A program made the position numbers and the translations under genes. The notes beneath the pieces are model-generated. The model was not told the DNA's origin, did not search any database, and worked only from the letters and a program-made list of their open reading frames with translations. A stretch of DNA of 64,000 bases. It comes from Armatimonadota bacterium. Lineage in GTDB: Bacteria; Armatimonadota; HRBIN16. The stretch is taken from positions 977,398 to 1,041,397 of the forward strand of contig BPGU01000001.1 of assembly GCA_026003195.1 (NCBI GenBank), read 5' to 3'. How positions within the stretch are numbered: position 1 is the first letter of the stretch; the number at the start of each line of letters is the position of its first letter. Below, one piece after another: positions 1 through 64,000 of the stretch.

Positions 1-2
1 TG

Positions 3-851
3 GCGGTAGTGGGAGCCTCCGTGGCGGCAGCACAGGCAGTGATAGATGGAGCGCAGGTGGCAGTCAATCTGGCGGGCGGTCTGCACCATGCCCGCTACGA
101 GGAAGCGGCTGGCTTTTGTATCTTCAACGACCCTGCCGTTGCCATCCACGTGCTGAAACAAAAATTCCGCCGGATTGTCTATCTGGATATAGACGTGCAT
201 CACGGCGATGGCGTGCAGTGGCTGTATTATCGTGACCCACAGGTGTTGACGATATCGATACACGAATCCGGAAGGTTTCTTTTCCCTGGCACGGGGCATC
301 CTGAGGAAATCGGGGCAGGAGAGGGGCGCGGCTATTCCGTGAACATCGCGTTGGGGCGATATGCAGATGATGACATCTGGTGGTGGGCATTCCGGCAGGT
401 GGTTCCGCCGTTGTTCCGCTGGTTTCAACCCGAGGTGGTAGTGTTGCAGATGGGGGCTGACCCGCACTATACCGACCCATTGGCTCATGCTTCTCTGACC
501 GCTCAGGGCTGGCTGCGTGCCGTACAGTGGGTGGCGGAGCAGGATATACCTATCGTGGCGACGGGCGGTGGCGGCTACTCGTTAACAGCGGTAACGCGCA
601 TGTGGACACTCGCTCTGGCGACACTTAAGGGTGTGCCGGTGCCTGATCAGATACCACCGCAGTTTACTTTGTATGATGAGGTGCGGACCCTGCGCGACCC
701 TGAGCCTCCCGCACTACCGGAGAGGTTGCGCGAGACCGCCAGACAGTTCACCGAGCAGTCGGTGAGCGAGCTGAAGCAGTATCTGCGACCGTATGTGGAA
801 TGGGGGGATACCTGTGAGGAGAAGCAGGGGGCTGTCTCGCAACATCCATGA
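3..851 (+). CDS. Histone deacetylase-superfamily (AcuC-like) deacetylase, 5' end cut by window
   Basis: Zn-dependent deacetylase of the HDAC/AcuC/acetylpolyamine amidohydrolase superfamily, expected to remove acetyl groups from protein lysines or small amines in the cytoplasm. The reading frame is open to the left edge, so the N-terminus (about 100 residues in AcuC) is missing. Visible motifs, in order, are GGLHHA (active-site His pair), GFCIFND, YLDIDVHHGDG (zinc-binding Asp and His), GADPHYTDPLAH (second zinc Asp region) and GGGGY near the C-terminal third. All core catalytic motifs of the family are intact. The downstream gene overlaps its 3' end by about 40 bases, suggesting cotranscription. 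The true substrate cannot be told from sequence; acetoin utilisation is only the historical name. Confidence 0.88.
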   Translation, partial: AVVGASVAAAQAVIDGAQVAVNLAGGLHHARYEEAAGFCIFNDPAVAIHVLKQKFRRIVYLDIDVHHGDGVQWLYYRDPQVLTISIHESGRFLFPGTGHPEEIGAGEGRGYSVNIALGRYADDDIWWWAFRQVVPPLFRWFQPEVVVLQMGADPHYTDPLAHASLTAQGWLRAVQWVAEQDIPIVATGGGGYSLTAVTRMWTLALATLKGVPVPDQIPPQFTLYDEVRTLRDPEPPALPERLRETARQFTEQSVSELKQYLRPYVEWGDTCEEKQGAVSQHP

Positions 852-1731
852 GATTCTGCAAATCAGCAAGGAGCTGTCTACCGACGAGGTACGTGAACTT
901 GCTGACAAACGGTTTCGCATCGCTCTGGTGGGCAGTGCAATGCGCACGCACGATGTGGCGGAGCAGCTGCTGGAAGGCTTGCCTCTGCCTGAACGGGAGA
1001 GGTCTCGCGCGTTTCTGATGTGCTCTTCGACGGTGCCTCCCGAGCCAGTAGACATCCTCATCGACTGCGGTGGCGCAGAGGAGCCCTTGCTTGGTGAACA
1101 CTACACATGGCTATTGCCGGAGCATGGTGTGCTGGTGGTGAAACGCATCGTCAGTGACCTGCCGGGGTTGGCGATCGCACTGGCGAGGCGATTTCCCATA
1201 TTTCGTGAACCCGCGATAGAGTACCTGATTAAAGAGGCATCACGGGTCAACGGACAGATTGCCATGCTGTCAGCGATACCCGGGGTGATACCGATTGCCA
1301 GCATGTTTCTGCCCCCTGCGGCGGTAGCAGACATCGTGCTGCTGACCAAGAACCAGATCCTGTTGTTGCTCAAAATCGCCGCCGCGCTGGGGCTCTCCTA
1401 CCACACGCGCGACCGATTGAAAGAGATCGTGCCGGTGGTGGCTGGAGCAATGGGCTGGCGTTCGCTCGCGCGTGAGTTTGTGGGCATTGTACCCGGTGGG
1501 GTAGGGGTGTTGGTGAAGGGGGCTATCGCCTACGCGGGCACGTATGTGGTGGGCAAGAGCGCGTACTGGTTCTGGACAACCGGCGAGCACCTCAGCCGCA
1601 AGCAAAAGGAAAAGCTATACCGTCAGATGCTGGAAGAAGCGACCCGCATGTTGACACCACCTTCGGTGGAGAATAAACCCAACACCGAACGAGAGGAAAC
1701 ATCCGCCCCGGACCATCGCGAGGAAGTGTAG
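814..1731 (+). CDS. DUF697/EcsC-like membrane-associated protein
   Basis: Protein of about 305 residues whose role is unknown. The N-terminal ~120 residues look like a soluble alpha/beta segment (IALVGS, then VDILIDCGG) resembling a degenerate small GTPase or nucleotide-binding fold without a clear P-loop. The C-terminal half has two long hydrophobic segments around residues 145-190 and 215-250 (AIPGVIPIASMFLPPAAVAD; IVPGGVGVLVKGAIAYAG), the pattern of DUF697/YcjF-type proteins. GTG at 814 is preferred because GGGGGGA lies just upstream; an ATG at 793 would lengthen the overlap with the upstream deacetylase gene. The tail is hydrophilic and rich in Glu and Pro. Family assignment is from pattern recall. 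Confidence 0.6.
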   Translation: MRRSRGLSRNIHEILQISKELSTDEVRELADKRFRIALVGSAMRTHDVAEQLLEGLPLPERERSRAFLMCSSTVPPEPVDILIDCGGAEEPLLGEHYTWLLPEHGVLVVKRIVSDLPGLAIALARRFPIFREPAIEYLIKEASRVNGQIAMLSAIPGVIPIASMFLPPAAVADIVLLTKNQILLLLKIAAALGLSYHTRDRLKEIVPVVAGAMGWRSLAREFVGIVPGGVGVLVKGAIAYAGTYVVGKSAYWFWTTGEHLSRKQKEKLYRQMLEEATRMLTPPSVENKPNTEREETSAPDHREEV

Positions 1732-1754
1732 CGACCCACTCGCGCGCGACTTCC

Positions 1755-1774
1755 AGCCGCCGGGCGGTCTTTTT
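1755..1774 (+). terminator. Putative intrinsic terminator
   Basis: A short GC-rich hairpin (AGCCGC-cgg-GCGGTCT) ends in a T-rich run, TCTTTTT, 24 bases after the stop codon of the DUF697-like gene. The stem is short, so this is a modest terminator at best. It lies between convergent genes. Confidence 0.45.
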
Positions 1775-1788
1775 GCCTGGACAGAGTA

Positions 1789-4329
1789 TTACTCGTCTCC
1801 TACCTCCCCAAAGTAGCGTACCAGGATGCTGAAATCGAACAGTGTCACCTCGTTGTCGCCGTCCAGGTCTGCATTGGGGTTCCAGTTCTCGTCGCCGGGC
1901 AAGGAACCAAACGCCTGCACCAGCTGTCCGAAGTCGAAGAGGCTGACTTCGTTATCACCATCGATATCGCCGTTCGTCAGGGCTATTTCTATCCCCGACA
2001 CGCTTCCCGCAGAGGTATCCACCTCTACTGTCCGCCTCAGCCAGTGGGAGGGTTTTGTGGAAAGGGAAAACACTCCGGTTGGCGAGGAAGGCAGGGTAAA
2101 GGAACCATCCGTACCCAGCCAGAGATTGCGAATCTCCGACGCCGCACCTAGCCGCACCTCCATGTCCAGAACAGGGGGTAGCCACCCATCATAATCGCCG
2201 AATAGCACCCCGCCGTTCACCGTCGGAGGAACGAACTCGTCCGCGCCGATGTCCACCCGTTCGCCCACGATGCGAGATTCGCCGTCGATATCCAGCCAGC
2301 CACTGCTCGCAGCACCGTTATCGCCTGCGTTAACACATGGCGAGCCGGGTAGCAGGTGACCGTTGTGTCCTGTAAGCAGGGGGTCTATAGAGATATTGCC
2401 ATTCGTGCCCGTTGGATCAGTGATGCCTTTATAATTGTAAGCGGTGTTGCCGTACACACAGTTGTAACGGAGCGTGGGAGATCCCCCCGACCGGAAGATG
2501 CCCGAAGTATTGAATGCCACGATCGTGTTACTTACCGAAGGCGAGGAGCCATAGGTATAGATACCGCCACCCTGATTGGGTGCTGTGTTGAAGGCGAAGG
2601 TGCAGTTGGTAATGGTAGGGGTGCATTCCCTGTAAATATACATTCCTCCCCCGTACCGTTGAGCGGTATTGTCTACAATCAGGCTGTTCAACACCTGCGG
2701 AGAGGATTGCCATTCGCAGTAAACACCACCGCCGTAGTAGCCCGCGCGGTTGCCCGAGATCATGCTGTATAGCACGACTGGCGAGGAATTGTAGGTATAA
2801 ATACCTGCGCCCGAGTTCCTGGCTGTGTTGTAGCTTATGGCGCAGCGGGTCAATTCAGCAGAGGCGTTATCCAGCAGGTAAACGCCACCACCGTTGTTTT
2901 CGGCGGTGTTGCACGATATGATGCATTCCTGAAGCGATATCGTGCTGTCGGACTTTACCAGGACCCCCGCCCCGTCTCTTACTGCGTAGTTATTGCTGAC
3001 GGTTGATCCAATAACAGTCGGCGATGCATACGTCGTGGCATACAGCCCTGCCCCACTGTCTAAGGTGTGATTGCGGGTGATGAGGCATTGCTCGATGGTT
3101 GGAGCGCTGCCATCCGAACAGATCACCCCACCGCCAACCCGCCATGCGAAGTTGTCTGAGAGGACACAGCGCAGTATGTGAGGGCTACTTTCCCAATAAC
3201 AGCCTACTCCCGCGCCATCTCCTTTCGCGGTGTTGTGCGCGATAGTACAATCCACAATTCGAGGTGCCGCCCCTTGGTTGCACAAAATACCCCCGCCGTA
3301 CCAGGCTGTGTTGTGGGCGATGGTGCACATTTCAATCACCTTGTGCCCTCCAGGCAGGATATAAAAACCGCCACCCCAGTTGCTGGCTTCGTTGTGTATG
3401 ATATCGCAACCGGTGACGGTTATTGTGCTTACCACCGCTAATGCCGCACCGGCTCTCGCGGTATTGCGAGTGAAAAGACAGCTAGTCACCTCTCCTGCGT
3501 CGCCGGCGAAGTACAAGCCGCCTCCATACTCGCTAGCCTCGTTCGCAATGAATCGACAGCGCGAGAAAGTAGCAATGGTATACAGGTAGACATAAGCGCC
3601 CGCGCCTCTTCGGCCGATGTTCGCGGAGATTTCGCAGTCCTCCACTTTGCCTTTTCGATGCAGAAGTATCCCTCCCGAGTTTTGGGTGATAATGCAGTGT
3701 CGTACAGTGACATCGCCTGAAGAGTGCACCCCTCCGACGAAACCGGAGTTGCCAACTATCACGCAGTGTGAGATATAGACAGTGCTACCTTCAGCCACGT
3801 ACACTCCTCCGCCTCTATCCGCTACGTTGTTGGCGATGGTGCAATTGGAGATGTGTACCTCAGGAGCTTCGCAGAGGATTCCGCCGCCGTACGCGCCGAC
3901 CGGTCCCTCGACCTTTCCGTGACAAACGGTCAGTCCATCTATGATTACAGAGGGACTGGCGGTGGGTGGAACCGTCATCACCCTCCCAGACTGCATCCCG
4001 TCCAGCACGGTCTCGTAAGGGTCGGGTTGGGGGCGGGGGAAGGGCGGGCGTTCGTCCACCGAAGTTTCCGTGCCCATGAAGCCGCCGTACAGCTTCAAAC
4101 CACCTTTCATCACGATATTCTCATAGTATGTTCCAGCCGCTACCCAGATTTCGTCGCCGAAGGAGGCAGCCTCTATCGCCGCACCCACCGTGCGCTTTGC
4201 CTCTGCCCAGCTGAGACCGCTATTCGTGTCATCGCCTTGTGGGGTCACGTACAGGATACGAGCGAACGCGGTTGTGGTCAGGAGGAACATGACGGTAAGG
4301 ATAGTCAGGATGCATACAGAACGTGGCAT
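1789..4329 (-). CDS. Secreted right-handed parallel beta-helix protein with C-terminal dockerin-like repeats
   Basis: Secreted protein of about 846 residues. ATG at 4329 is chosen because GGAAAGGAGAG precedes it and a clean signal peptide follows (positive start, then ILTILTVMFLLTTTAFA). Residues ~25-90 carry the YVTPQGDDTNSGLSWAEA and DEIWVAAGTYYENI motifs that open many pectate-lyase-like beta-helices. About 20 beta-helix coils follow, each with a GGG(I/V)Y or GAGIY step and NNTA or NTA turns. The C-terminus holds two Ca-binding, dockerin-like units (DGDNEVSLFDF and DGDNEVTLFDF, about 35 residues apart) preceded by a beta-sandwich-like linker. Expected to bind or cleave a polysaccharide outside the cell or be anchored at the surface; no catalytic residues could be assigned. 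A promoter lies upstream at 4368-4396. Confidence 0.85.
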   Translation of the reverse strand: MPRSVCILTILTVMFLLTTTAFARILYVTPQGDDTNSGLSWAEAKRTVGAAIEAASFGDEIWVAAGTYYENIVMKGGLKLYGGFMGTETSVDERPPFPRPQPDPYETVLDGMQSGRVMTVPPTASPSVIIDGLTVCHGKVEGPVGAYGGGILCEAPEVHISNCTIANNVADRGGGVYVAEGSTVYISHCVIVGNSGFVGGVHSSGDVTVRHCIITQNSGGILLHRKGKVEDCEISANIGRRGAGAYVYLYTIATFSRCRFIANEASEYGGGLYFAGDAGEVTSCLFTRNTARAGAALAVVSTITVTGCDIIHNEASNWGGGFYILPGGHKVIEMCTIAHNTAWYGGGILCNQGAAPRIVDCTIAHNTAKGDGAGVGCYWESSPHILRCVLSDNFAWRVGGGVICSDGSAPTIEQCLITRNHTLDSGAGLYATTYASPTVIGSTVSNNYAVRDGAGVLVKSDSTISLQECIISCNTAENNGGGVYLLDNASAELTRCAISYNTARNSGAGIYTYNSSPVVLYSMISGNRAGYYGGGVYCEWQSSPQVLNSLIVDNTAQRYGGGMYIYRECTPTITNCTFAFNTAPNQGGGIYTYGSSPSVSNTIVAFNTSGIFRSGGSPTLRYNCVYGNTAYNYKGITDPTGTNGNISIDPLLTGHNGHLLPGSPCVNAGDNGAASSGWLDIDGESRIVGERVDIGADEFVPPTVNGGVLFGDYDGWLPPVLDMEVRLGAASEIRNLWLGTDGSFTLPSSPTGVFSLSTKPSHWLRRTVEVDTSAGSVSGIEIALTNGDIDGDNEVSLFDFGQLVQAFGSLPGDENWNPNADLDGDNEVTLFDFSILVRYFGEVGDE

Positions 4330-4367
4330 CGTCTTCTCTCCTTTCCGAGTGATGTGCACCACCCTGA

Positions 4368-4396
4368 ATCATAATATCCACCGCTAGCAAAGTCAA
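4368..4396 (-). promoter_or_regulatory. Sigma-70-type promoter of the beta-helix gene
   Basis: On the minus strand TTGACT (4396-4391) is followed by a 17-base spacer and TATGAT (4373-4368), about 39 bases upstream of the start codon at 4329. Five of six bases match consensus in each box. Confidence 0.6.
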
Positions 4397-4457
4397 CAGG
4401 AGATAGCCATGCTCAGGGTGTATTACTGCTGTGAGACGTGGGAAAGGAGGGGCAGCG

Positions 4458-5435
4458 GTGGCAGAGGTTGTCTGTCTTGGTGAAGCACTCATCGACATGG
4501 TTGCGCAACAGAAAGGGGTCACCATCGCGGAAGCAAAGGGTTTTTCGCCTGCTCCAGGCGGCGCGCCGGCAAACGTCGCGGTTGGCGTAGCCAAGCTGGG
4601 CGTGCGCAGCGCGTTTCTGGGCAAGGTGGGGGCAGACCCTTTTGGTTACCTGTTGAGAGATACCCTCTACGGGTATGGGGTAGATGTAGGAGGTATGCGT
4701 TTTGACGAGAATGCGCGCACCGCACTGGCGTTTGTTTCGCTGACGAAAGAAGGCGTGCCCGATTTCATCTTTTATCGCAACCCCAGTGCGGACATGTTAT
4801 ATGAGCCGGGAGATGTGGACACACACCGCCTGCGCCGTGCGAAGGTTTTCCACTTCGGTTCCATCTCTCTGCTGGACGAGCCGGTGCGCAGCGCGACACT
4901 GTTTGCCCTGCAGATTGCACGTGAGAGTGGCGCGTTGATTTCGTATGACCCCAATATGCGTCCCGCGCTCTGGCGCAGTGAGGAAGAGGGTAAACAGCAG
5001 ATGGAAGCAGGTATGCGCTTTGCCGATGTGGTGAAACTGAACGAGACCGAGCTGCAGTTCCTCACTGGCGTCCGTACGCCAGAGGTAGGTGTCACTCATC
5101 TTTTCGCCCTCTTTCCGCAGCTGGTGCTGGTTGCGGTGACGTTGGGAGAAAAGGGTTGTTACTATGCGACGCCCCATCGGAGCGGTGCAGTGTCCGGGAT
5201 ACCTGTGGAGGTCGTGGAAACGGTTGGCTGTGGGGATGCGTTTGTGGCGGCGATGCTGGTGCAGTTGCGCAAGAGGGCGAAGGGGCGCGAAGGGGTGCGC
5301 AACCTGAGCGACTCGGAGCTGCAGCGCACCTTTCTGTATGCAAATGCTGCTGGAGCCATTACCGCTACCCGCCCCGGTGCCATACCGGCTTTACCGACGG
5401 ATACGGAAGTGGCAGAGATGTTGCAGAAAGTGTAA
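4458..5435 (+). CDS. PfkB-family carbohydrate kinase (fructokinase/ribokinase type)
   Basis: ATP-dependent sugar kinase of the ribokinase/PfkB family, 325 residues. It starts with VVCLGEALIDM and carries the family signature GGAPANVAVGVAKLG at about residues 35-50 and the C-terminal active-site motif VGCGDAFVAAML with the catalytic Asp. The overall pattern is closest to fructokinases, but the substrate is inferred. GTG at 4458 is chosen because GGAAAGGAGG (4441-4450) sits 7 bases upstream. The next gene, pfkA, starts 13 bases after the stop with its own AAAGGAGGTC site, so the two form an operon feeding glycolysis. Confidence 0.88.
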   Translation: MAEVVCLGEALIDMVAQQKGVTIAEAKGFSPAPGGAPANVAVGVAKLGVRSAFLGKVGADPFGYLLRDTLYGYGVDVGGMRFDENARTALAFVSLTKEGVPDFIFYRNPSADMLYEPGDVDTHRLRRAKVFHFGSISLLDEPVRSATLFALQIARESGALISYDPNMRPALWRSEEEGKQQMEAGMRFADVVKLNETELQFLTGVRTPEVGVTHLFALFPQLVLVAVTLGEKGCYYATPHRSGAVSGIPVEVVETVGCGDAFVAAMLVQLRKRAKGREGVRNLSDSELQRTFLYANAAGAITATRPGAIPALPTDTEVAEMLQKV

Positions 5436-5448
5436 AAGGAGGTCAGGT

Positions 5449-6411
5449 ATGAAGCGTATTGGCGTTCTCACCAGCGGGGGCGATGCGTCGGGGATGAACC
5501 CTGCCCTGCGTGCGGTGGTGCGAACAGCGATTGTCAACGGGTTAGAAGTGGTGGGCATCGAGCGTGGGTATGAAGGGTTGCTAAACCGCTGGCTGCGCCC
5601 GATGGACCTGTCTTCTGTGGGAGGTATCATCAATCGCGGCGGCACGATTCTGCGCACCGCACGCAGTGAGCGGTTCAAGACCGAAGAGGGGCTACAGCTG
5701 GCAACCCAGGTGCTACGCGAGAACGGCATCGAAGGGCTGGTGGTCATCGGTGGTGACGGCTCCTTCAGGGGGGCGGTCAAGCTGGAGGAGGTTTCAGGAA
5801 TCGCGGTGGTGGGCATCCCCGCCACCATCGATAACGACATCGGCGGCACGGAGTACACGCTGGGCTACGATACCGCGTTGCAGGTGGCGATGGACGCCAT
5901 TGACAAAATCCGCGACACTGCAGACAGTTTCGAGCGCATCTTCGTGATTGAGGTGATGGGGCGTTCGCGCGGGTTCATTGCGGCGGCAGTGGGGCTGGCT
6001 GGTGGTGCGGAAGCCATTCTAGTGCCCGAGATACCCTTTGACCCCGTTCAGATTTGCGAGCGGCTCAAGCAAGGCATGGCTCGCGGCAAACGCTCCGCCA
6101 TTATCGTCACTGCAGAAGGCGCGGCGAAGGCGCAAGAGGTTGCTACCTTTGTGGAGATGTATCTGCGCGAGGAGGTGCGTGCTACCGTGCTGGGCTACAC
6201 CCAGCGTGGCGGTTCGCCCACTGCAACCGATCGCATCTACGGCGCACGATTCGGTGCGCTGGCGGTGGAGTTGCTCTTGCAGGGGCAAAGCGGCATGATG
6301 ACTGCTGTGCAGGGTGGTCAGGTGGTGGCGGTGCCTTTAAGGGCATGCTGGGAACAACCGCGCGTGCTGGATGAGAGCCTGCTGAAGCTGAACGAGGTGC
6401 TGGCGTCTTAG
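5449..6411 (+). CDS. pfkA: ATP-dependent 6-phosphofructokinase
   Basis: Phosphorylates fructose 6-phosphate to fructose 1,6-bisphosphate, the committed step of glycolysis. At 320 residues it has the normal bacterial PfkA length. Motifs run in order: LTSGGDASGMNPALR (ATP site), VVIGGDGSFRGA, PATIDNDIGGTEYTLGYDTA (catalytic Asp) and EVMGRSRGFIAA (substrate site). The GGDGS form, rather than GGDDT/S, is what ATP-dependent enzymes carry, as opposed to pyrophosphate-dependent ones. ATG at 5449 has AAAGGAGGTCAGGT upstream; an in-frame upstream extension lacks homology and would overlap the kinase gene. The ATPase cassette downstream begins 50 bases after the stop. Confidence 0.95.
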   Translation: MKRIGVLTSGGDASGMNPALRAVVRTAIVNGLEVVGIERGYEGLLNRWLRPMDLSSVGGIINRGGTILRTARSERFKTEEGLQLATQVLRENGIEGLVVIGGDGSFRGAVKLEEVSGIAVVGIPATIDNDIGGTEYTLGYDTALQVAMDAIDKIRDTADSFERIFVIEVMGRSRGFIAAAVGLAGGAEAILVPEIPFDPVQICERLKQGMARGKRSAIIVTAEGAAKAQEVATFVEMYLREEVRATVLGYTQRGGSPTATDRIYGARFGALAVELLLQGQSGMMTAVQGGQVVAVPLRACWEQPRVLDESLLKLNEVLAS

Positions 6412-6461
6412 CCAAAATGCTGTGGCGGGTTAGGAAACCGTGAAGCACGAGGAAGGTTTCG

Positions 6462-7706
6462 ATGATTTCGTTGATCGAGGCAAAGTCATACAGATGTCTG
6501 CGCTATATTCGGCAGCCTCTGGGGAACTTCCAGATTCTCGTGGGACCAAACGCGAGCGGCAAGAGCACCTTCCTGGATGTTGTAGCGTTTCTCGGTGACT
6601 TACTGCGATTTGGGGTAGAGGAGACGGTGCGCAGGCGCGCACGCACTCTCAGTGAGCTGATTTGGCAGGGACAGGGTAACAACCTAGAGGTAGCCATCGA
6701 GCTGAATTTGCCACAGGCAGTGGGCGAATACTCTGTTGCTCGATACGAGGTGCGCGTCGGCACGGGTGAACAGGGCGGTGTGGATCTAGAGGTCGAGAAT
6801 CTGTGGCTCGTTCGAAACGGTGTACGTGACAAGTATGCACGGGCTCGCCAAACCTTGTTGTTCCCACGTGAAGTGGAGGTTCCTGCCACGATTGTCGTCG
6901 AGCCGGGGAAGCACACACCTGTTGGCTATCGGAAAGTGGTGTCTCGTACTGCCGAGGGAAGGGTGTATATACGTTCTGAGACAACGGACTGGAACTTTTC
7001 CTTGCGTCCCGCGCGTGGGCGTGCTGGTTTGACGCTAGTGCCAGAGGAAGAGGACCGGTTTGGAGCCGCAACCTGGGCTCGCAAGGTGCTGTTAGAAGGT
7101 ATCCAAATGCTCACGTTGAATAGTCAGCTCATGCGTTTGCCGTGTGCACCCGATGTGCCCAGCACCTTTCAACCGGATGGTTCTAATCTGCCCGTTGTGG
7201 TCGGCATGTTGCGTCGCGAACATGGCGATCGCTTCGCGAGCTGGGTGGAACATGTACAAACTGTTTTTCCTGAAATTGTAACTGTTGAGGAAAGAGAGCG
7301 AGAAGAAGACCGCTACCGTTATCTGCTGGTAGGGTTGAGGACAGGTATCCAATTGCCTTCGTGGACGCTTTCGGACGGCACCTTGCGCTTTCTGGCTCTG
7401 ACGTTGTTACCCTATCTCTCGGAGCCTTCAGGTGTCTATCTCGTTGAGGAGCCGGAAAACGGCATCCATCCTCGCGCTATTGAAGCAGTGTACCAGTCCC
7501 TGTCTTCCGTCTATACAGGACAGGTATTGTGCGCCACGCATTCACCCATACTTCTGAATATGGCGAGGCTTGAGGATCTCCTCTGTTTCGCCAGAACGGA
7601 GAGTGGTGCTACCGACATTGCGAGAGGTGATGAACATCCTCGTCTCAAAGAATGGCGCCAAGAAGTCAGCCTTGGTGACCTGCTCGCCAGCGGAGTTCTT
7701 GGATGA
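6462..7706 (+). CDS. AAA-family ATPase (RloA/OLD-like), first gene of a probable defence cassette
   Basis: SMC-like AAA ATPase of 414 residues. The N-terminus starts ISLIEAKSYRCLRYI, the beta-strand opening of AAA_15/AAA_21 proteins, then Walker A GPNASGKST at residues ~28-36. The C-terminal half holds LVEEPENGIHP (Walker B) near residue 327 and CATHSPILLN (His switch) near 355. No TOPRIM domain follows in the same chain, unlike OLD proteins. The gene overlaps the next by ATGA, so the two are translationally coupled. AGGAAGG lies upstream of the ATG. Two-gene ATPase plus TOPRIM-like modules (RloAB, PARIS and similar) are known anti-phage systems; a defence role here is inference from that architecture. 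Confidence 0.85.
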   Translation: MISLIEAKSYRCLRYIRQPLGNFQILVGPNASGKSTFLDVVAFLGDLLRFGVEETVRRRARTLSELIWQGQGNNLEVAIELNLPQAVGEYSVARYEVRVGTGEQGGVDLEVENLWLVRNGVRDKYARARQTLLFPREVEVPATIVVEPGKHTPVGYRKVVSRTAEGRVYIRSETTDWNFSLRPARGRAGLTLVPEEEDRFGAATWARKVLLEGIQMLTLNSQLMRLPCAPDVPSTFQPDGSNLPVVVGMLRREHGDRFASWVEHVQTVFPEIVTVEEREREEDRYRYLLVGLRTGIQLPSWTLSDGTLRFLALTLLPYLSEPSGVYLVEEPENGIHPRAIEAVYQSLSSVYTGQVLCATHSPILLNMARLEDLLCFARTESGATDIARGDEHPRLKEWRQEVSLGDLLASGVLG

Positions 7707-8320
7707 AAGACCTTGTGCTGCTTGTGGCAGATAAGGATATGGAGATGACTGTTCACGGTTTGTTATCGCGCCCGCGCGCACTTGGTATACGAACGGTGGA
7801 GTATGATGTCTTCACTCACCCAAGACATGATCCGGGTGTGCGCACGGAAGCAGCGGATTTCCTGCGTGCTTATCAATCCGAATACGCACGCGCAGTGGTG
7901 CTGTTCGACAGGATAGGATGTGGAGCAGAAGAACTATCTGCAGAAGAGCTGGAGGAGGTAGTGCGCGATAGCGTCCAGAAAACAGGATGGCACCAACGGT
8001 GCGAAGTTGTTGTCATTGACCCGGAGCTGGAGGTGTGGCTGTTTACATTGTCACCACATGTCTACCAGGTGCTGGCGCGCGGTGATACGAACTATTTTCA
8101 TGTGGTGGTATCCAGCTATCCCACTACCGCGGCTGGGAAACCGGAACGCCCTAAAGAGGCTATGGAAAAACTTCTACGCGGCAAGAGCATCCCGCGTTCT
8201 TCTGCACTATACCGCAAGTTAGCACAAACGGTAGGGCTGTCCCGCTGTACAGACCGCGCATTCAACCACTTCCGTAACACACTACGAGGATGGTTTGGAG
8301 TAGAGGAGGAACAGGCGTAA
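7703..8320 (+). CDS. RloB/DUF4276-like TOPRIM-fold protein, partner of the ATPase
   Basis: Protein of 205 residues, not firmly recognised by family. It has the spacing of a TOPRIM-like fold: a first strand LVLLVADKDMEMTV with an acidic cluster, then AVVLFDRIGCG at about residues 64-74 where DxD is expected, then VVVIDPELEVWLF at about residues 101-113, which resembles the NPxFExWL motif of RloB. The DxD position is altered to DRIG, so a metal-dependent nuclease activity is uncertain. Positively charged residues crowd the C-terminus (RAFNHFRNTLRGW). It overlaps the ATPase gene by 4 bases, which argues for an obligate pair. It could instead be a component of a larger methylation-associated defence system that has been reduced here. 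Confidence 0.6.
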   Translation: MKDLVLLVADKDMEMTVHGLLSRPRALGIRTVEYDVFTHPRHDPGVRTEAADFLRAYQSEYARAVVLFDRIGCGAEELSAEELEEVVRDSVQKTGWHQRCEVVVIDPELEVWLFTLSPHVYQVLARGDTNYFHVVVSSYPTTAAGKPERPKEAMEKLLRGKSIPRSSALYRKLAQTVGLSRCTDRAFNHFRNTLRGWFGVEEEQA

Positions 8321-9253
8321 ATGATCCTCACCGTGACCCTCAACCCTTCCGTAGACCGCCTCATCTACGTCAAGCAGCTGGTGCCTCACGACACCAACCG
8401 CATCCTGCGCATCGAGGAGGACGCCGGTGGCAAGGGGGTGAATGTGGCTCGGGTGCTGAGGCGACTGGGCGTGCCTGTGGTCGCCACCGGTTTTCTGGGA
8501 GGCAGGGCAGGGCGGTATGTGCAGCGTGAGCTGAGCGAGATAGACGGCGTGGAGTGCCGGTTCGTCCGGGTGCAGGGCGATACGCGCACCAACCTCGCCA
8601 TTCAGGAGGAGGACGGTTCTCCTCCTACCACACTCAATGAGCGCGGACCGCAGATTTCTGCGCAGGAACTCGATGCCCTGCTGCAGATTGTGGAGGAGCT
8701 TTCGCGGAACGCACAGTTTGTCGCGCTGGGGGGTAGCCTGCCGCCGGGCGTGCCCTCCGACATCTACGCCACGCTGGGCGAGATCGCCGCACGTCACGGG
8801 GCGAAGGTGGTGCTGGACGCCGACGGGGAGCCCCTCTTATTGGGATTGAAGGCATCCCCTTTCCTCATTAAGCCGAACGAGAACGAGACCGAACGCCTGC
8901 TGGGCAGGGCGATAAATACCCTGGAAGACGCGGCAAGGGCGGCTCAGGAGTTGCACGGCAGTGGCGTGCCGATGGTGATTGTCTCCATCGGCGAGAAGGG
9001 AGCGGCGATTGCCAGTGCCGAGGGGTGCTGGGTGGCGATTCCGCCCAGAATACGCGCCATCAGCACCGTTGGCTCCGGCGATTCGATGATCGCAGGTGTG
9101 CTCAGCGTGCTGGTTCGTGGCGGCACGGTAGAGGAGGCGATTCGCTGGGGCACCGCCGCAGGGGCGGCGACCGCTATGACCGACGGCTCGGATATCGGCA
9201 CGGCGGAGCAGATACATAATCTTCTCTCGCAGGTGGAGGTGAGGCAGTGGTAG
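8321..9253 (+). CDS. 1-phosphofructokinase-family (FruK/LacC-like) hexose-phosphate kinase
   Basis: PfkB-superfamily kinase of 310 residues, expected to phosphorylate fructose 1-phosphate, tagatose 6-phosphate or fructose 6-phosphate. The opening MILTVTLNPSVDRLIYV and GGKGVNVARVLRRLG are diagnostic of the FruK/LacC/PfkB subfamily, and TVGSGDSMIAGVL near residue 245 carries the catalytic Asp. The start codon directly follows the stop of the defence cassette (TAAATG) with GAGGAGGAAC upstream. No PTS fructose genes are adjacent, so a role as a second phosphofructokinase is as likely as fructose 1-phosphate use. The cassette between this gene and pfkA separates what would otherwise be a compact glycolytic cluster. 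Confidence 0.88.
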   Translation: MILTVTLNPSVDRLIYVKQLVPHDTNRILRIEEDAGGKGVNVARVLRRLGVPVVATGFLGGRAGRYVQRELSEIDGVECRFVRVQGDTRTNLAIQEEDGSPPTTLNERGPQISAQELDALLQIVEELSRNAQFVALGGSLPPGVPSDIYATLGEIAARHGAKVVLDADGEPLLLGLKASPFLIKPNENETERLLGRAINTLEDAARAAQELHGSGVPMVIVSIGEKGAAIASAEGCWVAIPPRIRAISTVGSGDSMIAGVLSVLVRGGTVEEAIRWGTAAGAATAMTDGSDIGTAEQIHNLLSQVEVRQW

Positions 9254-9270
9254 GCGATGGGGGGAGGTGC

Positions 9271-9942
9271 ATGCGTAAACTGAACGTCGCCATCGCGGCG
9301 TGCGAGAAATGTCCCCGTCTGGCGGAGTACATCCGGCAGGTAGCGCAGACCAAACGCCGCGCCTACCGCGACTGGGAGTACTGGGGTAAACCTGTACCCA
9401 ACTTCGGCGACCCTGAGGCGAAAATTCTGGTGGTAGGACTGGCTCCCGCCGCGCACGGAGGTAATCGCACGGGGCGCATCTTCACCGGCGATGAGAGCGG
9501 AAACTGGCTCTTCCGGGCGCTGTACGAGGTGGGTTTAGCCAATCAGCCGGAGAGCGTTCACCGCGAAGATGGGCTGGAGCTACGAGAGGCGCTGATCACC
9601 GCCGTATGCCACTGCGCCCCGCCTGCCAATAAGCCCACTCGCGAGGAGTTGCAGAACTGCCAGCACTGGATGAAGGCAACGCTACGTTGCGTGGAGGATT
9701 GGAAGGTCATCGTGGCGTTGGGAAGGGTAGCCTTCGAGTGGACGCTCCGCGCGCTGAAAGGGATTGGGGTGGAACACTCTGTCAAAGCGTCCGCGTTCGC
9801 GCACGGGGCGGAGTTTGCCCTGCCCGATGGACGATGGATAGTGTGCAGTTACCATCCCAGCCAGCAGAATACCTTCACCGGCAAGCTGACGCGCGAGATG
9901 TTGCGCTCTGTATTCGAACGCGCTGTGCAGCTGGCAGACTAG
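9271..9942 (+). CDS. Family 5 uracil-DNA glycosylase (UdgB-like)
   Basis: DNA repair enzyme that excises uracil and some other deaminated bases. It resembles Thermus UdgB across its length: CEKCPRL near the start, then YWGKPVPNFGDPEAKI, GLAPAAHGGNRTGRIFTGD, CHCAPPANKPT, and the C-terminal SYHPSQQNTFTGKLT. The Cys residues near the N-terminus and around CHCAPP and NCQHW fit the [4Fe-4S] cluster ligands of the family. ATG at 9271 is chosen because the UdgB N-terminus begins there; GGGGAGG is only 3 bases upstream, and a GTG at 9247 is an alternative. It follows the kinase gene with 17 bases between. Family 5 enzymes are common in thermophiles, in keeping with heat-driven cytosine deamination. 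Confidence 0.92.
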   Translation: MRKLNVAIAACEKCPRLAEYIRQVAQTKRRAYRDWEYWGKPVPNFGDPEAKILVVGLAPAAHGGNRTGRIFTGDESGNWLFRALYEVGLANQPESVHREDGLELREALITAVCHCAPPANKPTREELQNCQHWMKATLRCVEDWKVIVALGRVAFEWTLRALKGIGVEHSVKASAFAHGAEFALPDGRWIVCSYHPSQQNTFTGKLTREMLRSVFERAVQLAD

Positions 9943-9966
9943 AGTGGTGGATACGCATTGCCAGCG

Positions 9967-9992
9967 AACGGCTCGGCAGGAGCCTCTCCCTC
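9967..9992. repeat. Dispersed palindrome fragment shared with 51871-51896
   Basis: Twenty bases (AACGGCTCGGCAGGAGCCTC) are identical to 51871-51890, and a further CCCTC also matches after one mismatch. The copy at 51.9 kb is one arm of a long hairpin; here only one arm remains. It lies between the uracil-DNA glycosylase gene and the broken Uma2 gene, so it may mark an old insertion. I recall similar sequences recurring in other bacterial genomes, but that was not checked. Confidence 0.6.
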
Positions 9993-10045
9993 AAAACCTC
10001 TGTTGGGGCGCGTTGTGGTGGTCTTCCAACAGGGTGCTGCCGACT

Positions 10046-10750
10046 CTATTCGGGTTCGATGCCCAGTTCGCGCAGCTTCGCTGCCAAACGCTCTGCCCGA
10101 GCTTCTGCTTCTCTTGCCCTATACTCCGCTTCGGTCCACCGCGCCTCCACTTCTCTTGCCCTCTGTTCTGCCTGCGTCCATCGCGCCTCCAGCTCTTCAG
10201 GGGTTACAAAAGGTAAACCATCGGGGCGAGTGAGCACCGGATCACCGTTTTGCACGCTGAAGCGGATGCCCAGACGCGGGCTGACCCATCCCTCCATCTG
10301 CTCTATCGGGTGCAATGTGCCGTCTTCACCTCGTATCCAGCCGTCCAGCCGACCGGTATCGGGGTCGTACACACAGTACTCCTCCACCCCAAAACGCTGG
10401 TAGAAGAGGAACTTTTCTATCAGTTCGCTCAGGCGGTTGCCTGGCGAGAGCACCTCAAAAACCACTTGCGGCGCGATGCCGCCCTCTTCCCACTGCTTGT
10501 AGGAGGGACGATCGCCCTTTGGTCTGCCGAAAACGACCATCACATCGGGGGTGGTGCGTGTCTTATTGTCGCCTTCCACGGGGTACCATAACAGGTCGCC
10601 CGCGACGAAGACGTTAGGGTCATCCTTGAACAGGCTGGCGATACCGGTGTAGATGGTTCATATCCAGCGGAACTGTTTGGTATTGTCAGCTGTGGGTTTG
10701 CCGTCGCTTTCTGGATAGGTAACCTCTTGCCTGGGTTGTACCGCGCTCAT
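10046..10750 (-). pseudogene. Uma2-family (DUF820, PD-(D/E)XK-like) gene broken by an in-frame TGA
   Basis: Uma2 proteins are restriction-endonuclease-fold proteins that are multicopy in cyanobacteria and relatives; their role is uncertain. Reading from ATG at 10750 (GGGAGGGG upstream) gives MSAVQPRQEVTYPESDGKP up to QFRWI, then TGA at 10660-10658, and then the same frame continues with family-typical DPNVFVAGDLLWYPVEGDNK, PDVMVVFGRPKGDR, PQVVFEVLSPGNR and YCVYDP. Only one codon separates it from an intact gene. The tail has a coiled-coil of RAREAEAR-type repeats ending ELGIEPE. The 5' end is next to a remnant of another gene. Recent inactivation, a base-call error or readthrough are all possible. 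Confidence 0.8.
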
Positions 10751-11104
10751 CGCGTACCCCTCCCACTGTGGCATCACCCACACCTCACTGGCTCCATCCT
10801 GCGCGAGGGCAAGTTCGTTCCGTTCTCGGATATCGATGTGGCGGTGGAAGGGCTGGAGCGCGAGCTGCTGCAAAGGATGAGCATTGAAGTTCCTACTATC
10901 CGTCCTCGTGTGCTTTCCCCCCAGAGTATGGCTTTGCTGGACGAACTGCGCGCGTTTCGCCATGTGTTCCAGCACTCTTACAGCTACAGCATGGACCCGC
11001 AAAAGGTCGCGATGCTTCAGGACAAGGTGCTTGCAGGGTGGCAACGGGTAGAGGAGGATATTGCTCGCTTTGAGGAGTTCTTAAAGGCACAGCTGCAAGC
11101 ATAG
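10727..11104 (+). pseudogene. Collapsed MNT-HepT (HEPN) toxin-antitoxin remnant
   Basis: From about 10790 the frame encodes a nucleotidyltransferase-type motif, GSILREGKFVPFSDIDVAVE (compare GSxxRG...SDID of MNT antitoxins). It then runs straight into the C-terminal half of a HepT-like protein: IEVPTIRPRVL, then LLDELRAFRHVFQHSY, then a helix ending RFEEFLKAQLQA. In intact systems these are two separate proteins of roughly 100 and 150 residues, so about half of each is missing and an internal deletion has fused them. The RxFRHVFxH segment matches the HEPN region. No good start codon or ribosome site was found; TTG at 10727 lies inside the antisense Uma2 gene. Most likely non-functional. Confidence 0.65.
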
Positions 11105-11108
11105 CAAA

Positions 11109-11133
11109 ACCCCTCTCCCTTTGGGAGAGGGGT
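11109..11133. terminator. Bidirectional hairpin terminator
   Basis: A perfect 11-bp inverted repeat (ACCCCTCTCCC, loop TTT, GGGAGAGGGGT) lies between convergent genes. On the minus strand it is followed by TTTTG, so it best serves the esterase gene that ends at 11150. It is followed on the plus strand by AAGGGGTGAGGG, a combination I recall as a common repetitive hairpin in bacterial genomes. Confidence 0.65.
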
Positions 11134-11149
11134 AAGGGGTGAGGGTAGA

Positions 11150-13639
11150 CTATCGCCACACAAACTCCCCGCTCTGTACGCTCCAGTCCGCGCCGAAGAA
11201 ACCCGCGCCAAGCACACCTTCCATGCCCTTTGTGAGCATGTCGGTGGAAAGCACCAGGTAGTCGGGCACGCCTGCGCCCGCGGTGAAGTAAGGCAGGCGG
11301 TCGGTCAGGCGCATTCCAGCAATCCCCGTACCAGCAACCGCTCCCACTAGCGCAGTGCTGGAGCCCGATCGCGGACGCACGAACAGACAGGCGAGCCCCT
11401 CGCCGCTGAGAGTTCTCTGCCCCACGTGCACCGCGCCACGATGCACCTGTACCGGGCTGTCGCCAAGCAGCAACTGCCATGCGGCATTGGTCTCGGCGTT
11501 ACCGTACAGCACCACGTTGCGGTCACGGTAGCGCTCGGGCTGGAAATCCGTATCGGCAATCACCTCCCAGGTGGCGTTGCCGCGATACCAGAAGTTCTCC
11601 GAGTCGTACCGCGCTTTCGCCAGTGCCCAGGCGTTTTCTTCGGGGGTGCCTTTCGTGCCGTACACCAGCACGGGGCGATTGGTGAAGACGCTCTTGAAGC
11701 CTCCGTATCGTTGAGGAGACTTCATCGCAGGAGAGGGGGCGGCGGACAGTTTCCATTGCCCTGCCTCTTTCGCCAGCCAGATCTGTCGCTCTCGGCTGGG
11801 GTAAGAGATATTGCCGAGCACCTGGCCATCCAGCTCCACGCTCAGCGGGGCGCCCGGCTTCACATAATCCAGGCGTAGCAAGAGCCTCGCGACGTTGCTG
11901 GTGGTGCCCACAAATCGCCGTTTGCCGGGGTCGTAGCGCAGGTTCACGGAGCTCGGCTTCATTTGCTGTTCCTGCATCTCGATGCTCACCCAGTGGCAGG
12001 AGGCAGATACGCCGGGGCTCATGGTAGTGAACTCGATACGCCGCACGCTATCCGGTGTAGGCAGGCGATGGCGGGCAAAGAACTCGAAAATGGGCATCCA
12101 GTCCACGCAATCCACGCCGGGCTCGTCCGACAGGTCCCACCAGTGTCCCGCGCCGGGTTGCTCGTAGTACTCGAAGTCGCGGTGGATAGCAGTGAGTTTC
12201 TCGCGCATCAGGCGCGCTTCGGTAACGGGCACGTTATCATCCGCATCGCCGTGCAGCACGTACACGCCCTGCAGCAGGCTGTTGCGCACGAGCGACAGAG
12301 TATCGCTGGGCGAAGCGCACCGCAGCAAGAAATCCTCTATCGGGTCGGTTTTTTCGTCTGCGCCCTGCTCTCGCTGTCCCATTCGCGCGCTGGTGGCATA
12401 CGTCCAGATACTGACCCAGCCTGCGCTGGGCGCAATGACGGCAAAGCGGTCGGGATGGGTTAACCCGACCTGCCACGTGCCGTGCCCACCCATCGAGTGC
12501 CCGGTGAGATACACCCGATACGGGTCGGTTCGCCACTGCCTCTGCGCCAGTTCCAGCACCTCCAGAGCATCCAGCCGTCCCCACTCCTCCCAGTTAAAGC
12601 CAAAGGGGCGGCGGTTGGTGGGCGCGACGAGAGTTGCCCATGTCTTGGGGGAGTAGGAATCCACTTGCCCGATCGCCTCCACCCCTGCGCCATGTAACGT
12701 CAATACCAGGGCAGGAGGTGGAAGGTCTTTGCCCAGTCTCTGCGCGGGCAGCACCGCATAGTATTGCACACTGCCGTCAACGGTGCTGATGAAGGTACGC
12801 TTCTGCGATTCGTATGGTTCCCGAATGCGCAGAGTCACTTCAGCGGTGTCTATGGTGAACTTCTGCTTGCCTTCCTGGCGCAGCAGACGCAATTCCACCT
12901 TGCGCACACCCGCTGCACGCGGTGCAACACCGCGCAGGCGCACGGGCACTTTGGAGACGCTGAGAGGGGGCAGTGCAGGCACGGCGCTTTCTACCGTGCG
13001 CCCGCCCTCATGCAAGGCGGCGATGGATAGCCCGCGCATGGTCTGCGTGGAAGCGTTAATGACCACGATACCGAGCCACGTATCTGTGTCTTCGCCTACC
13101 ACCAGGTCGGGCAGGGTGGCATCACTCACGTTGAGCAGAGCACCATCAGGAGGCACACTGCTAAGCCGAGCCGATAGCCTTCCAGCACGACTGCAGCGGA
13201 AAAGCAGTTCGTTCTGCCCCTGCTTCAGGAGCACAGGTATCTTCACATAACCGTGCTGATACACGTCACCCACGCGGGGTTCGCCGTTCACGACCACTGT
13301 GACACAACCCTGCATCTCCAGCAGGGCGACCTTCTCGCGGTCAGAGGACACCACAGCATACGCGTATCCGTTGCGCAAAGCAGGGTGCTCAAACCAGCCG
13401 TCAGCATTGGCAGTGACCGCTTCCCATTGCCGGGTGGAGCCGTCAGGGAAGGTTACCGTATCTCCCGCTTTCGGAGCCGTCCAGCTGCCGGATACCTGCA
13501 GAGCCTGCACAGGGTCGGTGTAGACAATAGAACGCGACATTCCCCCAGGCATCGGGAGCACCAGGCACTCCCGAAGCGGCTGAGCGTCACACCAGAGAGT
13601 CGTAGCCACCAGTAACATCGGCAGTAACACGTATCTCAT
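11150..13639 (-). CDS. Secreted alpha/beta hydrolase (prolyl-oligopeptidase/esterase-type)
   Basis: Secreted hydrolase of about 829 residues. ATG at 13639 follows AAAGGAAGAG and opens a signal peptide (MRYVLLPMLLVATTLWCDAQ). The first ~330 residues are beta-rich and probably carbohydrate-binding or accessory. The catalytic domain has GHSMGGHGTWQVG (Ser nucleophile) near residue 380, then HGDADDNVP (Asp) and GAGHWWDLS (His), so the Ser-Asp-His triad is complete. The C-terminal ~250 residues are beta-rich again. It resembles multi-domain acetyl-xylan or feruloyl esterase-like proteins found beside glycoside hydrolases; peptidase activity is less likely. Substrate is inferred only from the polysaccharide-rich neighbourhood. 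Confidence 0.8.
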   Translation of the reverse strand: MRYVLLPMLLVATTLWCDAQPLRECLVLPMPGGMSRSIVYTDPVQALQVSGSWTAPKAGDTVTFPDGSTRQWEAVTANADGWFEHPALRNGYAYAVVSSDREKVALLEMQGCVTVVVNGEPRVGDVYQHGYVKIPVLLKQGQNELLFRCSRAGRLSARLSSVPPDGALLNVSDATLPDLVVGEDTDTWLGIVVINASTQTMRGLSIAALHEGGRTVESAVPALPPLSVSKVPVRLRGVAPRAAGVRKVELRLLRQEGKQKFTIDTAEVTLRIREPYESQKRTFISTVDGSVQYYAVLPAQRLGKDLPPPALVLTLHGAGVEAIGQVDSYSPKTWATLVAPTNRRPFGFNWEEWGRLDALEVLELAQRQWRTDPYRVYLTGHSMGGHGTWQVGLTHPDRFAVIAPSAGWVSIWTYATSARMGQREQGADEKTDPIEDFLLRCASPSDTLSLVRNSLLQGVYVLHGDADDNVPVTEARLMREKLTAIHRDFEYYEQPGAGHWWDLSDEPGVDCVDWMPIFEFFARHRLPTPDSVRRIEFTTMSPGVSASCHWVSIEMQEQQMKPSSVNLRYDPGKRRFVGTTSNVARLLLRLDYVKPGAPLSVELDGQVLGNISYPSRERQIWLAKEAGQWKLSAAPSPAMKSPQRYGGFKSVFTNRPVLVYGTKGTPEENAWALAKARYDSENFWYRGNATWEVIADTDFQPERYRDRNVVLYGNAETNAAWQLLLGDSPVQVHRGAVHVGQRTLSGEGLACLFVRPRSGSSTALVGAVAGTGIAGMRLTDRLPYFTAGAGVPDYLVLSTDMLTKGMEGVLGAGFFGADWSVQSGEFVWR

Positions 13640-13774
13640 CTTTTCTCTTCCTTTCTCACCGCAGAGAAATAGGGTGCAGCCCCTTGCGCCTGCCCATTGT
13701 GGTTTCGGCACAAGGAACCGGTTATTCCTTCACAGAAAATGACAGCAGTCACACAGAGGGGAGGTCATAGGAAG

Positions 13775-14863
13775 GTGTCCTTGCTGTATCAACCGCATTG
13801 GGATGAGGTCAAACAGCGGTACATGGCATGGTGGGCGCGCGAAGAGATGGAGGGACCGTTGCTGATTGTGCATGCTCCTCTGGAAAAGCCCGTCGTAGAC
13901 GTTCCTGCCCCCAAACCGGATCCCACGCCGGAGGAGCGCTGGCTGGATATGGAATACCGTATCACTGCAACCGACTGGCAACTTGCTCACACTTATCACG
14001 GCGGAGACGCTTTCCCCTGGTTCGATACCAACCTGGGACCGGGCAGTCTGGCTATCCACCTGGGCAGTCCGCCCACTTTTGACCACAACACGGTGTGGTA
14101 CGGTAGAGTGTTTGATGACATCACCACTGCGCAGGTACCGCCGTACAACCCCGACGAGAAGTACTGGAAGATAAACACCGAGATGGCGCGGCAGGCGATG
14201 GAGCACTTCAAAGGCAAGGCGCTGGTGAGCTTCCCCGATTTTGTGGAGAATCTGGACACGCTGGCATCCCTGCGCGGCACGCTGGAGCTGCTGACCGACC
14301 TGGTGGATTATCCGGAACATGTGCATCGCCTGCAGAGGGATATTCTGGAACGGTATTTCGATTACTACGACGCCTTCGAGCAGATTATCCGCGACGAGGA
14401 CGGCGGCACCGTCTTCTCGGCGTTCCACATCTGGGGCATCGGGCGAACCTGCAAACTGCAATGCGACATGTCCTGTATGATCAGCCCCGAACTGTTCAAC
14501 GAGTTTGTTCTACCCTATCTGGAGCGGCAGTGCGAACGACTGGACAACACGATTTACCACCTGGACGGCGTGAACGCCATCAAGCATCTGGATGCGCTGT
14601 GCAGCATCCAGAAACTCAACGCTATTCAGTGGACGCCGGGAGCGGGGCAGCCTCACGCCGGAGACCCCTGCTGGTATCCGCTGTACCAGAAAGCGTTGAA
14701 GGCAGGCAAAGGCGTACTTGCGCTGGGTGTGCCCCCTGAGAGCGTACAGCCGCTAGTGGAAGCTATCGGCACGCGCGGCGTGATGATGAGCACCTGGACG
14801 AATACGCCTGAAGAGGCAGATGAGCTGGTGCGACAGTCCAAAAAGTGGAGGAAACGGGATTGA
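13775..14863 (+). CDS. Uroporphyrinogen decarboxylase (URO-D) superfamily protein, first of a tandem pair
   Basis: TIM-barrel protein of about 362 residues in the URO-D/methyltransferase superfamily, but distant from HemE. Motifs include HWDEVKQRYMAWW, GDAFPWFDTNLGPG, FHIWGIGRTCKLQCDMSCMI, YHLDGVNAIKHLDAL and the closing WTNTPEEADELV. HemE's N-terminal RQAGR motif is absent, so haem synthesis is unlikely. Methyltransferase relatives act with a corrinoid protein, but none is encoded nearby. GTG at 13775 is chosen for its GGGGAGGTC site; ATG at 13739 is an alternative with a weaker signal. The stop codon overlaps the start of the second URO-D gene, so they are cotranslated. Confidence 0.72.
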   Translation: MSLLYQPHWDEVKQRYMAWWAREEMEGPLLIVHAPLEKPVVDVPAPKPDPTPEERWLDMEYRITATDWQLAHTYHGGDAFPWFDTNLGPGSLAIHLGSPPTFDHNTVWYGRVFDDITTAQVPPYNPDEKYWKINTEMARQAMEHFKGKALVSFPDFVENLDTLASLRGTLELLTDLVDYPEHVHRLQRDILERYFDYYDAFEQIIRDEDGGTVFSAFHIWGIGRTCKLQCDMSCMISPELFNEFVLPYLERQCERLDNTIYHLDGVNAIKHLDALCSIQKLNAIQWTPGAGQPHAGDPCWYPLYQKALKAGKGVLALGVPPESVQPLVEAIGTRGVMMSTWTNTPEEADELVRQSKKWRKRD

Positions 14864-15945
14864 TACGCGAACTAGAATGGAAGCCTGACTTTGGCAAAAC
14901 AGTGGAGCGTTTCGAGGCGTGGTGGCACGGTGAAATCATAGACCGTCCGCCTGTCACTTTGCATGTGACCCCATCACGTCCCTACCAGGGTCCGGTAAAG
15001 CAGCATGCGTCTTTGCGCGAGCGGTGGATGGACGTGGAATACGTGGTGGATTCCGCTATTGCGTGGATGCAGTGCCACGACTACGTGGGCGACAACTTCC
15101 CGATGTTCTGGCCCAACTTAGGACCGGAAATCACCGCTACACTGTTTGGATGCGAACTGGAGTTCTCGGAGGGCACCAGCTGGTCGCAGCCGGTGGTGCA
15201 TGAACCCGATGACTGGTATCGCATCCTGCAGATGGAGCCCGACTTCGGCAACCCCTACTGGCAAACGATGGAACGCATGACCGACTATGCTATCGAGCGA
15301 TGCGGGGGACGCTACATCGTGGGGATCACCGACCTGCACGGCAACTACGATATCCTTGCCGCTCTGCGCGACCCCCAGGCTTTGTGTATAGATATGGTGG
15401 ATTATCCTGAACTGATTGTGCAGGCAGGCAGACACGTCGCAAAGGCTTTTGTGCAGAGCTTCGAACGTTGCTACGCGAAGATCGCGGCAGCGGGGTTCGG
15501 CTGCACCACCTGGTGCAATGCCTATTATGAGGGCAAGTACTATGTGCCCAGCTGTGATTTCTGGCTGATGGTCTCACCAGAGATGGCGCGGGAGATAATC
15601 CTACCCGACATCCTGTTGGAGATGGAGCCGCTGGAACGCAGTATTTTCCATCTGGACGGTGTGGGCGCGTTGAAGCATTTGGACCTGCTGCTAGACATCC
15701 CGAACCTGCACGCGGTGCAGTGGGTGTACGGTGCAGGACAGGGGCCCGCTTCGCGCTGGGTGGAGGTATATCGTCGCTGTCTGCAGGCTGGCAAGAGCGT
15801 GCAGGTGCTCGCCGAAACCGCAGAAGATGCGCTCACTGTGCTGAAGGCGGTGGGCGCGAAGGGTGTATGGCTCACTGTCGGCGAGGGATTCCGCAGTGTG
15901 AGCGAGGCAGAGGCTTTTCTGGAGGAGGTAGAGCAGATAGAGTGA
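14860..15945 (+). CDS. URO-D superfamily protein, second of the tandem pair
   Basis: Paralogue of the preceding gene, 361 residues, with the same order of motifs: FGKTVERFEAWWHGEI, GDNFPMFWPNLGPE, GITDLHGNYDILAALR, SCDFWLMVSPEMAREIILP and FHLDGVGALKHLDLLLDIPN. TTG at 14860 overlaps the upstream stop codon (TTGA) and has GGAGG 9 bases upstream. A GTG at 14845 is also in frame, but it falls at the GGAGG itself. Adjacent paralogues suggest a heterodimer or two related substrates. Function is unknown; the shared His-Leu-Asp-Gly and Cys-containing loops could bind a metal. The pair is flanked by secreted esterases rather than by haem or corrinoid genes. Confidence 0.7.
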   Translation: MIRELEWKPDFGKTVERFEAWWHGEIIDRPPVTLHVTPSRPYQGPVKQHASLRERWMDVEYVVDSAIAWMQCHDYVGDNFPMFWPNLGPEITATLFGCELEFSEGTSWSQPVVHEPDDWYRILQMEPDFGNPYWQTMERMTDYAIERCGGRYIVGITDLHGNYDILAALRDPQALCIDMVDYPELIVQAGRHVAKAFVQSFERCYAKIAAAGFGCTTWCNAYYEGKYYVPSCDFWLMVSPEMAREIILPDILLEMEPLERSIFHLDGVGALKHLDLLLDIPNLHAVQWVYGAGQGPASRWVEVYRRCLQAGKSVQVLAETAEDALTVLKAVGAKGVWLTVGEGFRSVSEAEAFLEEVEQIE

Positions 15946-15980
15946 TTACGCTGGTTTTCTGCTCTTCCTGAGGTTCAGAA

Positions 15981-16012
15981 GTCTCCCCTCTTCCGGTGCG
16001 AAGAGGGGAGAC
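15981..16012. terminator. Perfect 13-bp hairpin between convergent genes
   Basis: GTCTCCCCTCTTC and its exact reverse complement flank a 6-base loop (CGGTGC), 36 bases after the second URO-D gene and 9 bases after the end of the esterase gene on the other strand. No T-run follows on either side, so it may act as a bidirectional terminator or RNA stabiliser. Confidence 0.6.
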
Positions 16013-16021
16013 CGATGCCAG

Positions 16022-17575
16022 CTACCTTCTCCCTTGTTGGGTGACGCCGGGCCAGTCGTCTGTACGGAAGGGCGAGGCGGGAAGCCCGGCGCGGTTGTAC
16101 AGGTTACACACCGGATTATCCGCCCACGCATAGCGCACCGCTACCGGCTCTGGCACCTGAGGGCTCTGTACCACTACCGTATTGCCCTCGATGCGTGCCT
16201 CCGCCCACACGAACTTGCGATCTGCCCCCGCGATGGCAAAGCCTTTGAGCGGCTCGCCATTTGGAGTCATCAGCCCGCCGTCCACGTGTTTGAAGTACAG
16301 GCGGATGGCGTTGCCTTCGCGTTTCATACGCTCATAGACAGGACCGGAGTACACCACCTTCTTGCCGTAGGCGATTGCCAGTGCGTTCAGCGCGAGGCGT
16401 TTGCCCACGTCCTGCTTGTTGCGCGGGTGGATGTCGTTGGCGTCGCCGATGTCGATGGCAACCGCCATCCCTGTTTTGGGAAGCGAGAGAGTCATCAGCT
16501 GAGCCTCACGCAGCTCCGCCCATGCGCTCTCGCCCGGCTCCGGCTTCGCCGCCATGAAGTTAGCCAGCTGCACGAAGAGGAAGGGGAAATCCCCCTGCGC
16601 CCATGCCTCACGCCAGTCCTGAATCATGGCAGGAAACAAGGTGCGGTACTCATACGCTCTGCCTGCGTTCGACTCGCCCTGGTACCAGATAGCACCCTGA
16701 ATGGCGTATGGCACGATGGGCGCAATCATGGCATTGAACAACCCGGAGGGCTTCCACGGGTTGGTACGCGGGTCCTGTGGTGGATCGGGCTTCTTCGGTT
16801 CAGGTTTGCCTTCGGCTCGCGCCTGTGCTGCCACCTTCTCCCACTCCGCCAGCTGCTTCCGATAGTTCTCCTGAGCCTGCGGATAGTCCATCTCTGCGCG
16901 TCGCCAGTTCTCCAGCAGGTAACGCAGAGAGGAGTTCGCCATCAACGTGGGCTTGCTTGTCCACGATTCAGCGGGGGTGCCACCCCATGCTGTCTGAATC
17001 ATACCGACGGGTACTTTTAGAGTTTTTTGCAGCTCCCGCGCGAAGAAGTAGCCTACCGCCGAGAAGTTGCGTACCGTCTCGGGGGTGCAGGGCTGCCATG
17101 CACCACCGCTCAGGTCTTTCAGTGGACGGTCGGCGACCGCTTTGGGCACCATGAAGAGGCGAATCTGCGGATGGTTCGCCTGCGCTATCTCCTGCTCGGC
17201 GTTGTTGGATAAGGCGACGGGCCATTCCATATTGGACTGCCCAGAACATACCCACACCTCGCCGACCAGCACATCCTGGAGCACTATCGTATTGTGACCA
17301 CGCACGGTCATCTGGAAAGGACCGCCTGCGGGCATTGGCTTCAGCGTGACGCGCCATTCGCCGTTGTCGTTGGCAGTGGTGCTGACCTTCTGCCCTCGGA
17401 ACTCTACAGTGACCTTCTCACCCGGCTCGGCAGTGCCCCATACAGGCACAGGTTTACCCCGTTGTAGCACCGCATGGTCGCTGAAGATGCGTGCTAAACG
17501 CACGTCAGCGAACGCACTGGCTGCAAGCAACAGCCAGCACCCTGCGATACACATCCAGACACTTCTCAAGCGCAT
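16022..17575 (-). CDS. Sialate O-acetylesterase-family (SASA) secreted esterase
   Basis: Exported esterase of 517 residues with a signal peptide (MRLRSVWMCIAGCWLLLAASAFA). SGNH-type SASA motifs are clear: VCSGQSNMEWPV with the nucleophile Ser, IWYQGESNAG, and DANDIHPRNKQDVGKRLA with the catalytic Asp and His. The N-terminal ARIFSDHAVLQRGKPVPVWG is the usual start of this family's beta domain. Expected to remove acetyl groups from sialic acids, xylan or other acetylated sugars outside the cytoplasm. AAAGGAGGTCCAC precedes the ATG and overlaps the stop codon of the upstream glycosidase-like gene, so the two are coupled in an operon. Confidence 0.9.
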   Translation of the reverse strand: MRLRSVWMCIAGCWLLLAASAFADVRLARIFSDHAVLQRGKPVPVWGTAEPGEKVTVEFRGQKVSTTANDNGEWRVTLKPMPAGGPFQMTVRGHNTIVLQDVLVGEVWVCSGQSNMEWPVALSNNAEQEIAQANHPQIRLFMVPKAVADRPLKDLSGGAWQPCTPETVRNFSAVGYFFARELQKTLKVPVGMIQTAWGGTPAESWTSKPTLMANSSLRYLLENWRRAEMDYPQAQENYRKQLAEWEKVAAQARAEGKPEPKKPDPPQDPRTNPWKPSGLFNAMIAPIVPYAIQGAIWYQGESNAGRAYEYRTLFPAMIQDWREAWAQGDFPFLFVQLANFMAAKPEPGESAWAELREAQLMTLSLPKTGMAVAIDIGDANDIHPRNKQDVGKRLALNALAIAYGKKVVYSGPVYERMKREGNAIRLYFKHVDGGLMTPNGEPLKGFAIAGADRKFVWAEARIEGNTVVVQSPQVPEPVAVRYAWADNPVCNLYNRAGLPASPFRTDDWPGVTQQGRR

Positions 17576-17586
17576 GTGGACCTCCT

Positions 17587-20275
17587 TTATCGGATGATTA
17601 TCTCTACTTCCGCTTCTCCTTGTACCTGCAATATCAGGTTGCCGTTCTGTTGCAGATACTGGTGTGGGCTGGTAATGGTCACCGACTGACTGTTTATCTT
17701 TACCTGCGGTTGTTGGGTCAGTCCGTTGACCATTACGTAGTAAGGTCTATTGATCCAGCCTTTAATGCGAAACTTACATCGATTCTTCTGGTCGGCGAGC
17801 ACCGTGATGCTGCCCGGTGCGTGCACGATCATCCCGCTATGACGCAACACTCGGTAGTCGTACACTGTAGACAAGTTATACATGCGAATGGCGTTTGCCT
17901 GCACCGTGCCCGGATTAATGGCAGGACCGTCACTGCGCTGTTCGCGCAGGTGGTAGAAATCTGGTAAGCAGCCCTGCCGTTCGACATCGTCCTGTTTCCA
18001 GGTGTGCTGGATACCGGCGGCGGTGATGCCGTCGGCGATGTGCTTCCAGTGCGCTTGAGGCTCCAAACGCGCCAGCCAGTAGAGAGCGTCCGCATACACC
18101 AGTCCGCACCACTGCACAGGTTGTCCAAACCAGATGGGTGCTTGCCAGTTAGTGGCTCCCAGCACAGCGATGGTGCTGTACGGTCCCACGGGCTGTCCCG
18201 TGGGATTAATGAGGTAAGGGAAGGGTACACCTGTCCATGCCCAGTAACGCGCCCGACGCAGGAACTCCGGCTTGCCGGTTAGCTCGTAACCGATGACGTA
18301 TGCTTTGACAATGTGCGCGGATGCCAGAATATCCGGGGTGTGGAGAGGCATCTCCCATGTCTGTGCTCCGCGGGGGTACGGTGTTGTCAAATCGCTGGAA
18401 CTGCTCCAGTCGGCGAATCGCTTCCGCAATCAGCTGCTTGTCACCACTATACAATGCCATCTCCAGTAAGCGCACCAGCACCGCTGCGGTCAGCCCGTTT
18501 GCAGTGCGTTCCCAGTGGGTGCGAGCGTAGTCGGGACCGCCCGGACGCGGGTTATAGAGCACCGTGCCGTCCGGCTGGAACGAGCGCAGCAGGTCGCGTC
18601 CGCTGTTGCGGGCGGCTTCGATGCTTTCGGGTACCGCGCCGTAGATCAGAGGCACCACAGGGAACGCCACATGTGATACGCGGCTGAACAGATACTGCTC
18701 CTTTGGCACGACGGCAATCGCTTCCTGCGCTGCCTGTCGTAGACGGCGGGTGATTTCGCCATCCCGGATGTGTGCCGCAATCCACTCCATCCATATCGCG
18801 GCGTCCGCAGCCGGTTGCGGACCAAAGCCGGGCCAGTAGGCATGGCGGTAGAAGTTGCCTTCTCGTATCTTCGAATCCAGCCATCCTGCCGCCGCCAGTT
18901 TGAGATATGCCTGCGCGTCCAGCCCGGTGTTGGGCACAGGAGGCAATCCTCTCAGGCGCACATACTGCTGTACTGCCGGAATCACCGTATCGCCTTCACC
19001 GCCGATGATGGTAGCGTCCAGCACCAGCGGTGTGTTTGCCGCCAGCGTTTCGGGGAAGTAGGGCAGCAGGTTGCCTTCCTCGCGGTTATCGCCGTTGGAG
19101 CCGGGGTAGAGCACACCCATCACATGCCCACCGGAGCGAAAGATACGGTCGGGCGAATCGAACAACGCGCTGAAGTGGTTCGCTGGTTGCCATACCAGAC
19201 CAACGTACCGTCCCCGAGCCTGCACCGCCATCAACGGGGCGGTTATCTTCACGCTATCAGGAACCTGTCGTTTGGACGCGGGACCGATGATGTCCGCTTC
19301 GGAGCTGCTCGGCTCGTTCTCCAGATATTCCAACCCTGCGAACAAAGCCTGCTCCTTCTCGCTGCCGAAGGAGCCTGCGCCCGGGAAGAGCACCAGCATC
19401 GGCAGGAAGTACACCTGTCGGTCGCGGTCTACAGTGACGACGGTGCGCACATCTATGGCGTCCTTTTGCGTGGATGGGGAGAAGACCTGTTCGATCCTCC
19501 ACTTTGCGCCGTTCGGGTCGCTGAAGGTGTACGTCATTTGCACCCGATTGCGTACTCTCTGTGAGGTCACGGCGGCAACCTTGTCCAGAGAGAGCCAGTG
19601 CACTGCACCGCCAGCCTCGCAACACAGCTGCGCTGTGTTCCACCCTGCTGCCATCGGTTTACCCTTCACCGATACCAGGAACACACCAAAGCGATCGGGA
19701 TGGATAGTTACCTGCACTGCGCCGGAGGTCACGGTGGGAGCATTTGCTGGCATGGTGTGTACAGTCGGCGGCAGCCATCGCGGGGCTGAAGGCGTCACAC
19801 GCGGTGAAAAACGCACGTAGGCGATCACACACTTTCCCGAAGTGCCCGGTGGGTCTATCCTTATCCATGCACGGGGACCCAGTGCGGGCAGAGGCATCTT
19901 CAGTGTGACCCAATCGGTGGTGTTGACAAAACGGCGTGCGGAGCGTTCTTCGGCGCTGCCCTGTCCTGCGCGGGAGTAAAAGATTTGTAACATCCCTGTT
20001 TGCTCGCTCTTCAGGCGAATCTCCAGCCAGAGCGGAACGTCTTCAGGAAACTCCTGCACGGGACCGTGTGTATAGGGGTCGTACCCGCTGATTTCAATCA
20101 CCATGCCCTCTGGCGAATGGCTGATACGGGAGATATGGTGCGTCGGTTGCCATTCGCTAACGGTTTCGGGGCGGGTGAAATCGAAAGAGGGTAACTCTTG
20201 CGGGGACTGTGCAGAGCACGCTACGCATAACAGCGCGCCCGCGATGCACAGGGAGATGCCTGAAAGCAAAGTCAT
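17587..20275 (-). pseudogene. Frameshifted secreted glycosidase/lyase-like protein
   Basis: Two overlapping frames make one protein of about 895 residues. The first part starts at ATG 20275 (AGGAGGAACC upstream) with a signal peptide (LLSGISLCIAGALLCVACSA) and runs to RFDNTVP. The second frame resumes at PRGAQTWEMPLHTPDILASA. The junction lies in a five-C run (complement of GGGGG at 18372-18376); removing one base restores a continuous protein. The N-terminal ~600 residues are beta-sandwich-like. The C-terminal part is alpha-helical with LEMALYSGDKQLIAEAI, YWAWTGVPFPYLIN and LYWLARLEP, resembling an (alpha/alpha)6 six-hairpin glycosidase or polysaccharide lyase. The specific family is not recognised. 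It may be a sequencing error, a recent mutation or a frameshifting site. Confidence 0.7.
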
Positions 20276-20372
20276 CACCTGGTTCCTCCTCTGCTCGATG
20301 CATTGCTCAGAAAGACAGCTGGTCACGACGAGGCGCAGCCCTCCAGAAAGCTGCGTTCGGTATACTGTCGCC

Positions 20373-22526
20373 CTATTTCGTGACGTTGCGCAGTTTCCCT
20401 GCACAGAGCCTGAAGATGAACGCACCAGAGAGGATAGCACATCCTAGCAGCGACAGGTAGAAACCGATACGAAACACATCTGGCTCGTAGCGCCACAGAA
20501 CTCTGGAGGAAGGAGCCGCGACAGTGACAGCCCGAAAGACGCCTTCGTGAACCCGCCAGGGCTGAGGCTTACCGTTGACCCAGACGCGCCAGCCCGGGTA
20601 AGCGGTATCCGCAAGCACCAGTTCGCCGGCGAGTGCGTTCGCTATCTCTACGCACTGGGGAGAGGGGTCATGCACGATGAACGGTCCGCTGCTTCCCGCC
20701 GTCCATGCACGCATCGGCTGGTGTGGTAGGGGAAACACCCGCCAGCTGTCAGCGTCCTTGCCCGTTGCGACTGCCCCGACACCGGCTTGTTGCAATTGGT
20801 GAAGCAGGCGGCTATCTCGTTGAGACCTTTTCCACTCCTGCGCCAGATGCACATAGTGTCTTACTGCCCTCTGGACCGCTACCGGTTCGTAGCCCGACGC
20901 CTCCGACAAGCCCCACATCATCCCTGTATTCGAACCCAGCATCTGCTGCCAGCGTTGCAGGTACTCGGGCGTGTTCGCGCCGTAATCGACATAGCTCACA
21001 TACTTGCGCCACATCGGCACCTGTTCGGGCACAAAGAGCCTGCCCCCGGTGCGTGCCACCGTTTGTACGGTGTACGGGCACTGAGCGAATGTTGCCAGGT
21101 TGGTGGTTGGGTTGGCCGGCATCGCCTGGGGCAACAGTTCAAGAAGCAACAATGCCATCGCTGCCCACCAGCGACGCGAGGGAGAAAGCCGGAGAATGAG
21201 CAGTGCAAACATCGCAACGACAATCGCTCGTGAGCAGCCATTTACAGCCGTCGCGCGAGCGGAGGCAATAAGCGAAGAGGAAACGGTTTCCGGTCGGCTG
21301 GCGCGAATCGCGTCGTGGTGCGCTGCCCACTCGATGATGTTGGCGCCTTGCCATGTCCATAGTAAAGCAAGCAGCGCCAGTACCAGAGGAAGCGATAGCC
21401 ATTTTCGCGAGAAACACAGATGCTCCCAACCCATTGCGGCAGCAACACACAACGCAAAGTCGGTGAGGATCAGCCAGCGGGCAGGGTCGTGAAAGGCTTT
21501 TAGCCCCGGCAGCAGGTAGTAGGCGAGGATATATAACCCGCCAGAGGTGCCCAGTGCCAGCCACCAGCTGAGAAAGGTGATGATAAGCCAGAAACGTGCC
21601 TCCGAACGCGCCCTCCATGCAACGATCGCCGCCATCAGAGGCAGGATGCCTACCGAGCAGGCGACCTCCCAGTAGTTGCCTCTTCCCAACCAGTTGCCCT
21701 GCCAGGGAGTGCCGTACAGGTCGGGTACGAGCAGGAGGGGAATCTGCTCCAGGCGCAAGGGGAAGCGGTTCGCTCCCCACACAGAGAGGTTTGTGCGCGG
21801 TGTCTCATGAAGCAGTTGAAGCATTGGCAGCCAGTGTACAGCAGACAGTAACAGTCCGCCAGCCGCACCGACTAGCAAAGAGGGCAGGGGGCGCCAGCCA
21901 CTCCTCGCCATCCGCCAGCCTGCCCACGCCATGCCGAGCAGCAACGCCATATAGGCGACCTGTGCGTGCCCAGCCAGAAGAAGCAGAGCGACAGTCACAG
22001 ACAGTATCGCTATCCTACCAGCGCTGCTCGTCTGCAACACATGCTCCACAGCCCACATCAGCCACCCGATAAGCGCAATACTCTGAAACATGCCCGGGAA
22101 CTGTGATCGAGGTACGAAAGCTCCGCACAGCATCCACGCCGTACTTGCCAGCAGAGCAGGACGAAAGGCGACGTTCAGTGTGCGCAAGAACAACCATATC
22201 CCCACACCGCCCAGCCACAGGTGCAGCACGATGTTCCAGGAAAGGTAACGCGCGGGATGGAAAGGAAGCAGCAGCAGGGTAGAAGGATAAAAGAGCCACT
22301 CTTGCGGGTTGCCCACGAAGGGTTGTCCGAAGAGGGTATGCGGGTTCCATAACGGCAAGACACCCTGCACCAGCCAGCGGTGGGCGAAGGTGGTCATGGG
22401 CAGGAAGTAAAGCATGATGTCGCCCCAGTAAAGCACCTGCTGGGTGAAGACGACCTTCCAGAAAACACACACCGCCACGAGGGCAAACCATCCCAGCGCA
22501 GCGGCGTGTCGAGTGCGGTTTGACAC
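20373..22526 (-). CDS. YfhO-like multi-span membrane protein
   Basis: Integral membrane protein of 717 residues with about 12 hydrophobic segments, starting WFALVAVCVFWKVVF. The luminal-side motif YWGDIMLYFLPMTTFAHRW, then PLWNPHTLFGQPFVGNPQ, is typical of YfhO and other GT-C-fold glycosyltransferases that use polyprenyl-linked sugars. The C-terminal ~180 residues form a beta-rich extracytoplasmic domain ending in one more membrane span. YfhO of Bacillus participates in lipoteichoic acid glycosylation; here the acceptor is unknown. GTG at 22526 is preceded by CCGGAG. It follows secG with 13 bases between, at the end of a group that also holds tatA. Confidence 0.8.
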   Translation of the reverse strand: MSNRTRHAAALGWFALVAVCVFWKVVFTQQVLYWGDIMLYFLPMTTFAHRWLVQGVLPLWNPHTLFGQPFVGNPQEWLFYPSTLLLLPFHPARYLSWNIVLHLWLGGVGIWLFLRTLNVAFRPALLASTAWMLCGAFVPRSQFPGMFQSIALIGWLMWAVEHVLQTSSAGRIAILSVTVALLLLAGHAQVAYMALLLGMAWAGWRMARSGWRPLPSLLVGAAGGLLLSAVHWLPMLQLLHETPRTNLSVWGANRFPLRLEQIPLLLVPDLYGTPWQGNWLGRGNYWEVACSVGILPLMAAIVAWRARSEARFWLIITFLSWWLALGTSGGLYILAYYLLPGLKAFHDPARWLILTDFALCVAAAMGWEHLCFSRKWLSLPLVLALLALLWTWQGANIIEWAAHHDAIRASRPETVSSSLIASARATAVNGCSRAIVVAMFALLILRLSPSRRWWAAMALLLLELLPQAMPANPTTNLATFAQCPYTVQTVARTGGRLFVPEQVPMWRKYVSYVDYGANTPEYLQRWQQMLGSNTGMMWGLSEASGYEPVAVQRAVRHYVHLAQEWKRSQRDSRLLHQLQQAGVGAVATGKDADSWRVFPLPHQPMRAWTAGSSGPFIVHDPSPQCVEIANALAGELVLADTAYPGWRVWVNGKPQPWRVHEGVFRAVTVAAPSSRVLWRYEPDVFRIGFYLSLLGCAILSGAFIFRLCAGKLRNVTK

Positions 22527-22539
22527 CGCCGGACTCCGG

Positions 22540-22770
22540 TTATTTCGGACTGGCTATAGCAACGAGCAAGCTGACGACGAAGAAGCCCACGGCGATATAA
22601 CGGGTAATCATCGCCAGCTGTTCGTCCCGTCCCAGCTTGCCGCGAAATTGCGAGCTCACCTGTCCGCCTACTGTGCCCGATAGCCCTTCATGTCGCGTCG
22701 TCTGCATGGCGACAATGAAGATGAGCGCAATAGCGAGTAACACCTGCACGATTATCAAGAAGGTGTACAT
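22540..22770 (-). CDS. secG: Preprotein translocase subunit SecG
   Basis: Small inner-membrane subunit (76 residues) of the SecYEG channel. Two hydrophobic helices (IIVQVLLAIALIFIVAMQ and YIAVGFFVVSLLVAIAS) flank a polar loop with the conserved GLSGTVGG step. Length and topology are normal for the family. The ATG directly follows the TAG stop of tatA, and AAGGAGAG lies inside the 3' end of tatA, so translation is likely coupled. Confidence 0.92.
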   Translation of the reverse strand: MYTFLIIVQVLLAIALIFIVAMQTTRHEGLSGTVGGQVSSQFRGKLGRDEQLAMITRYIAVGFFVVSLLVAIASPK

Positions 22771-23229
22771 CTACACTCTCCTTCGAGTATTCCGATGTGC
22801 TACAGACAGTCGGGGGTTAGCCAGCACACGGCGGTTGCTGGAGCGCAATTTGCTGGAGGAAGCCTCGGGCGTTGTGGCGGTATCGGGTTCGCTATACACA
22901 TTGCCGTACGGCTCATCCGGGCTGGGTGCGACGTTCACGTCGTCTGCCACGATATCGCTTTGCGAGACCGTCGGTTCCGCATAGCTGCTTGTCTCGCTAT
23001 AACTGCTGCTATAGCTGCTACTGTTATAGTCCGAGTAGCTTCGGCGTGAGGAGGTGCTGTAGTCGGTATCCAGAGAGAGGGTGTTCATGATATCGTTGGA
23101 CGCGCGCCGAAACTCGCGGATGGCGTTGCCCAGCGAGCGACCTATCTCTGGCAGTTTCTTCGGACCAAAGATAATCAGCCCGATGATGAGTATCATCATC
23201 ACTTCGCTAAAGCCGAGGCTCCCGAACAT
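22771..23229 (-). CDS. tatA: Twin-arginine translocase TatA/E subunit with an unusual Ser/Tyr-rich tail
   Basis: TatA forms the pore for folded proteins carrying twin-arginine signals. The transmembrane helix and hinge are classical: MFGSLGFSEVMMILIIGLII, then FGPKKLPEIGRSLGNAIREF. ATG at 23229 follows GGAGGGG; longer frames upstream are not supported. The C-terminal ~100 residues are unusual: a stretch rich in Ser and Tyr (SSRRSYSDYNSSSYSSSY) and then an acidic region with a basic end (RRV). Most TatA tails are shorter and Lys/Glu-rich, so this tail may be specific to the lineage. It pairs with secG immediately downstream. Confidence 0.92.
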   Translation of the reverse strand: MFGSLGFSEVMMILIIGLIIFGPKKLPEIGRSLGNAIREFRRASNDIMNTLSLDTDYSTSSRRSYSDYNSSSYSSSYSETSSYAEPTVSQSDIVADDVNVAPSPDEPYGNVYSEPDTATTPEASSSKLRSSNRRVLANPRLSVAHRNTRRRV

Positions 23230-23300
23230 CGTACCCCTCCAGCTGCTGTTGCAGCACATCGTTGCTGCTAATATTTTACCACAGTTTGCTGAAACCCGTT

Positions 23301-24434
23301 TCAATCTACCGCTTCTACCGCCGGCGGGCTGACGAAGTCCTGCCAGCGCTGAGCGACCTTTCCTTCGGACGCATTGCCCCGATGGATGCACACGCGGAAT
23401 CGCCAGTGCAGGCTCTCGCCGCGCGGTAGAGTATACTCGCCATGCTCCTGTCCCTGTGTAAACGCCGCCAGACCGAATGGGTTCACGGTCATCAGCCCGT
23501 AGTCACGCACATGCCACCATGCCGGGTGTCGGAAGCTGGAAGGGTGTTGCATGATGGCGATGCCCACAGGGACACCCTCTACCTGTCCGCTGTAGTCGCA
23601 CCAGTGCGCCCGCTTACCCCACGTTTGCGGTTCGTTGATGCCACCTTCGGAGTTCTCGATGCGCCCTCCGCGCGGCACGTCCATCGAGGACGCCACCCGC
23701 GCCGACAGGATGCCGCCCTCTTTGGTATCGCCAAAGCGCACATCGCCCTCGGTGGCGGTCAGGGTCACCTCCACATCCACCAGATGTTGCTCATCAGGCA
23801 GGGGAAAGACACGTACCTTCAGATGCTGTTCCAGAAGTTTATTGCCCTGCGCATCCGTCCAGTCGCTCAGGGTCTCAAAACCACCGCAGACGATGCCGCT
23901 GTACGTGCGCAACGTTTGGCGATGCAGGGTGTAGCCGTGTCCGGGTTCCTCGCTCCAGTTATCCACGCCGTTGACGTCACCAAAAGCAATCCACATCGAG
24001 CGATGATGCACATGGTCGTTGGTCTCGCCGGGCACATCATGGCGCATGGGCCAGTGTCGGGTAACACTCACTCCGCCGGGACCGCGCAGGGGATAAAAGC
24101 AAGGTCGTGCGGGATTGCCCGCCTTGATGTAAGCGGTGAACAGTTTGCCATCGGTGTATATTGCAATCCTGTCCTCACTTTCTTCCACACTCACCCGGTG
24201 GGGGTGCTCCCCCTCGCTTCGTTCCAGCGTCGCGGTAACCGCTTGTCCAGCAGGCAGTTCAGGAATCAGGCACCACAGTTCTTTGCCCACAGCCTGTACT
24301 GGCAGACGCAAGCCTCTCAGAGAAAGCCAGTACATCGCGTCCGGTTCACCGGATACAGGCAAAAGCAGCGGGCAGTGATCACACGAAGTAGTGCCGGGTT
24401 GAATGTTCAGCCTTGTCTGTTGCATGGGTTTCAC
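23301..24434 (-). CDS. DUF6807 (PmoA-like) family protein
   Basis: Protein of about 377 residues resembling the family annotated as PmoA-like or DUF6807, found in Planctomycetes and Armatimonadetes next to sugar oxidoreductases. Characteristic segments are YIKAGNPARPCFYPLRGPGG, then TNDHVHHRSMWIAFGDVNGV, and later WCDYSGQVEGVPVGIAIMQH and RVCIHRG. The HxHHR-type histidines could bind metal. There is no signal peptide. Link to methane oxidation is not established; the name arose from annotation. It sits just upstream of tatA on the same strand with 71 bases between. Function unknown, likely in sugar or secondary metabolite metabolism. Confidence 0.75.
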   Translation of the reverse strand: MKPMQQTRLNIQPGTTSCDHCPLLLPVSGEPDAMYWLSLRGLRLPVQAVGKELWCLIPELPAGQAVTATLERSEGEHPHRVSVEESEDRIAIYTDGKLFTAYIKAGNPARPCFYPLRGPGGVSVTRHWPMRHDVPGETNDHVHHRSMWIAFGDVNGVDNWSEEPGHGYTLHRQTLRTYSGIVCGGFETLSDWTDAQGNKLLEQHLKVRVFPLPDEQHLVDVEVTLTATEGDVRFGDTKEGGILSARVASSMDVPRGGRIENSEGGINEPQTWGKRAHWCDYSGQVEGVPVGIAIMQHPSSFRHPAWWHVRDYGLMTVNPFGLAAFTQGQEHGEYTLPRGESLHWRFRVCIHRGNASEGKVAQRWQDFVSPPAVEAVD

Positions 24435-24525
24435 CTCTATCCAATAGACTGTTGGAGGTCGCTGATACCTGGCGCAGTGACACCTGTGCCCAGCTATTCG
24501 CCGGCTTCACAGGGATGTCCTGCAG

Positions 24526-25267
24526 TTACAGTTGTGTCAGCAAATCGGGCAGGTCAGCCAGTGAGCAAATCTGGGCAACAGGGGATGCTTCGTGATGATT
24601 CTCACAGGGGTCTGGCTCCACACGCCACTCCCGGGTGTAGATGCTACGCATTCCTGCACGAGCAGCCCCCAGCACGTCTGCACACCAGTCGTCGCCTATG
24701 TAGATGGCTTCATTCGCAGATACCCCTAACTGGTACAGGGTAGTTCGGAACAAATGAGGATGAGGCTTCACGATTCCCACGTCCGCAGACACCACCACGG
24801 ACGACAGGTAGCTGGATAGACCATGCCGGTTCAGTACCCTGTGTACACACGGGGTATATGGATAATTGGAGAGCACTGCCAGTAAATACCGCTCCGAAAG
24901 ATGCCGAAGCAGAGAAGACAGATAGGGAGCAGGCACAACCGCCTTCTCAAACGAGAGTGCATATCGCGTCATCATCGTGTGCACGTGCTGCGGATTGGGA
25001 GGGGTGCCGGTCAACCGTCGCCAGAGGGTCGCCATGCGTTCGTAAAAGTCGTTCTCCCCGCAAAACGGGGAGGTTGCGTGCGTACTGTTCGTCGCGGATA
25101 CGCACGTAGTGTTGCACAAAGGCGTCAAAAGGAACGTGGGAGGCGAAAGGATGCACGTACTCGTAAACACCTTGCAGGATGCGCAGAAACTCCGGCTCGC
25201 GGAGAGGCACGAGGGTATTGACAAAATCAAACACTACCGCCCGCACAGGAAATCGGCTTGAGGGCAC
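24526..25267 (-). pseudogene. HAD-superfamily hydrolase, split by a frameshift
   Basis: HAD motifs fall in two frames. The first, from GTG 25267 (AGGAGTGCGTCA upstream), has VVFDFVNTLVPLREP (nucleophile Asp, dehalogenase-like DxxNT form) and runs to NLPVLRGE. The second resumes at NDFYERMATLWRRLTG and contains LLAVLSNYPYTP (motif II Ser), GIVKPHPHLF (motif III Lys) and AIYIGDDWCADVLGAA (motif IV acidic pair). The break near 25050-25065 falls in a small palindrome (CTCCCCG-TTTTG-CGGGGAG) where one surplus base would explain it. All four motifs are intact otherwise, so this could be a sequencing error at a hairpin or a fresh mutation. It follows the TPR gene with 10 bases between. Confidence 0.8.
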
Positions 25268-25277
25268 TGACGCACTC

Positions 25278-25841
25278 CTACTCCTCGGGTATCAGCTCAC
25301 GCAGCTGGTTTTCGGTGCGGTGCACGCCAGCAATGTCTTCCATCTGTCGGTAGAGACGTCGGGCGTAGCCAAAGGCATTGATCGCGCGTACAATCTGTTC
25401 CTGGCGCTTTGCCAGGATACCGATGTTCTCCGCACACTGCGCCACCTTTGTCCAGAGGTGATAGGATTCGAAGGTCTGGTAGGCTTGGGCGAGGTAATGC
25501 TGTGCTTCCTGCAACTCGCCAGTGTGTAGCAGGGCGATCCCCAGTTCCAGCTCCGCTTCAGCCTGTGCTAACTCCGCATCCCACTCTTGCTGGAGCAGGT
25601 TTAATGCCCACTGGCAGTAGGGAATCGCTGAAGCGTAATCACCCTGCCGATTATAACACCTTGCCAGTTCGATGTAGCACTGGGCGCGTTCGGAGGAGGA
25701 GGCGGGTTCTTTTTCCAGACGCTTCAGCGCGGAGCGCAGGAAAACAATCGCCGAGCCATAGTCTGCTCGCGCCATGCGGTCACGTGCCAGACGCAACCGT
25801 GCGCGCACTTTGCGATGCGTTTGATGCTGTGGAGCCTTCAT
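25278..25841 (-). CDS. TPR-repeat protein
   Basis: Cytoplasmic helical-repeat protein of 187 residues, probably a protein-protein interaction scaffold. At least three 34-residue TPR units are visible: ADYGSAIVFLRSALKRLEK, then AQCYIELARCYNRQGDYASA, ELELGIALLHTGELQEAQHY, and ENIGILAKRQEQIVRAINAF, each with the W/L-G-Y-A pattern. No catalytic domain. It is the first gene of a minus-strand unit with the HAD hydrolase; a TATAAT box lies 33 bases upstream of the ATG. Partner unknown. Confidence 0.78.
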   Translation of the reverse strand: MKAPQHQTHRKVRARLRLARDRMARADYGSAIVFLRSALKRLEKEPASSSERAQCYIELARCYNRQGDYASAIPYCQWALNLLQQEWDAELAQAEAELELGIALLHTGELQEAQHYLAQAYQTFESYHLWTKVAQCAENIGILAKRQEQIVRAINAFGYARRLYRQMEDIAGVHRTENQLRELIPEE

Positions 25842-25879
25842 CGTGATGCAGTCACGGATTGTTATCCATGTACATTATA
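25842..25879 (-). promoter_or_regulatory. Promoter region of the TPR-HAD unit, with a small inverted repeat
   Basis: On the minus strand TATAAT lies at 25879-25874. Between it and the start codon is a 5-bp inverted repeat (CGTGA at 25842-25846, TCACG at 25852-25856) that could be an operator or fold in the leader. No convincing -35 box was seen. Confidence 0.45.
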
Positions 25880-25962
25880 CCGCGAAAATGCACGGGTAGA
25901 GGAGATTTTCAGATACATGCGAAGTATGGAGTAACGTGTTGCGAAGGGGTGGGAGCAGAAAA

Positions 25963-28326
25963 ATGCGAGGGTTGCTGGTGTGGGGATCGGTAGTCATCCT
26001 CGCCATAGCCAGCGGGTGCATCGTATACTCTCAACAGGCTATGGAACGGGGCAAAGGTGAGGCGCGTTTGCTGGTAACGGCGCAGGGAGCGGAGTCGCAG
26101 GGCATCAGGGTGTTGAGCGGAGCAGATGGGTTTGTCACTTACACCCATCGAGGAGGCTCACGCTGCCTGACGACTCAGGAGGGGACGCAGCCTGCCTCCG
26201 TGTTTCTGTATTTTGACGTGGGTGAGAGGGAATGGTCTGCCCCTGTGTACGTGGTGGTGGAGTATTGCGACGACGCGCTGGCTGGGGTGCTGGCGCTGGA
26301 ATATGACAGCGCCACGGGAGATACCCTGCAAGCAAAGTATCGCCGTGCCGAAGAGCAGGCTGGTGGACGTCTGCTAGGCACAGGCAAGTGGAAGAAAGCC
26401 GTTTTTGTGCTCCAGAATCCGCTGTTTGCAGGGCGGCAGAATCTGGGAGCAGATTTCCGTCTGTCTGCGTACTACGGCAGGATATACGTTCGTATGGTGC
26501 GCATCACGAGTGAGCGCCCCTCAGAGTGGGAGCAAGTGAGGCGACAGGAGGAAGAGGATATGCGCCAGATTCTGGTCAAGCCACTTGTCCGAATCGGACG
26601 GGGAGGGCAGCTCATCGTCGGCGGATTTGACCCTGCCCGTAAGGAAGACGTAGAGCCGATGACACGATCTCTCGAAGCGGCAATGCCAGCACTGAAGCAA
26701 CTGGGGGTGACCAGTCACGAGGGTTATGTACGCTGGAACCTGTGCGAGCCGGAACCGGGCAAGTACGATTGGAGTGTGTACGACCGCTACGTGCAGATAT
26801 ACAAGAGGTACGGCATAAAGTGGGTACCTTTCCTGATTGTCGGCTCTGCTTATAGCCTGCCCCGATGGTATTACAAAAACAGGCAAGCGGGCTATCAGGG
26901 ATATGTCTGTCTGGAACACGGTGAGGAGTCCGATGTGCAGTCCCTGTGGAACCCTGCGTTGCGTGAGCATGTGGCAAGATTCATTCGGGCGTTCTGTGAG
27001 CACTATCGGGATAGCGGTGTGATTGAATCTATCCTGCTCGGTATCACGGGCAACTACGGGGAAGCCATCTACGTCGCTACTGGCAACGACTGGACGGCTG
27101 ATATCTACGGTCCCTACCACACCCACGCAGGCTACTGGGCTGGCGACCCCTATGCGGTGAAGAGTTTTCAGCAGTGGCTGGCAAAGAAATACGGCAGTGT
27201 GGAAGCTCTTTCGCGCGCATGGGGCGGGGAATATCATCGATTCGAAGAGATACGTCCCTTCCTCAGGAAGGATGCACCGAACGACCGTGCCTGGCTGGAT
27301 TTTGTGGACTGGTACATCGGCTCGATGAGCGAGTGGGCGCGTTTCTGGATGCAAGAAACTCGCAAACACTTCCCCCGAGGGGACATCTACCTCTGCACAG
27401 GGGGACACGCGCCTCCTGAGCATGGGGCGAACTTCGGTGAGCAGTGCAAAATCGCTGCGCAGGTCGGTGGCGGGGTGCGCATTACCAACGAAGCAAGCAA
27501 CTACGCAGTGAACTTTTCGTTGACGCGCTGGGTGGCTTCTGCGGGCAAGCAGTACGGCGCCTATTACAGCTTTGAACCAGCAGGGGCGGTAGACCCTAAC
27601 GGCGTCATTGTGCGCATCTACAATGCGACTGCTTCGGGAGCACGGGGATTACATTACTATTACCCCAACCTGTTTGAGACCGAGACCGCCCGTCAGAACT
27701 TCATTCGGTGGGCAGGCGAGTTCAAGCAACGCAAGCCGGTGGTGGAAATCGCCGTGTACTACCCGCAGACGCATATCAAGCTGCACGGCAACGACTTTCT
27801 GGGCTACGTGCAGCCGCTGCGTGACCATTTTGACTTCGACTATACGAGCGACGAGCAGATACTGGATGGCGGACTGAAGCGCGCAAAGGCATTCATACTG
27901 CTGCACGGAAACGTCTCCGAGGGCAAGGTCTGGCGCGCAATCACCGACTGGGTGCGGAATGGCGGTTTGCTCATAGCCCCTTCAGGTATCGGCAGGCTGC
28001 GCGATGTGGAAGGCAACGACACCTATCATGATGCCCTGTTCGGTGCGGGGGCAAACACTGGTAAGGGGAGAGTGCTGTTGTTCAACGGTGCAGGACGCAG
28101 TGCAGAATATCGTGCCTTCCTCAGCAGCACCCTGGCAAAGGCTCCCGAGCTGTCATCGAACAGCCGGGAGATGGTACAGGCAGACGGCAAGGAGGATGGC
28201 GTGTTCGTGACGCTGTGTGCCCCGAACGAGCTGCTCTGGCTGAACACGACCGCCGCAGAGGTAAAAAAGCGGGGCAAAGAACTGCCCCCGCACTCTATCG
28301 TGTCAGAACGGCTGACGGCGCGATAA
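25963..28326 (+). CDS. GH42-like beta-galactosidase family protein, exported
   Basis: Exported enzyme of about 787 residues. The N-terminus is a signal sequence (LLVWGSVVILAIASGCIVYS) that may be a lipoprotein signal, although the lipobox (IASGC) is imperfect. Residues ~30-210 form a beta-sandwich, followed by a TIM barrel. GVTSHEGYVRWNLCEPEPG and YDRYVQIYKRYGIKWVPFLI resemble the GH42/GH35 opening; ILLGITGNYGEAIY and GAYYSFEPAGAVDPNG are candidate acid/base and nucleophile Glu regions. A trimerisation-like alpha/beta domain follows (AFILLHGNVSEGKVWRAI, then NGGLLIAPSG). ATG at 25963 has GGGAGCAG upstream; GTG at 25936 is an alternative. Substrate unproven. Confidence 0.75.
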   Translation: MRGLLVWGSVVILAIASGCIVYSQQAMERGKGEARLLVTAQGAESQGIRVLSGADGFVTYTHRGGSRCLTTQEGTQPASVFLYFDVGEREWSAPVYVVVEYCDDALAGVLALEYDSATGDTLQAKYRRAEEQAGGRLLGTGKWKKAVFVLQNPLFAGRQNLGADFRLSAYYGRIYVRMVRITSERPSEWEQVRRQEEEDMRQILVKPLVRIGRGGQLIVGGFDPARKEDVEPMTRSLEAAMPALKQLGVTSHEGYVRWNLCEPEPGKYDWSVYDRYVQIYKRYGIKWVPFLIVGSAYSLPRWYYKNRQAGYQGYVCLEHGEESDVQSLWNPALREHVARFIRAFCEHYRDSGVIESILLGITGNYGEAIYVATGNDWTADIYGPYHTHAGYWAGDPYAVKSFQQWLAKKYGSVEALSRAWGGEYHRFEEIRPFLRKDAPNDRAWLDFVDWYIGSMSEWARFWMQETRKHFPRGDIYLCTGGHAPPEHGANFGEQCKIAAQVGGGVRITNEASNYAVNFSLTRWVASAGKQYGAYYSFEPAGAVDPNGVIVRIYNATASGARGLHYYYPNLFETETARQNFIRWAGEFKQRKPVVEIAVYYPQTHIKLHGNDFLGYVQPLRDHFDFDYTSDEQILDGGLKRAKAFILLHGNVSEGKVWRAITDWVRNGGLLIAPSGIGRLRDVEGNDTYHDALFGAGANTGKGRVLLFNGAGRSAEYRAFLSSTLAKAPELSSNSREMVQADGKEDGVFVTLCAPNELLWLNTTAAEVKKRGKELPPHSIVSERLTAR

Positions 28327-28328
28327 GA

Positions 28329-30020
28329 TTAATCGTCACCCAGCCGAATACTTGCCCTCACTGTACCTGCTCGCTCGTGGCGCGCGGTGACCTTCACTTC
28401 GCCTCCGCCGGGAGCGCGTACCACCCACTCCACCTTCAGGCGGTCGTCGGTGGGGTCGGCGACCCAGCCAGTGGGGGCGGATGATTTGTAGGCTCGCCCC
28501 TCCAGTTGCCCCAGCTCCTCGCGTGGTTTACCAGTCTCTAAGGTGGCTCCTTCGGGCAGCTCTATCTCGCACACCACGCCGCGGGTAACCTTATTCTCTA
28601 AAGCGGTTTTGGTGACATAGGTGGGTAGCCAGCCGGTGTTGTGCACCACGAGGCGGATGCGATAGGCTCCCTCGCCCAGTGGAGTTGCACTGGCTTCCAG
28701 AAGCTCCAGGCGGGGCGATATCAATCCTTGCCAGATGACCCAATCCGCCAAAGGGGCAATCTCCTTTTCCAGGAACTGAGGCGGAGGGTTACGGAAGGCG
28801 TATTGCGCGTTCCAGCCGCCAATCTCTACCTCACCCAGCTGCGGATGCTGGAACTTATACCAGTCCACATAGCCCTTGCCTTCCAGCGCTTCATCGCTCC
28901 ATTTCAGCATCTTGAGGTCGTCTTCAAAGGGGTGCTCACGGTACCAGTCGATGTACTTGTAGTCGGTGATACCTGCCTGTCGCTGGGGGCTCCAGATTTC
29001 CACCGTCCAGGCGAACACGCCCAGGTGCTCGTACATCCAGTCGTCGAACACGCCCGTGATGACCTCGTTGGGATGGTAACGAAAGTCGTGGTAGACGGAG
29101 ATGTTCGGGTAGCCGGTCAGCTCCGTGCCCTTCTGCCCGATTTTCTGATAGGTCCACAGGTCTTCAGCGGGGAACTTCTCATCAGGCTTATCGCTGAACG
29201 GACGCAGCAATAACCCACCGTAGGTATGGAAGGTGACCGCGCCGGTGATATTCGGGTGGGAGGCAATGAATTGAGCGATGGCTCGCACCTCCGGCTCGGA
29301 GGTGGGGAAGGGGCCCGCGCCGCGTTGTTCTTTCTCCTGTCGCCAGTTTGCGGGAAAGTTCCGGTTGAGGTCCAGTCCTTCCTTCTTGCGTTGCAGGGGT
29401 ATCAGCACGCCATCGTAGTTGTCGATGATGCCTTCTGGTAGCAGACGATAATACTGTCCACCTGTTTCGGTGGGATCGCGACGTACCATCAGGCGAGACT
29501 CGTCTGGCGAAATCTTCCACGCACCGTTGGGGTCGGGGATGCGCATGGTGAGCATCCGTCCGTCGCCGTCGATATCTTCCTGCCGCAAGCCTTCCACAGG
29601 GTCTTCGTCGTAGGGATAGGGGCGCGTGCTGGAACGGATAATCTTCGGTTTGTCGGCAAGCGCCCATTCGGCTCCATCGGGGTTCACTCGCGGGCACAGG
29701 TAGAAAGCGCGGGTATCCAGTGCGCGGGTGACCTCTGCGTCCCGTCCGTACTGGGTGCAGAGTTTGTTCAGCAGGTAGAGCACCGCACTGGAAGCAGACA
29801 CTTCGGTGGCATGGATGTTACCATCCGCCCAGAAGGCGGGTTTCTCGGTGTCCGAGCCGGTTTCAAAACGGGTAACGGTCGCTACCCAGATATCGCGTCC
29901 TTCGTAGCTTTTTCCTGCACTCTCCACGCGCACGAGGTGAGGGTACTCTTCCGCATACGCCTGTAAGATGCGTGTGAGGTCTTCATAGCGGTAGAAGCGG
30001 TCAAAAGAGACTTCCGGCAT
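28329..30020 (-). CDS. M14-family zinc carboxypeptidase
   Basis: Metallocarboxypeptidase of 563 residues. Zn ligands and catalytic residues are visible: WADGNIHATEVSASSA (HxxE), FHTYGGLLLRP (third zinc His) and WTVEIWSPQ (catalytic Glu). RVNPDGAEW is the substrate-carboxylate site. The N-terminus YRYEDLTRILQAYAEEYPHL is typical of M14 family opening helices. No signal peptide is obvious, so it may be cytoplasmic or exported by another route. The C-terminal ~180 residues form a beta-rich domain. GGAGGAAACGG lies upstream of the ATG. The downstream gene is convergent, ending 2 bases away. Confidence 0.9.
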   Translation of the reverse strand: MPEVSFDRFYRYEDLTRILQAYAEEYPHLVRVESAGKSYEGRDIWVATVTRFETGSDTEKPAFWADGNIHATEVSASSAVLYLLNKLCTQYGRDAEVTRALDTRAFYLCPRVNPDGAEWALADKPKIIRSSTRPYPYDEDPVEGLRQEDIDGDGRMLTMRIPDPNGAWKISPDESRLMVRRDPTETGGQYYRLLPEGIIDNYDGVLIPLQRKKEGLDLNRNFPANWRQEKEQRGAGPFPTSEPEVRAIAQFIASHPNITGAVTFHTYGGLLLRPFSDKPDEKFPAEDLWTYQKIGQKGTELTGYPNISVYHDFRYHPNEVITGVFDDWMYEHLGVFAWTVEIWSPQRQAGITDYKYIDWYREHPFEDDLKMLKWSDEALEGKGYVDWYKFQHPQLGEVEIGGWNAQYAFRNPPPQFLEKEIAPLADWVIWQGLISPRLELLEASATPLGEGAYRIRLVVHNTGWLPTYVTKTALENKVTRGVVCEIELPEGATLETGKPREELGQLEGRAYKSSAPTGWVADPTDDRLKVEWVVRAPGGGEVKVTARHERAGTVRASIRLGDD

Positions 30021-30035
30021 CCGTTTCCTCCATAA

Positions 30036-30689
30036 TCAACGAGTGGAATGTGCTACAGAGGCATTCTGTATTCGCCTTTCCAGTTCCTGCGCGATGAGCA
30101 TCTGCACACGCCGATAGGGGAAGTGGTTGCCCGGACAATAGGTCTGGCTCACGTCGCGGTGGCGGCGCACGTTGCGCAGGGGAATATCGTATTTCTGCAT
30201 CAGCTTCGCGCAGAGATTCACCAGTGCCTGTATCTGTGCCGGGGTGGGTTCTTTAGGGCTTCGTCTGCCATTCCACCTGCCATGGCTATCGAAGTCGCCG
30301 ATGAGGCAGATGCCCAGATATTTGCTGTTGTAGTAACCATTGCCGGAGTGCGCCCCCGGGCAGTTTTCAGGACGCCCGGGCTGGATACGTCCGTCGGGCA
30401 GTATCACATAGTGATAGCCAATATGATATGTTTTCCCGTCGCAAACTATACTAAAACCGCGCTTCTGATGCATCTCATCTATCTTTTTCGCGTCCACGAT
30501 ACGCCCTTTCAGGCGAAATGGGGTTGCGGAATGGTGGATCAGAATGCCTTCCGGCACAGGCGGACGGATGGGGATGATGTGCGTCAGGGACGAAGGCGGG
30601 AGATAGTCTGCACGATATAAATACCAGACTATGGCACATCCGACAAGGACAAACAGGATAACAACCGCAATTGACCGAAGGATACGCAT
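30036..30689 (-). CDS. PGRP/amidase_2-type N-acetylmuramoyl-L-alanine amidase, membrane-anchored
   Basis: Peptidoglycan-cleaving or -binding protein of about 217 residues. An N-terminal hydrophobic segment (IAVVILFVLVGCAIVWYLYR) acts as signal anchor. The amidase_2/PGRP fold follows: ILIHHSATPF (zinc His), YHIGYHYVILPDG, YLGICLIGDFDSHG and RHRDVSQTYCPGNHFPY, giving zinc ligands His and Cys and the HRD step. It is likely periplasmic and cuts the lactyl-peptide bond in murein. ATG at 30689 is preceded by CGGGAG with a long spacing; GTG at 30692 also exists. Just upstream lies the read-through end of an insertion-sequence transposase, whose TGA stop (30691-30689) overlaps the start codon. Confidence 0.88.
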   Translation of the reverse strand: MRILRSIAVVILFVLVGCAIVWYLYRADYLPPSSLTHIIPIRPPVPEGILIHHSATPFRLKGRIVDAKKIDEMHQKRGFSIVCDGKTYHIGYHYVILPDGRIQPGRPENCPGAHSGNGYYNSKYLGICLIGDFDSHGRWNGRRSPKEPTPAQIQALVNLCAKLMQKYDIPLRNVRRHRDVSQTYCPGNHFPYRRVQMLIAQELERRIQNASVAHSTR

Positions 30690-31736
30690 CACACAGTGTA
30701 CTCCCGTTCATTACCGGATTCTAATTCTATCCTGCATCGCCGTCCGATGTCAAGCAGAGTAGAGGGTGTTCGAAAAATCACCCAGCCCCCCCTCACCCAC
30801 ACACAACATACAATAAAACCATCAGAACCATCTCCAAGCACACGCACCAAACCCACCATGTTCCATAGCACAAACATCCCCCACACCCATACCCGTGCAC
30901 CTTCCCACGAACGCGCTCGCCACACGCTCCCATACGCACTCTTCACGCTCCCAAACACCTGCTCTATCCGATAACGCTCCCCCAACGCCCAACCATACTG
31001 CTCTGCACGCAAACGCGCACGCAACCGCGCATCCGCACGCACCTGCTGATGCAACCCTGCCTCCACACGCGCCACAGGCAACCAACCCGCCTCCTCCAAC
31101 TGCTTCAACAATCGCGCCCGATACCCATACAACCTGTCCCCCACCAACAAAGTGCCAGACCCCAACCCACCACGACCATACCGCTCCACCCACGCCCCCA
31201 ACAGCCGCCCCTCATCCGCATACGCCGCCCCACACGATAACCCTATCACCCACGCCCGATCCCCCTGCCAATACACCAACGCCACCACCTTCACATGCGA
31301 ACGCTGCTGACGTATCTGTTCGCAAATACTGCGCGAAAAACGGCGAGGCATATCCCACGCCCGTGCCATCCACAAACACACACGGCGTTTCACAGGTCAG
31401 CGTCTCTGACGCCATGCCCTGCTGGGCAAGCCAATGGAGCAGTTGTTGCAGGCGTTTGTCTGCAAGATGCTGCAAGCGGTAGGCGAGCGTGCCTAAGGCA
31501 GGCAGAGGGTGGTCGGGCAGGATTTCGGGGGCAAGCGCCAAAAGCAGGCGTCGGTAGGAGGCGTTTTCGCGCACGGCAAGCAGCCAGAGGGTGAGGATGA
31601 GGGCTTCGGAGTATTTGCAGGGTCGTCCGCGTCGTTTGGGGAGAGGGTGGAGTTGGCAAAAGCGCTGGACAAGGCTGTAAATGGTGCGTACCCGTATGGT
31701 GGCGAGGGTAGTTTGTCTGAAGTGTGTGTGTTTCAT
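30689..31736 (-). pseudogene. IS4-type DDE transposase, frameshifted and reading out of the element
   Basis: The N-terminal frame starts at ATG 31736 (MKHTHFRQTTLATIRV) and reaches the first catalytic Asp in CVFVDGTGVGYASPF. The second frame continues from about 31315 with RQQRSHVKVVALVYWQGDRA and holds VGDRLYGYRARLL (second Asp) and ERYRIEQVFGSVKSAYG (Glu in the Y-R-E-K signature). The switch falls at a TTTTT run and needs one base skipped. The second frame has no stop inside the element: it crosses the left inverted repeat at about GWVIFRTPS and ends at TGA 30691-30689, adding about 24 codons of host sequence. The second half of the coding strand is strikingly G- and T-rich, unlike neighbouring genes. 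Inactivation or programmed frameshifting are both possible. Confidence 0.8.
30753..30761. repeat. Target-site duplication, left copy
   Basis: AGCAGAGTA directly precedes the left end of the insertion sequence and is repeated exactly at 31781-31789. A 9-bp duplication fits several IS4-group elements. Confidence 0.88.
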
Positions 31737-31780
31737 AGTATGTTTTATACCCGATACTCACCGATTTTTCGAACAGCCTC
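30762..31780 (-). mobile_element. IS4-superfamily insertion sequence, 1019 bp
   Basis: Both ends are defined. The left end reads GAGGGTGTTCGAAAAATC (30762-30779) and the right end is its near-perfect inverted copy (31763-31780, 17 of 18 bases). A 9-bp direct repeat, AGCAGAGTA, flanks the element. It carries one transposase gene on the minus strand. The element separates the PGRP amidase gene from the two GH2 genes. The intact target duplication suggests the insertion is fairly recent. Confidence 0.92.
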
Positions 31781-31789
31781 AGCAGAGTA
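31781..31789. repeat. Target-site duplication, right copy
   Basis: Second copy of AGCAGAGTA, directly after the right end of the insertion sequence. Confidence 0.88.
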
Positions 31790-31844
31790 GGAAAACAGTG
31801 GGGGTGGGCGAATCCCTAAACAAACCGAACAGGGGGGGAAAGAC

Positions 31845-34800
31845 TTGCTATCGTTTTTTGTTGCGATGGCACTGACACTGGCTCAGCCAACGCTGAAAGT
31901 CGGGGTTATTGCTGATGATCTGGTGGACTATTCCACGTGGGCGAAGCCATACGCTTCAGCATGGACAGGGGAGAAGATCGCCGATCTTCTTCAGAGGGAG
32001 GGGTTTGAAGTTCACCTGCTCACTCGCGAACAGCTCAACGTCGCCAGCCTACAGCGGTATGATGCCATTGTGATTGCCACCGATCATACTTATCCCGAGT
32101 ATGGTGCATGGGGTGGTGCAGTGGCAAAGGCTCTGGTTGAGTACGTGCAGCGCGGCGGGGTGTACATCATGCCGATAGGCGTGCCGCACTACATTGCCAA
32201 AGACATTCAGACCGGCAGGCTAGACGCCAACCACTGGCAGGATTTCTTTGGACTGCAAGCGATGGTAGCGCATGGGGCACGCCCCCTTCGGCTCACCAAA
32301 CAGGGAAGCACCCTCGATCTGCCAGACCCCCAGCAGATAGATAGCCAGCCCATCAGGGTACTTCAGGTTGAGCGTGGGGCAGTGCTGGTATGGAGCGCGG
32401 ATTGCGTTCCATGTATGGTAGCAGTGCCTTATGGGAAGGGCTGGTTGATACACTGGGGCGGTGGAGAGAAGATGGATGCTTCCATCCGTGATTACTGGAT
32501 GCGTGCTGCTTCCAGGGTGATTCGCGCGGCGAAAGCAGGGCGGCTCAAAGCCATGACACGAGCGGAACTGCTGCGAGAGGAAGGACTGGAAGGCAAGTCA
32601 CTGGACGACCTCGACCGCGAACGGTTTGCGCCTGCTCCGTCGCCACTGTCGGGAACGCCGATAACGGTTCGATTGTCGCGGGGCTCAGAGCGTTCCTCAC
32701 AGACTCCACGAAAAGTACTCTCTCTGGACGGCATGTGGGAGATGCTGGGCGTGCCAAAAGGCAAGGGGGACGAGCGGGCGCTATGTCAGGGCGAAGGGTG
32801 GCAGAATGCGCTGCCTGCAGAGATACCCTGTAGCGTGCAGACCGCTCTCTTTCGAGCGGGCAAAATTCCCGACCCCACCGTAGGTTTCCATGACGTTATC
32901 GCAAGGCAGGAGGTCTCCGAGAAGGAATGGTGGTTTCGCAAGCAGTTCGTATGGCAGCGCGGTCAGCCTGCACGGCTCGTGTTTGATGGAGTGGACTACA
33001 GTGCGACTTTCTATCTGAACGGGGTAAGGCTGGGCGAGCACGAGGGACCTTTCGGTGGTCCTGAATTCGATATCACCGGCATTGTTCGCGAACACAACAC
33101 CCTCATTGTACGAGTGGACCCCATCCCACCTGACTGGAAGCTGGTTTTCAAGACCAACTGCGTCTACGGCTGGCATTATGTGAACTGCCCTCCCATCGGC
33201 ATCTGGCAATCGGTCAGGGTAGAACAAATACCTGAAGTGGAGATAGAAGAGCTTTTTCTGGCTACTGCGGATGCCGCCAGAGGCACGGTAGACCTGTTTG
33301 CCAGGGTCCAGGCTCGCCAAGAATACCTCCAGGGGGTATTTCGGTGGGATATATACCCCGCAAACTTCGAGGGAGAGGGGTATCATTACGAGGCGCCGGT
33401 GCAAACCCTGGGGAATACCATCACTGCACACTGGCGGTTCGATATACCCAACGCCCGACAATGGTGGCCCAACGGGCTGGGGGAACCCTACCTCTACTGG
33501 TGCGAAGCGCGCTTTATCGTGGATGGGCAGGTTGTCGATGCTCGCCGAACGCGCTTCGGGGTGCGTACCATTGAGATGCGTCCTCTACCTGAAGGGGCGC
33601 AGCCTCACCTGTATAACTGGACGTTTGTCATCAATGGGCGTCCCACGTTCGTGAAAGGCTGTAACTGGGCAACGGTGGATGCTTTCCTGCGCCTGGACGA
33701 GCACCGCTACCGTCGTTTTCTGACGCTGGCAAAAGACGCGCATATCCAGATACTGCGCTCCTGGGGAGGCGGTCTGGTCGAGACCGACACCTTCTACGAC
33801 CTCTGTGACGAGTTAGGCATCATGGTTTGGCAGGAGTTTCCGTTGACCTGGCAAAACTTCGATGCCATTCGGCTTGCAGTAGCCGATGAGATTGCCGTCC
33901 GCAGTATCAAGCGCTTGCGTAACCATCCCAGTCTGGTGCTCTGGTGCGGCGGCAATGAGCACAGCGGGGAAGGCTGGTTGGTGGAGCTACTGGGCAGACG
34001 ATGTATGGAGCTGGACGGCACCCGACCTTACCACCGCACCGATCCTTATGGGGGTAGCATCCACAACTACGATGTGTACTGGGGACTGCAGCCGCTGGAA
34101 CGCAATCTGAATCTTGTCGCTCCCTTCATTGGCGAGTTTGGGCTGGCGTCACCCTGTGCGGTAGAGAGCACGCTGAAATATCTTCCCGCAGAGGAGCGCG
34201 ACAAGTGGCCCCCCTCAGACGACAGTGCGTTTATTCACCATACGCCGACCTTTACCCCGCAGAATATGGTACACCTCAACCGCTATGCCAAAGAGTTTGA
34301 CCTCTGCGATGACCTGCAAAGCTTCACCCGCGCCAGCCAGCTGGCACAGGCAACGGGCTTGCGCGTGGTGCTGGAGAGGATGCGCACGCGCTGGAACCAG
34401 TCCACTGGCGTGGTTTACTACAAGCTGACCGACGTGTACCCGGGCGTTTCGTGGTCTACAGTGGACTGGTATGGGGTACCGAAGATTGCCCACTACTGGG
34501 TGCAGCGTGCTTTTGCGCCCCTGCAGGTGGTGGCGCTGTTCGACAGTTTCGATGTGGAGGCAAACAGACCGCTCCGACTGCAGCTCTACCTACTGGATGA
34601 TCGCGAAGAATGGAAGAAAGCCTCGCGGGTGCGCGTACGGTTGTTCGATGCGCGTTTGCGGGAATCTGCGCAGAAGGTTCTGGACGTACAGGCATCCACG
34701 AATCGTGTGCATTCGCTCGGAGAGGTAGCCTTCCAAGCGCCGGACACTGACTCTATTCCTCTGCTGGTGCTGGTAGAGCTGATTCGCGCAGAGGATGTGA

Positions 34801-35126
34801 TTGTTCGCAACTTCTACTGGTTCAACTTCCGCCAGCAACCGGGCTGTCTTTTCCATCTTCCTCGCACCACGCTATCTGTCAGGCGAGATGGTGATAATCT
34901 GATAGTAGAGAACACAGGTCAATTGCCTGCAGTGGGGGTTCACGTCCATGCTCCTGCGTGTTCGGACAGCCTGCGTGTGTCCGAAAGTTACTTCTGGTTA
35001 CAGCCTGGTGAAAGGCGACGGATACAGATCACCTTCATGCCGAACACCGAAGGCGCATTACCCTCTGGCAGGCGCTTTGAGGTGGGGGCATGGAACACAG
35101 ATGATGTTCCTGTCCAGTGGGATTAA
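31845..35126 (+). CDS. GH2-family beta-mannosidase-like enzyme with an N-terminal glutaminase-like domain, secreted
   Basis: Large exported glycosidase of 1093 residues. TTG at 31845 follows AGGGGGGGAAAG and gives a signal peptide (FFVAMALTLAQP); ATG at 31866 is an alternative that would shorten it. Residues ~18-240 form a Rossmann-like domain (VGVIADDLVDY, YDAIVIATDHTY, GGVYIMPIGVPHY) resembling the GATase-like domain found in some glycosidases. The GH2 core follows: jelly-roll (WWFRKQFVWQ, VDYSATFYLNG), Ig-like domain, and TIM barrel with LRSWGGGL, LVLWCGGNEHSG (acid/base Glu) and APFIGEFGLAS (nucleophile Glu). It resembles beta-mannosidase or exo-beta-glucosaminidase. The next gene is another GH2 18 bases downstream. 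Confidence 0.85.
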   Translation: MLSFFVAMALTLAQPTLKVGVIADDLVDYSTWAKPYASAWTGEKIADLLQREGFEVHLLTREQLNVASLQRYDAIVIATDHTYPEYGAWGGAVAKALVEYVQRGGVYIMPIGVPHYIAKDIQTGRLDANHWQDFFGLQAMVAHGARPLRLTKQGSTLDLPDPQQIDSQPIRVLQVERGAVLVWSADCVPCMVAVPYGKGWLIHWGGGEKMDASIRDYWMRAASRVIRAAKAGRLKAMTRAELLREEGLEGKSLDDLDRERFAPAPSPLSGTPITVRLSRGSERSSQTPRKVLSLDGMWEMLGVPKGKGDERALCQGEGWQNALPAEIPCSVQTALFRAGKIPDPTVGFHDVIARQEVSEKEWWFRKQFVWQRGQPARLVFDGVDYSATFYLNGVRLGEHEGPFGGPEFDITGIVREHNTLIVRVDPIPPDWKLVFKTNCVYGWHYVNCPPIGIWQSVRVEQIPEVEIEELFLATADAARGTVDLFARVQARQEYLQGVFRWDIYPANFEGEGYHYEAPVQTLGNTITAHWRFDIPNARQWWPNGLGEPYLYWCEARFIVDGQVVDARRTRFGVRTIEMRPLPEGAQPHLYNWTFVINGRPTFVKGCNWATVDAFLRLDEHRYRRFLTLAKDAHIQILRSWGGGLVETDTFYDLCDELGIMVWQEFPLTWQNFDAIRLAVADEIAVRSIKRLRNHPSLVLWCGGNEHSGEGWLVELLGRRCMELDGTRPYHRTDPYGGSIHNYDVYWGLQPLERNLNLVAPFIGEFGLASPCAVESTLKYLPAEERDKWPPSDDSAFIHHTPTFTPQNMVHLNRYAKEFDLCDDLQSFTRASQLAQATGLRVVLERMRTRWNQSTGVVYYKLTDVYPGVSWSTVDWYGVPKIAHYWVQRAFAPLQVVALFDSFDVEANRPLRLQLYLLDDREEWKKASRVRVRLFDARLRESAQKVLDVQASTNRVHSLGEVAFQAPDTDSIPLLVLVELIRAEDVIVRNFYWFNFRQQPGCLFHLPRTTLSVRRDGDNLIVENTGQLPAVGVHVHAPACSDSLRVSESYFWLQPGERRRIQITFMPNTEGALPSGRRFEVGAWNTDDVPVQWD

Positions 35127-35144
35127 AGGCACAAGGAGGAGAAC

Positions 35145-37457
35145 ATGCAACGAATAGACCTGAACGGCGAATGGCTGTTGAGCTACCGACCACAGCAACA
35201 CAAATATGTAAATTTTCAAGATATAGACTTAAACACAATGTGCACAGTACCTGCGCTCGTGCCGGGTAACGTGGAGCTGGACCTGATACGGGCTGGCGTC
35301 TTACCGGAGTTGTCTGTGGGCAACAACATCTACCGCCTGCGCGAGTATGAGACTTGCGAATGGTGGTATCGCAGAAGGTTTACCGCGCCTGCCCTCCCCG
35401 ATGGACATACCGCCGAGCTGGTGTTCGAGGGGCTGGATTGCCTTGCCGAAGTGTGGTTGAACGGCACACTCATTGGTGAAGCCGCGAACATGCTGATTCC
35501 ACACCGCTTTGACGTGACGAGCACGCTCAAGGCTGGCGACAACGAGCTGGTGGTCCGGATACGCTCGGCGGTGTTGGAAGGACGGGAGCGCACGCCTGCC
35601 CCCGTTGAAAGCACGTTGCCCTGCGGCTACGAGTCGTTAGGAGTGCGCAAAGCACCTCACGGCTACGGATGGGACATCATGCCGCGTGTGGTCAGCGCAG
35701 GTATCTGGCGCGACGTGTATGTGCAGTTTGTACCGTCCACGCGCTGGCGGAGCGTTTACTGGGCGACCACTTCGGTAGACCCCGCGCGTCGCTCGGCGGT
35801 GCTGTTCGTAGACTGGGACTTTACCAGCACGGAGCACACCATCGATGACTGGCAAGTGCGCCTGCGTCTCTCTCGTGATGGGCAGGTGGCACACGAAAGC
35901 CTGCATCCCGTCTTCCATACACACGGTCGGGCGTGGATACACGTTCAGGGGGTAGAGCTGTGGTATCCGCGCGGTTACGGCGAACCGGTGCTGTATGAGG
36001 CAAGCGCAGAACTGCTGGACGGACAGGGCAACGTGCTGGATACGCATCAGTGCCGCGTCGGCATCCGCAAGGTGGAGCTGCGCCGTACAGACATCACTAC
36101 GCCTGAAGAGCCTGGCGAGTTCGTTTTCTTGGTGAACGGCGTGAAGGTGTTTGCGAAGGGCACGAATTGGGTTCCGCTGGACGCCTTCCACAGTCGCGAC
36201 ATCCAGCACCTGAAACCGACTTTCGAGATGCTGGTAGACCTGAACTGCAACATGGTGCGCTGCTGGGGAGGGAATGTGTATGAGTCGGATGCCTTCTTCG
36301 ACCTGTGCGACGAGCACGGGGTGATGGTGTGGCAGGACTTCGCGCTCGCGTGCGCCATTTACCCGGACGAAATCATTCCCGCACTGCGGACGGAGGCGCA
36401 GGAGGTGGTGCAGCGTCTGCGTAACCATCCCAGCCTGGTGCTCTGGTGCGGTAATAACGAGATCGATCACACCTACCTGTGGGCGGGGATGGGCATCGAC
36501 CCCAACACCGACAAGATAAGCAGGCAGGTGCTGGCAGAGGTGGTGAGGCAGTTAGACCCCTTCCGACCGTATCTACCCAGTTCGCCTTACATGAGTGAGG
36601 AGGCGATACGCCGAGGTGGCGACCCCAATCTGTCGCCGGAGCAACATCTGTGGGGACCCCGTGACGATTTTAAGGGACCCACCTACACCCGTTCGCTGGC
36701 GCACTTTGTGAGTGAAATCGGCTACCATGGATGTCCTCATCGCCACACGCTGGAACAGATGATGGAACCCGAGTACCTGTGGCCGTGGCAGGACAATGAG
36801 CAGTGGCTGACACATGCCACACGCCCGCTGCCCCGCATGACCGATTTCAACTACCGCATCCCGCTGATGGCAAAGCAGATCGCGGTGCTCTTTGATACCG
36901 TGCCCGACAATCTGGATGATTTCATCCTGGCTTCGCAAATCAGCCAGGCGGAGGCGCTGAAGTTCTTTATCGAACGGTGGCGGCAGCGCAAGTGGCGCAC
37001 GACGGGCATTCTCTGGTGGAACCTGCGTGACGGCTGGCCCATCATCTCGGACGCTATTGTGGATTACTACTACCGCAAGAAGCTCGCCTATGTCTACGTG
37101 AAGAGGGTGCAAACTGATGTGTGCGCCATGCTGAGCGAACCGGAGGAGGGAATGCACACGCTGATTGTGGTGAACGATACATTGCATCCAGCAGAAGGAG
37201 AGGTGGAGTTAGTAGATGCGGAGAGCGGCAGGCAGTTGCTGGCTTCGGCGTATCACATCGAGCCCAACAGCAAAGCCATCGCTGGCGCTGTCCCACAGGT
37301 GCAAGAGCCCGCTCTCTGGCTCATTCGCTGGCGGGACGGGGAGGGGAGTGAGTACCTGAACCATTACCTGGCAGGTAACCGCCCCTACAGTTTGCAACGG
37401 TACCGCGAATGGCTGCACTTTCTGGAGATACCGCATGACTTCACCACAGGCTCATAG
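35145..37457 (+). CDS. GH2-family beta-mannosidase-like enzyme
   Basis: Glycosidase of 770 residues without a signal peptide. It starts with DLNGEWLLSYRP. The jelly-roll has WWYRRRFTAP and LVFEGLDCLAEVWLNG. The barrel has MVRCWGGNVYESDAFFDLCD, then LVLWCGNNEIDH (acid/base Glu) and FVSEIGYHGCP (candidate nucleophile Glu), then GILWWNLRDGWPIISDAIVD. The motif order is that of GH2 mannosidases. Absence of a signal peptide suggests it trims imported oligosaccharides in the cytoplasm, after the exported GH2 enzyme acts outside. AAGGAGGAGAAC precedes the ATG. The pair is one operon. No terminator was seen between it and the CsoR-like gene, where an operator and promoter begin. Confidence 0.88.
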   Translation: MQRIDLNGEWLLSYRPQQHKYVNFQDIDLNTMCTVPALVPGNVELDLIRAGVLPELSVGNNIYRLREYETCEWWYRRRFTAPALPDGHTAELVFEGLDCLAEVWLNGTLIGEAANMLIPHRFDVTSTLKAGDNELVVRIRSAVLEGRERTPAPVESTLPCGYESLGVRKAPHGYGWDIMPRVVSAGIWRDVYVQFVPSTRWRSVYWATTSVDPARRSAVLFVDWDFTSTEHTIDDWQVRLRLSRDGQVAHESLHPVFHTHGRAWIHVQGVELWYPRGYGEPVLYEASAELLDGQGNVLDTHQCRVGIRKVELRRTDITTPEEPGEFVFLVNGVKVFAKGTNWVPLDAFHSRDIQHLKPTFEMLVDLNCNMVRCWGGNVYESDAFFDLCDEHGVMVWQDFALACAIYPDEIIPALRTEAQEVVQRLRNHPSLVLWCGNNEIDHTYLWAGMGIDPNTDKISRQVLAEVVRQLDPFRPYLPSSPYMSEEAIRRGGDPNLSPEQHLWGPRDDFKGPTYTRSLAHFVSEIGYHGCPHRHTLEQMMEPEYLWPWQDNEQWLTHATRPLPRMTDFNYRIPLMAKQIAVLFDTVPDNLDDFILASQISQAEALKFFIERWRQRKWRTTGILWWNLRDGWPIISDAIVDYYYRKKLAYVYVKRVQTDVCAMLSEPEEGMHTLIVVNDTLHPAEGEVELVDAESGRQLLASAYHIEPNSKAIAGAVPQVQEPALWLIRWRDGEGSEYLNHYLAGNRPYSLQRYREWLHFLEIPHDFTTGS

Positions 37458-37471
37458 ATGGCGATAGGGAA

Positions 37472-37500
37472 ACAGGGTATAATGGTAAAATATACCCTGT
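37472..37500. promoter_or_regulatory. Operator and promoter of the CsoR-like operon
   Basis: A perfect 10-bp inverted repeat (ACAGGGTATA at 37472-37481, TATACCCTGT at 37491-37500) with a 9-base spacer overlaps TATAAT at 37478-37483. The arms contain GGGTAT/ATACCC, the core seen in CsoR-family operators. Start of transcription should fall inside the repeat, so binding would block the promoter. The gene begins at 37518. No clear -35 box was found. Autoregulation is inferred. Confidence 0.72.
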
Positions 37501-37517
37501 ACTGGTAGGAGGTATAT

Positions 37518-37790
37518 ATGAAAAAGCAAGCGCAACAGTACAACGATGCCGTGCCGGCGGAGATTGTAGACCGCTTGAGGCGCATCGAGGGGCAGGTGCG
37601 CGGCTTGCAACGCATGGTTCGGCAAGGGCGCGCGCCGTCGGAGGTCATCTACCAGATGGCAGCGGTGAAGTCTGCTCTGGAACAGGCGGCATTACACTAT
37701 CTGTGGTGGGAGGTGCAACGGGACGGTAAGCCGGAGGAGGTTTCCAGCTCTGTGCGTTCCGCTCTGGAACTGGTTGCTAAAATGCTGTAG
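37518..37790 (+). CDS. CsoR/RcnR-family (DUF156) transcriptional repressor lacking cysteines
   Basis: Small all-helical repressor of 90 residues. The family core is clear: RLRRIEGQVRGLQRMVRQGR, then VIYQMAAVKSALEQAALHYLWW. CsoR copper sensors use Cys at the position after RxxR (typically RYCxDVL) and a later Cys; here the segment is RAPSEVI and there is no Cys anywhere in the protein. A His remains in AALHYL. It therefore probably does not sense copper or persulfide in the standard manner; other metals, formaldehyde-like electrophiles or an unknown signal are possible. TAGGAGGT lies 4 bases upstream of the ATG. The downstream OsmC and DUF302 genes are likely targets. Confidence 0.88.
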   Translation: MKKQAQQYNDAVPAEIVDRLRRIEGQVRGLQRMVRQGRAPSEVIYQMAAVKSALEQAALHYLWWEVQRDGKPEEVSSSVRSALELVAKML

Positions 37791-37856
37791 TCTTGGACGA
37801 ATCCGTGCGACCGTTCAACGTATCTAATAGTGCGAAAGACTCGTGGAGGAGGCATC

Positions 37857-38279
37857 ATGACGGAAATCAGAACTCGCTGGATAGACGGTATGCAGTTTCT
37901 CAGCATCTCCTCGGGGGGACACCCTCTGGTGATGGATGTGTCGCCAGATGGAGGGGGACGCGGTGAAGGCATCGGTCCCATGGAGTTGCTGCTTCATGCC
38001 CTGGCGGGATGTACTGGTGTGGATGTGGTCAGCATTCTTCAGAAAAAGAGGCAGCCTCTGAAGGGGCTTGAGATAAAGGTCAGAGGGGCAAGACGTCAAG
38101 AGTACCCGCGCGTCTACTCCCAGATTGAGATCGAGTACGTTTTTAAGGGCAAAGGGCTTGATCCCCAGGCGGTGGAGCAAGCGATTAAGCTCTCTGAGGA
38201 GAAGTATTGCAGCGTAGAAGCGCATCTGGCTGCCTTCGCTCAGGTTCACAGCACCTACCGCATCATCGAGGAGGAGTAA
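37857..38279 (+). CDS. OsmC/Ohr-family peroxide-detoxifying protein
   Basis: Thiol peroxidase of the OsmC family, 140 residues. Catalytic cysteines are in the expected places: ALAGCTGVDVV near residue 53 and EEKYCSVEAHL near residue 118. GPMELLLHALAGC is the conserved segment before the first Cys. It reduces organic peroxides or related electrophiles. ATG at 37857 has GGAGGAGG upstream; a longer frame lacks support. It follows the CsoR-like gene by 66 bases and precedes the DUF302 gene by one base, so the three form an operon that would respond to the repressor. The Arg residue used in OsmC activity was not assigned with certainty. Confidence 0.9.
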   Translation: MTEIRTRWIDGMQFLSISSGGHPLVMDVSPDGGGRGEGIGPMELLLHALAGCTGVDVVSILQKKRQPLKGLEIKVRGARRQEYPRVYSQIEIEYVFKGKGLDPQAVEQAIKLSEEKYCSVEAHLAAFAQVHSTYRIIEEE

Positions 38280-38280
38280 G

Positions 38281-38685
38281 ATGGCACTCGAACAGACGCC
38301 TGCCGGTATCCGCGTGAAAGTATCGCTTCCTTATGCAGAAGCGGTAGAGAAGACGATCGCCGCGCTCAAATCCGAAGGCTTCGGTGTGTTGACCACTATC
38401 GACGTCAAACAGACGATGAAAGAGAAGCTGGGCGTGGAATATCGTCCTTACATTATCCTGGGAGCGTGTAACCCTCCGCTAGCCCATCGCGCCCTCAGTG
38501 CCTCTCCGGAAGTGGGGCTGCTCTTGCCGTGTAACGTGACCGTCTACGAAGAGGAAAACGGCTGCGTGGTGTCAGCGATGGACCCCACCGTCGCCATGCA
38601 GATAGTCTCCCACCCGGAGCTGGAGGCGGTGGCTAAAGAGGCGCGGGCGAAGCTGGAGCGGGTGCTACAACAGGTTGCAGGTTGA
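38281..38685 (+). CDS. DUF302-family protein
   Basis: Protein of 134 residues. The DUF302 fold is recognised by PYAEAVEKTIAALKSEGFGV at the start, then KLGVEYRPYIILGACNPPLA and VGLLLPCNVTVYEEENG. The family often occurs with OsmC, CsoR-type regulators or copper and peroxide proteins; its chemistry is unknown. A Cys in ILGACNP and one in LLPCNV are conserved-looking and could bind a metal or thiol. It is the third gene of the CsoR-OsmC-DUF302 operon. Its last 53 bases overlap the 3' end of lipB on the opposite strand. Confidence 0.86.
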   Translation: MALEQTPAGIRVKVSLPYAEAVEKTIAALKSEGFGVLTTIDVKQTMKEKLGVEYRPYIILGACNPPLAHRALSASPEVGLLLPCNVTVYEEENGCVVSAMDPTVAMQIVSHPELEAVAKEARAKLERVLQQVAG

Positions 38686-39313
38686 ATACCCGTGCCAACG
38701 CCTCCACGACGGGCGGCACGGCTTCTTCGAGGGTTACCTCTCGTTGCAGGAGGTGCCCAAGGGAGGTAACCCCCTTGTCGTGTATACCACATGGCACAAT
38801 CAGGTGGAAATGGCTCAGGTCGGGACAGACGTTCAGGGCAAATCCGTGCATCGTTATCCAGTGGCTCACCTTGACACCGATAGCAGCTATCTTCTGCTCA
38901 CCAACCCACACACCCGTGAGCCCCTCTTTGCGATGTGCCAGCACGCCGAAGCGACGCAGGGCGGCGATCAGTGCCTCTTCTAGCCTGCGCAGGTAGAGGT
39001 GTATATCCCTGCCATGCTCGCGCAGGTCGAGGATAGGATAACCTACCAGCTGCCCCGGTCCGTGATAGGTGACGTCTCCTCCTCGATCCGTTTCCACCAG
39101 CTGGATGCCCAAGTCCTGTAGCAGATGCTCAGACACCAGAAGATGCTCCCTGTGTGCGGCGCGCCCCAGCGTGATGACAGGAGGTGAATGTTCCAGCAGC
39201 AACAGAGTGTCGGGGATGGTTCCCTCTCGTCGCTGAGGGACGAGTTCGCGCTGCAGCTGCCATGCCGAAGCGTAGTCTACCCTTCCAAGCCACCGCACAT
39301 CCAGAGAGGACAT
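38633..39313 (-). CDS. lipB: Octanoyl-[acyl carrier protein]:protein transferase LipB
   Basis: Transfers octanoyl groups from acyl carrier protein to lipoyl domains, the first step of lipoate assembly. Signature segments are present: TDRGGDVTYHGPGQLVGYPI, then KIAAIGVKVSHWIT (catalytic Lys) and LIVPCGIHDKGVTSL (catalytic Cys). Length of 226 residues is normal. The C-terminus is extended with an Ala-Pro-rich tail (VVAPAPASPAPL) that lies over the convergent DUF302 gene, overlapping by 53 bases. The start at 39313 has GGGTGATGAG upstream. lipA is not in the window. Confidence 0.95.
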   Translation of the reverse strand: MSSLDVRWLGRVDYASAWQLQRELVPQRREGTIPDTLLLLEHSPPVITLGRAAHREHLLVSEHLLQDLGIQLVETDRGGDVTYHGPGQLVGYPILDLREHGRDIHLYLRRLEEALIAALRRFGVLAHRKEGLTGVWVGEQKIAAIGVKVSHWITMHGFALNVCPDLSHFHLIVPCGIHDKGVTSLGHLLQREVTLEEAVPPVVEALARVFNLQPVVAPAPASPAPL

Positions 39314-39342
39314 TGCTCATCACCCACAGAGATTATACCCCC

Positions 39343-40365
39343 TCAGGGTAGCGTTGTCAGCAACGATCTCAGCGCCTTCGTCATCGCGCTCTGGTAACGC
39401 TCGATGTCTTTCACCAGGAACATATACCGATGGGTGCTGCGCGGGTCGGGGTGCCAGGTGGTCACTGCGTCTTCGTTGCAGGAAACGCGCACTGGCTGGA
39501 AAGTGTATACCGCGGAGTCACCAGCCGCCTTCAACGGGACGACTTCACCGGCGGTAGTGACGGTTAGCCCCGCGACGTGCAGGAAGCTCACGACAGACCA
39601 CATATTTCGCTCCTGCCCGCTGTAGTGCTGGATGAGCGAAGCATCAGGCTGGCGATACAGATACCTCAGCCAGTCTGTCTCCCGCACACGCTGGAACATG
39701 TACAGGAAAAAGTTCTGCATTCGGGGCGACAGCACGGGTAGTATCTCTTCCTGCCGAAAACGCCAGTAGGTTCCGTATCGCTTCACGCGCCATTCACCTT
39801 CGTAGTCCTCGAAGCAGGGTAGCCAGTAGATGGGGCAGGGCAGTTCGAACAGGGCACGATACGCCGCGGGGTCCAGTGTGACGTTGTACTCCAGCACGGA
39901 GGCAAGTTTGGGGTCAGGCGAACCCGTGCCCGCGTTGATATAGATGCCCGCACATTTGCGGGCGAAAAGAGCGGGGTCGGTTTTACCGGCGAGGGCGATA
40001 TCCCTGCAGGAACCCACAACGGTAATCGCCACACGCTGGCGCGATTGCCGAAGGGTGTCCAGAATCAACCGAACCGCCGCCTTATCGGATGGCGAAGCAG
40101 ACGGCTGTGTGTCATTGGGCGATTTCATCGGCTGCGCGGAGCCGACCACAGCGGGAGCGGTCAGCCCGGTGAGGTGATTCAGCTGGGCGATCGCCCCCAG
40201 ATCGGGGTCACCGTCCAACTTCGGTGGCGGGCGGTCGATGACGATGCCGCGCAAGTCTACCTTGCCCTGCAAAGCCAGCGCGTAAATCACCGCCAGGTCA
40301 AAATGGTCATCCGGGTCGTTGTGCGGACGAAACAGGTCGGTTTGATGTATCAGCGGAGTTGCCAT
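39343..40365 (-). CDS. Nucleoside hydrolase-like protein in a sugar-import operon
   Basis: Protein of 340 residues that resembles inosine/uridine-preferring nucleoside hydrolases in its N-terminal half: HNDPDDHFDLAVIYALAL (variant of the DxDxxxDD calcium site, shifted to NDPDD) and VVGSCRDIALA and YINAGTGSPDP. The C-terminal half diverges. It may hydrolyse N-glycosidic bonds or be a diverged relative with a different glycoside substrate. AGGAGA lies upstream of the ATG. It follows the permease gene by 9 bases and is the last gene of the operon. No signal peptide. Confidence 0.72.
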   Translation of the reverse strand: MATPLIHQTDLFRPHNDPDDHFDLAVIYALALQGKVDLRGIVIDRPPPKLDGDPDLGAIAQLNHLTGLTAPAVVGSAQPMKSPNDTQPSASPSDKAAVRLILDTLRQSRQRVAITVVGSCRDIALAGKTDPALFARKCAGIYINAGTGSPDPKLASVLEYNVTLDPAAYRALFELPCPIYWLPCFEDYEGEWRVKRYGTYWRFRQEEILPVLSPRMQNFFLYMFQRVRETDWLRYLYRQPDASLIQHYSGQERNMWSVVSFLHVAGLTVTTAGEVVPLKAAGDSAVYTFQPVRVSCNEDAVTTWHPDPRSTHRYMFLVKDIERYQSAMTKALRSLLTTLP

Positions 40366-40374
40366 CGGGGTCTC

Positions 40375-41259
40375 CTATCCCTTGATTCCTGTTAGCGTGA
40401 TGCCCTCGATAAACAGCCTCTGTGTGAAGAAGAATACCACCATGAGCGGCAGGGTGACCACTGTAGCCGCTGCCATTAGCAGGTTCCACTCGGAGCTGTG
40501 CCTTCCCACAAAGGTCTGTAGCCCTACTGCCAGTGTGTAGGTGTTTTCATCGGTGAGGTACACCAGTGGGTTTATGAAGTCCGTCCACGCGCCGATGAAG
40601 GCGAACAGCGCAACCGTCGCCAGCGCTGGCACCGAAAGCGGTACGATGATTTGCCAGAAGATGCGCCACTCCGAGCATCCGTCGATGCGTGCAGCGTCGG
40701 ACAGTTCCTGCGGGATGGTCAGGAAAAACTGTCTCAGCAAGAAGATGGCGAACGCACTGCCGAAGAAGGGCGGCACCACCAGCGGCAAATAGGTACCTGT
40801 CCAGCCAATGGTGCGAAACATCACGAACACGGGCAGCATGGTCACCTGCGTAGGGAGCATGATGGTCGCCAGCATCATCAGGAACAGCACATCACGCCCT
40901 TTCCAGCGCAGTCGCGCGAAGCCATAAGCGGGTAGAGCAGAGGAGAGCACCGTCCCCACCACCACCAGCGCGCACACGAACAGCGTGTTGCGCAGGTACA
41001 GCAGAAAGGGAAACGACTGCAGCGCCTCGATGTAGTTTTGCCAGCGGATAGGGTTGGGTATCCACTCGATGGTCTCGGTGAAGATGCGATCTTCCGTTTT
41101 GAGTGATGTAGAAACCATCAGCGCAAAGGGCGCAAGAAAGGAGATGCTGAGCGCAATCAGCACAATGTAGACGGCAGTGACGGCAATTCGCCTGCGCCAT
41201 ACTTTAGACTGCTTCCAGTACGCCAGCCGGCTGCCTGGAGTTATTGTCCTTGTTGCCAT
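40375..41259 (-). CDS. Carbohydrate ABC transporter permease (MalG-type)
   Basis: Inner-membrane permease of 294 residues with six hydrophobic spans (for example VYIVLIALSISFLAPFALMV). The EAA loop that contacts the ATPase is present as ELSDAARIDGCSEWRIFWQI followed by PLSVPALA. Ends KG. Start codon overlaps the stop of the upstream permease (TGATG), so the two are coupled. It works with the MalF-type permease and the lipoprotein; the ATPase is not encoded in this window and is presumably a shared MsmK-like protein. Confidence 0.93.
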   Translation of the reverse strand: MATRTITPGSRLAYWKQSKVWRRRIAVTAVYIVLIALSISFLAPFALMVSTSLKTEDRIFTETIEWIPNPIRWQNYIEALQSFPFLLYLRNTLFVCALVVVGTVLSSALPAYGFARLRWKGRDVLFLMMLATIMLPTQVTMLPVFVMFRTIGWTGTYLPLVVPPFFGSAFAIFLLRQFFLTIPQELSDAARIDGCSEWRIFWQIIVPLSVPALATVALFAFIGAWTDFINPLVYLTDENTYTLAVGLQTFVGRHSSEWNLLMAAATVVTLPLMVVFFFTQRLFIEGITLTGIKG

Positions 41260-42152
41260 CAGCCTCTCTCCCCCTCATAGTAGACCCAGCGTGCGGATGT
41301 TCGGAACACAACCAGTGTGGCAATCAGCGTGAGGATGAACAGTATCCATGCCATCGCACAGGCGTGTCCCATGCGAAAATCGCGGAAGGCGTTGTAGAAA
41401 AGGTACAGAGCATAGAAGAGCGTGGAGTTTTGCGGTCCGCCCTGGGTCATGATGAAGGTTTGTGTGAAGTACTGGAACGTCCAGATGACTCCCATGATGA
41501 GGTTGTAGAAGATGACGGGCGAAATCATGGGCAGGGTCACGTGTAGCGTTTTGTGCCACGCTCCTGCACCGTCGATCTCCGCTGCCTCGTACAGATGTGC
41601 GGGCACGTTCTGCAAGCTTGCCAGATAGATGACCACGCTTCCACCTACCGCCCAGAGGTCCATCATGATGAAGGCGGGTTTAGACCATTTCGGGTCGGCG
41701 AGCCAGCCGGGCGGTTGCAGTCCAAACGGCGCCAGCAACGGTGTCAGCACGGCGTTCAGCAGCCCATACTGCGGATTCAGCACCCACAGCCACAATACCG
41801 CCACCGCTACCACCGGCATAATGGACGGCAGGTAGTAAATGGTACGGAAGATGCCGATGCCGGGTATCTTGTGGTTGAGCAGCAGCGCCATGGCCAAGCC
41901 AATGATGAGCGCGAGAGGTAGCTCGATGAGCATGAAGAGTGTATTCCACAGCGAGGGCAGGAAGTAGTCGCGGTCGGTCAGCAGAGCCACGTAGTTCGCC
42001 AGCCCCACCCACTTGGGGGGGGTAAGCACTCGATAATCGCAGAAGCTGTAGTAGAGCGACGCCAGGATGGGGTAGAGGGTAAAGAGCAGGAACCCCATCA
42101 ACCATGGCGAAACGAAGAGCCAGCCCTGCAGGTTGCGTCGACGATCATACAT
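41259..42152 (-). CDS. Carbohydrate ABC transporter permease (MalF/UgpA-type)
   Basis: Inner-membrane permease of 297 residues with six predicted spans. The EAA loop reads HLYEAAEIDGAGAWHKTLHV followed by LPMISP. ATG at 42152 is preferred to GTG at 42170 because GGAGGT is 7 bases upstream; that site overlaps the stop codon of the binding-protein gene. Pairs with the MalG-type permease downstream. Substrate is inferred to be a mono- or oligosaccharide from family only. Confidence 0.93.
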   Translation of the reverse strand: MYDRRRNLQGWLFVSPWLMGFLLFTLYPILASLYYSFCDYRVLTPPKWVGLANYVALLTDRDYFLPSLWNTLFMLIELPLALIIGLAMALLLNHKIPGIGIFRTIYYLPSIMPVVAVAVLWLWVLNPQYGLLNAVLTPLLAPFGLQPPGWLADPKWSKPAFIMMDLWAVGGSVVIYLASLQNVPAHLYEAAEIDGAGAWHKTLHVTLPMISPVIFYNLIMGVIWTFQYFTQTFIMTQGGPQNSTLFYALYLFYNAFRDFRMGHACAMAWILFILTLIATLVVFRTSARWVYYEGERG

Positions 42153-42157
42153 CTCTG

Positions 42158-43456
42158 TTACCTCCGCCACCGCAGCATTTCACGGTACACTCGCCTCTGT
42201 ACGTCGCGTAGAGCCTGAGCAGGCGTTTTGGTTCCATATCGCACGAAATCCACCGCGCTGTATATCTCATACTGGTATAGCCCTGTAATCGGGGTGGGGG
42301 GAAAGTGATGTGCGTTCGGACTGTTTGCCACGTCCATAAACACGGCGAAGGCACGCTTCCACGGTTCACCCTCGCGTAAGCTGCGCTCCTTTCGCGCAGC
42401 GAGGATATTGGGCACGCCGTGCATGGTGCTGGCAAAGAGCACCTGTGCCTCAATGGTTTGTGTCCATCGCAGGAACTCCCACGCCTCTTTAGGGTGCTTG
42501 CAGTTGACCGGAATGCAGAAGATATTCCCGCCGAGCCAGGTAGGGTTTTTCTGGTCAGGATACTGGTCGGGGTAGGGGATGGGTGCGGCGCCGTACCGCA
42601 CTTTGGGACCATAGCGCTGGAACCAGTAGGGGTTCCACTGCCCGTTAATCATCATGGCCACCTTGCCCACCAGGAAAGGGTTGTTGATGCCCATCTCCTG
42701 CCCGAAACCGGCTTGAAAGGCGTTCACCTCCTCCGCGCCGCCCTGCACCTCTATCAGCTTCTGGTACCACTCCAGAGCCTCGATGTTGCGCGGGTGATCG
42801 GCGGTCGGCATCCCCGTCTTCGGGTCGATGAACTGTCCTCCAAAGGCGGAGATGATGATCAGCGGGTCGGGTGGCATCATGCCGATACGCACAATGCGCC
42901 CATTCGCGTCGCGTTTGGTGAGCTTTCGCGCATATTCCAGCAACTCACTCAGCGTTTTGGGGGGACGATCGGGGTCTATCCCGACTTCCCGAAAGGCGTC
43001 CTTGTTCCACAGCAGGGCGAAGCAGTCCATGAGGTATATCATCGCGTACAGCTTGCCGTTGTAGCGACACTGCGAGAGCGATCCCGGCGCGTAGTCCGTC
43101 TCCTTCAATCCCGACTGTTTGAAGAACTCGTCGAGGCAGAGCAGTGCACCGTTGCCTGCCAGCGAACCCAGATAGCCCGGCTCGCGCAGGGTAAATATCT
43201 CCGGTGGGTCGTTGGCGACAATAGCACGGATGATTTTGGTATCCTCTACTGCCGCGAGGTTGTGCACCTGAATATGCGGGTGAGTGCGGTTGAACTCGTC
43301 CACCACCACCTGAAAGGCTTCCGCCTCGTCGCCGCCCCACATCGTCCACGCCCGCAGGTGCACTACGCCCGGCTCGTGCTGCCTGCGCTGGCACGCGGGT
43401 AACAGCAGCGTTGCCAGAACCATACTTGCAATAGCCATTAGTCTGCTGATGCGCAT
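42158..43456 (-). CDS. Sugar ABC transporter substrate-binding lipoprotein
   Basis: Extracytoplasmic solute-binding protein of 432 residues in the family 1 sugar-binding group. The signal peptide ends in a lipobox (LLLPAC) at residue ~22, so it is anchored in the membrane. The mature part starts VVHLRAWTMWGGDEAEAFQV, the usual opening, and contains GQWNPYWFQRYGPKVRYGAA and GGNIFCIPVNCKHPKEAWEF, the C-lobe motif. It is followed by its two permeases without a gap. The ribosome site is weak, with an AGGAGG too far upstream. Confidence 0.92.
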   Translation of the reverse strand: MRISRLMAIASMVLATLLLPACQRRQHEPGVVHLRAWTMWGGDEAEAFQVVVDEFNRTHPHIQVHNLAAVEDTKIIRAIVANDPPEIFTLREPGYLGSLAGNGALLCLDEFFKQSGLKETDYAPGSLSQCRYNGKLYAMIYLMDCFALLWNKDAFREVGIDPDRPPKTLSELLEYARKLTKRDANGRIVRIGMMPPDPLIIISAFGGQFIDPKTGMPTADHPRNIEALEWYQKLIEVQGGAEEVNAFQAGFGQEMGINNPFLVGKVAMMINGQWNPYWFQRYGPKVRYGAAPIPYPDQYPDQKNPTWLGGNIFCIPVNCKHPKEAWEFLRWTQTIEAQVLFASTMHGVPNILAARKERSLREGEPWKRAFAVFMDVANSPNAHHFPPTPITGLYQYEIYSAVDFVRYGTKTPAQALRDVQRRVYREMLRWRR

Positions 43457-43519
43457 AACGGATTACGGATGAGACCTCCTCTGTATTTCTCCGAGTTTGT
43501 CAGGGGGCTACCTGTCCTT

Positions 43520-44032
43520 TCATCGCACCTCGGGCGTTGGAACACCCGAACCGTCGCGCCCCCCCACCCGCGAAGGACGCATCACCTGCCCGTTCTTCAA
43601 CATAATCACCGGTATTTTCTGGTTCATTGCCGTGTGATGGTCACACTGTAGCAACGGTGATGTATCGGGAGTGTCCTTTTGAGGCTGGAGGTACCGATAG
43701 CTCACCGGCTTACCGGAGGTATCTGCCGGGCACTTTAGTCTGCCCGCTTCCGCCAGGTATCGAGGTACCAGGTCGTTCAGGTCTTTCGGGTACGCCCCGT
43801 TGTGACGCTGGCGGTATCGCTCGATGGCGGCGTAGATTTCCTGCATGTTTTGCTGGCACTGCGCGATTTGCGTGACGGTGGACATCGCCTGCTTGAACTC
43901 GGGACGTCGCGCCACGGTAATGAAGAGCACTGCCATGCCCACGATAATCAGCACGATAGCTCCCAGGCAGGACAGCAAGCCGATGGTCCAGCAGCTCATG
44001 CCCCGACGGGCAGGTGTCTGTGGTGGTATCAT
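43520..44032 (-). CDS. Pilin-like or pseudopilin-like single-span protein
   Basis: Protein of about 170 residues with a single hydrophobic helix (LSCLGAIVLIIVGMAVLFI) near the N-terminus and then IAQCQQNMQEIYAAIERYRQRHNGAYPKDLNDLVPRYL in two pieces (residues 59-97). The latter matches the C-terminal domain of type II secretion G-type pseudopilins. The usual GFTxxE methylation site is absent, so it is not a classic pilin. ATG at 44032 has GGGGAG upstream; ATG at 44047 directly follows the M42 stop. Its place between an M42 peptidase and a sugar transporter does not explain its role. Confidence 0.55.
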   Translation of the reverse strand: MIPPQTPARRGMSCWTIGLLSCLGAIVLIIVGMAVLFITVARRPEFKQAMSTVTQIAQCQQNMQEIYAAIERYRQRHNGAYPKDLNDLVPRYLAEAGRLKCPADTSGKPVSYRYLQPQKDTPDTSPLLQCDHHTAMNQKIPVIMLKNGQVMRPSRVGGRDGSGVPTPEVR

Positions 44033-44047
44033 GTTCGCTCCCCTCAT

Positions 44048-45118
44048 CTATCCCAGTGGAGTCCAGTCCATCCCCGGTTGCACCTTCAGCGTGAACTCCG
44101 CCAGCAGACGCACCGTGTTCTCCAGGTCTCCCAGGTGCAACAGCTCGCACGGCGTGTGCATGTAGCGTATGGGCACCGATACCAGACCGGTAGCCACGCC
44201 GGAGCGCGACAGCTGGATGGCGTCGTTGTCGGTGCCGGTGCGACCTCCTGCAACCTCTATTTGATACGGTATCTGCTTTTCGGTGGCGGTGTCTACCAGC
44301 ATTTCGAACACCAGAGGGTTGATGTGCGAACCACGACAGATCACCGGGCCTTTGGCGATAGCCTGTTCGCCGTGCTTCTTTTTGTCTACGCCCGGGTAGT
44401 CGATGCTGTGTCCCACGTCTACGGTAATCGCCACCTGTGGGTCTATCTCGTACGCGATAGTGCGTGCGCCCCGCAAACCTACTTCCTCCTGCACCGTGGA
44501 GACAGCGTACACCGCCGCCTGGAGCTCCGAGCGCTGTTCGCTGAGCAAACGCAGAGCCTCCGCCACCACAAAGCAGCCCATCTTGTTGTCGAACCCGCGT
44601 GCTGTGACGAACTCACCCATCAACGGTTGCAGGTCGTAGACGTAAGTGATGGGGTCACCCAGGCGCACCCGCTCCTCCACCTCTTTCTTGCTGGTCGCAC
44701 CGATGTCAATCCACAGGTCGCTGAGCTCGGGCTTCTTGCGTCGTTCCTCATCGCTCAGCAGGTGTATCGCTTTGCGTCCGATGATGCCCAGCACTGCGCC
44801 GTGTTTGGTGTGGATATGTACCCGGTGACCGACCGGCACAATGGAATCATGTCCGCCGACGGGTGAGAAGTAGATGAAGCCTTCGTCGCTGATGTAGTGT
44901 ACGACGAAACCGATTTCGTCCACGTGCCCGGAGAGCATCACGCGGGGGAAGCCTCCCGGATTGATGACCGCATAGCTGTTGCCCAGCACGTCAGTGTGCA
45001 CTTCGTCTGCGAAGCGTCCGGTATATTCCCGAAAAATCGCCTGTGCTTTCTGTTCATAGCCCGAGGGACTGGGTGTGTTCACGATCTGTCGCAGGAACTC
45101 GAATGACTCTTCTCGCAT
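44048..45118 (-). CDS. M42-family metallo-aminopeptidase
   Basis: Di-zinc aminopeptidase of the M42 (tetrahedral TET/PepA-like) family, 356 residues. Metal ligands and catalytic residues are visible: LSGHVDEIGFVV, then GFDNKMGCFV, STVQEEVGLRGA (catalytic Glu), ITVDVGHSIDYP and SVPIRYMHTPCELLH. Relatives are often misnamed endoglucanase. The gene lies between a Gfo/Idh/MocA fusion and a pilin-like gene with 15 bases on either side, so it is in the same operon. Confidence 0.93.
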   Translation of the reverse strand: MREESFEFLRQIVNTPSPSGYEQKAQAIFREYTGRFADEVHTDVLGNSYAVINPGGFPRVMLSGHVDEIGFVVHYISDEGFIYFSPVGGHDSIVPVGHRVHIHTKHGAVLGIIGRKAIHLLSDEERRKKPELSDLWIDIGATSKKEVEERVRLGDPITYVYDLQPLMGEFVTARGFDNKMGCFVVAEALRLLSEQRSELQAAVYAVSTVQEEVGLRGARTIAYEIDPQVAITVDVGHSIDYPGVDKKKHGEQAIAKGPVICRGSHINPLVFEMLVDTATEKQIPYQIEVAGGRTGTDNDAIQLSRSGVATGLVSVPIRYMHTPCELLHLGDLENTVRLLAEFTLKVQPGMDWTPLG

Positions 45119-45133
45119 ACACTGTCCTCCGTT

Positions 45134-46789
45134 CTATCTCTGTAGCTGCTTCATGACCTTCTCCCACCGCTCGCGCATCTGCTCGTCGTAGATATACGGC
45201 TCCCAGCCCAGCGAGAGGTAGGTGGCTATTGCAGGCAGGCGCCAGTCGTCGGTGAGCAGATAGATGCGCTGGTAGCCGCGCTGTATCAACAGGCGCACCA
45301 CCGCCGCGGTGACTACCTTGCCCAGCCCTTTGCCTCGATGGGTGGGGTCGGCGGCAACCCAGTCCAGCACGCCCGCGTTGGGGTGTTGCTCATTCGGAGA
45401 GTGGTTCGCCATCGCGGTGGCTACCAGCTCACCGGTTGGTTCGTATTCTACCACAAAGAAACCACCCGGCAAGACATTGCGCATGAAGCGTTGCACGTCG
45501 GCAACCGTCCACCCCTCGGCGAAACCCACCTTTCTCATCAGCGCAAGATACTGTTCCTCTTCGCCCGGGCGAATCTGACGCAGGCGATACCCCTCCGGTA
45601 TCGGTGGTTCGGGCAGAGAGGTGAAACGGTGGGGCGGATAGACCATCTGCAGTTGCGGTTTGGGTTCCGCCTCTGTGCCCCATATCCGTGAGTCGGGCAC
45701 CTCTACCCAGCGTCCGCCCTGCGCGATGGAAATCTGGCTCATCAAGCCGGGCAGGGTCATATCCAGCGCGTAGTGCACGTCCACCGCAGGCGAACGCTCG
45801 CCCCGCACCGCCGCGATAAAGTCTGCCAGCACGAAATAGTCCCCGCCACCGTGTCCGGTACGCCGTGCCATCTCCTCCTGACGTTTCCACTCCTCCGGCA
45901 GGAACTGCCCTTCCAGCTCGTGCAGTGGCAACCAGGTGTTCATATCCGGGCACAGACTGCGCAGCCACACGCGATCATGCTCGCCCTGCGCCCGTGCCGA
46001 TTCGTAACAGCCGTCTGTTCCCTGCAGCTGGTATACATTCATGGCGTGCGGGCGGTCGGAAAGCATATCCAGCCGCAGTTTCACCAGACCGCCAGAGCGC
46101 ATCTTGCACAGGGTGATGGTGGAATCCTCGTTCTCGTACAGTTCGCCTCGCGCGTCGCGGTAGTGATGCCCGCTTCCCGCACAACACACGGAAACCACCC
46201 GGTCGCCCGGCATCCACTCCAAAATGGGACCGATGCTGTGTGTGGGGTACGTGTTGCCGTTGATGCCCGTTTGCCATTTGCGGCGCCAGGGGGTGAGCTC
46301 GTTCAGCTCCTTCAGCTCGTGGATATATTCGCCCTCGGCGTAGTAGGTGGTGCCGAAAAGCCCCCGCCGTACCAGCTCCTTCACCAGCACAATCGGCTTG
46401 GCGTAGATGTAGTTCTCCGCCATCATGTACACCGCTTTGCTTTGCCGTACCGCCTGTACCAGAGCGCGACATTCTTCCAGCGAGACCGCGGCAGGCACTT
46501 CGCTCAGCACATGGATATCACGCTGAAGGGCAGCGATGGACTGCGGTGCGTGCAGCGGCATGGGCGTCGCCACAATCACCGCGTGGATATCCGCCTTCTC
46601 CAACATCTGCTCATAGTCGGTAAAGACCTGTTTCGCGCCCGTCATCTCAGCGACGCGCTGCGCCCGTGCCTCGTCCACATCGCACACCGCCTGAATCTGC
46701 ACATCCGGCAGGGCATCACACGCCGATTTGAAGCTCGCCCCGCGCCCCCCTGCGCCCACAATGCCCAGACGGACTGTTCGGTTGGCCAT
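45134..46789 (-). CDS. Gfo/Idh/MocA oxidoreductase fused to a GNAT acetyltransferase domain
   Basis: Two-domain protein of 551 residues. Residues ~1-370 form a NAD(P)-dependent sugar dehydrogenase-like domain: VRLGIVGAGGRGASFKSA (Rossmann glycine motif), then VIVATPMPLHAPQ and VLSEVPAAVSLEECRALV, where EVP takes the place of the usual EKP and its catalytic Lys is replaced. Residues ~400-551 form a GNAT domain: YRLRQIRPGEEEQYLALMRK, GVLDWVAADPTHRGKGLGKV (acetyl-CoA pyrophosphate loop RGKGLG) and LSLGWEPYI. The fusion suggests reduction or oxidation of a sugar followed by N-acetylation. The Lys loss in the first domain may mean a non-standard reaction. Confidence 0.87.
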   Translation of the reverse strand: MANRTVRLGIVGAGGRGASFKSACDALPDVQIQAVCDVDEARAQRVAEMTGAKQVFTDYEQMLEKADIHAVIVATPMPLHAPQSIAALQRDIHVLSEVPAAVSLEECRALVQAVRQSKAVYMMAENYIYAKPIVLVKELVRRGLFGTTYYAEGEYIHELKELNELTPWRRKWQTGINGNTYPTHSIGPILEWMPGDRVVSVCCAGSGHHYRDARGELYENEDSTITLCKMRSGGLVKLRLDMLSDRPHAMNVYQLQGTDGCYESARAQGEHDRVWLRSLCPDMNTWLPLHELEGQFLPEEWKRQEEMARRTGHGGGDYFVLADFIAAVRGERSPAVDVHYALDMTLPGLMSQISIAQGGRWVEVPDSRIWGTEAEPKPQLQMVYPPHRFTSLPEPPIPEGYRLRQIRPGEEEQYLALMRKVGFAEGWTVADVQRFMRNVLPGGFFVVEYEPTGELVATAMANHSPNEQHPNAGVLDWVAADPTHRGKGLGKVVTAAVVRLLIQRGYQRIYLLTDDWRLPAIATYLSLGWEPYIYDEQMRERWEKVMKQLQR

Positions 46790-46890
46790 GTCCCCCTCTC
46801 GTTGATGCAGCGCTTGCTAAAGGAGGATTCCGTAACGGCAAACGCAGTTCCTGCCTGCTACATTTCACCTTCGAACGAAGGCGGGTGCGG

Positions 46891-46896
46891 TATAAT
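46891..46896 (+). promoter_or_regulatory. -10 box of a probably leaderless gene
   Basis: TATAAT at 46891-46896 ends 9 bases before the ATG at 46906, so transcription should start at or within a few bases of the start codon. The box lies in a palindrome, GGTATAATAATACC (46889-46902), which could be an operator. No convincing -35 box or ribosome site was seen. Confidence 0.6.
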
Positions 46897-46905
46897 AATA
46901 CCGTT

Positions 46906-47931
46906 ATGGATACTCTGCACATCGGCTTTTTTGAAGTAGACGACTGGCAGGCGCAATACCTGCGCGAAGGCTTACACCGCCTTGGCATCGCCGACAGGGT
47001 GCAGATGGACTTCGTGCCCCACCCGCTCCATCCGGACGGATGCGAAGCGTGTGCCCAATATGACGCTGTCGCTATCTTCATCGGCACGAAGGTGAGCCGC
47101 GCCACACTGGAAGCGCTCCCTCGCCTGCGCCTGTTGCTCACCATGTCCACCGGCTACGACCATATCGACGTAGACGCCTGCCGCGGACGCGGAATCGTGG
47201 TCTGCAACGTGCCCCACTACGGCGAGAACACGGTGGCAGAGCATACCTTTGCGCTCATCCTGTCGCTATCGCGCAAGCTGCACGCGGCGTATTTCCAAAG
47301 CCTGCGCGGCGAGTATGAGGTGCGCACTCTGCGGGGCTTTGACCTGTACGGCAAGACGCTGGGCGTGGTGGGAGCAGGCAGTATCGGGTTGCACGTGATA
47401 CGTATCGCGCGCGGTTTCGGGATGCGGGTGCTGGCGTACGATGCGCGTCCCCAGCGGCTTCTGGCAGACGTGCTCGGCTTCACCTATACCGACATGGACA
47501 CGCTCCTGCGCGAGTCGGATATCGTCACCCTGCACGTGCCTGCGACTCCCACCACCTATCACCTCATCAACCGCGAGACGCTGGGCAAAATGAAGCGCGG
47601 CGCGCTGCTGATTAACACCGCACGCGGTTCGGTGGTGGATACGGAGGCGTTGCTGTGGGCGCTGGAGGAGGGGATACTGGCTGGCGCGGGACTGGACGTG
47701 ATTGAGGGTGAGGAGTACATCACCGAAGAGAGCGCGCTGCTGAGGATGCCTCTGGCGGAACAGACGCTGAAGCAGCTGGTGCAGGCGCAGGTGGTGCTGA
47801 GGCGCGAGAACGTGGTATTCACCCCGCACATCGCCTTCAACAGCCAGGAGGCGGTCGAGCGCATTCTGGACACCACACTGGAGAACCTGCACGCCTTCCT
47901 GCAGGGCAACCCGCAGAACGTGGTGGGGTAA
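46906..47931 (+). CDS. D-isomer-specific 2-hydroxyacid dehydrogenase (D-lactate dehydrogenase-like)
   Basis: NAD-dependent dehydrogenase of 341 residues. Family motifs are complete: STGYDHIDVDACRGRGIVVC, GENTVAEHTFALILSLSRKL, GVVGAGSIGLHVIRIARGFG (NAD-binding), INTARGSVVDTEALLWALEE and NVVFTPHIAFNSQEA with the catalytic His. Arg in ARGS and Glu in GLDVIEGE complete the triad. The closest pattern is to LdhA-type D-lactate dehydrogenases. The ATG is only 9 bases downstream of TATAAT, and no Shine-Dalgarno site exists, so translation may be leaderless. Confidence 0.92.
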   Translation: MDTLHIGFFEVDDWQAQYLREGLHRLGIADRVQMDFVPHPLHPDGCEACAQYDAVAIFIGTKVSRATLEALPRLRLLLTMSTGYDHIDVDACRGRGIVVCNVPHYGENTVAEHTFALILSLSRKLHAAYFQSLRGEYEVRTLRGFDLYGKTLGVVGAGSIGLHVIRIARGFGMRVLAYDARPQRLLADVLGFTYTDMDTLLRESDIVTLHVPATPTTYHLINRETLGKMKRGALLINTARGSVVDTEALLWALEEGILAGAGLDVIEGEEYITEESALLRMPLAEQTLKQLVQAQVVLRRENVVFTPHIAFNSQEAVERILDTTLENLHAFLQGNPQNVVG

Positions 47932-47963
47932 TCTAACCCCGTGCCGCTCTCGGAGGCGAAGCA

Positions 47964-48028
47964 GGCACCGCTGTGCTCCGCCGCAAACGAGGGGGGGCTT
48001 GCAGCGAATCATCAAGCCGGTGCCTTTT
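47964..48028. terminator. Structured 3' region between convergent genes
   Basis: GGCACCG (47964-47970) pairs with CGGTGCC (48018-48024), followed by TTTT. The long loop of 47 bases includes GGGGGGG. It may be a loose terminator for the dehydrogenase gene; nothing else was recognised here. Confidence 0.35.
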
Positions 48029-48079
48029 GCTTGCTGGTCCCGAAAAGAAACGGTTACGGCCGGACGCAGCCGCAGGATA

Positions 48080-49783
48080 CTACCTGCGCTTGTCCACTAC
48101 ATTGGATTGATTGTTATAGACATTATTGTTCTGCAGCCCTACCCGAGCTGTTGACTCAATGTAAACACCCGTCTGGTTACTTCTGCAGGTATTATCTGCC
48201 AATGCTGCTTCTACTTGATCGAATATGACGATGCCTGTCCAGCTGTTCCCCTCACACAGATTGTTCTTCGCCACGAGCTTTGCAGCGTTGTGCGCGCAAA
48301 TGCCATGCTGCGCGTTATTTTTGCAGGTATTATCTGCCAATGCTGCTTCTACTTGACCGAATAGGGCGATGCCTGCCCAGCTGTTCCCCTCACACAGATT
48401 GTTCTTCGCCACGAGCTTTGCAGCCTTGTCCGCGTAAATGCCATTCTTCGCGTTATTTTTGCAGGTGCTGTTCTCTATCACTGCAATAGAGTTCCCCCAC
48501 AAGGCGATACCATCAGAACGGTTTCCCACGAAGTGGCTGTTTTTCAGTGTCACCTGGGCGTAGTCGTCTGTTGCGATACCATCCTGCGCATTTTCCTGGC
48601 ATGTGGTATTCAACAGGGTTGCAGAGCCGTCTTGGAGGATATAAATGCCATTTACTCCGTTTTGTTGAATAACGGTGTCTTTGATGCTCACCTGTGCTCT
48701 TTCGCCCACTAAGATTCCAATACCAGAGTTTTTTTCTACGATACAGCTGTCCAATGTCACTGAGGCTGTGTTCCGGAACCAAGCTCCAATGCCTCCCTTA
48801 AAACGGCAGCGGTAGAAATTTGCTTGTCCTTGCAAAACAATCACAGCGGCGGATTTGTCTTCGTTACCAATGTACTCGAAAGAGACATCAGAGACCATCA
48901 CCTTTGTGTTTGCCATGAAGCCAATAACCCACTGTTTGCTCGATGATACTATTCGTGTCTTGTCTGGTCCAGCCCCGCGCAAAATGAGAGGTTGGACGAC
49001 CCAGAGAGGTTCGTCCAGGTAATAAGTACCCTCTGACAGCTCTATCTCCAGCAGATCTGAAAATGAGCTCTTGCCTAATATCGCGGATAGGTTATCTCGA
49101 GGTGTGACAGTTACTCGCTTTCTCTGGCTCTGCGAGGGGGCAGATTGTGGAATAGCCGTCAAAATCATAGCCATCATAAGGTGTTCGCTGGACACCGCCA
49201 TGTTGAGGTTCTGCCCATTCTGGATGTACTGTGTTGCTACACCAATGACCTTACCAGCTGCATTGAGCACTGGGGACCCGCTGCTGCCCGGTGAGATGGG
49301 GGCAGTAATTTGCACAACTCTCCTGCCCTCAAACTCTCGTAGCGCGCTGACAACCCCCGTACTCACAGTGCCCTCCAAGCTCATTGGGGAACCGATGACG
49401 CACACAGGTTCACCAGGCTTGAGATTGATCGATAAGGTAGTCTCCAGCACTGCAGGTGGGGTAGCACCGGTATCTAGCAGAGCCAGATCCCAGTTCGAAT
49501 CAGCGAACAAGACAGATTTGACGTTGTAGATTCTTCCATTGTGTGCACGCACCCTGATGGAACGCATCCCTTTGATGACGTGATAGTTGGTCACCACCCA
49601 CCCTTTGGTGTGGATGAAGAAGCCTGTGCCAGAGACTTTCTCTTCGGAGTTCTCCGCCAATACCGTTACGACAGCGGGCAAAGTTTTCTCCGCTACCCGG
49701 CTCCAGTCTACCGTGCTTTGCGCCAGTGCCGTGACTGCAAGGGTAGTGAGTGTGAAAACCAGTGACAGACGCACTATAGTCAT
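48080..49783 (-). CDS. Trypsin-like serine protease with C-terminal beta-helix repeats, secreted
   Basis: Secreted protein of 567 residues. ATG at 49783 follows GGAGG by 7 bases and begins a signal peptide (LSLVFTLTTLAVTALAQS). Residues ~20-200 form an HtrA/DegP-like protease domain: GFFIHTKGWVVTNYHVIKGM (His), SNWDLALLDTG (Asp) and SPGSSGSPVLNAAGKVIGVA (Ser), so the triad is intact. No PDZ domain follows. Residues ~235-565 form a right-handed beta-helix of about 22-23 residue coils (NNAKNGIYAD, GNSWAGIALFG). Two 46-residue units are nearly identical at DNA level. The protein may use the helix to bind polysaccharide or protein substrates. Confidence 0.88.
   Translation of the reverse strand: MTIVRLSLVFTLTTLAVTALAQSTVDWSRVAEKTLPAVVTVLAENSEEKVSGTGFFIHTKGWVVTNYHVIKGMRSIRVRAHNGRIYNVKSVLFADSNWDLALLDTGATPPAVLETTLSINLKPGEPVCVIGSPMSLEGTVSTGVVSALREFEGRRVVQITAPISPGSSGSPVLNAAGKVIGVATQYIQNGQNLNMAVSSEHLMMAMILTAIPQSAPSQSQRKRVTVTPRDNLSAILGKSSFSDLLEIELSEGTYYLDEPLWVVQPLILRGAGPDKTRIVSSSKQWVIGFMANTKVMVSDVSFEYIGNEDKSAAVIVLQGQANFYRCRFKGGIGAWFRNTASVTLDSCIVEKNSGIGILVGERAQVSIKDTVIQQNGVNGIYILQDGSATLLNTTCQENAQDGIATDDYAQVTLKNSHFVGNRSDGIALWGNSIAVIENSTCKNNAKNGIYADKAAKLVAKNNLCEGNSWAGIALFGQVEAALADNTCKNNAQHGICAHNAAKLVAKNNLCEGNSWTGIVIFDQVEAALADNTCRSNQTGVYIESTARVGLQNNNVYNNQSNVVDKRR
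48185..48460 (-). repeat. Two tandem 138-bp repeats inside the beta-helix
   Basis: The segments 48185-48322 and 48323-48460 differ at only a few positions and encode 46 residues each, containing KLVAKNNLCEGNSW and DNTC. Such near-identity indicates recent duplication. The unit is two beta-helix coils. Confidence 0.85.
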
Positions 49784-49916
49784 TTGGTCGCCTCCATCTA
49801 GTAGTCTACACAGAAATTGTTGGCACAGGAAGGACACCTTTTTACTGGCAAGTGTACGAGAAACTGTGTTTTGCTGCAAGGGTTCGGGATATAGTTCCGA
49901 TAATATGACAGGGGTG

Positions 49917-51611
49917 ATGAAGTTGAAGATACGAGAGATCGCTATTCACAACTACCGCTCTATTGAGGAAGCAGCTATCCGAACGGGCGACTATTCCTTG
50001 CTGATTGGACAGAATAACTCCGGTAAGAGCAACGTGATGGATGCTATGCGCACCTTTTATGAGAAGGACATCAAGTTTGAGTACGAGCGTGACTTTCCGA
50101 AGTTCTCCACAGCGGATCAGGAAAGCTGGGTAGAGATAGAGTACGAATTGTCAGAAGAGGAAGCTCACACAGTCAGTCCGGAGTATCTCATGAAGGATTG
50201 CTGTGTTCGTCTGCGAAAGTGGTTTCATCCGCCCGACAAAGCAAAGCGGGGTGTCGTAGCCTACGAACACGGCAAGCTATCCAATAACTTGTTCTACGGG
50301 TGGAAGAGTGTTGCTCAGGGTAAGATGGGCAACGTCATCTATATTCCCGCCGCCAGCCGATTGGAAGATCACACAAAGTTTACAGGTCCGAGTGCACTGC
50401 GTGACCTTGTTGTAGATATTTTGACTTCCGTTCTTGCATCGAGCGATGCTTTCCACGAGCTCAGGGGAGCGTTCTCGTGTTTCAGTCAGAAAATAAAGGA
50501 AGAAGTGACCCCTGACCAGCGATCGATATCCCAGCTAGAAAGTCGTATCAACGCGGAGATTGAGGATTGGGGTGTTCGGTTCACTCTGGATGTGACTTTT
50601 CCTGATGAAGGAGACATTGTCCGCAACCTGCTTCGCCATGCGCTAAGGGACAGTGATTTAGCAGTAGAGATGAGCCCAGAGGCGTTCGGGCATGGGCTAC
50701 AAAGACATTTGATTTTTACCCTGATTCGTGTCGCAGCATCCTACTCCACCAGGTTACAGTCCTTGAGGCAAAAAGGCGGATTTTCACCGGACCTGGACCT
50801 ACTTCTGTTTGAAGAGCCGGAAGCCTTTTTGCATCCTCCTCAGCAAGACGCTCTGGATACAAGCCTGCGACAACTTGCCGCAAGACAAAACTGTCAAGTC
50901 ATCGCAGTAACCCATTCCCCACTGTTTGTCAGCTGCAACACAGATGACCTGGTTAACCTCATTCGCGTGCGCAGGGACTCTGGAAAAACGAGGGTAGCCC
51001 AGGTAAGTAAGGCACAGCTACAGCAAATCTTTGAGGACAATCAACGTATTCGCGAGGTATTGTCATCCTCCGACAAAGGAAATGGAGAGAGTATAGAACT
51101 GGAGGCGGTACGACATTTTCTCTGGCTCAACCCCGAACGTAGTAGTATGTTTTTTGCAAACTACGTGTTGATTGTGGAGGGGTTGAGCGAGCAGGTTCTC
51201 ATTAACCACTTTATCAAAACGGGTAAACTGCCTGGTGGCAAGGGGCTATTCGTGTTGAATGCTGAAGGCAAGTACAACATTCATCGGTTTATGAATCTTC
51301 TGGGGGCTTTAGGCATCGCACATGCGGTTTTACACGACGAAGACAGCGGTAGTAAACAGCATGAGTGCTTGAACAAGTTGATCCGAGAGACGAAGAACGA
51401 GTTCACCAGGGCTATCGACACGTTCCGAACTAACCTGGAAGATTTCCTCGGCTATTGCGCTGATAACGAGCGGTGGAAGAAAGCTGCACAGATTTTCGCC
51501 GCAGTATTGCGCAATCAGATCAGCGAGGATCGAATAGATGCCTTCATCGACAAGGTAAGAGCACTGGTAAAACAACCGGATTGTTGCGAGAGTCCATTAT
51601 GTAATTCGTAG
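49917..51611 (+). CDS. OLD-family ATP-dependent endonuclease with TOPRIM domain
   Basis: ATPase-nuclease of about 564 residues. The N-terminal ATPase has KIREIAIHNYRSIEEAAI, Walker A LLIGQNNSGKSN at residues ~27-38, then DLLLFEEPEAFLHPPQ (signature and Walker B) and VIAVTHSPLF (His switch). The C-terminal TOPRIM domain carries YVLIVEGLSEQVLIN (acidic Glu) and AVLHDEDSGSK (DxD). OLD proteins defend against phage (P2 Old; Gabija GajA is a relative). No UvrD-like gajB partner is next door, so this is a class 1, stand-alone type. ATG at 49917 is chosen; ATG at 49905 also fits. Transcribed divergently from the protease gene. Confidence 0.92.
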   Translation: MKLKIREIAIHNYRSIEEAAIRTGDYSLLIGQNNSGKSNVMDAMRTFYEKDIKFEYERDFPKFSTADQESWVEIEYELSEEEAHTVSPEYLMKDCCVRLRKWFHPPDKAKRGVVAYEHGKLSNNLFYGWKSVAQGKMGNVIYIPAASRLEDHTKFTGPSALRDLVVDILTSVLASSDAFHELRGAFSCFSQKIKEEVTPDQRSISQLESRINAEIEDWGVRFTLDVTFPDEGDIVRNLLRHALRDSDLAVEMSPEAFGHGLQRHLIFTLIRVAASYSTRLQSLRQKGGFSPDLDLLLFEEPEAFLHPPQQDALDTSLRQLAARQNCQVIAVTHSPLFVSCNTDDLVNLIRVRRDSGKTRVAQVSKAQLQQIFEDNQRIREVLSSSDKGNGESIELEAVRHFLWLNPERSSMFFANYVLIVEGLSEQVLINHFIKTGKLPGGKGLFVLNAEGKYNIHRFMNLLGALGIAHAVLHDEDSGSKQHECLNKLIRETKNEFTRAIDTFRTNLEDFLGYCADNERWKKAAQIFAAVLRNQISEDRIDAFIDKVRALVKQPDCCESPLCNS

Positions 51612-51789
51612 TACTCTGTCAAGTCTAAATGTTGTTATAGACCACCCGGCGACTGGAAATCGCGGGCAACAACCACAAAACCCCCTTCGGGGGTTGACAA
51701 CCTGCGTGAGCAGGTTTCGTTCCCTGTTGCCCGCGATTTTCAATTGCTTGGGCAATAAAAACACCTTATGGAAAATATTTGACAAAGTA
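51612..51789. mobile_element. 178-bp hairpin element (element 1) with three-way-junction structure
   Basis: Bounded by imperfect inverted ends, TACTCTGTCAAG (51612-51623) and TTTGACAAAGTA (51778-51789), 10 of 12 matching. Inside, an 18-bp stem (51654-51671 with 51725-51742, one G-T pair) encloses two perfect hairpins: AACCCCC-TTC-GGGGGTT (51679-51695) and AACCTGC-GTGA-GCAGGTT (51699-51716), the latter with a GNRA loop. A further 5-bp hairpin follows (51743-51756). It carries no coding sequence. It may be a small non-autonomous transposable element or a structured RNA immediately 3' of the OLD gene. Confidence 0.7.
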
Positions 51790-51808
51790 TCAGTACTTTG
51801 TCAAATAT
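51775..51808. repeat. Perfect 15-bp palindrome at the junction of the two elements
   Basis: ATATTTGACAAAGTA (51775-51789) and its exact complement (51794-51808) flank a 4-base spacer (TCAG). Each arm also forms the end of the adjacent element. Confidence 0.85.
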
Positions 51809-51924
51809 GAATCTTCGCTTTGCTCATCTGGAGGGCGAACCTCTTGGTGAGCCGAAAACCTGTGCGCTGCAACGGCTCGGCAGGAGCCTCGCCCTCCAGA
51901 AGATTGAGTTTTGACAAAGCAGTA
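51794..51924. mobile_element. 131-bp hairpin element (element 2)
   Basis: Ends are TACTTTGTCAAA (51794-51805) and TTTTGACAAAGCAGTA (51909-51924), inverted copies with a 2-base insertion. Inside are AATCTTC/GAAGATT and a perfect 12-bp stem, TCTGGAGGGCGA (51827-51838) with TCGCCCTCCAGA (51889-51900), and an AGCCG/CGGCT pair. The right arm includes the 20-base sequence also found at 9967-9986. It looks like a palindromic, non-coding repeat; any small ORF across it is spurious. Confidence 0.68.
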
Positions 51925-52009
51925 GAGCCTCTGAAAGGAGCAATTCCTAAAATACCCGTTTTTATGGAACAATCAGGTGTAACGACGCTAAGTTAAGGAG
52001 GTATCTGGC

Positions 52010-52867
52010 ATGAGGACAGTATTCTTGCTCGCCCTGTTCGTTTTGGGATCGCTGATTGCGCTAGATGCGCGGGCGCAACTTACGTTTTCCAATACCTACC
52101 AGAAGTGGGACAGCACGATTTACCTGAAAACGGTGCCTTATTGGGGCGTAGTAGTCATTCACTATGTCCCGAAATCAGAGGAAGCAAAACGCAAGCTACA
52201 GTGGTTTTATAATACCGTTAGGAGTCTCTCCGCAAAGCACAGTCCCAGAACACTCGGTTTTTTAAGTATGTCCAGGGTGCGACTAATTGGTAATGAATTT
52301 GATGATGATAATCCTTTTGAAGAATTGGCGCAGGTGTCGGATATCACCTTGTCTTCGGGACAGACCGTACGCATCGATTGGTGGAATGGAAGTCCAGTAT
52401 CATTGCCTGCCGGCAAGCCGAAGGCGGTCACTTTGGTGCTTGGGCTGAAAAGCGGCGAGACGTGGCGATGGCACCATCCCGAAGACGTAATGGTACACCT
52501 TTTCGTCGGCCAGAGCATCGGCGATGTGTTGGACGACCCCATTCGCCCGACATACCGCATTGCGGAAAGAAACGTTACCACATACGTGCGCGTTGAAGAT
52601 GACAAGTTGCAGGTCTACGTCTTTCCTCATAATCTTTTAGGTTTAGACACCTTAGAAAAGCTGCGAAAAGACCTGGGTATGTCCATCGTTTTTTTAACAC
52701 AAACAGGTTTCACCGCACATTCAGTGCACATATACCCTCATGATTGGGTTAAACTATACAGTGAAAAGCCAGAGTACATTCATGGGCTCAAATATGAGAC
52801 GAGAATATTTCCTGATGAACCGTTTGTAGATGTGAAACTGGGCTGGCTTTCTTTCAAAAGGAGATAA
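52010..52867 (+). CDS. Secreted protein of unknown function
   Basis: Protein of 285 residues with a signal peptide (MRTVFLLALFVLGSLIALDA, cleavage after ARA). No family was recognised. Visible features are WYNTV-like segments early on, an acidic NEFDDDNPFEEL stretch near residue 95, several aromatic-rich strands (WGVVVIHYVP, RWHHPEDVMVHLFVG) and a closing WLSFKRR. AAGGAGGT precedes the ATG. Base composition is lower in GC than the neighbourhood, suggesting recent acquisition. It stands alone between the palindromic elements and a convergent membrane-protein gene. Confidence 0.75.
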   Translation: MRTVFLLALFVLGSLIALDARAQLTFSNTYQKWDSTIYLKTVPYWGVVVIHYVPKSEEAKRKLQWFYNTVRSLSAKHSPRTLGFLSMSRVRLIGNEFDDDNPFEELAQVSDITLSSGQTVRIDWWNGSPVSLPAGKPKAVTLVLGLKSGETWRWHHPEDVMVHLFVGQSIGDVLDDPIRPTYRIAERNVTTYVRVEDDKLQVYVFPHNLLGLDTLEKLRKDLGMSIVFLTQTGFTAHSVHIYPHDWVKLYSEKPEYIHGLKYETRIFPDEPFVDVKLGWLSFKRR

Positions 52868-52897
52868 TGCCTATTCTCGAGAGGCAGAGGTGGGGTA

Positions 52898-54856
52898 TTA
52901 CGGCCACGGAAACTCCGGGGCAAGCAGCCCTGTGGTGCTGGCGAGCAATGCCCACAGGGCTGCGCAGCTGAACTCCCCCAATATCATGCCCAGGAAGAAG
53001 GGCAGCGCGCGCAGATACAGGTTGTATCCCCCATAACGCTGTATCAGTGACTTCACCACCCACGTCACCAGCACGGGGAACCATATCACATACATCGTCC
53101 ACGAAGGGCACAGCGCATAGCCTAACGGGTGCAGAGGAAAGCCCATGAAGGTATTGCGCAGGTAGTAGAGCAACCCCGTGACCGCAATGCCCACGCTGAA
53201 CCATAACGGCGAGGGCGGGGTGAGCTTATCCGCCCCTGTAAGCGCGTTGGAGGCGTCGGTAAACGCCCAGGAGACGTTGGCGTTGGGATAGCCATACAGG
53301 TTCACGCCCCCTCGCGTGTAGTGCAGCCACAGCTCGCTGGCGGAGGCGGAGATGAAAGCGACCACAATCGCCACCGCGAACAGGATGGGCAACGCCGCCC
53401 GCCGCAGCCCGTGGCGCGGAGCCAGCTGCTGGCTATCCAGAAAGAGCGAGAGCAACATGCCGCGCAGGTCGCGGAAGAAGATGGCGTCCAGAAAGGCGAT
53501 GTGCGTCCAGCTGGTGTTGCCCCACAGCGATTTCGCACTGAAGATGCCCACGATGTCGCTGGGCTTGAAGGAGGTCTCGGTCATCAGGAAGCCCGCTTCC
53601 GCCACGCTACGCGCCATCACCGTGCAGGTGACGAACAAGAAGATCGCCCACAGCGCCATGACTAGCCATACGTTGATACCCGCCCAGACGCACCATATCA
53701 CGATGCCGACAAAGCCTGCGATCAGTCCCCACACAGCCCAGCGCGCGTCCATCGCTTCCCCGGTGAACGGGTCACGCTGCCAGCGCAGGGCGTTTTGTAC
53801 GAACTGCTTGTAGTATCCCCAGCCGCTGCGGATGAACACCAGCGCGATCACCACGTACGCCCCAGCGACCTGGTAACCGATGTAGTGGCGGGTAGGGTAG
53901 GAGGGCATGTTCTGCAGTTCGATACCATACGAGGCGGCGAACACGTCCGCCAGTCGCGTCAGCACGAAGAAGAACCACAGACTGAACAGCAGGTCGTTGG
54001 GCAGGAAATAAGCAAAGCCCATCGCCGCAAACGACACGAAGATGCTGGTGCCGAACATCTGGTTCCAGGGCGGCGAGGGAAACAGGTTCTGCACGTTCCA
54101 GAAGAGCAGGGGAATCTGCGGGAAGGAGGGCACCGCCAGGTGGATGCCGTTGATCAGGAAGGGGATGAAAGAAAGCGCAAAACCCATCCACGTCAGCGGG
54201 GAGCGCAGAAACTGTCGGGCGAGATTCTCGTCCAGCAGGCGGGTGGGCAACGCGGTATGTGGGAAAGTCAGGCGTTCATGGTCCGCCCACTGCCGACGCA
54301 GGATGACACCGATGCAGAAAAGGCTCCACGCTAACAGCAGGTACAGCAGGAACCACATCGCCAGCGGGCGCACCCACTTGCCCCAGGGAATGCCGCCCGA
54401 ACGCAGGCTCTCGTAGAACTCCACCGCCACCGGCTGCTTGAGCTCGCCTTTAGGGTCAAACGCCACCAGCGCGGGGTTCACGTAGGGGATAAAGCGCTGG
54501 GCATACTGGTTAATAGGGTCAGCGTAGTAGTTCAGGTAAACGGGGGCAGGCATCAGCTTCTCGGTGAAGCCGCGCGTGCTCACAAACACCGCCGCGAACA
54601 ACATCAGGTAAATCACCAGCAGGTCGGCAGGCGTCATCCAGCGCAGTCTGCCGAATACCCGCAATATCTTGACCATCCCGTACACCAGCAGGAAGGAGCC
54701 GACCGCGCCGGGAGCGAACTGCAGCACACCCAGCTGCATTCCCTTCACCACCATATCGGAGTAGGTGGTGACGTAGGCGACTGCAGCAGACAACACCGCC
54801 CCCAGCAACAGAGTGCGACGGTGGAAACCTCTCTCCTTCTGTGGTGTCTCCGTCAT
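52898..54856 (-). CDS. DUF6785/DUF6784-type multi-span membrane protein (OPT-like)
   Basis: Integral membrane protein of 652 residues with about 14 hydrophobic segments. It starts RRTLLLGAVLSAAVAYVTTY and has MVVKGMQLGVLQFAPGAVGS, a pattern I associate with the DUF6785 family, distantly similar to OPT oligopeptide transporters. ADHERLTFPHTALPTRLLDE and PNDLLFSLWFFFVLTRLADV are conserved-looking loops. Expected to be a transporter of a peptide, oligosaccharide or siderophore-like substrate. The start codon lies 4 bases after the stop of the heparinase-like gene with overlapping AGGTAG, so they are cotranslated; uptake of lyase products is a reasonable inference. Confidence 0.7.
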   Translation of the reverse strand: MTETPQKERGFHRRTLLLGAVLSAAVAYVTTYSDMVVKGMQLGVLQFAPGAVGSFLLVYGMVKILRVFGRLRWMTPADLLVIYLMLFAAVFVSTRGFTEKLMPAPVYLNYYADPINQYAQRFIPYVNPALVAFDPKGELKQPVAVEFYESLRSGGIPWGKWVRPLAMWFLLYLLLAWSLFCIGVILRRQWADHERLTFPHTALPTRLLDENLARQFLRSPLTWMGFALSFIPFLINGIHLAVPSFPQIPLLFWNVQNLFPSPPWNQMFGTSIFVSFAAMGFAYFLPNDLLFSLWFFFVLTRLADVFAASYGIELQNMPSYPTRHYIGYQVAGAYVVIALVFIRSGWGYYKQFVQNALRWQRDPFTGEAMDARWAVWGLIAGFVGIVIWCVWAGINVWLVMALWAIFLFVTCTVMARSVAEAGFLMTETSFKPSDIVGIFSAKSLWGNTSWTHIAFLDAIFFRDLRGMLLSLFLDSQQLAPRHGLRRAALPILFAVAIVVAFISASASELWLHYTRGGVNLYGYPNANVSWAFTDASNALTGADKLTPPSPLWFSVGIAVTGLLYYLRNTFMGFPLHPLGYALCPSWTMYVIWFPVLVTWVVKSLIQRYGGYNLYLRALPFFLGMILGEFSCAALWALLASTTGLLAPEFPWP

Positions 54857-54859
54857 GCT

Positions 54860-57601
54860 CTACCTGAGAGTTACCTCCAGCGTCTCTTGAGGTGTATCCG
54901 CACGCCATAAAGTTCGCCTCTGGTGGCGCACTTCCTGCACCCGCGTGCCGAGAACGGCGACTGGCTTCCATCCGCCGCCCTGACGGCGCAGCTCCACAAC
55001 CACCTCGTTGCCTCGTATCTGCAGAGGGGTACGGTCGGGCAGGGTGACGGTGCGCGTCACGGCAGAAGAAGCGGAACCCGGCTCCTCCCCAAAGAAGAGG
55101 AAGGCGTGCGTTCCCCTCTCTACCCAGGCGGCATATACCCCTGCACCGGCAGGCGAGACGGATAGAGGCAAGGCTTTCACCGCCGGCGGTGTATCACCGC
55201 GATAGGGAAGCAGTACGGTGGCGAATGCCAGAGGCAGAACGCCCTTGTGCGAGAAGCGGGCGACAGGCACCTCTGTCAACCTGTTCACGCCCGGTGGCAC
55301 GGCAATGCCTTGTGTGAGGGTGAGTTGCAGGTCGGAGTTGTTCACAGTCTGAATCAGCAGGTTACCCCTATCCGTCTCTGTCCACACTGCCTTGCGGGAT
55401 TCGTCCGTTTTCACCGGTACCTTCGCGAAGCGGAACCACAGCTGCGCTTCGTGGTCGCCTGACCCCACGATGTCATCGCGAAGGAGCCACAAGCCTCCGA
55501 AGTCCCCCTGTGGCTTGAGGAACCAGATGCGGCGGTAGTGGCGTGCGTCGGGGATTGCCTGGTAACCCTCGTGATGTCCTGCGAAGAAGTCAAAGCGGGT
55601 GCCCGTTATCCAGCGGTCGAGCACCCCTCCAGCTGCCACGCGCTGCCCGTCTACGGTGACCGTGTTGTGCGAGCGGGTGTGCATCAGCTCCTGCGCCTCA
55701 GGGGTACCATAGATGTGAATGCCGGGGTCAATCAGCAGCAGATTGCCGTAAGAGGCGACGATGACGCTGAGCTGGTCCCAGTGCCCGTGGCTGCCATGCG
55801 GTCCGCAACGGATGCCCATGTAGTGCGAATCGGGTTGCCACGAGTTACGCATATAGAAGAAGCCCCCGTGCGGAAAGCCCATGGAGGTTTTCGTCGGTGG
55901 TTTGCCGCTCTTACCACCTGTACCCACATAGCGGAAATCCTCTCGCCCGAAGAGGTCTGCCGCCTGCGGCAGCATATCGGGTCGCATAGGTGGGTTGCCG
56001 TCGCCCCAGATGGGTAGGGAGCCGTCGGGCAGGGTAGCGTACATCACGTACTCGTGCATCTTTTCGGTCAGCGATACCATCTCAGGCGGCAACTGTATCT
56101 GCAGCTGCTGCGATTGCGCTATCAGGTTGCGATATCTGCCCATGACCAGCAAGTGGTAACCTGTGGTCGGCTCCTGTAATACACCATCCGGATGCACGGT
56201 GGAGAGGGCGTTCTCGATGAGCTTCTGCACGCCCTGTTGCAGCCATCGTTTCGCGCCGGTGAATTCGGGATACAGTTGTCCGAGCTCCACCAGGGTATCT
56301 GCTATCTGTGTCTCCCAGTTACCGCCTGCCTCCATCCGCTCTAACACTTCCGCCATCTCGGCGAGGTTGAAGAGAAACGCAGCGCGGATCTCCAGTGGAA
56401 AGTTGGGCGAGCGCACAAACCTGCCGTAGTAGGTGAGGGCATGCCCCAGCCGTGCACCGATGGCGAGCGCGGTCCACATGGAGCCTCCTGCCAACCCGGG
56501 AGGCAACGCACCCGGTATTTTCTGGTCCGGTCGCCACACGCCAGCCTTCAGCGGAGAAGGGCACTGCTGGAACAGGTGATACAGCATTTCGCTGAAGGCG
56601 CGGGCGTACTTCTCGTTGCCGGTATTGGCATAGCCTGCCGCCAGCGGTCGGCGCAAGCCCGCTCGGGTTAGCCCCACTCCGCCGCGTTCGGGCCACAGGG
56701 TGTAGTGGCTCCACTGTGGTCCGAGGTCTACCGTCGTGCCGTCAGGGAGCAGCACCTGATGCTCCGCGGCGAGGTCTGCCTCGCGCGTGTCGAATTCGGG
56801 ATTGTAGCGCGGCTCGCGGATTTCAGGCGGGATCAGGTCCTCGCGCGACTCGAAGTGTTCCACCAGCCTGCGCACCGCCGCTTCCCAGTCTTTGCGTTCT
56901 ACCGCTTCCTTCACCAGCTGCAGCGGTGGGTAGTCCAGATTCAACGGACGGAACGCCTCGCGATACAGCTCGTCGCGCTCCACCTGATGGATCTCATGTA
57001 TCTCGAACCAGAGGTCGTATGGCTGTTCTGTGCCGCCGACGTAGGCAGTGCCCTGGGGATAGTCGTCTGAAGCGGTGCCGATGCCTTCCAGCCTGCGGTC
57101 GCCCCCTGCAAAGCCCGGTCGTTCGCCGCTCAACGTCCACTCGCGCGGCACCTCCGCAGGACGCAGAGGCTCGGTCTCCACCGTGAGTTCAAAGTAGTAG
57201 CTGCGTCCGGGCTGTACTTTCGCTTGCAGGGTAAACATGGGTACCGCGCCCTCCCACATGCGGCGCGAGTAGGGAATGGCGCACCTGCCGTAGGAGAAGC
57301 GTTTCTGCGGGCTGTCCCACAGGGTCATCACCAGCACCTCATCAGGTTGCCATGTCTCGTGCCAGAAAGCCTGCCATATCGCGATGCGGAACACCTCCTC
57401 GCACCGCTCGCTCACCACAAAGGTCTGCCCAACGGGTTGCCCCGGTTGTATCGTGGCGAAACGGCTCTCGTTGCGGGTGGTGGTATGTGCGCCCATCTTC
57501 GCACCGTTGAGCAGTCGTTCCAGCACAGGCATCTCCTTCGCGCTTGCGTAACCGATTACGCAACACCATAAAAAAGAAAAGCATATAACCCTTCCCAACA
57601 T
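54860..57601 (-). CDS. Heparinase II/III-family polysaccharide lyase, secreted
   Basis: Secreted lyase of about 913 residues. ATG at 57601 follows GAGGAGGTC and starts a signal peptide (VICFSFLWCCVIGYASA). The first ~230 residues are beta-rich. Residues ~250-520 are an alpha/alpha toroid (for example SEMLYHLFQQCPSPLKAGVW). The C-terminal beta domain has the heparinase signature GPHGSHGHWDQLSVIVASYG, then LLLIDPGIHIYG and HNTVTVDGQ, with His residues for proton abstraction. It cleaves acidic polysaccharides by beta-elimination; the exact substrate (heparan, alginate, other uronate) cannot be told. Coupled to the membrane transporter-like gene downstream. Confidence 0.87.
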   Translation of the reverse strand: MLGRVICFSFLWCCVIGYASAKEMPVLERLLNGAKMGAHTTTRNESRFATIQPGQPVGQTFVVSERCEEVFRIAIWQAFWHETWQPDEVLVMTLWDSPQKRFSYGRCAIPYSRRMWEGAVPMFTLQAKVQPGRSYYFELTVETEPLRPAEVPREWTLSGERPGFAGGDRRLEGIGTASDDYPQGTAYVGGTEQPYDLWFEIHEIHQVERDELYREAFRPLNLDYPPLQLVKEAVERKDWEAAVRRLVEHFESREDLIPPEIREPRYNPEFDTREADLAAEHQVLLPDGTTVDLGPQWSHYTLWPERGGVGLTRAGLRRPLAAGYANTGNEKYARAFSEMLYHLFQQCPSPLKAGVWRPDQKIPGALPPGLAGGSMWTALAIGARLGHALTYYGRFVRSPNFPLEIRAAFLFNLAEMAEVLERMEAGGNWETQIADTLVELGQLYPEFTGAKRWLQQGVQKLIENALSTVHPDGVLQEPTTGYHLLVMGRYRNLIAQSQQLQIQLPPEMVSLTEKMHEYVMYATLPDGSLPIWGDGNPPMRPDMLPQAADLFGREDFRYVGTGGKSGKPPTKTSMGFPHGGFFYMRNSWQPDSHYMGIRCGPHGSHGHWDQLSVIVASYGNLLLIDPGIHIYGTPEAQELMHTRSHNTVTVDGQRVAAGGVLDRWITGTRFDFFAGHHEGYQAIPDARHYRRIWFLKPQGDFGGLWLLRDDIVGSGDHEAQLWFRFAKVPVKTDESRKAVWTETDRGNLLIQTVNNSDLQLTLTQGIAVPPGVNRLTEVPVARFSHKGVLPLAFATVLLPYRGDTPPAVKALPLSVSPAGAGVYAAWVERGTHAFLFFGEEPGSASSAVTRTVTLPDRTPLQIRGNEVVVELRRQGGGWKPVAVLGTRVQEVRHQRRTLWRADTPQETLEVTLR

Positions 57602-57685
57602 GCCAGACCTCCTCGGGCGTGTGGATACCTCTCTATCATACATCTTTTCTCGGGAGGCGTCAAGAGAGGATGTCTTAGCAACCGG

Positions 57686-57714
57686 TTGCTACGTACTCTG
57701 ATGTCGAGTATAAT
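57686..57714 (+). promoter_or_regulatory. Promoter of the coiled-coil nuclease-like gene
   Basis: TTGCTA (57686-57691), 17 bases, TATAAT (57709-57714). Transcription should start near 57721, right at the GAGGAG ribosome site, so the leader is under 10 bases. Confidence 0.7.
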
Positions 57715-57728
57715 ACGTGTGAGGAGCC

Positions 57729-58667
57729 ATGAACACCGAACTGCTATCCCACATTACACAGGAGTTAGGTACCGTTTTCGAGCCGCCTGCAGCCGAAAAG
57801 CTGGCACAGGTGATGGTGTCGGTGTATGAGCAGCTACACGAGAGCATGGTGCTGCAGCGTTTGGATGCGCTGGAGAACGCCATGCGTCGCTCGCACGAGG
57901 AGTTGGCGCGCCGTGTAGAAGAGCAGCTGGCTGCACATCGTCAGGAGACGGACGAGCGGTTTCGCGATCTACGCGAGGCGCAACATCAGATGTATACGGA
58001 GTTTCAGGAGTTCCGTAAGGAGACGGACAGGCGGTTCTTGGAGTTGCGCGAGGAGTTTCAGGAGTTCCGCAAGGAGACGGACAGGCGGTTCTTGGAGTTG
58101 CGCGAGGAGTTTCAGGAGTTCCGCAAGGAGACGGACAGGCGGTTCTTGGAGTTGCGCGAGGAGTTTCAGGAGTTCCGTAAGGAGACGGACAGGCGGTTTC
58201 GGGAACTTGCCGAGACGGTGCGGCTCACTCAGGAGGCTCTGCGCGACCTTGCGCTGACCGTCAAGGACCTGCAAAAGCAGGTTGGTGGCTTGTCGCAGAC
58301 GGTGGGGTACGTGCTGGAGAACGAAGCGATGAAAGCACTGCCCGAGCTGCTTCGGCGCGACCATGGACTGCAGGTCGTGGGGAGGCTGAAGCGCCAGTAT
58401 GTGCAGGACAGCGCGGGGCGTTACATCGAGGTGAACATTTTTGGCACAGCCACGCGCGACGGAGAGCAGGTGACCCTGGTGGGGGAGAGTAAGTCGCAGC
58501 TCTCCAAAAACGACGTTGACCGCTTCCTGCGGCGTACGGTGGATGCTCTGCGCGAGGTGTATCCGAACATCTTGCCCATCATCGTGACACACATCACCTC
58601 CGAGCCGGATGCGGAGGCTTACGCACGCAGCCTCGGTGTGGTGGTGTACTATTCGTACGAGTTCTGA
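57729..58667 (+). CDS. Coiled-coil protein with C-terminal PD-(D/E)XK nuclease-like domain
   Basis: Protein of 312 residues. Residues ~30-180 form a long charged coiled-coil including four 18-residue units (KETDRRFLELREEFQEFR). Residues ~205-312 have a nuclease-like core: RRDHGLQVVGRLKRQYVQD, then YIEVNIFGTA, VTLVGESKSQLS (the ExK pair) and ILPIIVTHITSEPDAEAYA. This matches archaeal and cyanobacterial DUF3782-type proteins of unknown role. The active-site E-x-N and ExK residues look intact. GAGGAG is 2 bases upstream of the ATG. It may act on DNA ends or in plasmid or phage defence, but no partner gene is adjacent. Confidence 0.78.
   Translation: MNTELLSHITQELGTVFEPPAAEKLAQVMVSVYEQLHESMVLQRLDALENAMRRSHEELARRVEEQLAAHRQETDERFRDLREAQHQMYTEFQEFRKETDRRFLELREEFQEFRKETDRRFLELREEFQEFRKETDRRFLELREEFQEFRKETDRRFRELAETVRLTQEALRDLALTVKDLQKQVGGLSQTVGYVLENEAMKALPELLRRDHGLQVVGRLKRQYVQDSAGRYIEVNIFGTATRDGEQVTLVGESKSQLSKNDVDRFLRRTVDALREVYPNILPIIVTHITSEPDAEAYARSLGVVVYYSYEF
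58001..58216 (+). repeat. Four tandem 54-bp coiled-coil repeats
   Basis: Units begin at 58001, 58055, 58109 and 58163 and are nearly identical for three copies, with the last diverging. Each encodes 18 residues, a 7+11 coiled-coil periodicity. Such DNA-level identity favours length variation by slippage or recombination. Confidence 0.88.
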
Positions 58668-58735
58668 AGGGGAGGCACTGACGCGCTGTGTCCCCCGCGA
58701 AGCATCTCGCAGGTGCGCACGCCAGTGCCTTCAGG

Positions 58736-61207
58736 CTACCTTCCTCCTGCAGGCGCAACCTCTATCTCGTACCAGAAAGTCTTCTCGTTGCCAATGGTGA
58801 TTTTGCTGCCGGTGACCGGCAGAGTCTTGCCGGTGCGCCTGCCGTGATGGTCCAGAGTGTGTACTCTGGTCGCTCTGATGCCTTTCAGGCTAAGGGTTGC
58901 CCGAACCGGCTCTAGCAGGATGGGAGACTGACCCTCGTCCAGCAGGGAAGTGCGCGAGGGGTTGTACACCTGTCCGCTGTTCTCTGCCCGCGCGACCGCC
59001 GTCAGTAACAGCCGTCTGGAACGTGCTAACGGCTGGTCATCCAGACTGCTCAGCACCACCTGACAGAAGGGTGTTTGCGCCTCGATACGCACGTTCTGGC
59101 ACTCCAGCGATTTGCCGCCGATAAACCCCACGGCTCCCTGCGTGCGCGGCGCGTTGATCAGGAACACCCCCTCGCGGTTCCAGCGGAGCAGGTTGTGCTG
59201 GCTGGTAAAGTTGTCGTTCGGTACATCAGGCACAGGCGTTTGCGAGGCGTCCTGCTTGCACGCCACACGCTGCATCAACATCAGTCCTCCGGGCACCGTG
59301 TCGCCCATCGGGCGCAGCAACCAGTCGTCGGCGTCCCGGAAGGAGTAGATGTAGGTGCCTGGGGTGGGCGGCACGTCGTTGCGCAGGAAAACCAGCGCAG
59401 CGGGGATCCGCGCTGCCATCACGTGCGGCTTGTTGCCGATATTGAAGCTGCCTTCCATGCGCGGCGCCCAGTCGCCACCCGAATAGTCGAACTGCAACAG
59501 CCCATCCCAGTCCTGCATGGAGCCATACGCCGCCATCATTAAAGGAGCCTCTGAAATCCACTCGTTCATCCAGCAATTGTTCCACTCGGTGACGATGAAA
59601 GGCATTCCTTCCATCTGCTGACGCCCCATCCAGGTAATGGTGGAACCCGCGGGCTGTTTGACCATGGGGCTGTTGTTGAAACGGTTGGTGGGGGAGTAGC
59701 CTCCCTGCGGGTGGTCCCAGTAGGCGTGCCGGTCGATGTAGTCCAGCTGCGCGTTGGAGAGCACATCGCCTATCCAGTTCTCCCAGTGGTTGCTGCCCGC
59801 AATGGGAACCTTCACCCCGATGGAGCGCAGATAGTCATAAATCTCCTTGTAGGTGTTCGTTTGTACTTCATACAGGAAGCGTCCCACAGTGGGATTCTTC
59901 TGGCGCAACAGGTCGGGCACACTGCCTTCTGGTCGGCTAATGCCTTTTTGGCCACACCATTCGGTGAACAGGTCGTTTATCTCCTGAACGTACGACGGGG
60001 GCAGTGCGCTGTAGCCGCCTATCCAGAACAGCGTGCTCTCGTTGATAATCTCCATCATGGCGATGGTGGGTTCGTCTACGTAACGGGTCTTCGTGTAGGG
60101 GTTGTAGTGCGTGAGCAGGTCATGTGCGTACTTCTTCTGCAGCTCGATCAAGCGGCGGTTGTAGTGTGCAGCCACTTTCGCGCCGTTCTCCAGCGTCTCC
60201 CAATCGCGCACGCCGTCGTCGCGCTGGAACTTGCGGTGTACCAGCAGGTCCATGTAGATGTAGATGCCATGACGCTTGCACTGGTAGATGAAGTAGTCCA
60301 GCCTGTCCAGCATCTCCGGTGAGAGGTTGAGCGTGCTGGTGGGGTGGTTGCCGAAGATGTTGGGTTGCGCCCAGCTGGCATCCATGTGGTGCAGGCGCAC
60401 CATGTTACAACCGAACTTGGCGAGGCGAGCTGCAGTACGCTCTGCAGTGGTCTTATCCATGAACACGTTGCCCGCTACGATGTTCACTCCCCAGAAGCGT
60501 ACCGGGGTGCCATCTTTGAACACGAATTTACCGTTCTTGACGGTCACAAAACCATGTTTGCCAGCTGGTCGGTGCAGGTAGCGAGAAAGGTCTACCACCG
60601 CCGGTTTGGTGTAGTCGTCCGGAGAACTGTCCAGTGGATACCAGTCGCGGGTATCGGTTTGGGATTCGGTAATGGGTTGGAGCGGGGTGTTCTGCATGTC
60701 AAACGCCTCCAGTCGCAGGTCATCGTACCACACGGTGCCGGTGGCGTTGTGCAAGCCTGCAGTCAGGGACACACGCACCGCGTCCTCCGGCACCTCGTAA
60801 TCGCGCGTATACGGTGTCCAGTCGGTCGTGCCGTCGATATCGAAGCCCGGCGGATAACCCCCAACGAGTTCGCCGTTGGCGTTGTAGAAAGTAACCTGTA
60901 GTCGCGCTTTCTCCCAGGGGTTCGCGCCCATTTTTACGTTCTGGGTGCGCATCCAGCCGGAAAGGCGCACCCGCTTCGCACCCCGGGGGATCAAGCAGTC
61001 CTGTCCGGCTACCGTCCAGCCGGGTGATGTGGCAGAGACACGCAGGCAGTAACGCCCTTCTCTGGCACCTTCGCTCACTATCTGAGCCTCGCCAGGCAGT
61101 GACCAGCCCATTCCTCCCCTCTCGAAGTCGCCGTTCAGAAGCATGTTCGGCGCACTTCCGGCAGGCAGGGTGATCGCCAGCAAGCACAGGGCTATCCACA
61201 GTCCCAT
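58736..61207 (-). CDS. Secreted GH5-like glycoside hydrolase with N-terminal carbohydrate-binding domain
   Basis: Secreted enzyme of about 823 residues. ATG at 61207 has AGAGGAGGCGAAG upstream and gives a signal peptide (LWIALCLLAITLPAGSAP). Residues ~20-170 form a CBM4/9-like sandwich (NMLLNGDFERGGMGWSLPGE, TGTVWYDDLRLE). The catalytic barrel follows: FWGVNIVAGN, FGCNMVRLHHMDASW, IAMMEIINESTLFWIGG (acid/base Glu in NES), HAYWDHPQGGYS and FIVTEWNNCWMNE (nucleophile Glu). These are GH5 or clan GH-A motifs. The C-terminal ~200 residues are beta-rich. Longer N-terminal extensions are not supported. Substrate is unknown, probably a beta-linked plant or microbial polysaccharide. Confidence 0.86.
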   Translation of the reverse strand: MGLWIALCLLAITLPAGSAPNMLLNGDFERGGMGWSLPGEAQIVSEGAREGRYCLRVSATSPGWTVAGQDCLIPRGAKRVRLSGWMRTQNVKMGANPWEKARLQVTFYNANGELVGGYPPGFDIDGTTDWTPYTRDYEVPEDAVRVSLTAGLHNATGTVWYDDLRLEAFDMQNTPLQPITESQTDTRDWYPLDSSPDDYTKPAVVDLSRYLHRPAGKHGFVTVKNGKFVFKDGTPVRFWGVNIVAGNVFMDKTTAERTAARLAKFGCNMVRLHHMDASWAQPNIFGNHPTSTLNLSPEMLDRLDYFIYQCKRHGIYIYMDLLVHRKFQRDDGVRDWETLENGAKVAAHYNRRLIELQKKYAHDLLTHYNPYTKTRYVDEPTIAMMEIINESTLFWIGGYSALPPSYVQEINDLFTEWCGQKGISRPEGSVPDLLRQKNPTVGRFLYEVQTNTYKEIYDYLRSIGVKVPIAGSNHWENWIGDVLSNAQLDYIDRHAYWDHPQGGYSPTNRFNNSPMVKQPAGSTITWMGRQQMEGMPFIVTEWNNCWMNEWISEAPLMMAAYGSMQDWDGLLQFDYSGGDWAPRMEGSFNIGNKPHVMAARIPAALVFLRNDVPPTPGTYIYSFRDADDWLLRPMGDTVPGGLMLMQRVACKQDASQTPVPDVPNDNFTSQHNLLRWNREGVFLINAPRTQGAVGFIGGKSLECQNVRIEAQTPFCQVVLSSLDDQPLARSRRLLLTAVARAENSGQVYNPSRTSLLDEGQSPILLEPVRATLSLKGIRATRVHTLDHHGRRTGKTLPVTGSKITIGNEKTFWYEIEVAPAGGR

Positions 61208-61274
61208 CGCTTCGCCTCCTCTTAAACGTTTCAGATAACGGTTTCGAGGGGTAGCAGAGGAATCCTGCAGGGAA

Positions 61275-61304
61275 TTGACCGACGCACTGTCTTTAGCGTA
61301 CAAT
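61275..61304 (+). promoter_or_regulatory. Promoter of the small membrane protein gene, giving a near-leaderless mRNA
   Basis: TTGACC (61275-61280), 18 bases, TACAAT (61299-61304). The ATG at 61314 is 9 bases beyond the -10 box, so there is almost no leader and no ribosome site. Confidence 0.65.
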
Positions 61305-61313
61305 CAAGGTACC

Positions 61314-61910
61314 ATGTCACCCGCCAGCACGCACAAACAGGAGTCGTGGCGTGCGCTGTGGGAGTACCGGCAAATGCTCGCCAGCTGCACCGACGAGGAG
61401 CTGCAGGACGTCTACTTCCACATCGACGTGTTGCAGTATCCGGAGAGGTATCGTGCTATCCTGGAGGAGCTGAGCCGTCGCGGGTTACAACCTGTTTCAG
61501 GGATAGAGCCTCAAATGAACGTGACAGATATTCCCGAACGGGTGCTTGCGATGTCCGTGTTCCGGTCGCACCCGATGGTGGCAGCAGGGGTGGCTTCGGC
61601 GTTGCTGGCGGGATACACGGCGGCGGTCACCTTTCTCTTCTGCCTTCCGCTTTACCTGCTGGCGGTGCCCTTCAAGGTGTTAAATCAGGTCAGTGCATTT
61701 TTCTATCTGCTCTGCTTTCCTTTCGCTCCGCTTGCTGCCGCCGGCTTCGGCAGAAGGGCAGGAGGTAGAGGCTGGTATAGCATAGCAGTTGCGCTGGGAG
61801 TCGTGCTGGGAGCAATGCTGTTCGCGGGCACGGGAGCATTGCACGTGGTGGTGCAGGCACTGTTCCACTCCGAGGGAGCGGGTGGCTTCTCACTGCCTGT
61901 CTCCTACTAA
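61314..61910 (+). CDS. Small membrane protein of unknown function
   Basis: Protein of 198 residues. The first ~75 residues are soluble and helical (ASCTDEELQDVYFHIDVLQY, then ERYRAILEELSRRGL), followed by three or four hydrophobic segments (VAAGVASALLAGYTAAVTFL, ALGVVLGAMLFAGTGALHVV). No family recognised. ATG at 61314 is chosen since it follows a good -10 box by 9 bases; a start inside the promoter is not plausible. It lies between the GH5-like gene, transcribed away from it, and the Ig-like membrane protein. Confidence 0.7.
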   Translation: MSPASTHKQESWRALWEYRQMLASCTDEELQDVYFHIDVLQYPERYRAILEELSRRGLQPVSGIEPQMNVTDIPERVLAMSVFRSHPMVAAGVASALLAGYTAAVTFLFCLPLYLLAVPFKVLNQVSAFFYLLCFPFAPLAAAGFGRRAGGRGWYSIAVALGVVLGAMLFAGTGALHVVVQALFHSEGAGGFSLPVSY

Positions 61911-61915
61911 CGCGC

Positions 61916-61944
61916 TTGATTTTTGGCTTGCAGTCTCGTATAAT
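61916..61944 (+). promoter_or_regulatory. Strong sigma-70 promoter
   Basis: TTGATT (61916-61921), 17 bases, TATAAT (61939-61944). It begins 6 bases after the stop of the small membrane protein gene and drives the leader ORF and the Ig-like gene. Confidence 0.75.
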
Positions 61945-61960
61945 TGCGGTGGAGGACGGT

Positions 61961-62017
61961 ATGTCACCAGGATGCACCGACACGCTGCTGTTTCTTTGTC
62001 TTTTCGCCTATATCTGA
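61961..62017 (+). CDS. 18-residue leader-type ORF with good ribosome site
   Basis: GGTGGAGGACGGT precedes ATG at 61961. The ORF reads MSPGCTDTLLFLCLFAYI and stops 19 bases before the next start. It is hydrophobic and contains two Cys. It may be a regulatory leader peptide for the downstream gene, a small membrane peptide, or chance. Confidence 0.4.
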   Translation: MSPGCTDTLLFLCLFAYI

Positions 62018-62036
62018 ACCCGAGAGGTAGTTGTGT

Positions 62037-63569
62037 ATGCCTGCCAGCACCACGATAGAGATCAAGGTCTCGCATGACGAGATTAAAATAGAACCGGGCG
62101 GAACCGCTCAGCTGCAAGTAGAACTGGTGAACACCTCGGACCAGCCGGACACTATTGGACTGGAGGTGGAAGGGCTGGACTACGAGTGGGTAGCGATACC
62201 CGTTCCTACCGTCACCCTGGCACCCCGTTCACAGGGCAGTGAAAAGATACTGCTGAAGATACCCCGACGCAGCGAAAGCACCGCAGGAGCGTATCCCTTC
62301 GTGGTACGCGCTCGCTCAATGGAGACAGGCGATACGGCTGTGGCGCCGGTGACGTTGCTGGTGGAGCCATTTGCCGCACTGTCGGTGGAACTGTACCCGC
62401 GCCGGGGGGTGTGTACCTACTGGAAACCGGTCAGCGAGTTCGAGGTCACCGTTCATAACCTGGGCAATACTCCACTGGATGTCCGTCTGTATGCGAGTGA
62501 CCCAGACGACGTGGGAGTGTACACCTTCGAGCGCGAGATGCTGAGTTTGCAAGCGGGGGCATCGGAGACCGTGGTGCTCAGTGTGGAACCCTCCCGTCGC
62601 GCTATGGTTGGGAGGAGCCAGATCGCCTCTTTCACCGTCACCGCACGTTGTCTGGACAATGCGTATGTGGCGGTGCATACGCAGGGACAGTTGTATACCC
62701 GTCCGCTGGTTTCGCCGGTGACACTGAGCGTGCTGGCTTTACTCCTGCTTGCACTGGGCGTATGGGCGTTTACCCGTCCCAAGCCGGTGGAGATACTGGA
62801 GTTCGCCGTTGAACCCTCTACTATCCAGCAGGGTGGTACCGCCATCCTTCGCTGGCATGTGGCGAACGCATCCGAAATCAGCATTACTCCCGACATCGGT
62901 GTGGTGAGAGAGAGCGCTGGCAGTCGGCAGGTCCTTCCTGCACAAACCACCACCTACCACCTGGTAGCGCGTGGACGCGGGGGTGTGGCGGAAAAAGAGG
63001 TGGTGTTGACGGTTCAACCGGCGCCGGAACCACCACCGCCCGCCATAGTCTCCTTCAAAGCGGAGCCTCCGCAGGTCACGAAAGGGGAGCCGGTAACGCT
63101 CAGCTGGCAGGTACAAAACGCGACGAAGCTGTTGCTCAGCCCGATTGGGGAGCTGGACCCATTGCTCACCTCAGTGCGGGATACACCTGCCGTGACCACC
63201 ACTTACACGCTGGTCGCCATCAATACCGCTGGGCGGAAGGTGGAGAAGAAAATCACCGTGAAGGTGCGTGACCCGAACGCGCTGGAAGTGCTGGAGTTCA
63301 AGGCGGAGCCATCGGTCATTACGGCGGGAGGAACCGTCACTCTGCGCTGGCGAGTTCAGGCAGCCTCACGAGTCATTATCGACAACGGAGTGGGGGAGGT
63401 AGCCCCTCAAGGAGAGACGACCGTCTCGCCAACAGAAGACACCACGTATACGCTGACTGCCACCAACGATGCCGGAGAGGTGGTCACCAAAAGCGTGAAG
63501 GTCACTGTGACCGCAACCCCGCCGGTGAGCACACCTCCGCCGATCAACCCTGCTCCACCGGGGCGTTAA
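62037..63569 (+). CDS. Single-span membrane protein with NEW3-like and three Ig-like domains
   Basis: Protein of 510 residues. The N-terminal ~220 residues contain two beta-sandwich domains in the style of NEW3/alpha-galactosidase-associated domains (AQLQVELVNTSDQPDTIGLE, EFEVTVHNLGNTPLDVRL). One transmembrane helix follows (LSVLALLLLALGVWAFT, about residues 227-243). Then come three similar ~85-residue domains with the pattern FxxxPxxIxxGGTxxLRWxV and TTTYTLxAxN, typical of bacterial Ig-like folds. No lipoprotein or classical signal was seen. It may be a surface or periplasmic adhesive scaffold. ATG at 62037 has GAGAGGT upstream. Confidence 0.78.
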   Translation: MPASTTIEIKVSHDEIKIEPGGTAQLQVELVNTSDQPDTIGLEVEGLDYEWVAIPVPTVTLAPRSQGSEKILLKIPRRSESTAGAYPFVVRARSMETGDTAVAPVTLLVEPFAALSVELYPRRGVCTYWKPVSEFEVTVHNLGNTPLDVRLYASDPDDVGVYTFEREMLSLQAGASETVVLSVEPSRRAMVGRSQIASFTVTARCLDNAYVAVHTQGQLYTRPLVSPVTLSVLALLLLALGVWAFTRPKPVEILEFAVEPSTIQQGGTAILRWHVANASEISITPDIGVVRESAGSRQVLPAQTTTYHLVARGRGGVAEKEVVLTVQPAPEPPPPAIVSFKAEPPQVTKGEPVTLSWQVQNATKLLLSPIGELDPLLTSVRDTPAVTTTYTLVAINTAGRKVEKKITVKVRDPNALEVLEFKAEPSVITAGGTVTLRWRVQAASRVIIDNGVGEVAPQGETTVSPTEDTTYTLTATNDAGEVVTKSVKVTVTATPPVSTPPPINPAPPGR

Positions 63570-63575
63570 AGGGGG

Positions 63576-64000
63576 TCAGCGCTTCATCAGGCGGAGTGGA
63601 GAGCTGCTTTTCAGCAGATACCAGCCGCTTCTGGGCAAGCGCCAGAGGGGTTGTGTGGACTGCCAGCGAGCCTTATCCTGCTGTAACATCGCTTTCCTGT
63701 CTTCCGTCTCTACACTCCACTGTCCTGAGGGCAGCCATACCTGTGTGGTCGCGCCGGGTGGGGTTATTTGCACCTCTTCCGATTCGCTCAACGCTTCGGT
63801 AAAAGCCCTCCACAGCGCAAGGGGCTGAGGTTCCGCCATGCGTGCGAAGGTCGCCCGGAGCACCGGACTGCCGTAAACGCTATCGATGTACAGCACCAGC
63901 CCGATGAGTGAACCCATTCCCCCGGCGTCCGTGCGCCTGAAATCTTTATCCGGGAAACCGCTGGTGAGCCAGAGTTGACGCAGCGGCAAGCAGCGCTGAT
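63576..64000 (-). CDS. Partial gene of unknown function, 5' end beyond window
   Basis: The frame is open to the right edge. About 141 residues are visible. MGSLIGLVLYIDSVYGSPVL resembles the end of peptidase MA-like or DUF4157 domains, where a helix with a YG step follows the active site, but the HExxH part would lie beyond the window. The C-terminus (WQSTQPLWRLPRSGWYLL) is beta-rich. Identity uncertain. It converges on the Ig-like gene with 6 bases between. Confidence 0.5.
   Translation of the reverse strand, partial: QRCLPLRQLWLTSGFPDKDFRRTDAGGMGSLIGLVLYIDSVYGSPVLRATFARMAEPQPLALWRAFTEALSESEEVQITPPGATTQVWLPSGQWSVETEDRKAMLQQDKARWQSTQPLWRLPRSGWYLLKSSSPLRLMKR

Follow-up and report, generated by a model that had tools for sequence, protein, structure and literature searches.

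MADS, the methylation-associated defence system reportedly described by Maestri et al. 2024, lends its name to the two protein families considered here, MAD3 and MAD4. The joining of an ABC ATPase to a Toprim nuclease is a recurring anti-phage design, for which one account names OLD, Gabija, retrons, AbiL, MADS and PARIS, and in PARIS the ATPase AriA releases AriB, which then cuts tRNA (PMC12409363). The split, two-protein form is spoken of in a review as a proposed OLD class 4 (PMC10568477), and according to a 2026 survey Toprim-linked OLD-ABC dyads are widespread in the vicinity of BREX and are probable backup effectors (PMC12839542). In OLD (B. pseudomallei numbering), the ligands of metal A are E400, D455 and D457 and those of metal B are E404, T506 and E508, with assistance from K562; in P2 OLD, single mutations of the metal-A Asp residues abolished activity in vivo (PMC7049728).

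An ATPase/Toprim pair between pfkA and fruK

The window, by which we mean the whole 64,000-nucleotide stretch of Armatimonadota DNA that was analysed, carries on its forward strand a PfkB-type kinase, PfkA, an ATPase, a 205-aa protein, FruK and a uracil-DNA glycosylase-family protein, in this order:

4431-5435 (+): PfkB-family sugar kinase, upstream flank (PF00294, 207 bits), a neighbour conserved in the genus
5449-6411 (+): pfkA, ATP-dependent 6-phosphofructokinase, immediate upstream flank (TIGR02482, PFKA_ATP, 385 bits, cut-off 371)
6462-7706 (+): MAD3-family OLD-type ABC ATPase, 414 aa (NF047739)
6543-6569 (+): Walker A, GPNASGKST, residues 28-36; G28, N30, S32, G33 and K34 invariant in 70 rows
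7446-7463 (+): Walker B region, EEPENG, residues 329-334; E329, E330, P331, E332 and N333 invariant in 70 rows
7539-7544 (+): H-loop, HS, residues 360-361; invariant in 70 rows
7703-7706 (+): ATGA, overlap of the MAD3 stop with the MAD4 start, read from the sequence
7703-8320 (+): MAD4-family Toprim protein, 205 aa (NF047734)
8321-9253 (+): fruK, 1-phosphofructokinase (TIGR03828, pfkB, 334.6 bits, cut-off 292)
9247-9942 (+): uracil-DNA glycosylase-family protein

The reading frames, coordinates, GPNASGKST, ELEVWL and DRIG motifs and 4-base overlap given in the initial annotation were all reproduced, and its description of a pair wedged into a sugar-kinase operon, with PfkA upstream and FruK downstream, was borne out by the family cut-offs. 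The MAD3 gene starts 50 bases after pfkA, and the MAD4 stop is followed by the fruK start after 0 bases (TAAATG). No promoter-like or terminator-like site stood above chance in the region of the pair, and an Rfam search of the window returned no family. A defence island around the pair was considered and rejected: 2 of the 10 other window proteins scanned matched PADLOC, neither adjoining the pair, and the direct neighbours are kinases and the uracil-DNA glycosylase-family protein, with no defence gene found beside the pair.

The ATPase passed the NCBIfam MAD3 model NF047739 (467.3 bits over residues 1-413, cut-off 420), fell into AAA_21 and AAA_15 in Pfam, and in PADLOC scored best with HEC-01A (154 bits), ahead of mad3 (113 bits) and the AriA profile (95.5 bits). 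Its Walker A, Walker B and H-loop are intact. The AlphaFold2 model of MAD3 (pLDDT 93.3) found its best structural matches in SMC and Rad50 heads (Z up to 19.8), PtuA (Z 18.8) and OLD (Z 17.8), the last being T. scotoductus OLD 6p74 (rmsd 4.1, 252 aligned).

The 205-aa protein, of which the genome holds a single copy, passed the MAD4 model NF047734 (205.5 bits over residues 2-198, cut-off 160), and mad4 was its only PADLOC match (39.6 bits, residues 2-113). The pair had been called RloAB-like in the initial annotation, which named RloB, DUF4276 and DUF4435 as families for comparison. A relationship of MAD4 to RloB was rejected, with no Pfam match and an hhalign probability of 0.3%, and both proteins instead pass the MAD3 and MAD4 cut-offs; DUF4435 (PF14491) likewise gave no match at E <= 1. 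DUF4276 (PF14103) fared better: the protein itself scored 18.7 bits (E 0.0022), below the Pfam cut-off of 30.2, while the comparison of profiles aligned the two families end to end over 192 columns with a probability of 95.9% (E 5e-9), and 16 of the 79 MAD4 members matched PF14103 at E <= 0.01. In another genome of the phylum (L182, 858-2108, minus strand), an OLD-like ABC ATPase adjoins a DUF4276 gene in a similar two-gene layout.

A search of the PDB by sequence gave no match with the single protein and only E >= 0.35 with the profile. The AlphaFold2 model of MAD4 was built on 79 MAD4 rows (pLDDT 93.9). Foldseek returned 1228 PDB matches at E <= 10 and 0 at E <= 0.001, and the structural ranking is that of VIA-align 2 on the Foldseek candidates, so that the match to OLD depends on this second aligner. 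In that ranking the best match was the C-terminal Toprim region of OLD, 6nk8 (Z 10.6, rmsd 4.5, 180 aligned), and OLD C-terminal regions took ranks 1-3 and 5 (Z 8.9-10.6, 174-180 of 205 residues; 6njv 9.5, 6njw 9.4, 6njx 8.9). The top six also included P. horikoshii PH0156 (2p62, Z 9.3) and, at rank 6, T. scotoductus OLD 6p74 (Z 8.3, rmsd 4.8, 139 aligned), followed by unrelated rows, Piwi and lumazine synthase, at Z ~8 and lower; T7 primase and one small Toprim protein ranked lower still. Solved AriB structures were absent from the 50 rows of this comparison, which bears neither for nor against a likeness. By its best matches, MAD4 is predicted to adopt an OLD-type Toprim fold. Because the MAD4 model matches the OLD Toprim and its profile aligns with DUF4276, the pair can be read as a split OLD-type ATPase/Toprim system.

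Several other proteins of the window are recorded here in their own right. A single-chain OLD-family nuclease lies at 49587-51611 on the plus strand (AAA_15/AAA_21 and OLD-like_TOPRIM, PF20469; PADLOC Old, 192 bits), its reading frame as listed starting with TTG and its matched part beginning near residue 113; the window thus holds two ATPase/Toprim systems, one split and one single-chain, separated by about 41 kb. A Uma2-family putative restriction endonuclease is encoded at 10046-10579 on the minus strand (PF05685, 61.9 bits). The 770-aa protein at 35145-37457 on the plus strand matched the PADLOC profile of a CARF/beta-galactosidase/LolE fusion at 115.6 bits, over profile positions 104-660 of 1791 only. 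At 1789-4362 on the minus strand lies a right-handed beta-helix protein (PF13229) whose C-terminus looks dockerin-repeat-like by eye (DxDGDNEV twice).

The putative MAD4 active site

The residues of MAD4 were matched to those of OLD by sequence order and spacing, not by superposition, and yield four putative counterparts:

7730-7744 (+): D10...E14, counterpart of OLD E400/E404, both pairs four residues apart
7907-7918 (+): D69-R70-I71-G72, counterpart of the OLD DxD (D455/D457), with I71 replacing the second acidic residue
8021-8038 (+): PELEVW with E108 and E110, counterpart of OLD T506/E508, within PELEVWL at residues 107-113
8153-8155 (+): K151, candidate counterpart of OLD K562/R487, assigned by order only

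Across the 79 rows, D69 and K151 are kept in all, D10 in 78, and position 14 is acidic in 59. P107, E108, E110 and W112 do not vary among the 18 rows that came from the profile search; the invariance of E108 and E110 in the 79-row set is not independent, since the motif belonged to the search pattern. Position 71 is more variable, with Glu in 56 rows, Asp in 5 and another residue in 18, namely I, V, H, K, Q, T or R in the window protein and 17 relatives. The MAD4 of a sister species (G002) reads DREG at this site, and that of a genuine MADS reads DCDW.

The initial annotation had noted DRIG where RloB-type proteins carry DxD and proposed a distinct Toprim variant. The residue at the second DxD position is indeed unusual, but a separate Toprim class is not borne out, as 18 of 79 rows are non-acidic there. 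From the alignment, DRIG is a true departure at a predicted metal-ligand position, one common to about a quarter of the rows and falling short of proof of inactivity. Because position 71 is non-acidic in 18 of 79 rows, DRIG lies within the natural variation of the family; because Ile occupies a predicted metal-A position and the P2 OLD mutants lost activity, the window MAD4 might be weak or inactive.

This raises the reading that MAD4 is catalytically dead or weakened by Ile71 and that the pair persists for sensing or regulation, or as a relic in decay. Several points speak for such a loss: 61 of 79 rows have an acidic residue at position 71, this position corresponds to OLD D457, and the genuine MADS protein holds Asp there. 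The rows without an acidic residue nevertheless belong to a family in which D69, K151 and nearly every D10 are preserved, and in the window both reading frames are intact and the remaining residues that are invariant in the family are retained. We regard a dead or weakened MAD4 as unlikely.

Distribution of the pair across phyla and within the genus

A scan of one genome per species gave 219 MAD4 relatives, of which the best 80 were kept; their phyla include Acidobacteriota, Chloroflexota, Planctomycetota, Verrucomicrobiota, Thermodesulfobacteriota, Bacillota, Myxococcota and Pseudomonadota. With 20 loci from the phylum and 3 from the genus these make 103 loci, a number in which three records occur in duplicate and one genome enters twice, once for each half. 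Both genes lie on one strand in 97 of the 103 loci, and 68 of these 97 pairs share the 4-base overlap. Since both proteins pass curated cut-offs and 97 of 103 loci hold both genes, the pairing lies far beyond chance. In the phylum, 24 of 291 genomes carry MAD4. Besides the pair itself, the commonest neighbour cluster, found at 8 of the 80 loci, is a related ATPase, and Hma-like and other systems stand beside the pair at a few loci; no neighbour gene common to the relatives elsewhere was seen. An apparent MAD3-MAD4 fusion (L160) was rejected as a frameshift artefact, the end of MAD3 being out of frame.

Searches of mobile elements bear on whether the module is toxin-antitoxin-like or directed against plasmids, not phages. 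Pfam describes AAA_21 as a putative AbiEii toxin, and Toprim/ATPase modules such as Wadjet JetD are reported to act on plasmids elsewhere (PMC10568477). Among 72,556 plasmid records a single one held a MAD4 relative, located within a full MADS, so plasmids in that collection do not ordinarily carry the pair as a maintenance gene; as an argument against the toxin-antitoxin or anti-plasmid reading this count is a weak point, and we hold that reading to be quite improbable. Phage records contained no MAD4 relative, and none of the 164 pattern stretches in viral contigs was one.

Within the genus, MAD4 is carried by 3 of 10 genomes, always at the pfkA-fruK junction, with the pair of one carrier (G008) divided between two contig ends. 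The junction is empty in 6 of the 9 sister genomes: pfkA and fruK overlap by ATGA in two (G006, G001) and lie 20-169 bases apart in the other four. In the remaining sister (G005), pfkA was not beside fruK in the stretch examined. The tight TAAATG junction, which the initial annotation had thought unusual, therefore loses its distinction, the empty operon being equally tight in G006 and G001. Searches for cassette remnants in four empty junctions (G009, G007, G003, G004) gave matches no better than a reversed-sequence control, and thus no sign of an earlier loss. The motif GGCGT occurs at 6402-6406, in the end of pfkA, and at 8314-8318, in the end of MAD4, near both edges of the insert; it is probably due to chance, because G002 shows no such motif at the end of its MAD4.

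The history of the three copies can be read in several ways. In the flank tree the window genome is sister to an empty genome (G006, support 97/97) and the three carriers are rejected as a clade (p-AU 0.0005); an earlier flank tree with long outgroups had lower resolution and likewise rejected the clade (p-AU 0.002). The MAD tree groups the three genus copies (support 79/92), which an early quick tree had left unresolved, and a FastTree run placed an Acidobacteriota copy (L085) nearest to the window copy. Between the window genome and G002 or G008, the flank proteins are 85-86% identical, MAD3 62-65% and MAD4 50-58%. GC3 of the MAD genes is below that of the flanks in all three carriers, with the largest gap in the window genome (52-56 for the MAD genes versus 63-78 across the four flanks). 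The low GC3 and the scattered occurrence agree with an accessory defence module that is gained and lost. A single gain followed by several clean losses is also possible, because the MAD tree weakly groups the three copies; the pattern might reflect losses in several lineages, another insertion into this junction or exchange via the conserved flanks.

These data also address the reading that the pair serves glycolysis in a metabolic or housekeeping role. Such a role would suit a pair that is co-directional with the kinases, closely spaced on both sides and set among no promoter-like or terminator-like sites above chance. Six of nine sister genomes nevertheless have pfkA and fruK without it, its GC3 departs from that of the flanks, and relatives elsewhere share no neighbour with it; we consider the link to glycolysis very unlikely. 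The initial annotation had held that presence of the cassette at the same place in all relatives, together with a housekeeping family for the small protein, would tell against a defence role; the cassette is missing from most sisters, and the family that the small protein matches, MAD4, is one of defence.

As a control for MADS, taken here as a MAD1-MAD8 locus that includes a DNA methyltransferase, we used a genuine locus on a Piscinibacter plasmid, whose MAD1-MAD7 all exceeded the NCBIfam cut-offs and whose MAD8 is partial. Its MAD3 and MAD4 each matched 100 of the 103 loci, whereas MAD2, MAD5, MAD7 and the partial MAD8 matched 0 of 103 and MAD6 gave three weak, partial matches. The 80 loci are the nearest relatives of the window MAD4, so that true, more distant MADS copies are under-sampled, and many contigs are short. 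The PADLOC mad1 and mad2 profiles proved too general to serve as tests and were set aside, each matching 14 of 14 control genomes. In the window, tblastn from the Piscinibacter locus detected no MAD2 and no MAD5-MAD8; a genome-wide search for mad2, mad5 and mad7 gave 0 matches for mad5 and for mad7, and mad2 gave matches to its generic SAM-binding core only. Among 48 carrier genomes searched, mad7 was matched in 6, none of them one of the three genus carriers. The pair is thus not MADS, because only 2 of the 8 MADS genes are found and MAD2, MAD5, MAD7 and MAD8 match 0 of 103 loci, and the idea that it is a remnant or trans-acting part of a full MADS in this genome, suggested by the MADS names of both genes in NCBIfam, is already largely refuted by the same searches and is extremely improbable.

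MAD3-MAD4 is a stand-alone module present in many phyla. In the literature on MADS, Toprim, DUF4276, RloB and HEC-01 we found no description of the stand-alone pair, by which we do not claim its absence from print. The equivalog models NF047739 and NF047734 accept pairs lacking other MADS genes, the window pair at 6462-8320 being one. Because they accept such pairs alone, annotation may assign MADS components to genomes that lack the system; automatically assigned MADS labels can overstate the occurrence of that system, since the sampled relatives have the pair without methylation genes beside it.

Proposed function and comparison with known systems

We think it likely that these two genes form a split OLD-type module that acts on its own against phages, and by analogy it probably works like PARIS. 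The two-gene ATPase/Toprim architecture proposed in the initial annotation stands, and the anti-phage role attached to it is probable on the same analogy. MAD3 would form an ATP-dependent complex that holds MAD4 in check while monitoring for a sign of phage infection; once this is sensed, MAD4 would be set free or activated to act as a two-metal nuclease. Its substrate might be host tRNA, as for AriB of PARIS, or DNA, as for OLD, and the cleavage would halt phage growth while sacrificing the cell. By inserting precisely between pfkA and fruK, the pair would have gained the transcription of the operon while breaking no gene. A bolder version, which we advance tentatively as possible but doubtful, is that the pair is an independent, widespread two-gene defence, older and commoner than MADS, which later recruited it as its ATPase/Toprim core, that it entered the pfkA-fruK junction repeatedly, and that its reduced metal-A site works. 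The pair is a small, tractable unit in which the function of the ATPase/Toprim part of MADS can be considered alone, and it bears on whether nuclease activity of a Toprim protein requires the second acidic residue of DxD.

Among the systems to which the pair has been or might be compared, RloAB has an RloB (PF13707) partner, a family that the window MAD4 does not match in Pfam. DUF4276 is a distant relative by profile comparison, though MAD4 stays under its Pfam cut-off. Of the PADLOC profiles, HEC-01A scores highest with the ATPase, whereas MAD4 matches no HEC-01 model, HEC-01B included. Gabija combines a single-chain GajA with the helicase GajB; here the pair is split and the next gene is fruK. 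PARIS likewise consists of two genes, for an OLD-type ABC ATPase and a Toprim nuclease, and the window MAD3 matches its AriA profile, but MAD4 has neither an AriB match in PADLOC nor a DUF4435 match in Pfam. The Piscinibacter MADS shares the gene order and the same 4-base overlap (MAD3 ends at 11983 and MAD4 starts at 11980), but the window MAD3 and MAD4 are 34% and 33% identical to that locus, DRIG stands in place of DCDW, and none of the other six MADS genes lies beside the pair. OLD differs in being one chain, whereas the window pair, like related pairs, is two proteins, and in its active-site residues, MAD4 having Asp for the first Glu of OLD and Ile for the second Asp of DxD; the two share the ABC ATPase and Toprim folds, and the predicted catalytic residues of MAD4 follow the same order. 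The pair is an OLD-ABC/Toprim dyad of the MAD3-MAD4 branch, outside MADS.

Follow-up and report, generated by a model that had tools for sequence, protein, structure and literature searches.

Two back-to-back palindromic elements at the stop codon of an OLD-family gene are very probably IS630-type MITEs

Introduction

The RUP element of Streptococcus pneumoniae, for which IS630-Spn1 is the proposed mover (Oggioni and Claverys 1999, reviewed in PMC2229807, PMC3049150), is, judged by shared features, the closest documented case to the two elements that we describe here, element 1 (e1) and element 2 (e2). Like them, RUP is a non-coding element of about 100 bp whose TIRs match an IS630-family element, with TA-containing targets and many dispersed, mostly intergenic copies. 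Unlike RUP, the e1/e2 family has several unrelated interiors with one TIR pair, recurring TIR-to-TIR tandems, and a quarter of its copies in TAG stop codons; this is a comparison of features, not of sequence. The Correia/NEMIS elements of Neisseria (PMC2229807), compared in the same way by features and not by sequence, are also short, palindromic and TIR-bounded, with TA at their ends and an optional internal segment, but they have TIRs of 24-26 bp and another host. REP/BIME palindromes resemble the interior hairpins of e1 and e2, which are also found alone in large numbers, although here the hairpins lie within a DDE-type TIR shell as well and the genome has no Y1 transposase gene.

The candidate parent of e1 and e2 has a DDE_3 transposase, as do IS630 and ISY100 of the Tc1/mariner family (PMC2170065), and the preference of IS630 for TA within CTAG (Tenzen and Ohtsubo 1991, cited in PMC2170065) fits the flanks that we observed. 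Unlike IS630 and ISY100, the parent is apparently decayed in the genome studied here, and the flanks suggest a match over 4 bp rather than over TA alone. A limited literature search found nothing on MITEs in Armatimonadetes, and an IS630/MITE family in this little-studied bacterial group was apparently undescribed before. The elements themselves are of an already known type, like pneumococcal RUP/IS630-Spn1, and are very probably not a dedicated defence RNA.

Layout of the locus

The window, by which we mean the whole stretch of 64,000 nucleotides that was analysed, contains an OLD-family ATPase/TOPRIM gene on the plus strand (49905..51611; AAA_15, OLD-like_TOPRIM; PADLOC Old 2e-57), which is the host gene of the insertion. 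Its stop codon, TAG at 51609-51611, abuts e1 with no base between and lies inside GTAG at 51608..51611, the left NTAN target copy according to the sequence, the family-wide NTAN flanks and the use of stop codons as targets. e1 (51612..51789, plus strand) is a 178-bp MITE from TIR to TIR, delimited by its fold, its genome copies and the alignment of their ends. The left TIR TACTCTGTCAAGT (51612..51624, plus strand) and the right TIR (51777..51789, minus strand) were placed from the end alignment of copies and the catalogue of paired elements described below. Between them, on the plus strand, is a core palindrome (51645..51752; fold, and TIR-less relatives in congeners) made of a stem around two hairpins, the first (AACCCCC TTC GGGGGTT) at 51679..51695, from the fold and the pair-change analysis, and the second, with the loop GTGA, which is not conserved, at 51696..51718, from the fold and the copy alignment.

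e2 (51794..51921, plus strand) is likewise a MITE from TIR to TIR, delimited by its genome copies and the paired-element catalogue. The initial annotation was right about the unit and gave it a length of 131 bp, which we correct to 128 bp, the last bases belonging to the flanking GTAG at 51922..51925; this is the right target copy, identical to 51608-51611 (sequence, paired-element catalogue). The e2 core palindrome (GGAGGGCG...CGCCCTCC; 51824..51903, plus strand; sequence, arm count) is a REP-like hairpin with its right arm at 97 genome places, and the right TIR follows at 51909..51921 on the minus strand (sequence, paired-element catalogue). No transposase gene lies inside either element, their 178 and 128 bp holding small mechanical minus-strand ORFs only.

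The two back-to-back units are present as first described, and so is the 15-bp palindrome where they meet, an inverted match of 51775-51789 to 51794-51808 with 4 bases between. This palindrome is two TIRs facing each other across the TCAG spacer at 51790..51793, which, from its sequence and from other tandem junctions, appears to be a mutated target-type site common to both neighbours. The inverted ends said to be shared by the units were also found, except that the left end of e1 is not exact and reads TACTCTGTCAAG, two mismatches from TACTTTGTCAAA. The outer flanks of the pair are GTAG and GTAG; the inner spacer TCAG is unlike them, which we count against the MITE explanation.

Both elements are in an accessory segment of about 5 kb (47930..52896), which all five congeners compared lack. 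It carries a protease/beta-helix gene, whose product is a trypsin-like/beta-helix protein, the OLD gene, both MITEs and one ORF (52010-52867) without a Pfam match. The genes bordering the segment are neighbours in the five congeners, where the gap is only 44 bp in G005 and about 1.5 kb in G009. Since these congeners lack the entire segment, the window pair itself gives no empty site. Elsewhere in the window, the ORF at 57729-58667 has about four repeats of EFQEFRKETDRRFLELRE.

Copies in the genome and its relatives

A search of the window's genome (29 contigs, 4.58 Mb) with e1 gave 44 matches at E<=0.01, the best non-self match having an E-value of 2e-60 and 88% identity; the matches fall into about 30 separate loci, and many are full length, with 78-88% identity. 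e2 has 50 matches in the same genome, and 8 of them, window copy included, are near full length. This copy pattern is far beyond chance, and with dispersed copies of both elements present, the mobile-element reading of the initial annotation survives a genome-wide count. Full-length e1 was found only in its own genome and in the congener G005 among the 61 genomes searched, while the congeners G001 and G002 have parts of the e1 core only (positions about 37-161), with the TIRs absent. The window's genome and bacterium HR16 (HRbin16) form one genus-level group; we take bacterium HR16 to be a member of the Armatimonadota, its NCBI entry being unclassified Bacteria. In three genomes of this one genus (relatives of bacterium HR16) we catalogued 36 TIR-paired non-redundant elements, a lower bound, as the counts were drawn from searches and fetched sequence stretches.

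Beside its dispersed copies, the family has a polymorphic site, seen for one copy. For the e1 copy at C2:62170-62348, the syntenic G005 locus is empty, with the two flanks next to each other; the comparison covers this one e1 copy, in genomes about 85-88% identical there, and the junction is not base-perfect.

A candidate parent element

Among 84,980 species genomes scanned, TACTCTGTCAAGGCTCAAT has an exact match in one GTDB record, that of bacterium HR16, and there an IS630 transposase gene has the sequence at its 3' end. The element in question (L098:4370-5557) has two reading frames, one for each half of the IS630 transposase model, with profile matches to DDE_3 (8.7e-24) and NF033545 IS630 (6.3e-37), and its TIRs, TACTTGGTCAAAGCTCAATC and GATTGAGCCTTGACAGAGTA, begin at L098:4370 and 5557 with flanks ATAG/ATAG. 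Immediately ahead of it is a MITE of 175 bp whose hairpin differs, the two having one ATAG in common. A G003 contig bears the same IS630 copy as bacterium HR16 BEHS01000042.1 at 100% identity. The genome of the window has a decayed IS630 copy with related TIRs and frame breaks (C2:233424-234576), and by the IS630 models and the TIRs of these two loci, e1 and e2 have their TIRs in common with a transposase-bearing IS630 element. We found no intact transposase with flanking TIRs in the genome of the window, and for that reason the enzyme that moves the elements today is one that we infer, most likely that of an IS630-type insertion sequence.

The transposase of bacterium HR16 is split into its two frames near CTCAAAAAAACG (L098:4830-4930), where either programmed frameshifting or decay is possible. 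The 4-bp NTAN flanks also prompted us to consider an IS701-type parent, which was rejected, both DDE_5 (PF13546) genes of the window's genome having unrelated inverted repeats, e.g. TTAGGAGTTACGCAGT.

Target sites, stop codons and tandem junctions

Copies aligned with their flanks have ends like TACTCTGTCAAGG and TACTTTGTCAAAC, and their flanks are CTAG, CTAC, GTAG, ATAG etc. The left and right flanking 4-mers are identical in 10/36 paired elements, compared to 4.0 expected by shuffled re-pairing (p=0.003), and the fourth flank base agrees in 27/36, compared to 16.5 expected; when tandem members are left out, the 4-mers are identical in 9/28 vs 3.6 (p=0.0024). NTAN flanks in the e1/e2 family thus match beyond chance, as expected of a TA-centred target duplication, and the agreement suggests that the duplication is 4 bp long (NTAN), not 2. 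Bench-studied IS630 elements, unlike the elements here, duplicate TA only (PMC2170065).

Of the 36 elements, 9 lie in the TAG stop of an ORF of >=110 aa; the share among intergenic TA sites of the same stretches is about 7% (p about 1e-4). This enrichment is approximate, the gene calls being simple ORFs. The position of e1 and e2 right behind the OLD gene follows from the target, since GTAG includes the TAG with which that gene ends. There is one copy of the OLD gene in the genome, and none was found in the nine congeners searched; being single-copy, OLD cannot be what the insertions into stop codons have in common. As a rule, an NTAN-targeting element will often land in TAG stops and in doing so mimic a dedicated downstream RNA.

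TIR-to-TIR junctions with exactly 4 bp between the elements occur in the window, at C2:55978/55983, at C3:508618/508623, which is nearly identical in G005, and twice at C4:67.9-68.1 kb, with further ones at two other G005 places and in bacterium HR16. The single shared spacer of the tandems is explained if a later element inserted into the NTAN site that borders an older copy, although a ready-made pair may also have moved. In G000, C1:4834-5160 and C9:19527-19853 are nested elements of 327 bp each whose internal matches are laid out alike; the region may be duplicated, or one contig may be redundant.

Origin of the elements and alternative explanations

We consider it very probable that e1 and e2 are non-autonomous IS630 (Tc1/mariner superfamily) MITEs. 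The suggestion that they are small transposon-derived elements was part of the initial annotation, and it is borne out by the dispersed copies, the common TIRs, the NTAN duplication, the TIR-matched IS630 element and the empty site. In the mechanism that we propose, an IS630 transposase would act in trans on the TIRs, excise the element and join it at a TA-centred site, with duplication of the target. The target here would be GTAG, whose TAG is the OLD stop, so that the stop would be retained and the OLD gene left intact. The second element would then have inserted into an NTAN site bordering the first, unless both moved together as one unit, which is conceivable because the outer flanks are both GTAG; either route would leave two TIRs head to head as a palindrome around a 4-bp spacer. 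The MITE would carry its interior hairpins passively; such palindromic repeats are also found outside the TIR shell.

The initial annotation had alternatively proposed that e1 is an expressed structured RNA like those of RNA-containing defence loci. A functional structured RNA that is part of an OLD-based defence locus would fit the stable fold, which is indeed a long stem around two hairpins (MFE -75.9 kcal/mol), and the position of e1 directly after the OLD gene within an accessory segment, but the association with an effector gene is not consistent, there being about 30 e1 loci vs a single OLD gene and no OLD gene in the nine congeners. A covariance check found that 0/52 pairs had changed on both sides in 19 aligned copies, with standard pairs no commoner than in shuffles (89.7% vs 90.0%), and such a lack of covariation is expected when a palindromic DNA insert decays neutrally. 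The GNRA loop, which the initial annotation had pointed out, is replaced by GCTA or GTCA in 4/19 of these copies. There was no Rfam match at the gathering threshold, and we took the sub-threshold matches, to two microRNA families, a nematode snoRNA and PhotoRC-I (E=0.18), as chance. Given the copy numbers, the missing compensatory changes and the missing Rfam family, we regard such an RNA as highly improbable, and the tempting lead of an OLD-linked non-coding RNA is removed. We also find it hardly credible that a Y1 (RAYT-type) transposase moves the units as REP/BIME elements. The e2 core arm CGGCTCGGCAGGAGCCTCGCCCTCC, with 97 genome occurrences at <=2 mismatches (control 0), is far commoner than TIR-paired elements with that core, and is thus mostly outside them, and this would suit REP elements, as would the TIR-less e1-like cores of the congeners; however, the Y1_Tnp model (PF01797) matches controls such as E. 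coli but nothing in the genome of the window, and the complete units carry DDE-type TIRs and target duplications, which are absent from Y1 elements. With none in the genome, a Y1/RAYT mover was rejected.

An origin as MITEs would be unchanged if the elements were today retained for a terminator- or REP-like role, as hairpins at 3' ends by which mRNAs are insulated or stabilised; this would only add a function. The 9/36 copies in a stop codon speak for this, as does the orientation of the neighbouring genes, whose 3' end faces the element in 21/29 intergenic cases on the right and 21/27 on the left. Such a function nevertheless seems unlikely to us, since convergent placement on both sides is not significant (15/27 vs 43% at local intergenic TA sites, p=0.14), one terminator-like site only was found, not above shuffles, and the bias is explained without function by avoidance of promoters and coding sequence.

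Interiors of the elements

Within the MITE explanation, we tentatively consider it possible, though doubtful, that the system is modular, with different free-living palindromes (e1 core, e2 core, GTCATGCTGAG-type hairpin) taken up time and again by a single IS630-type TIR shell, which would bring them, alone or as chains in tandem, preferentially into TAG stops. If true, genes would gain 3'-end hairpins with their coding sequence kept. The interior palindromes do occur without a TIR shell as well, and a chimera of e1 and e2 interiors within one shell was found at C4:253249-253474. The elements at L098:4191-4365 and L064:1097-1406 are TIR-bounded and have another interior, with a GTCATGCTGAGCGTCAGCGAAGCATCTC-type hairpin. 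At L022:1480-1650, an e1-type core is found inside a different repeat (GCGAGCTGCGAAGCAGCGA-type), so that palindromes are nested in palindromes.
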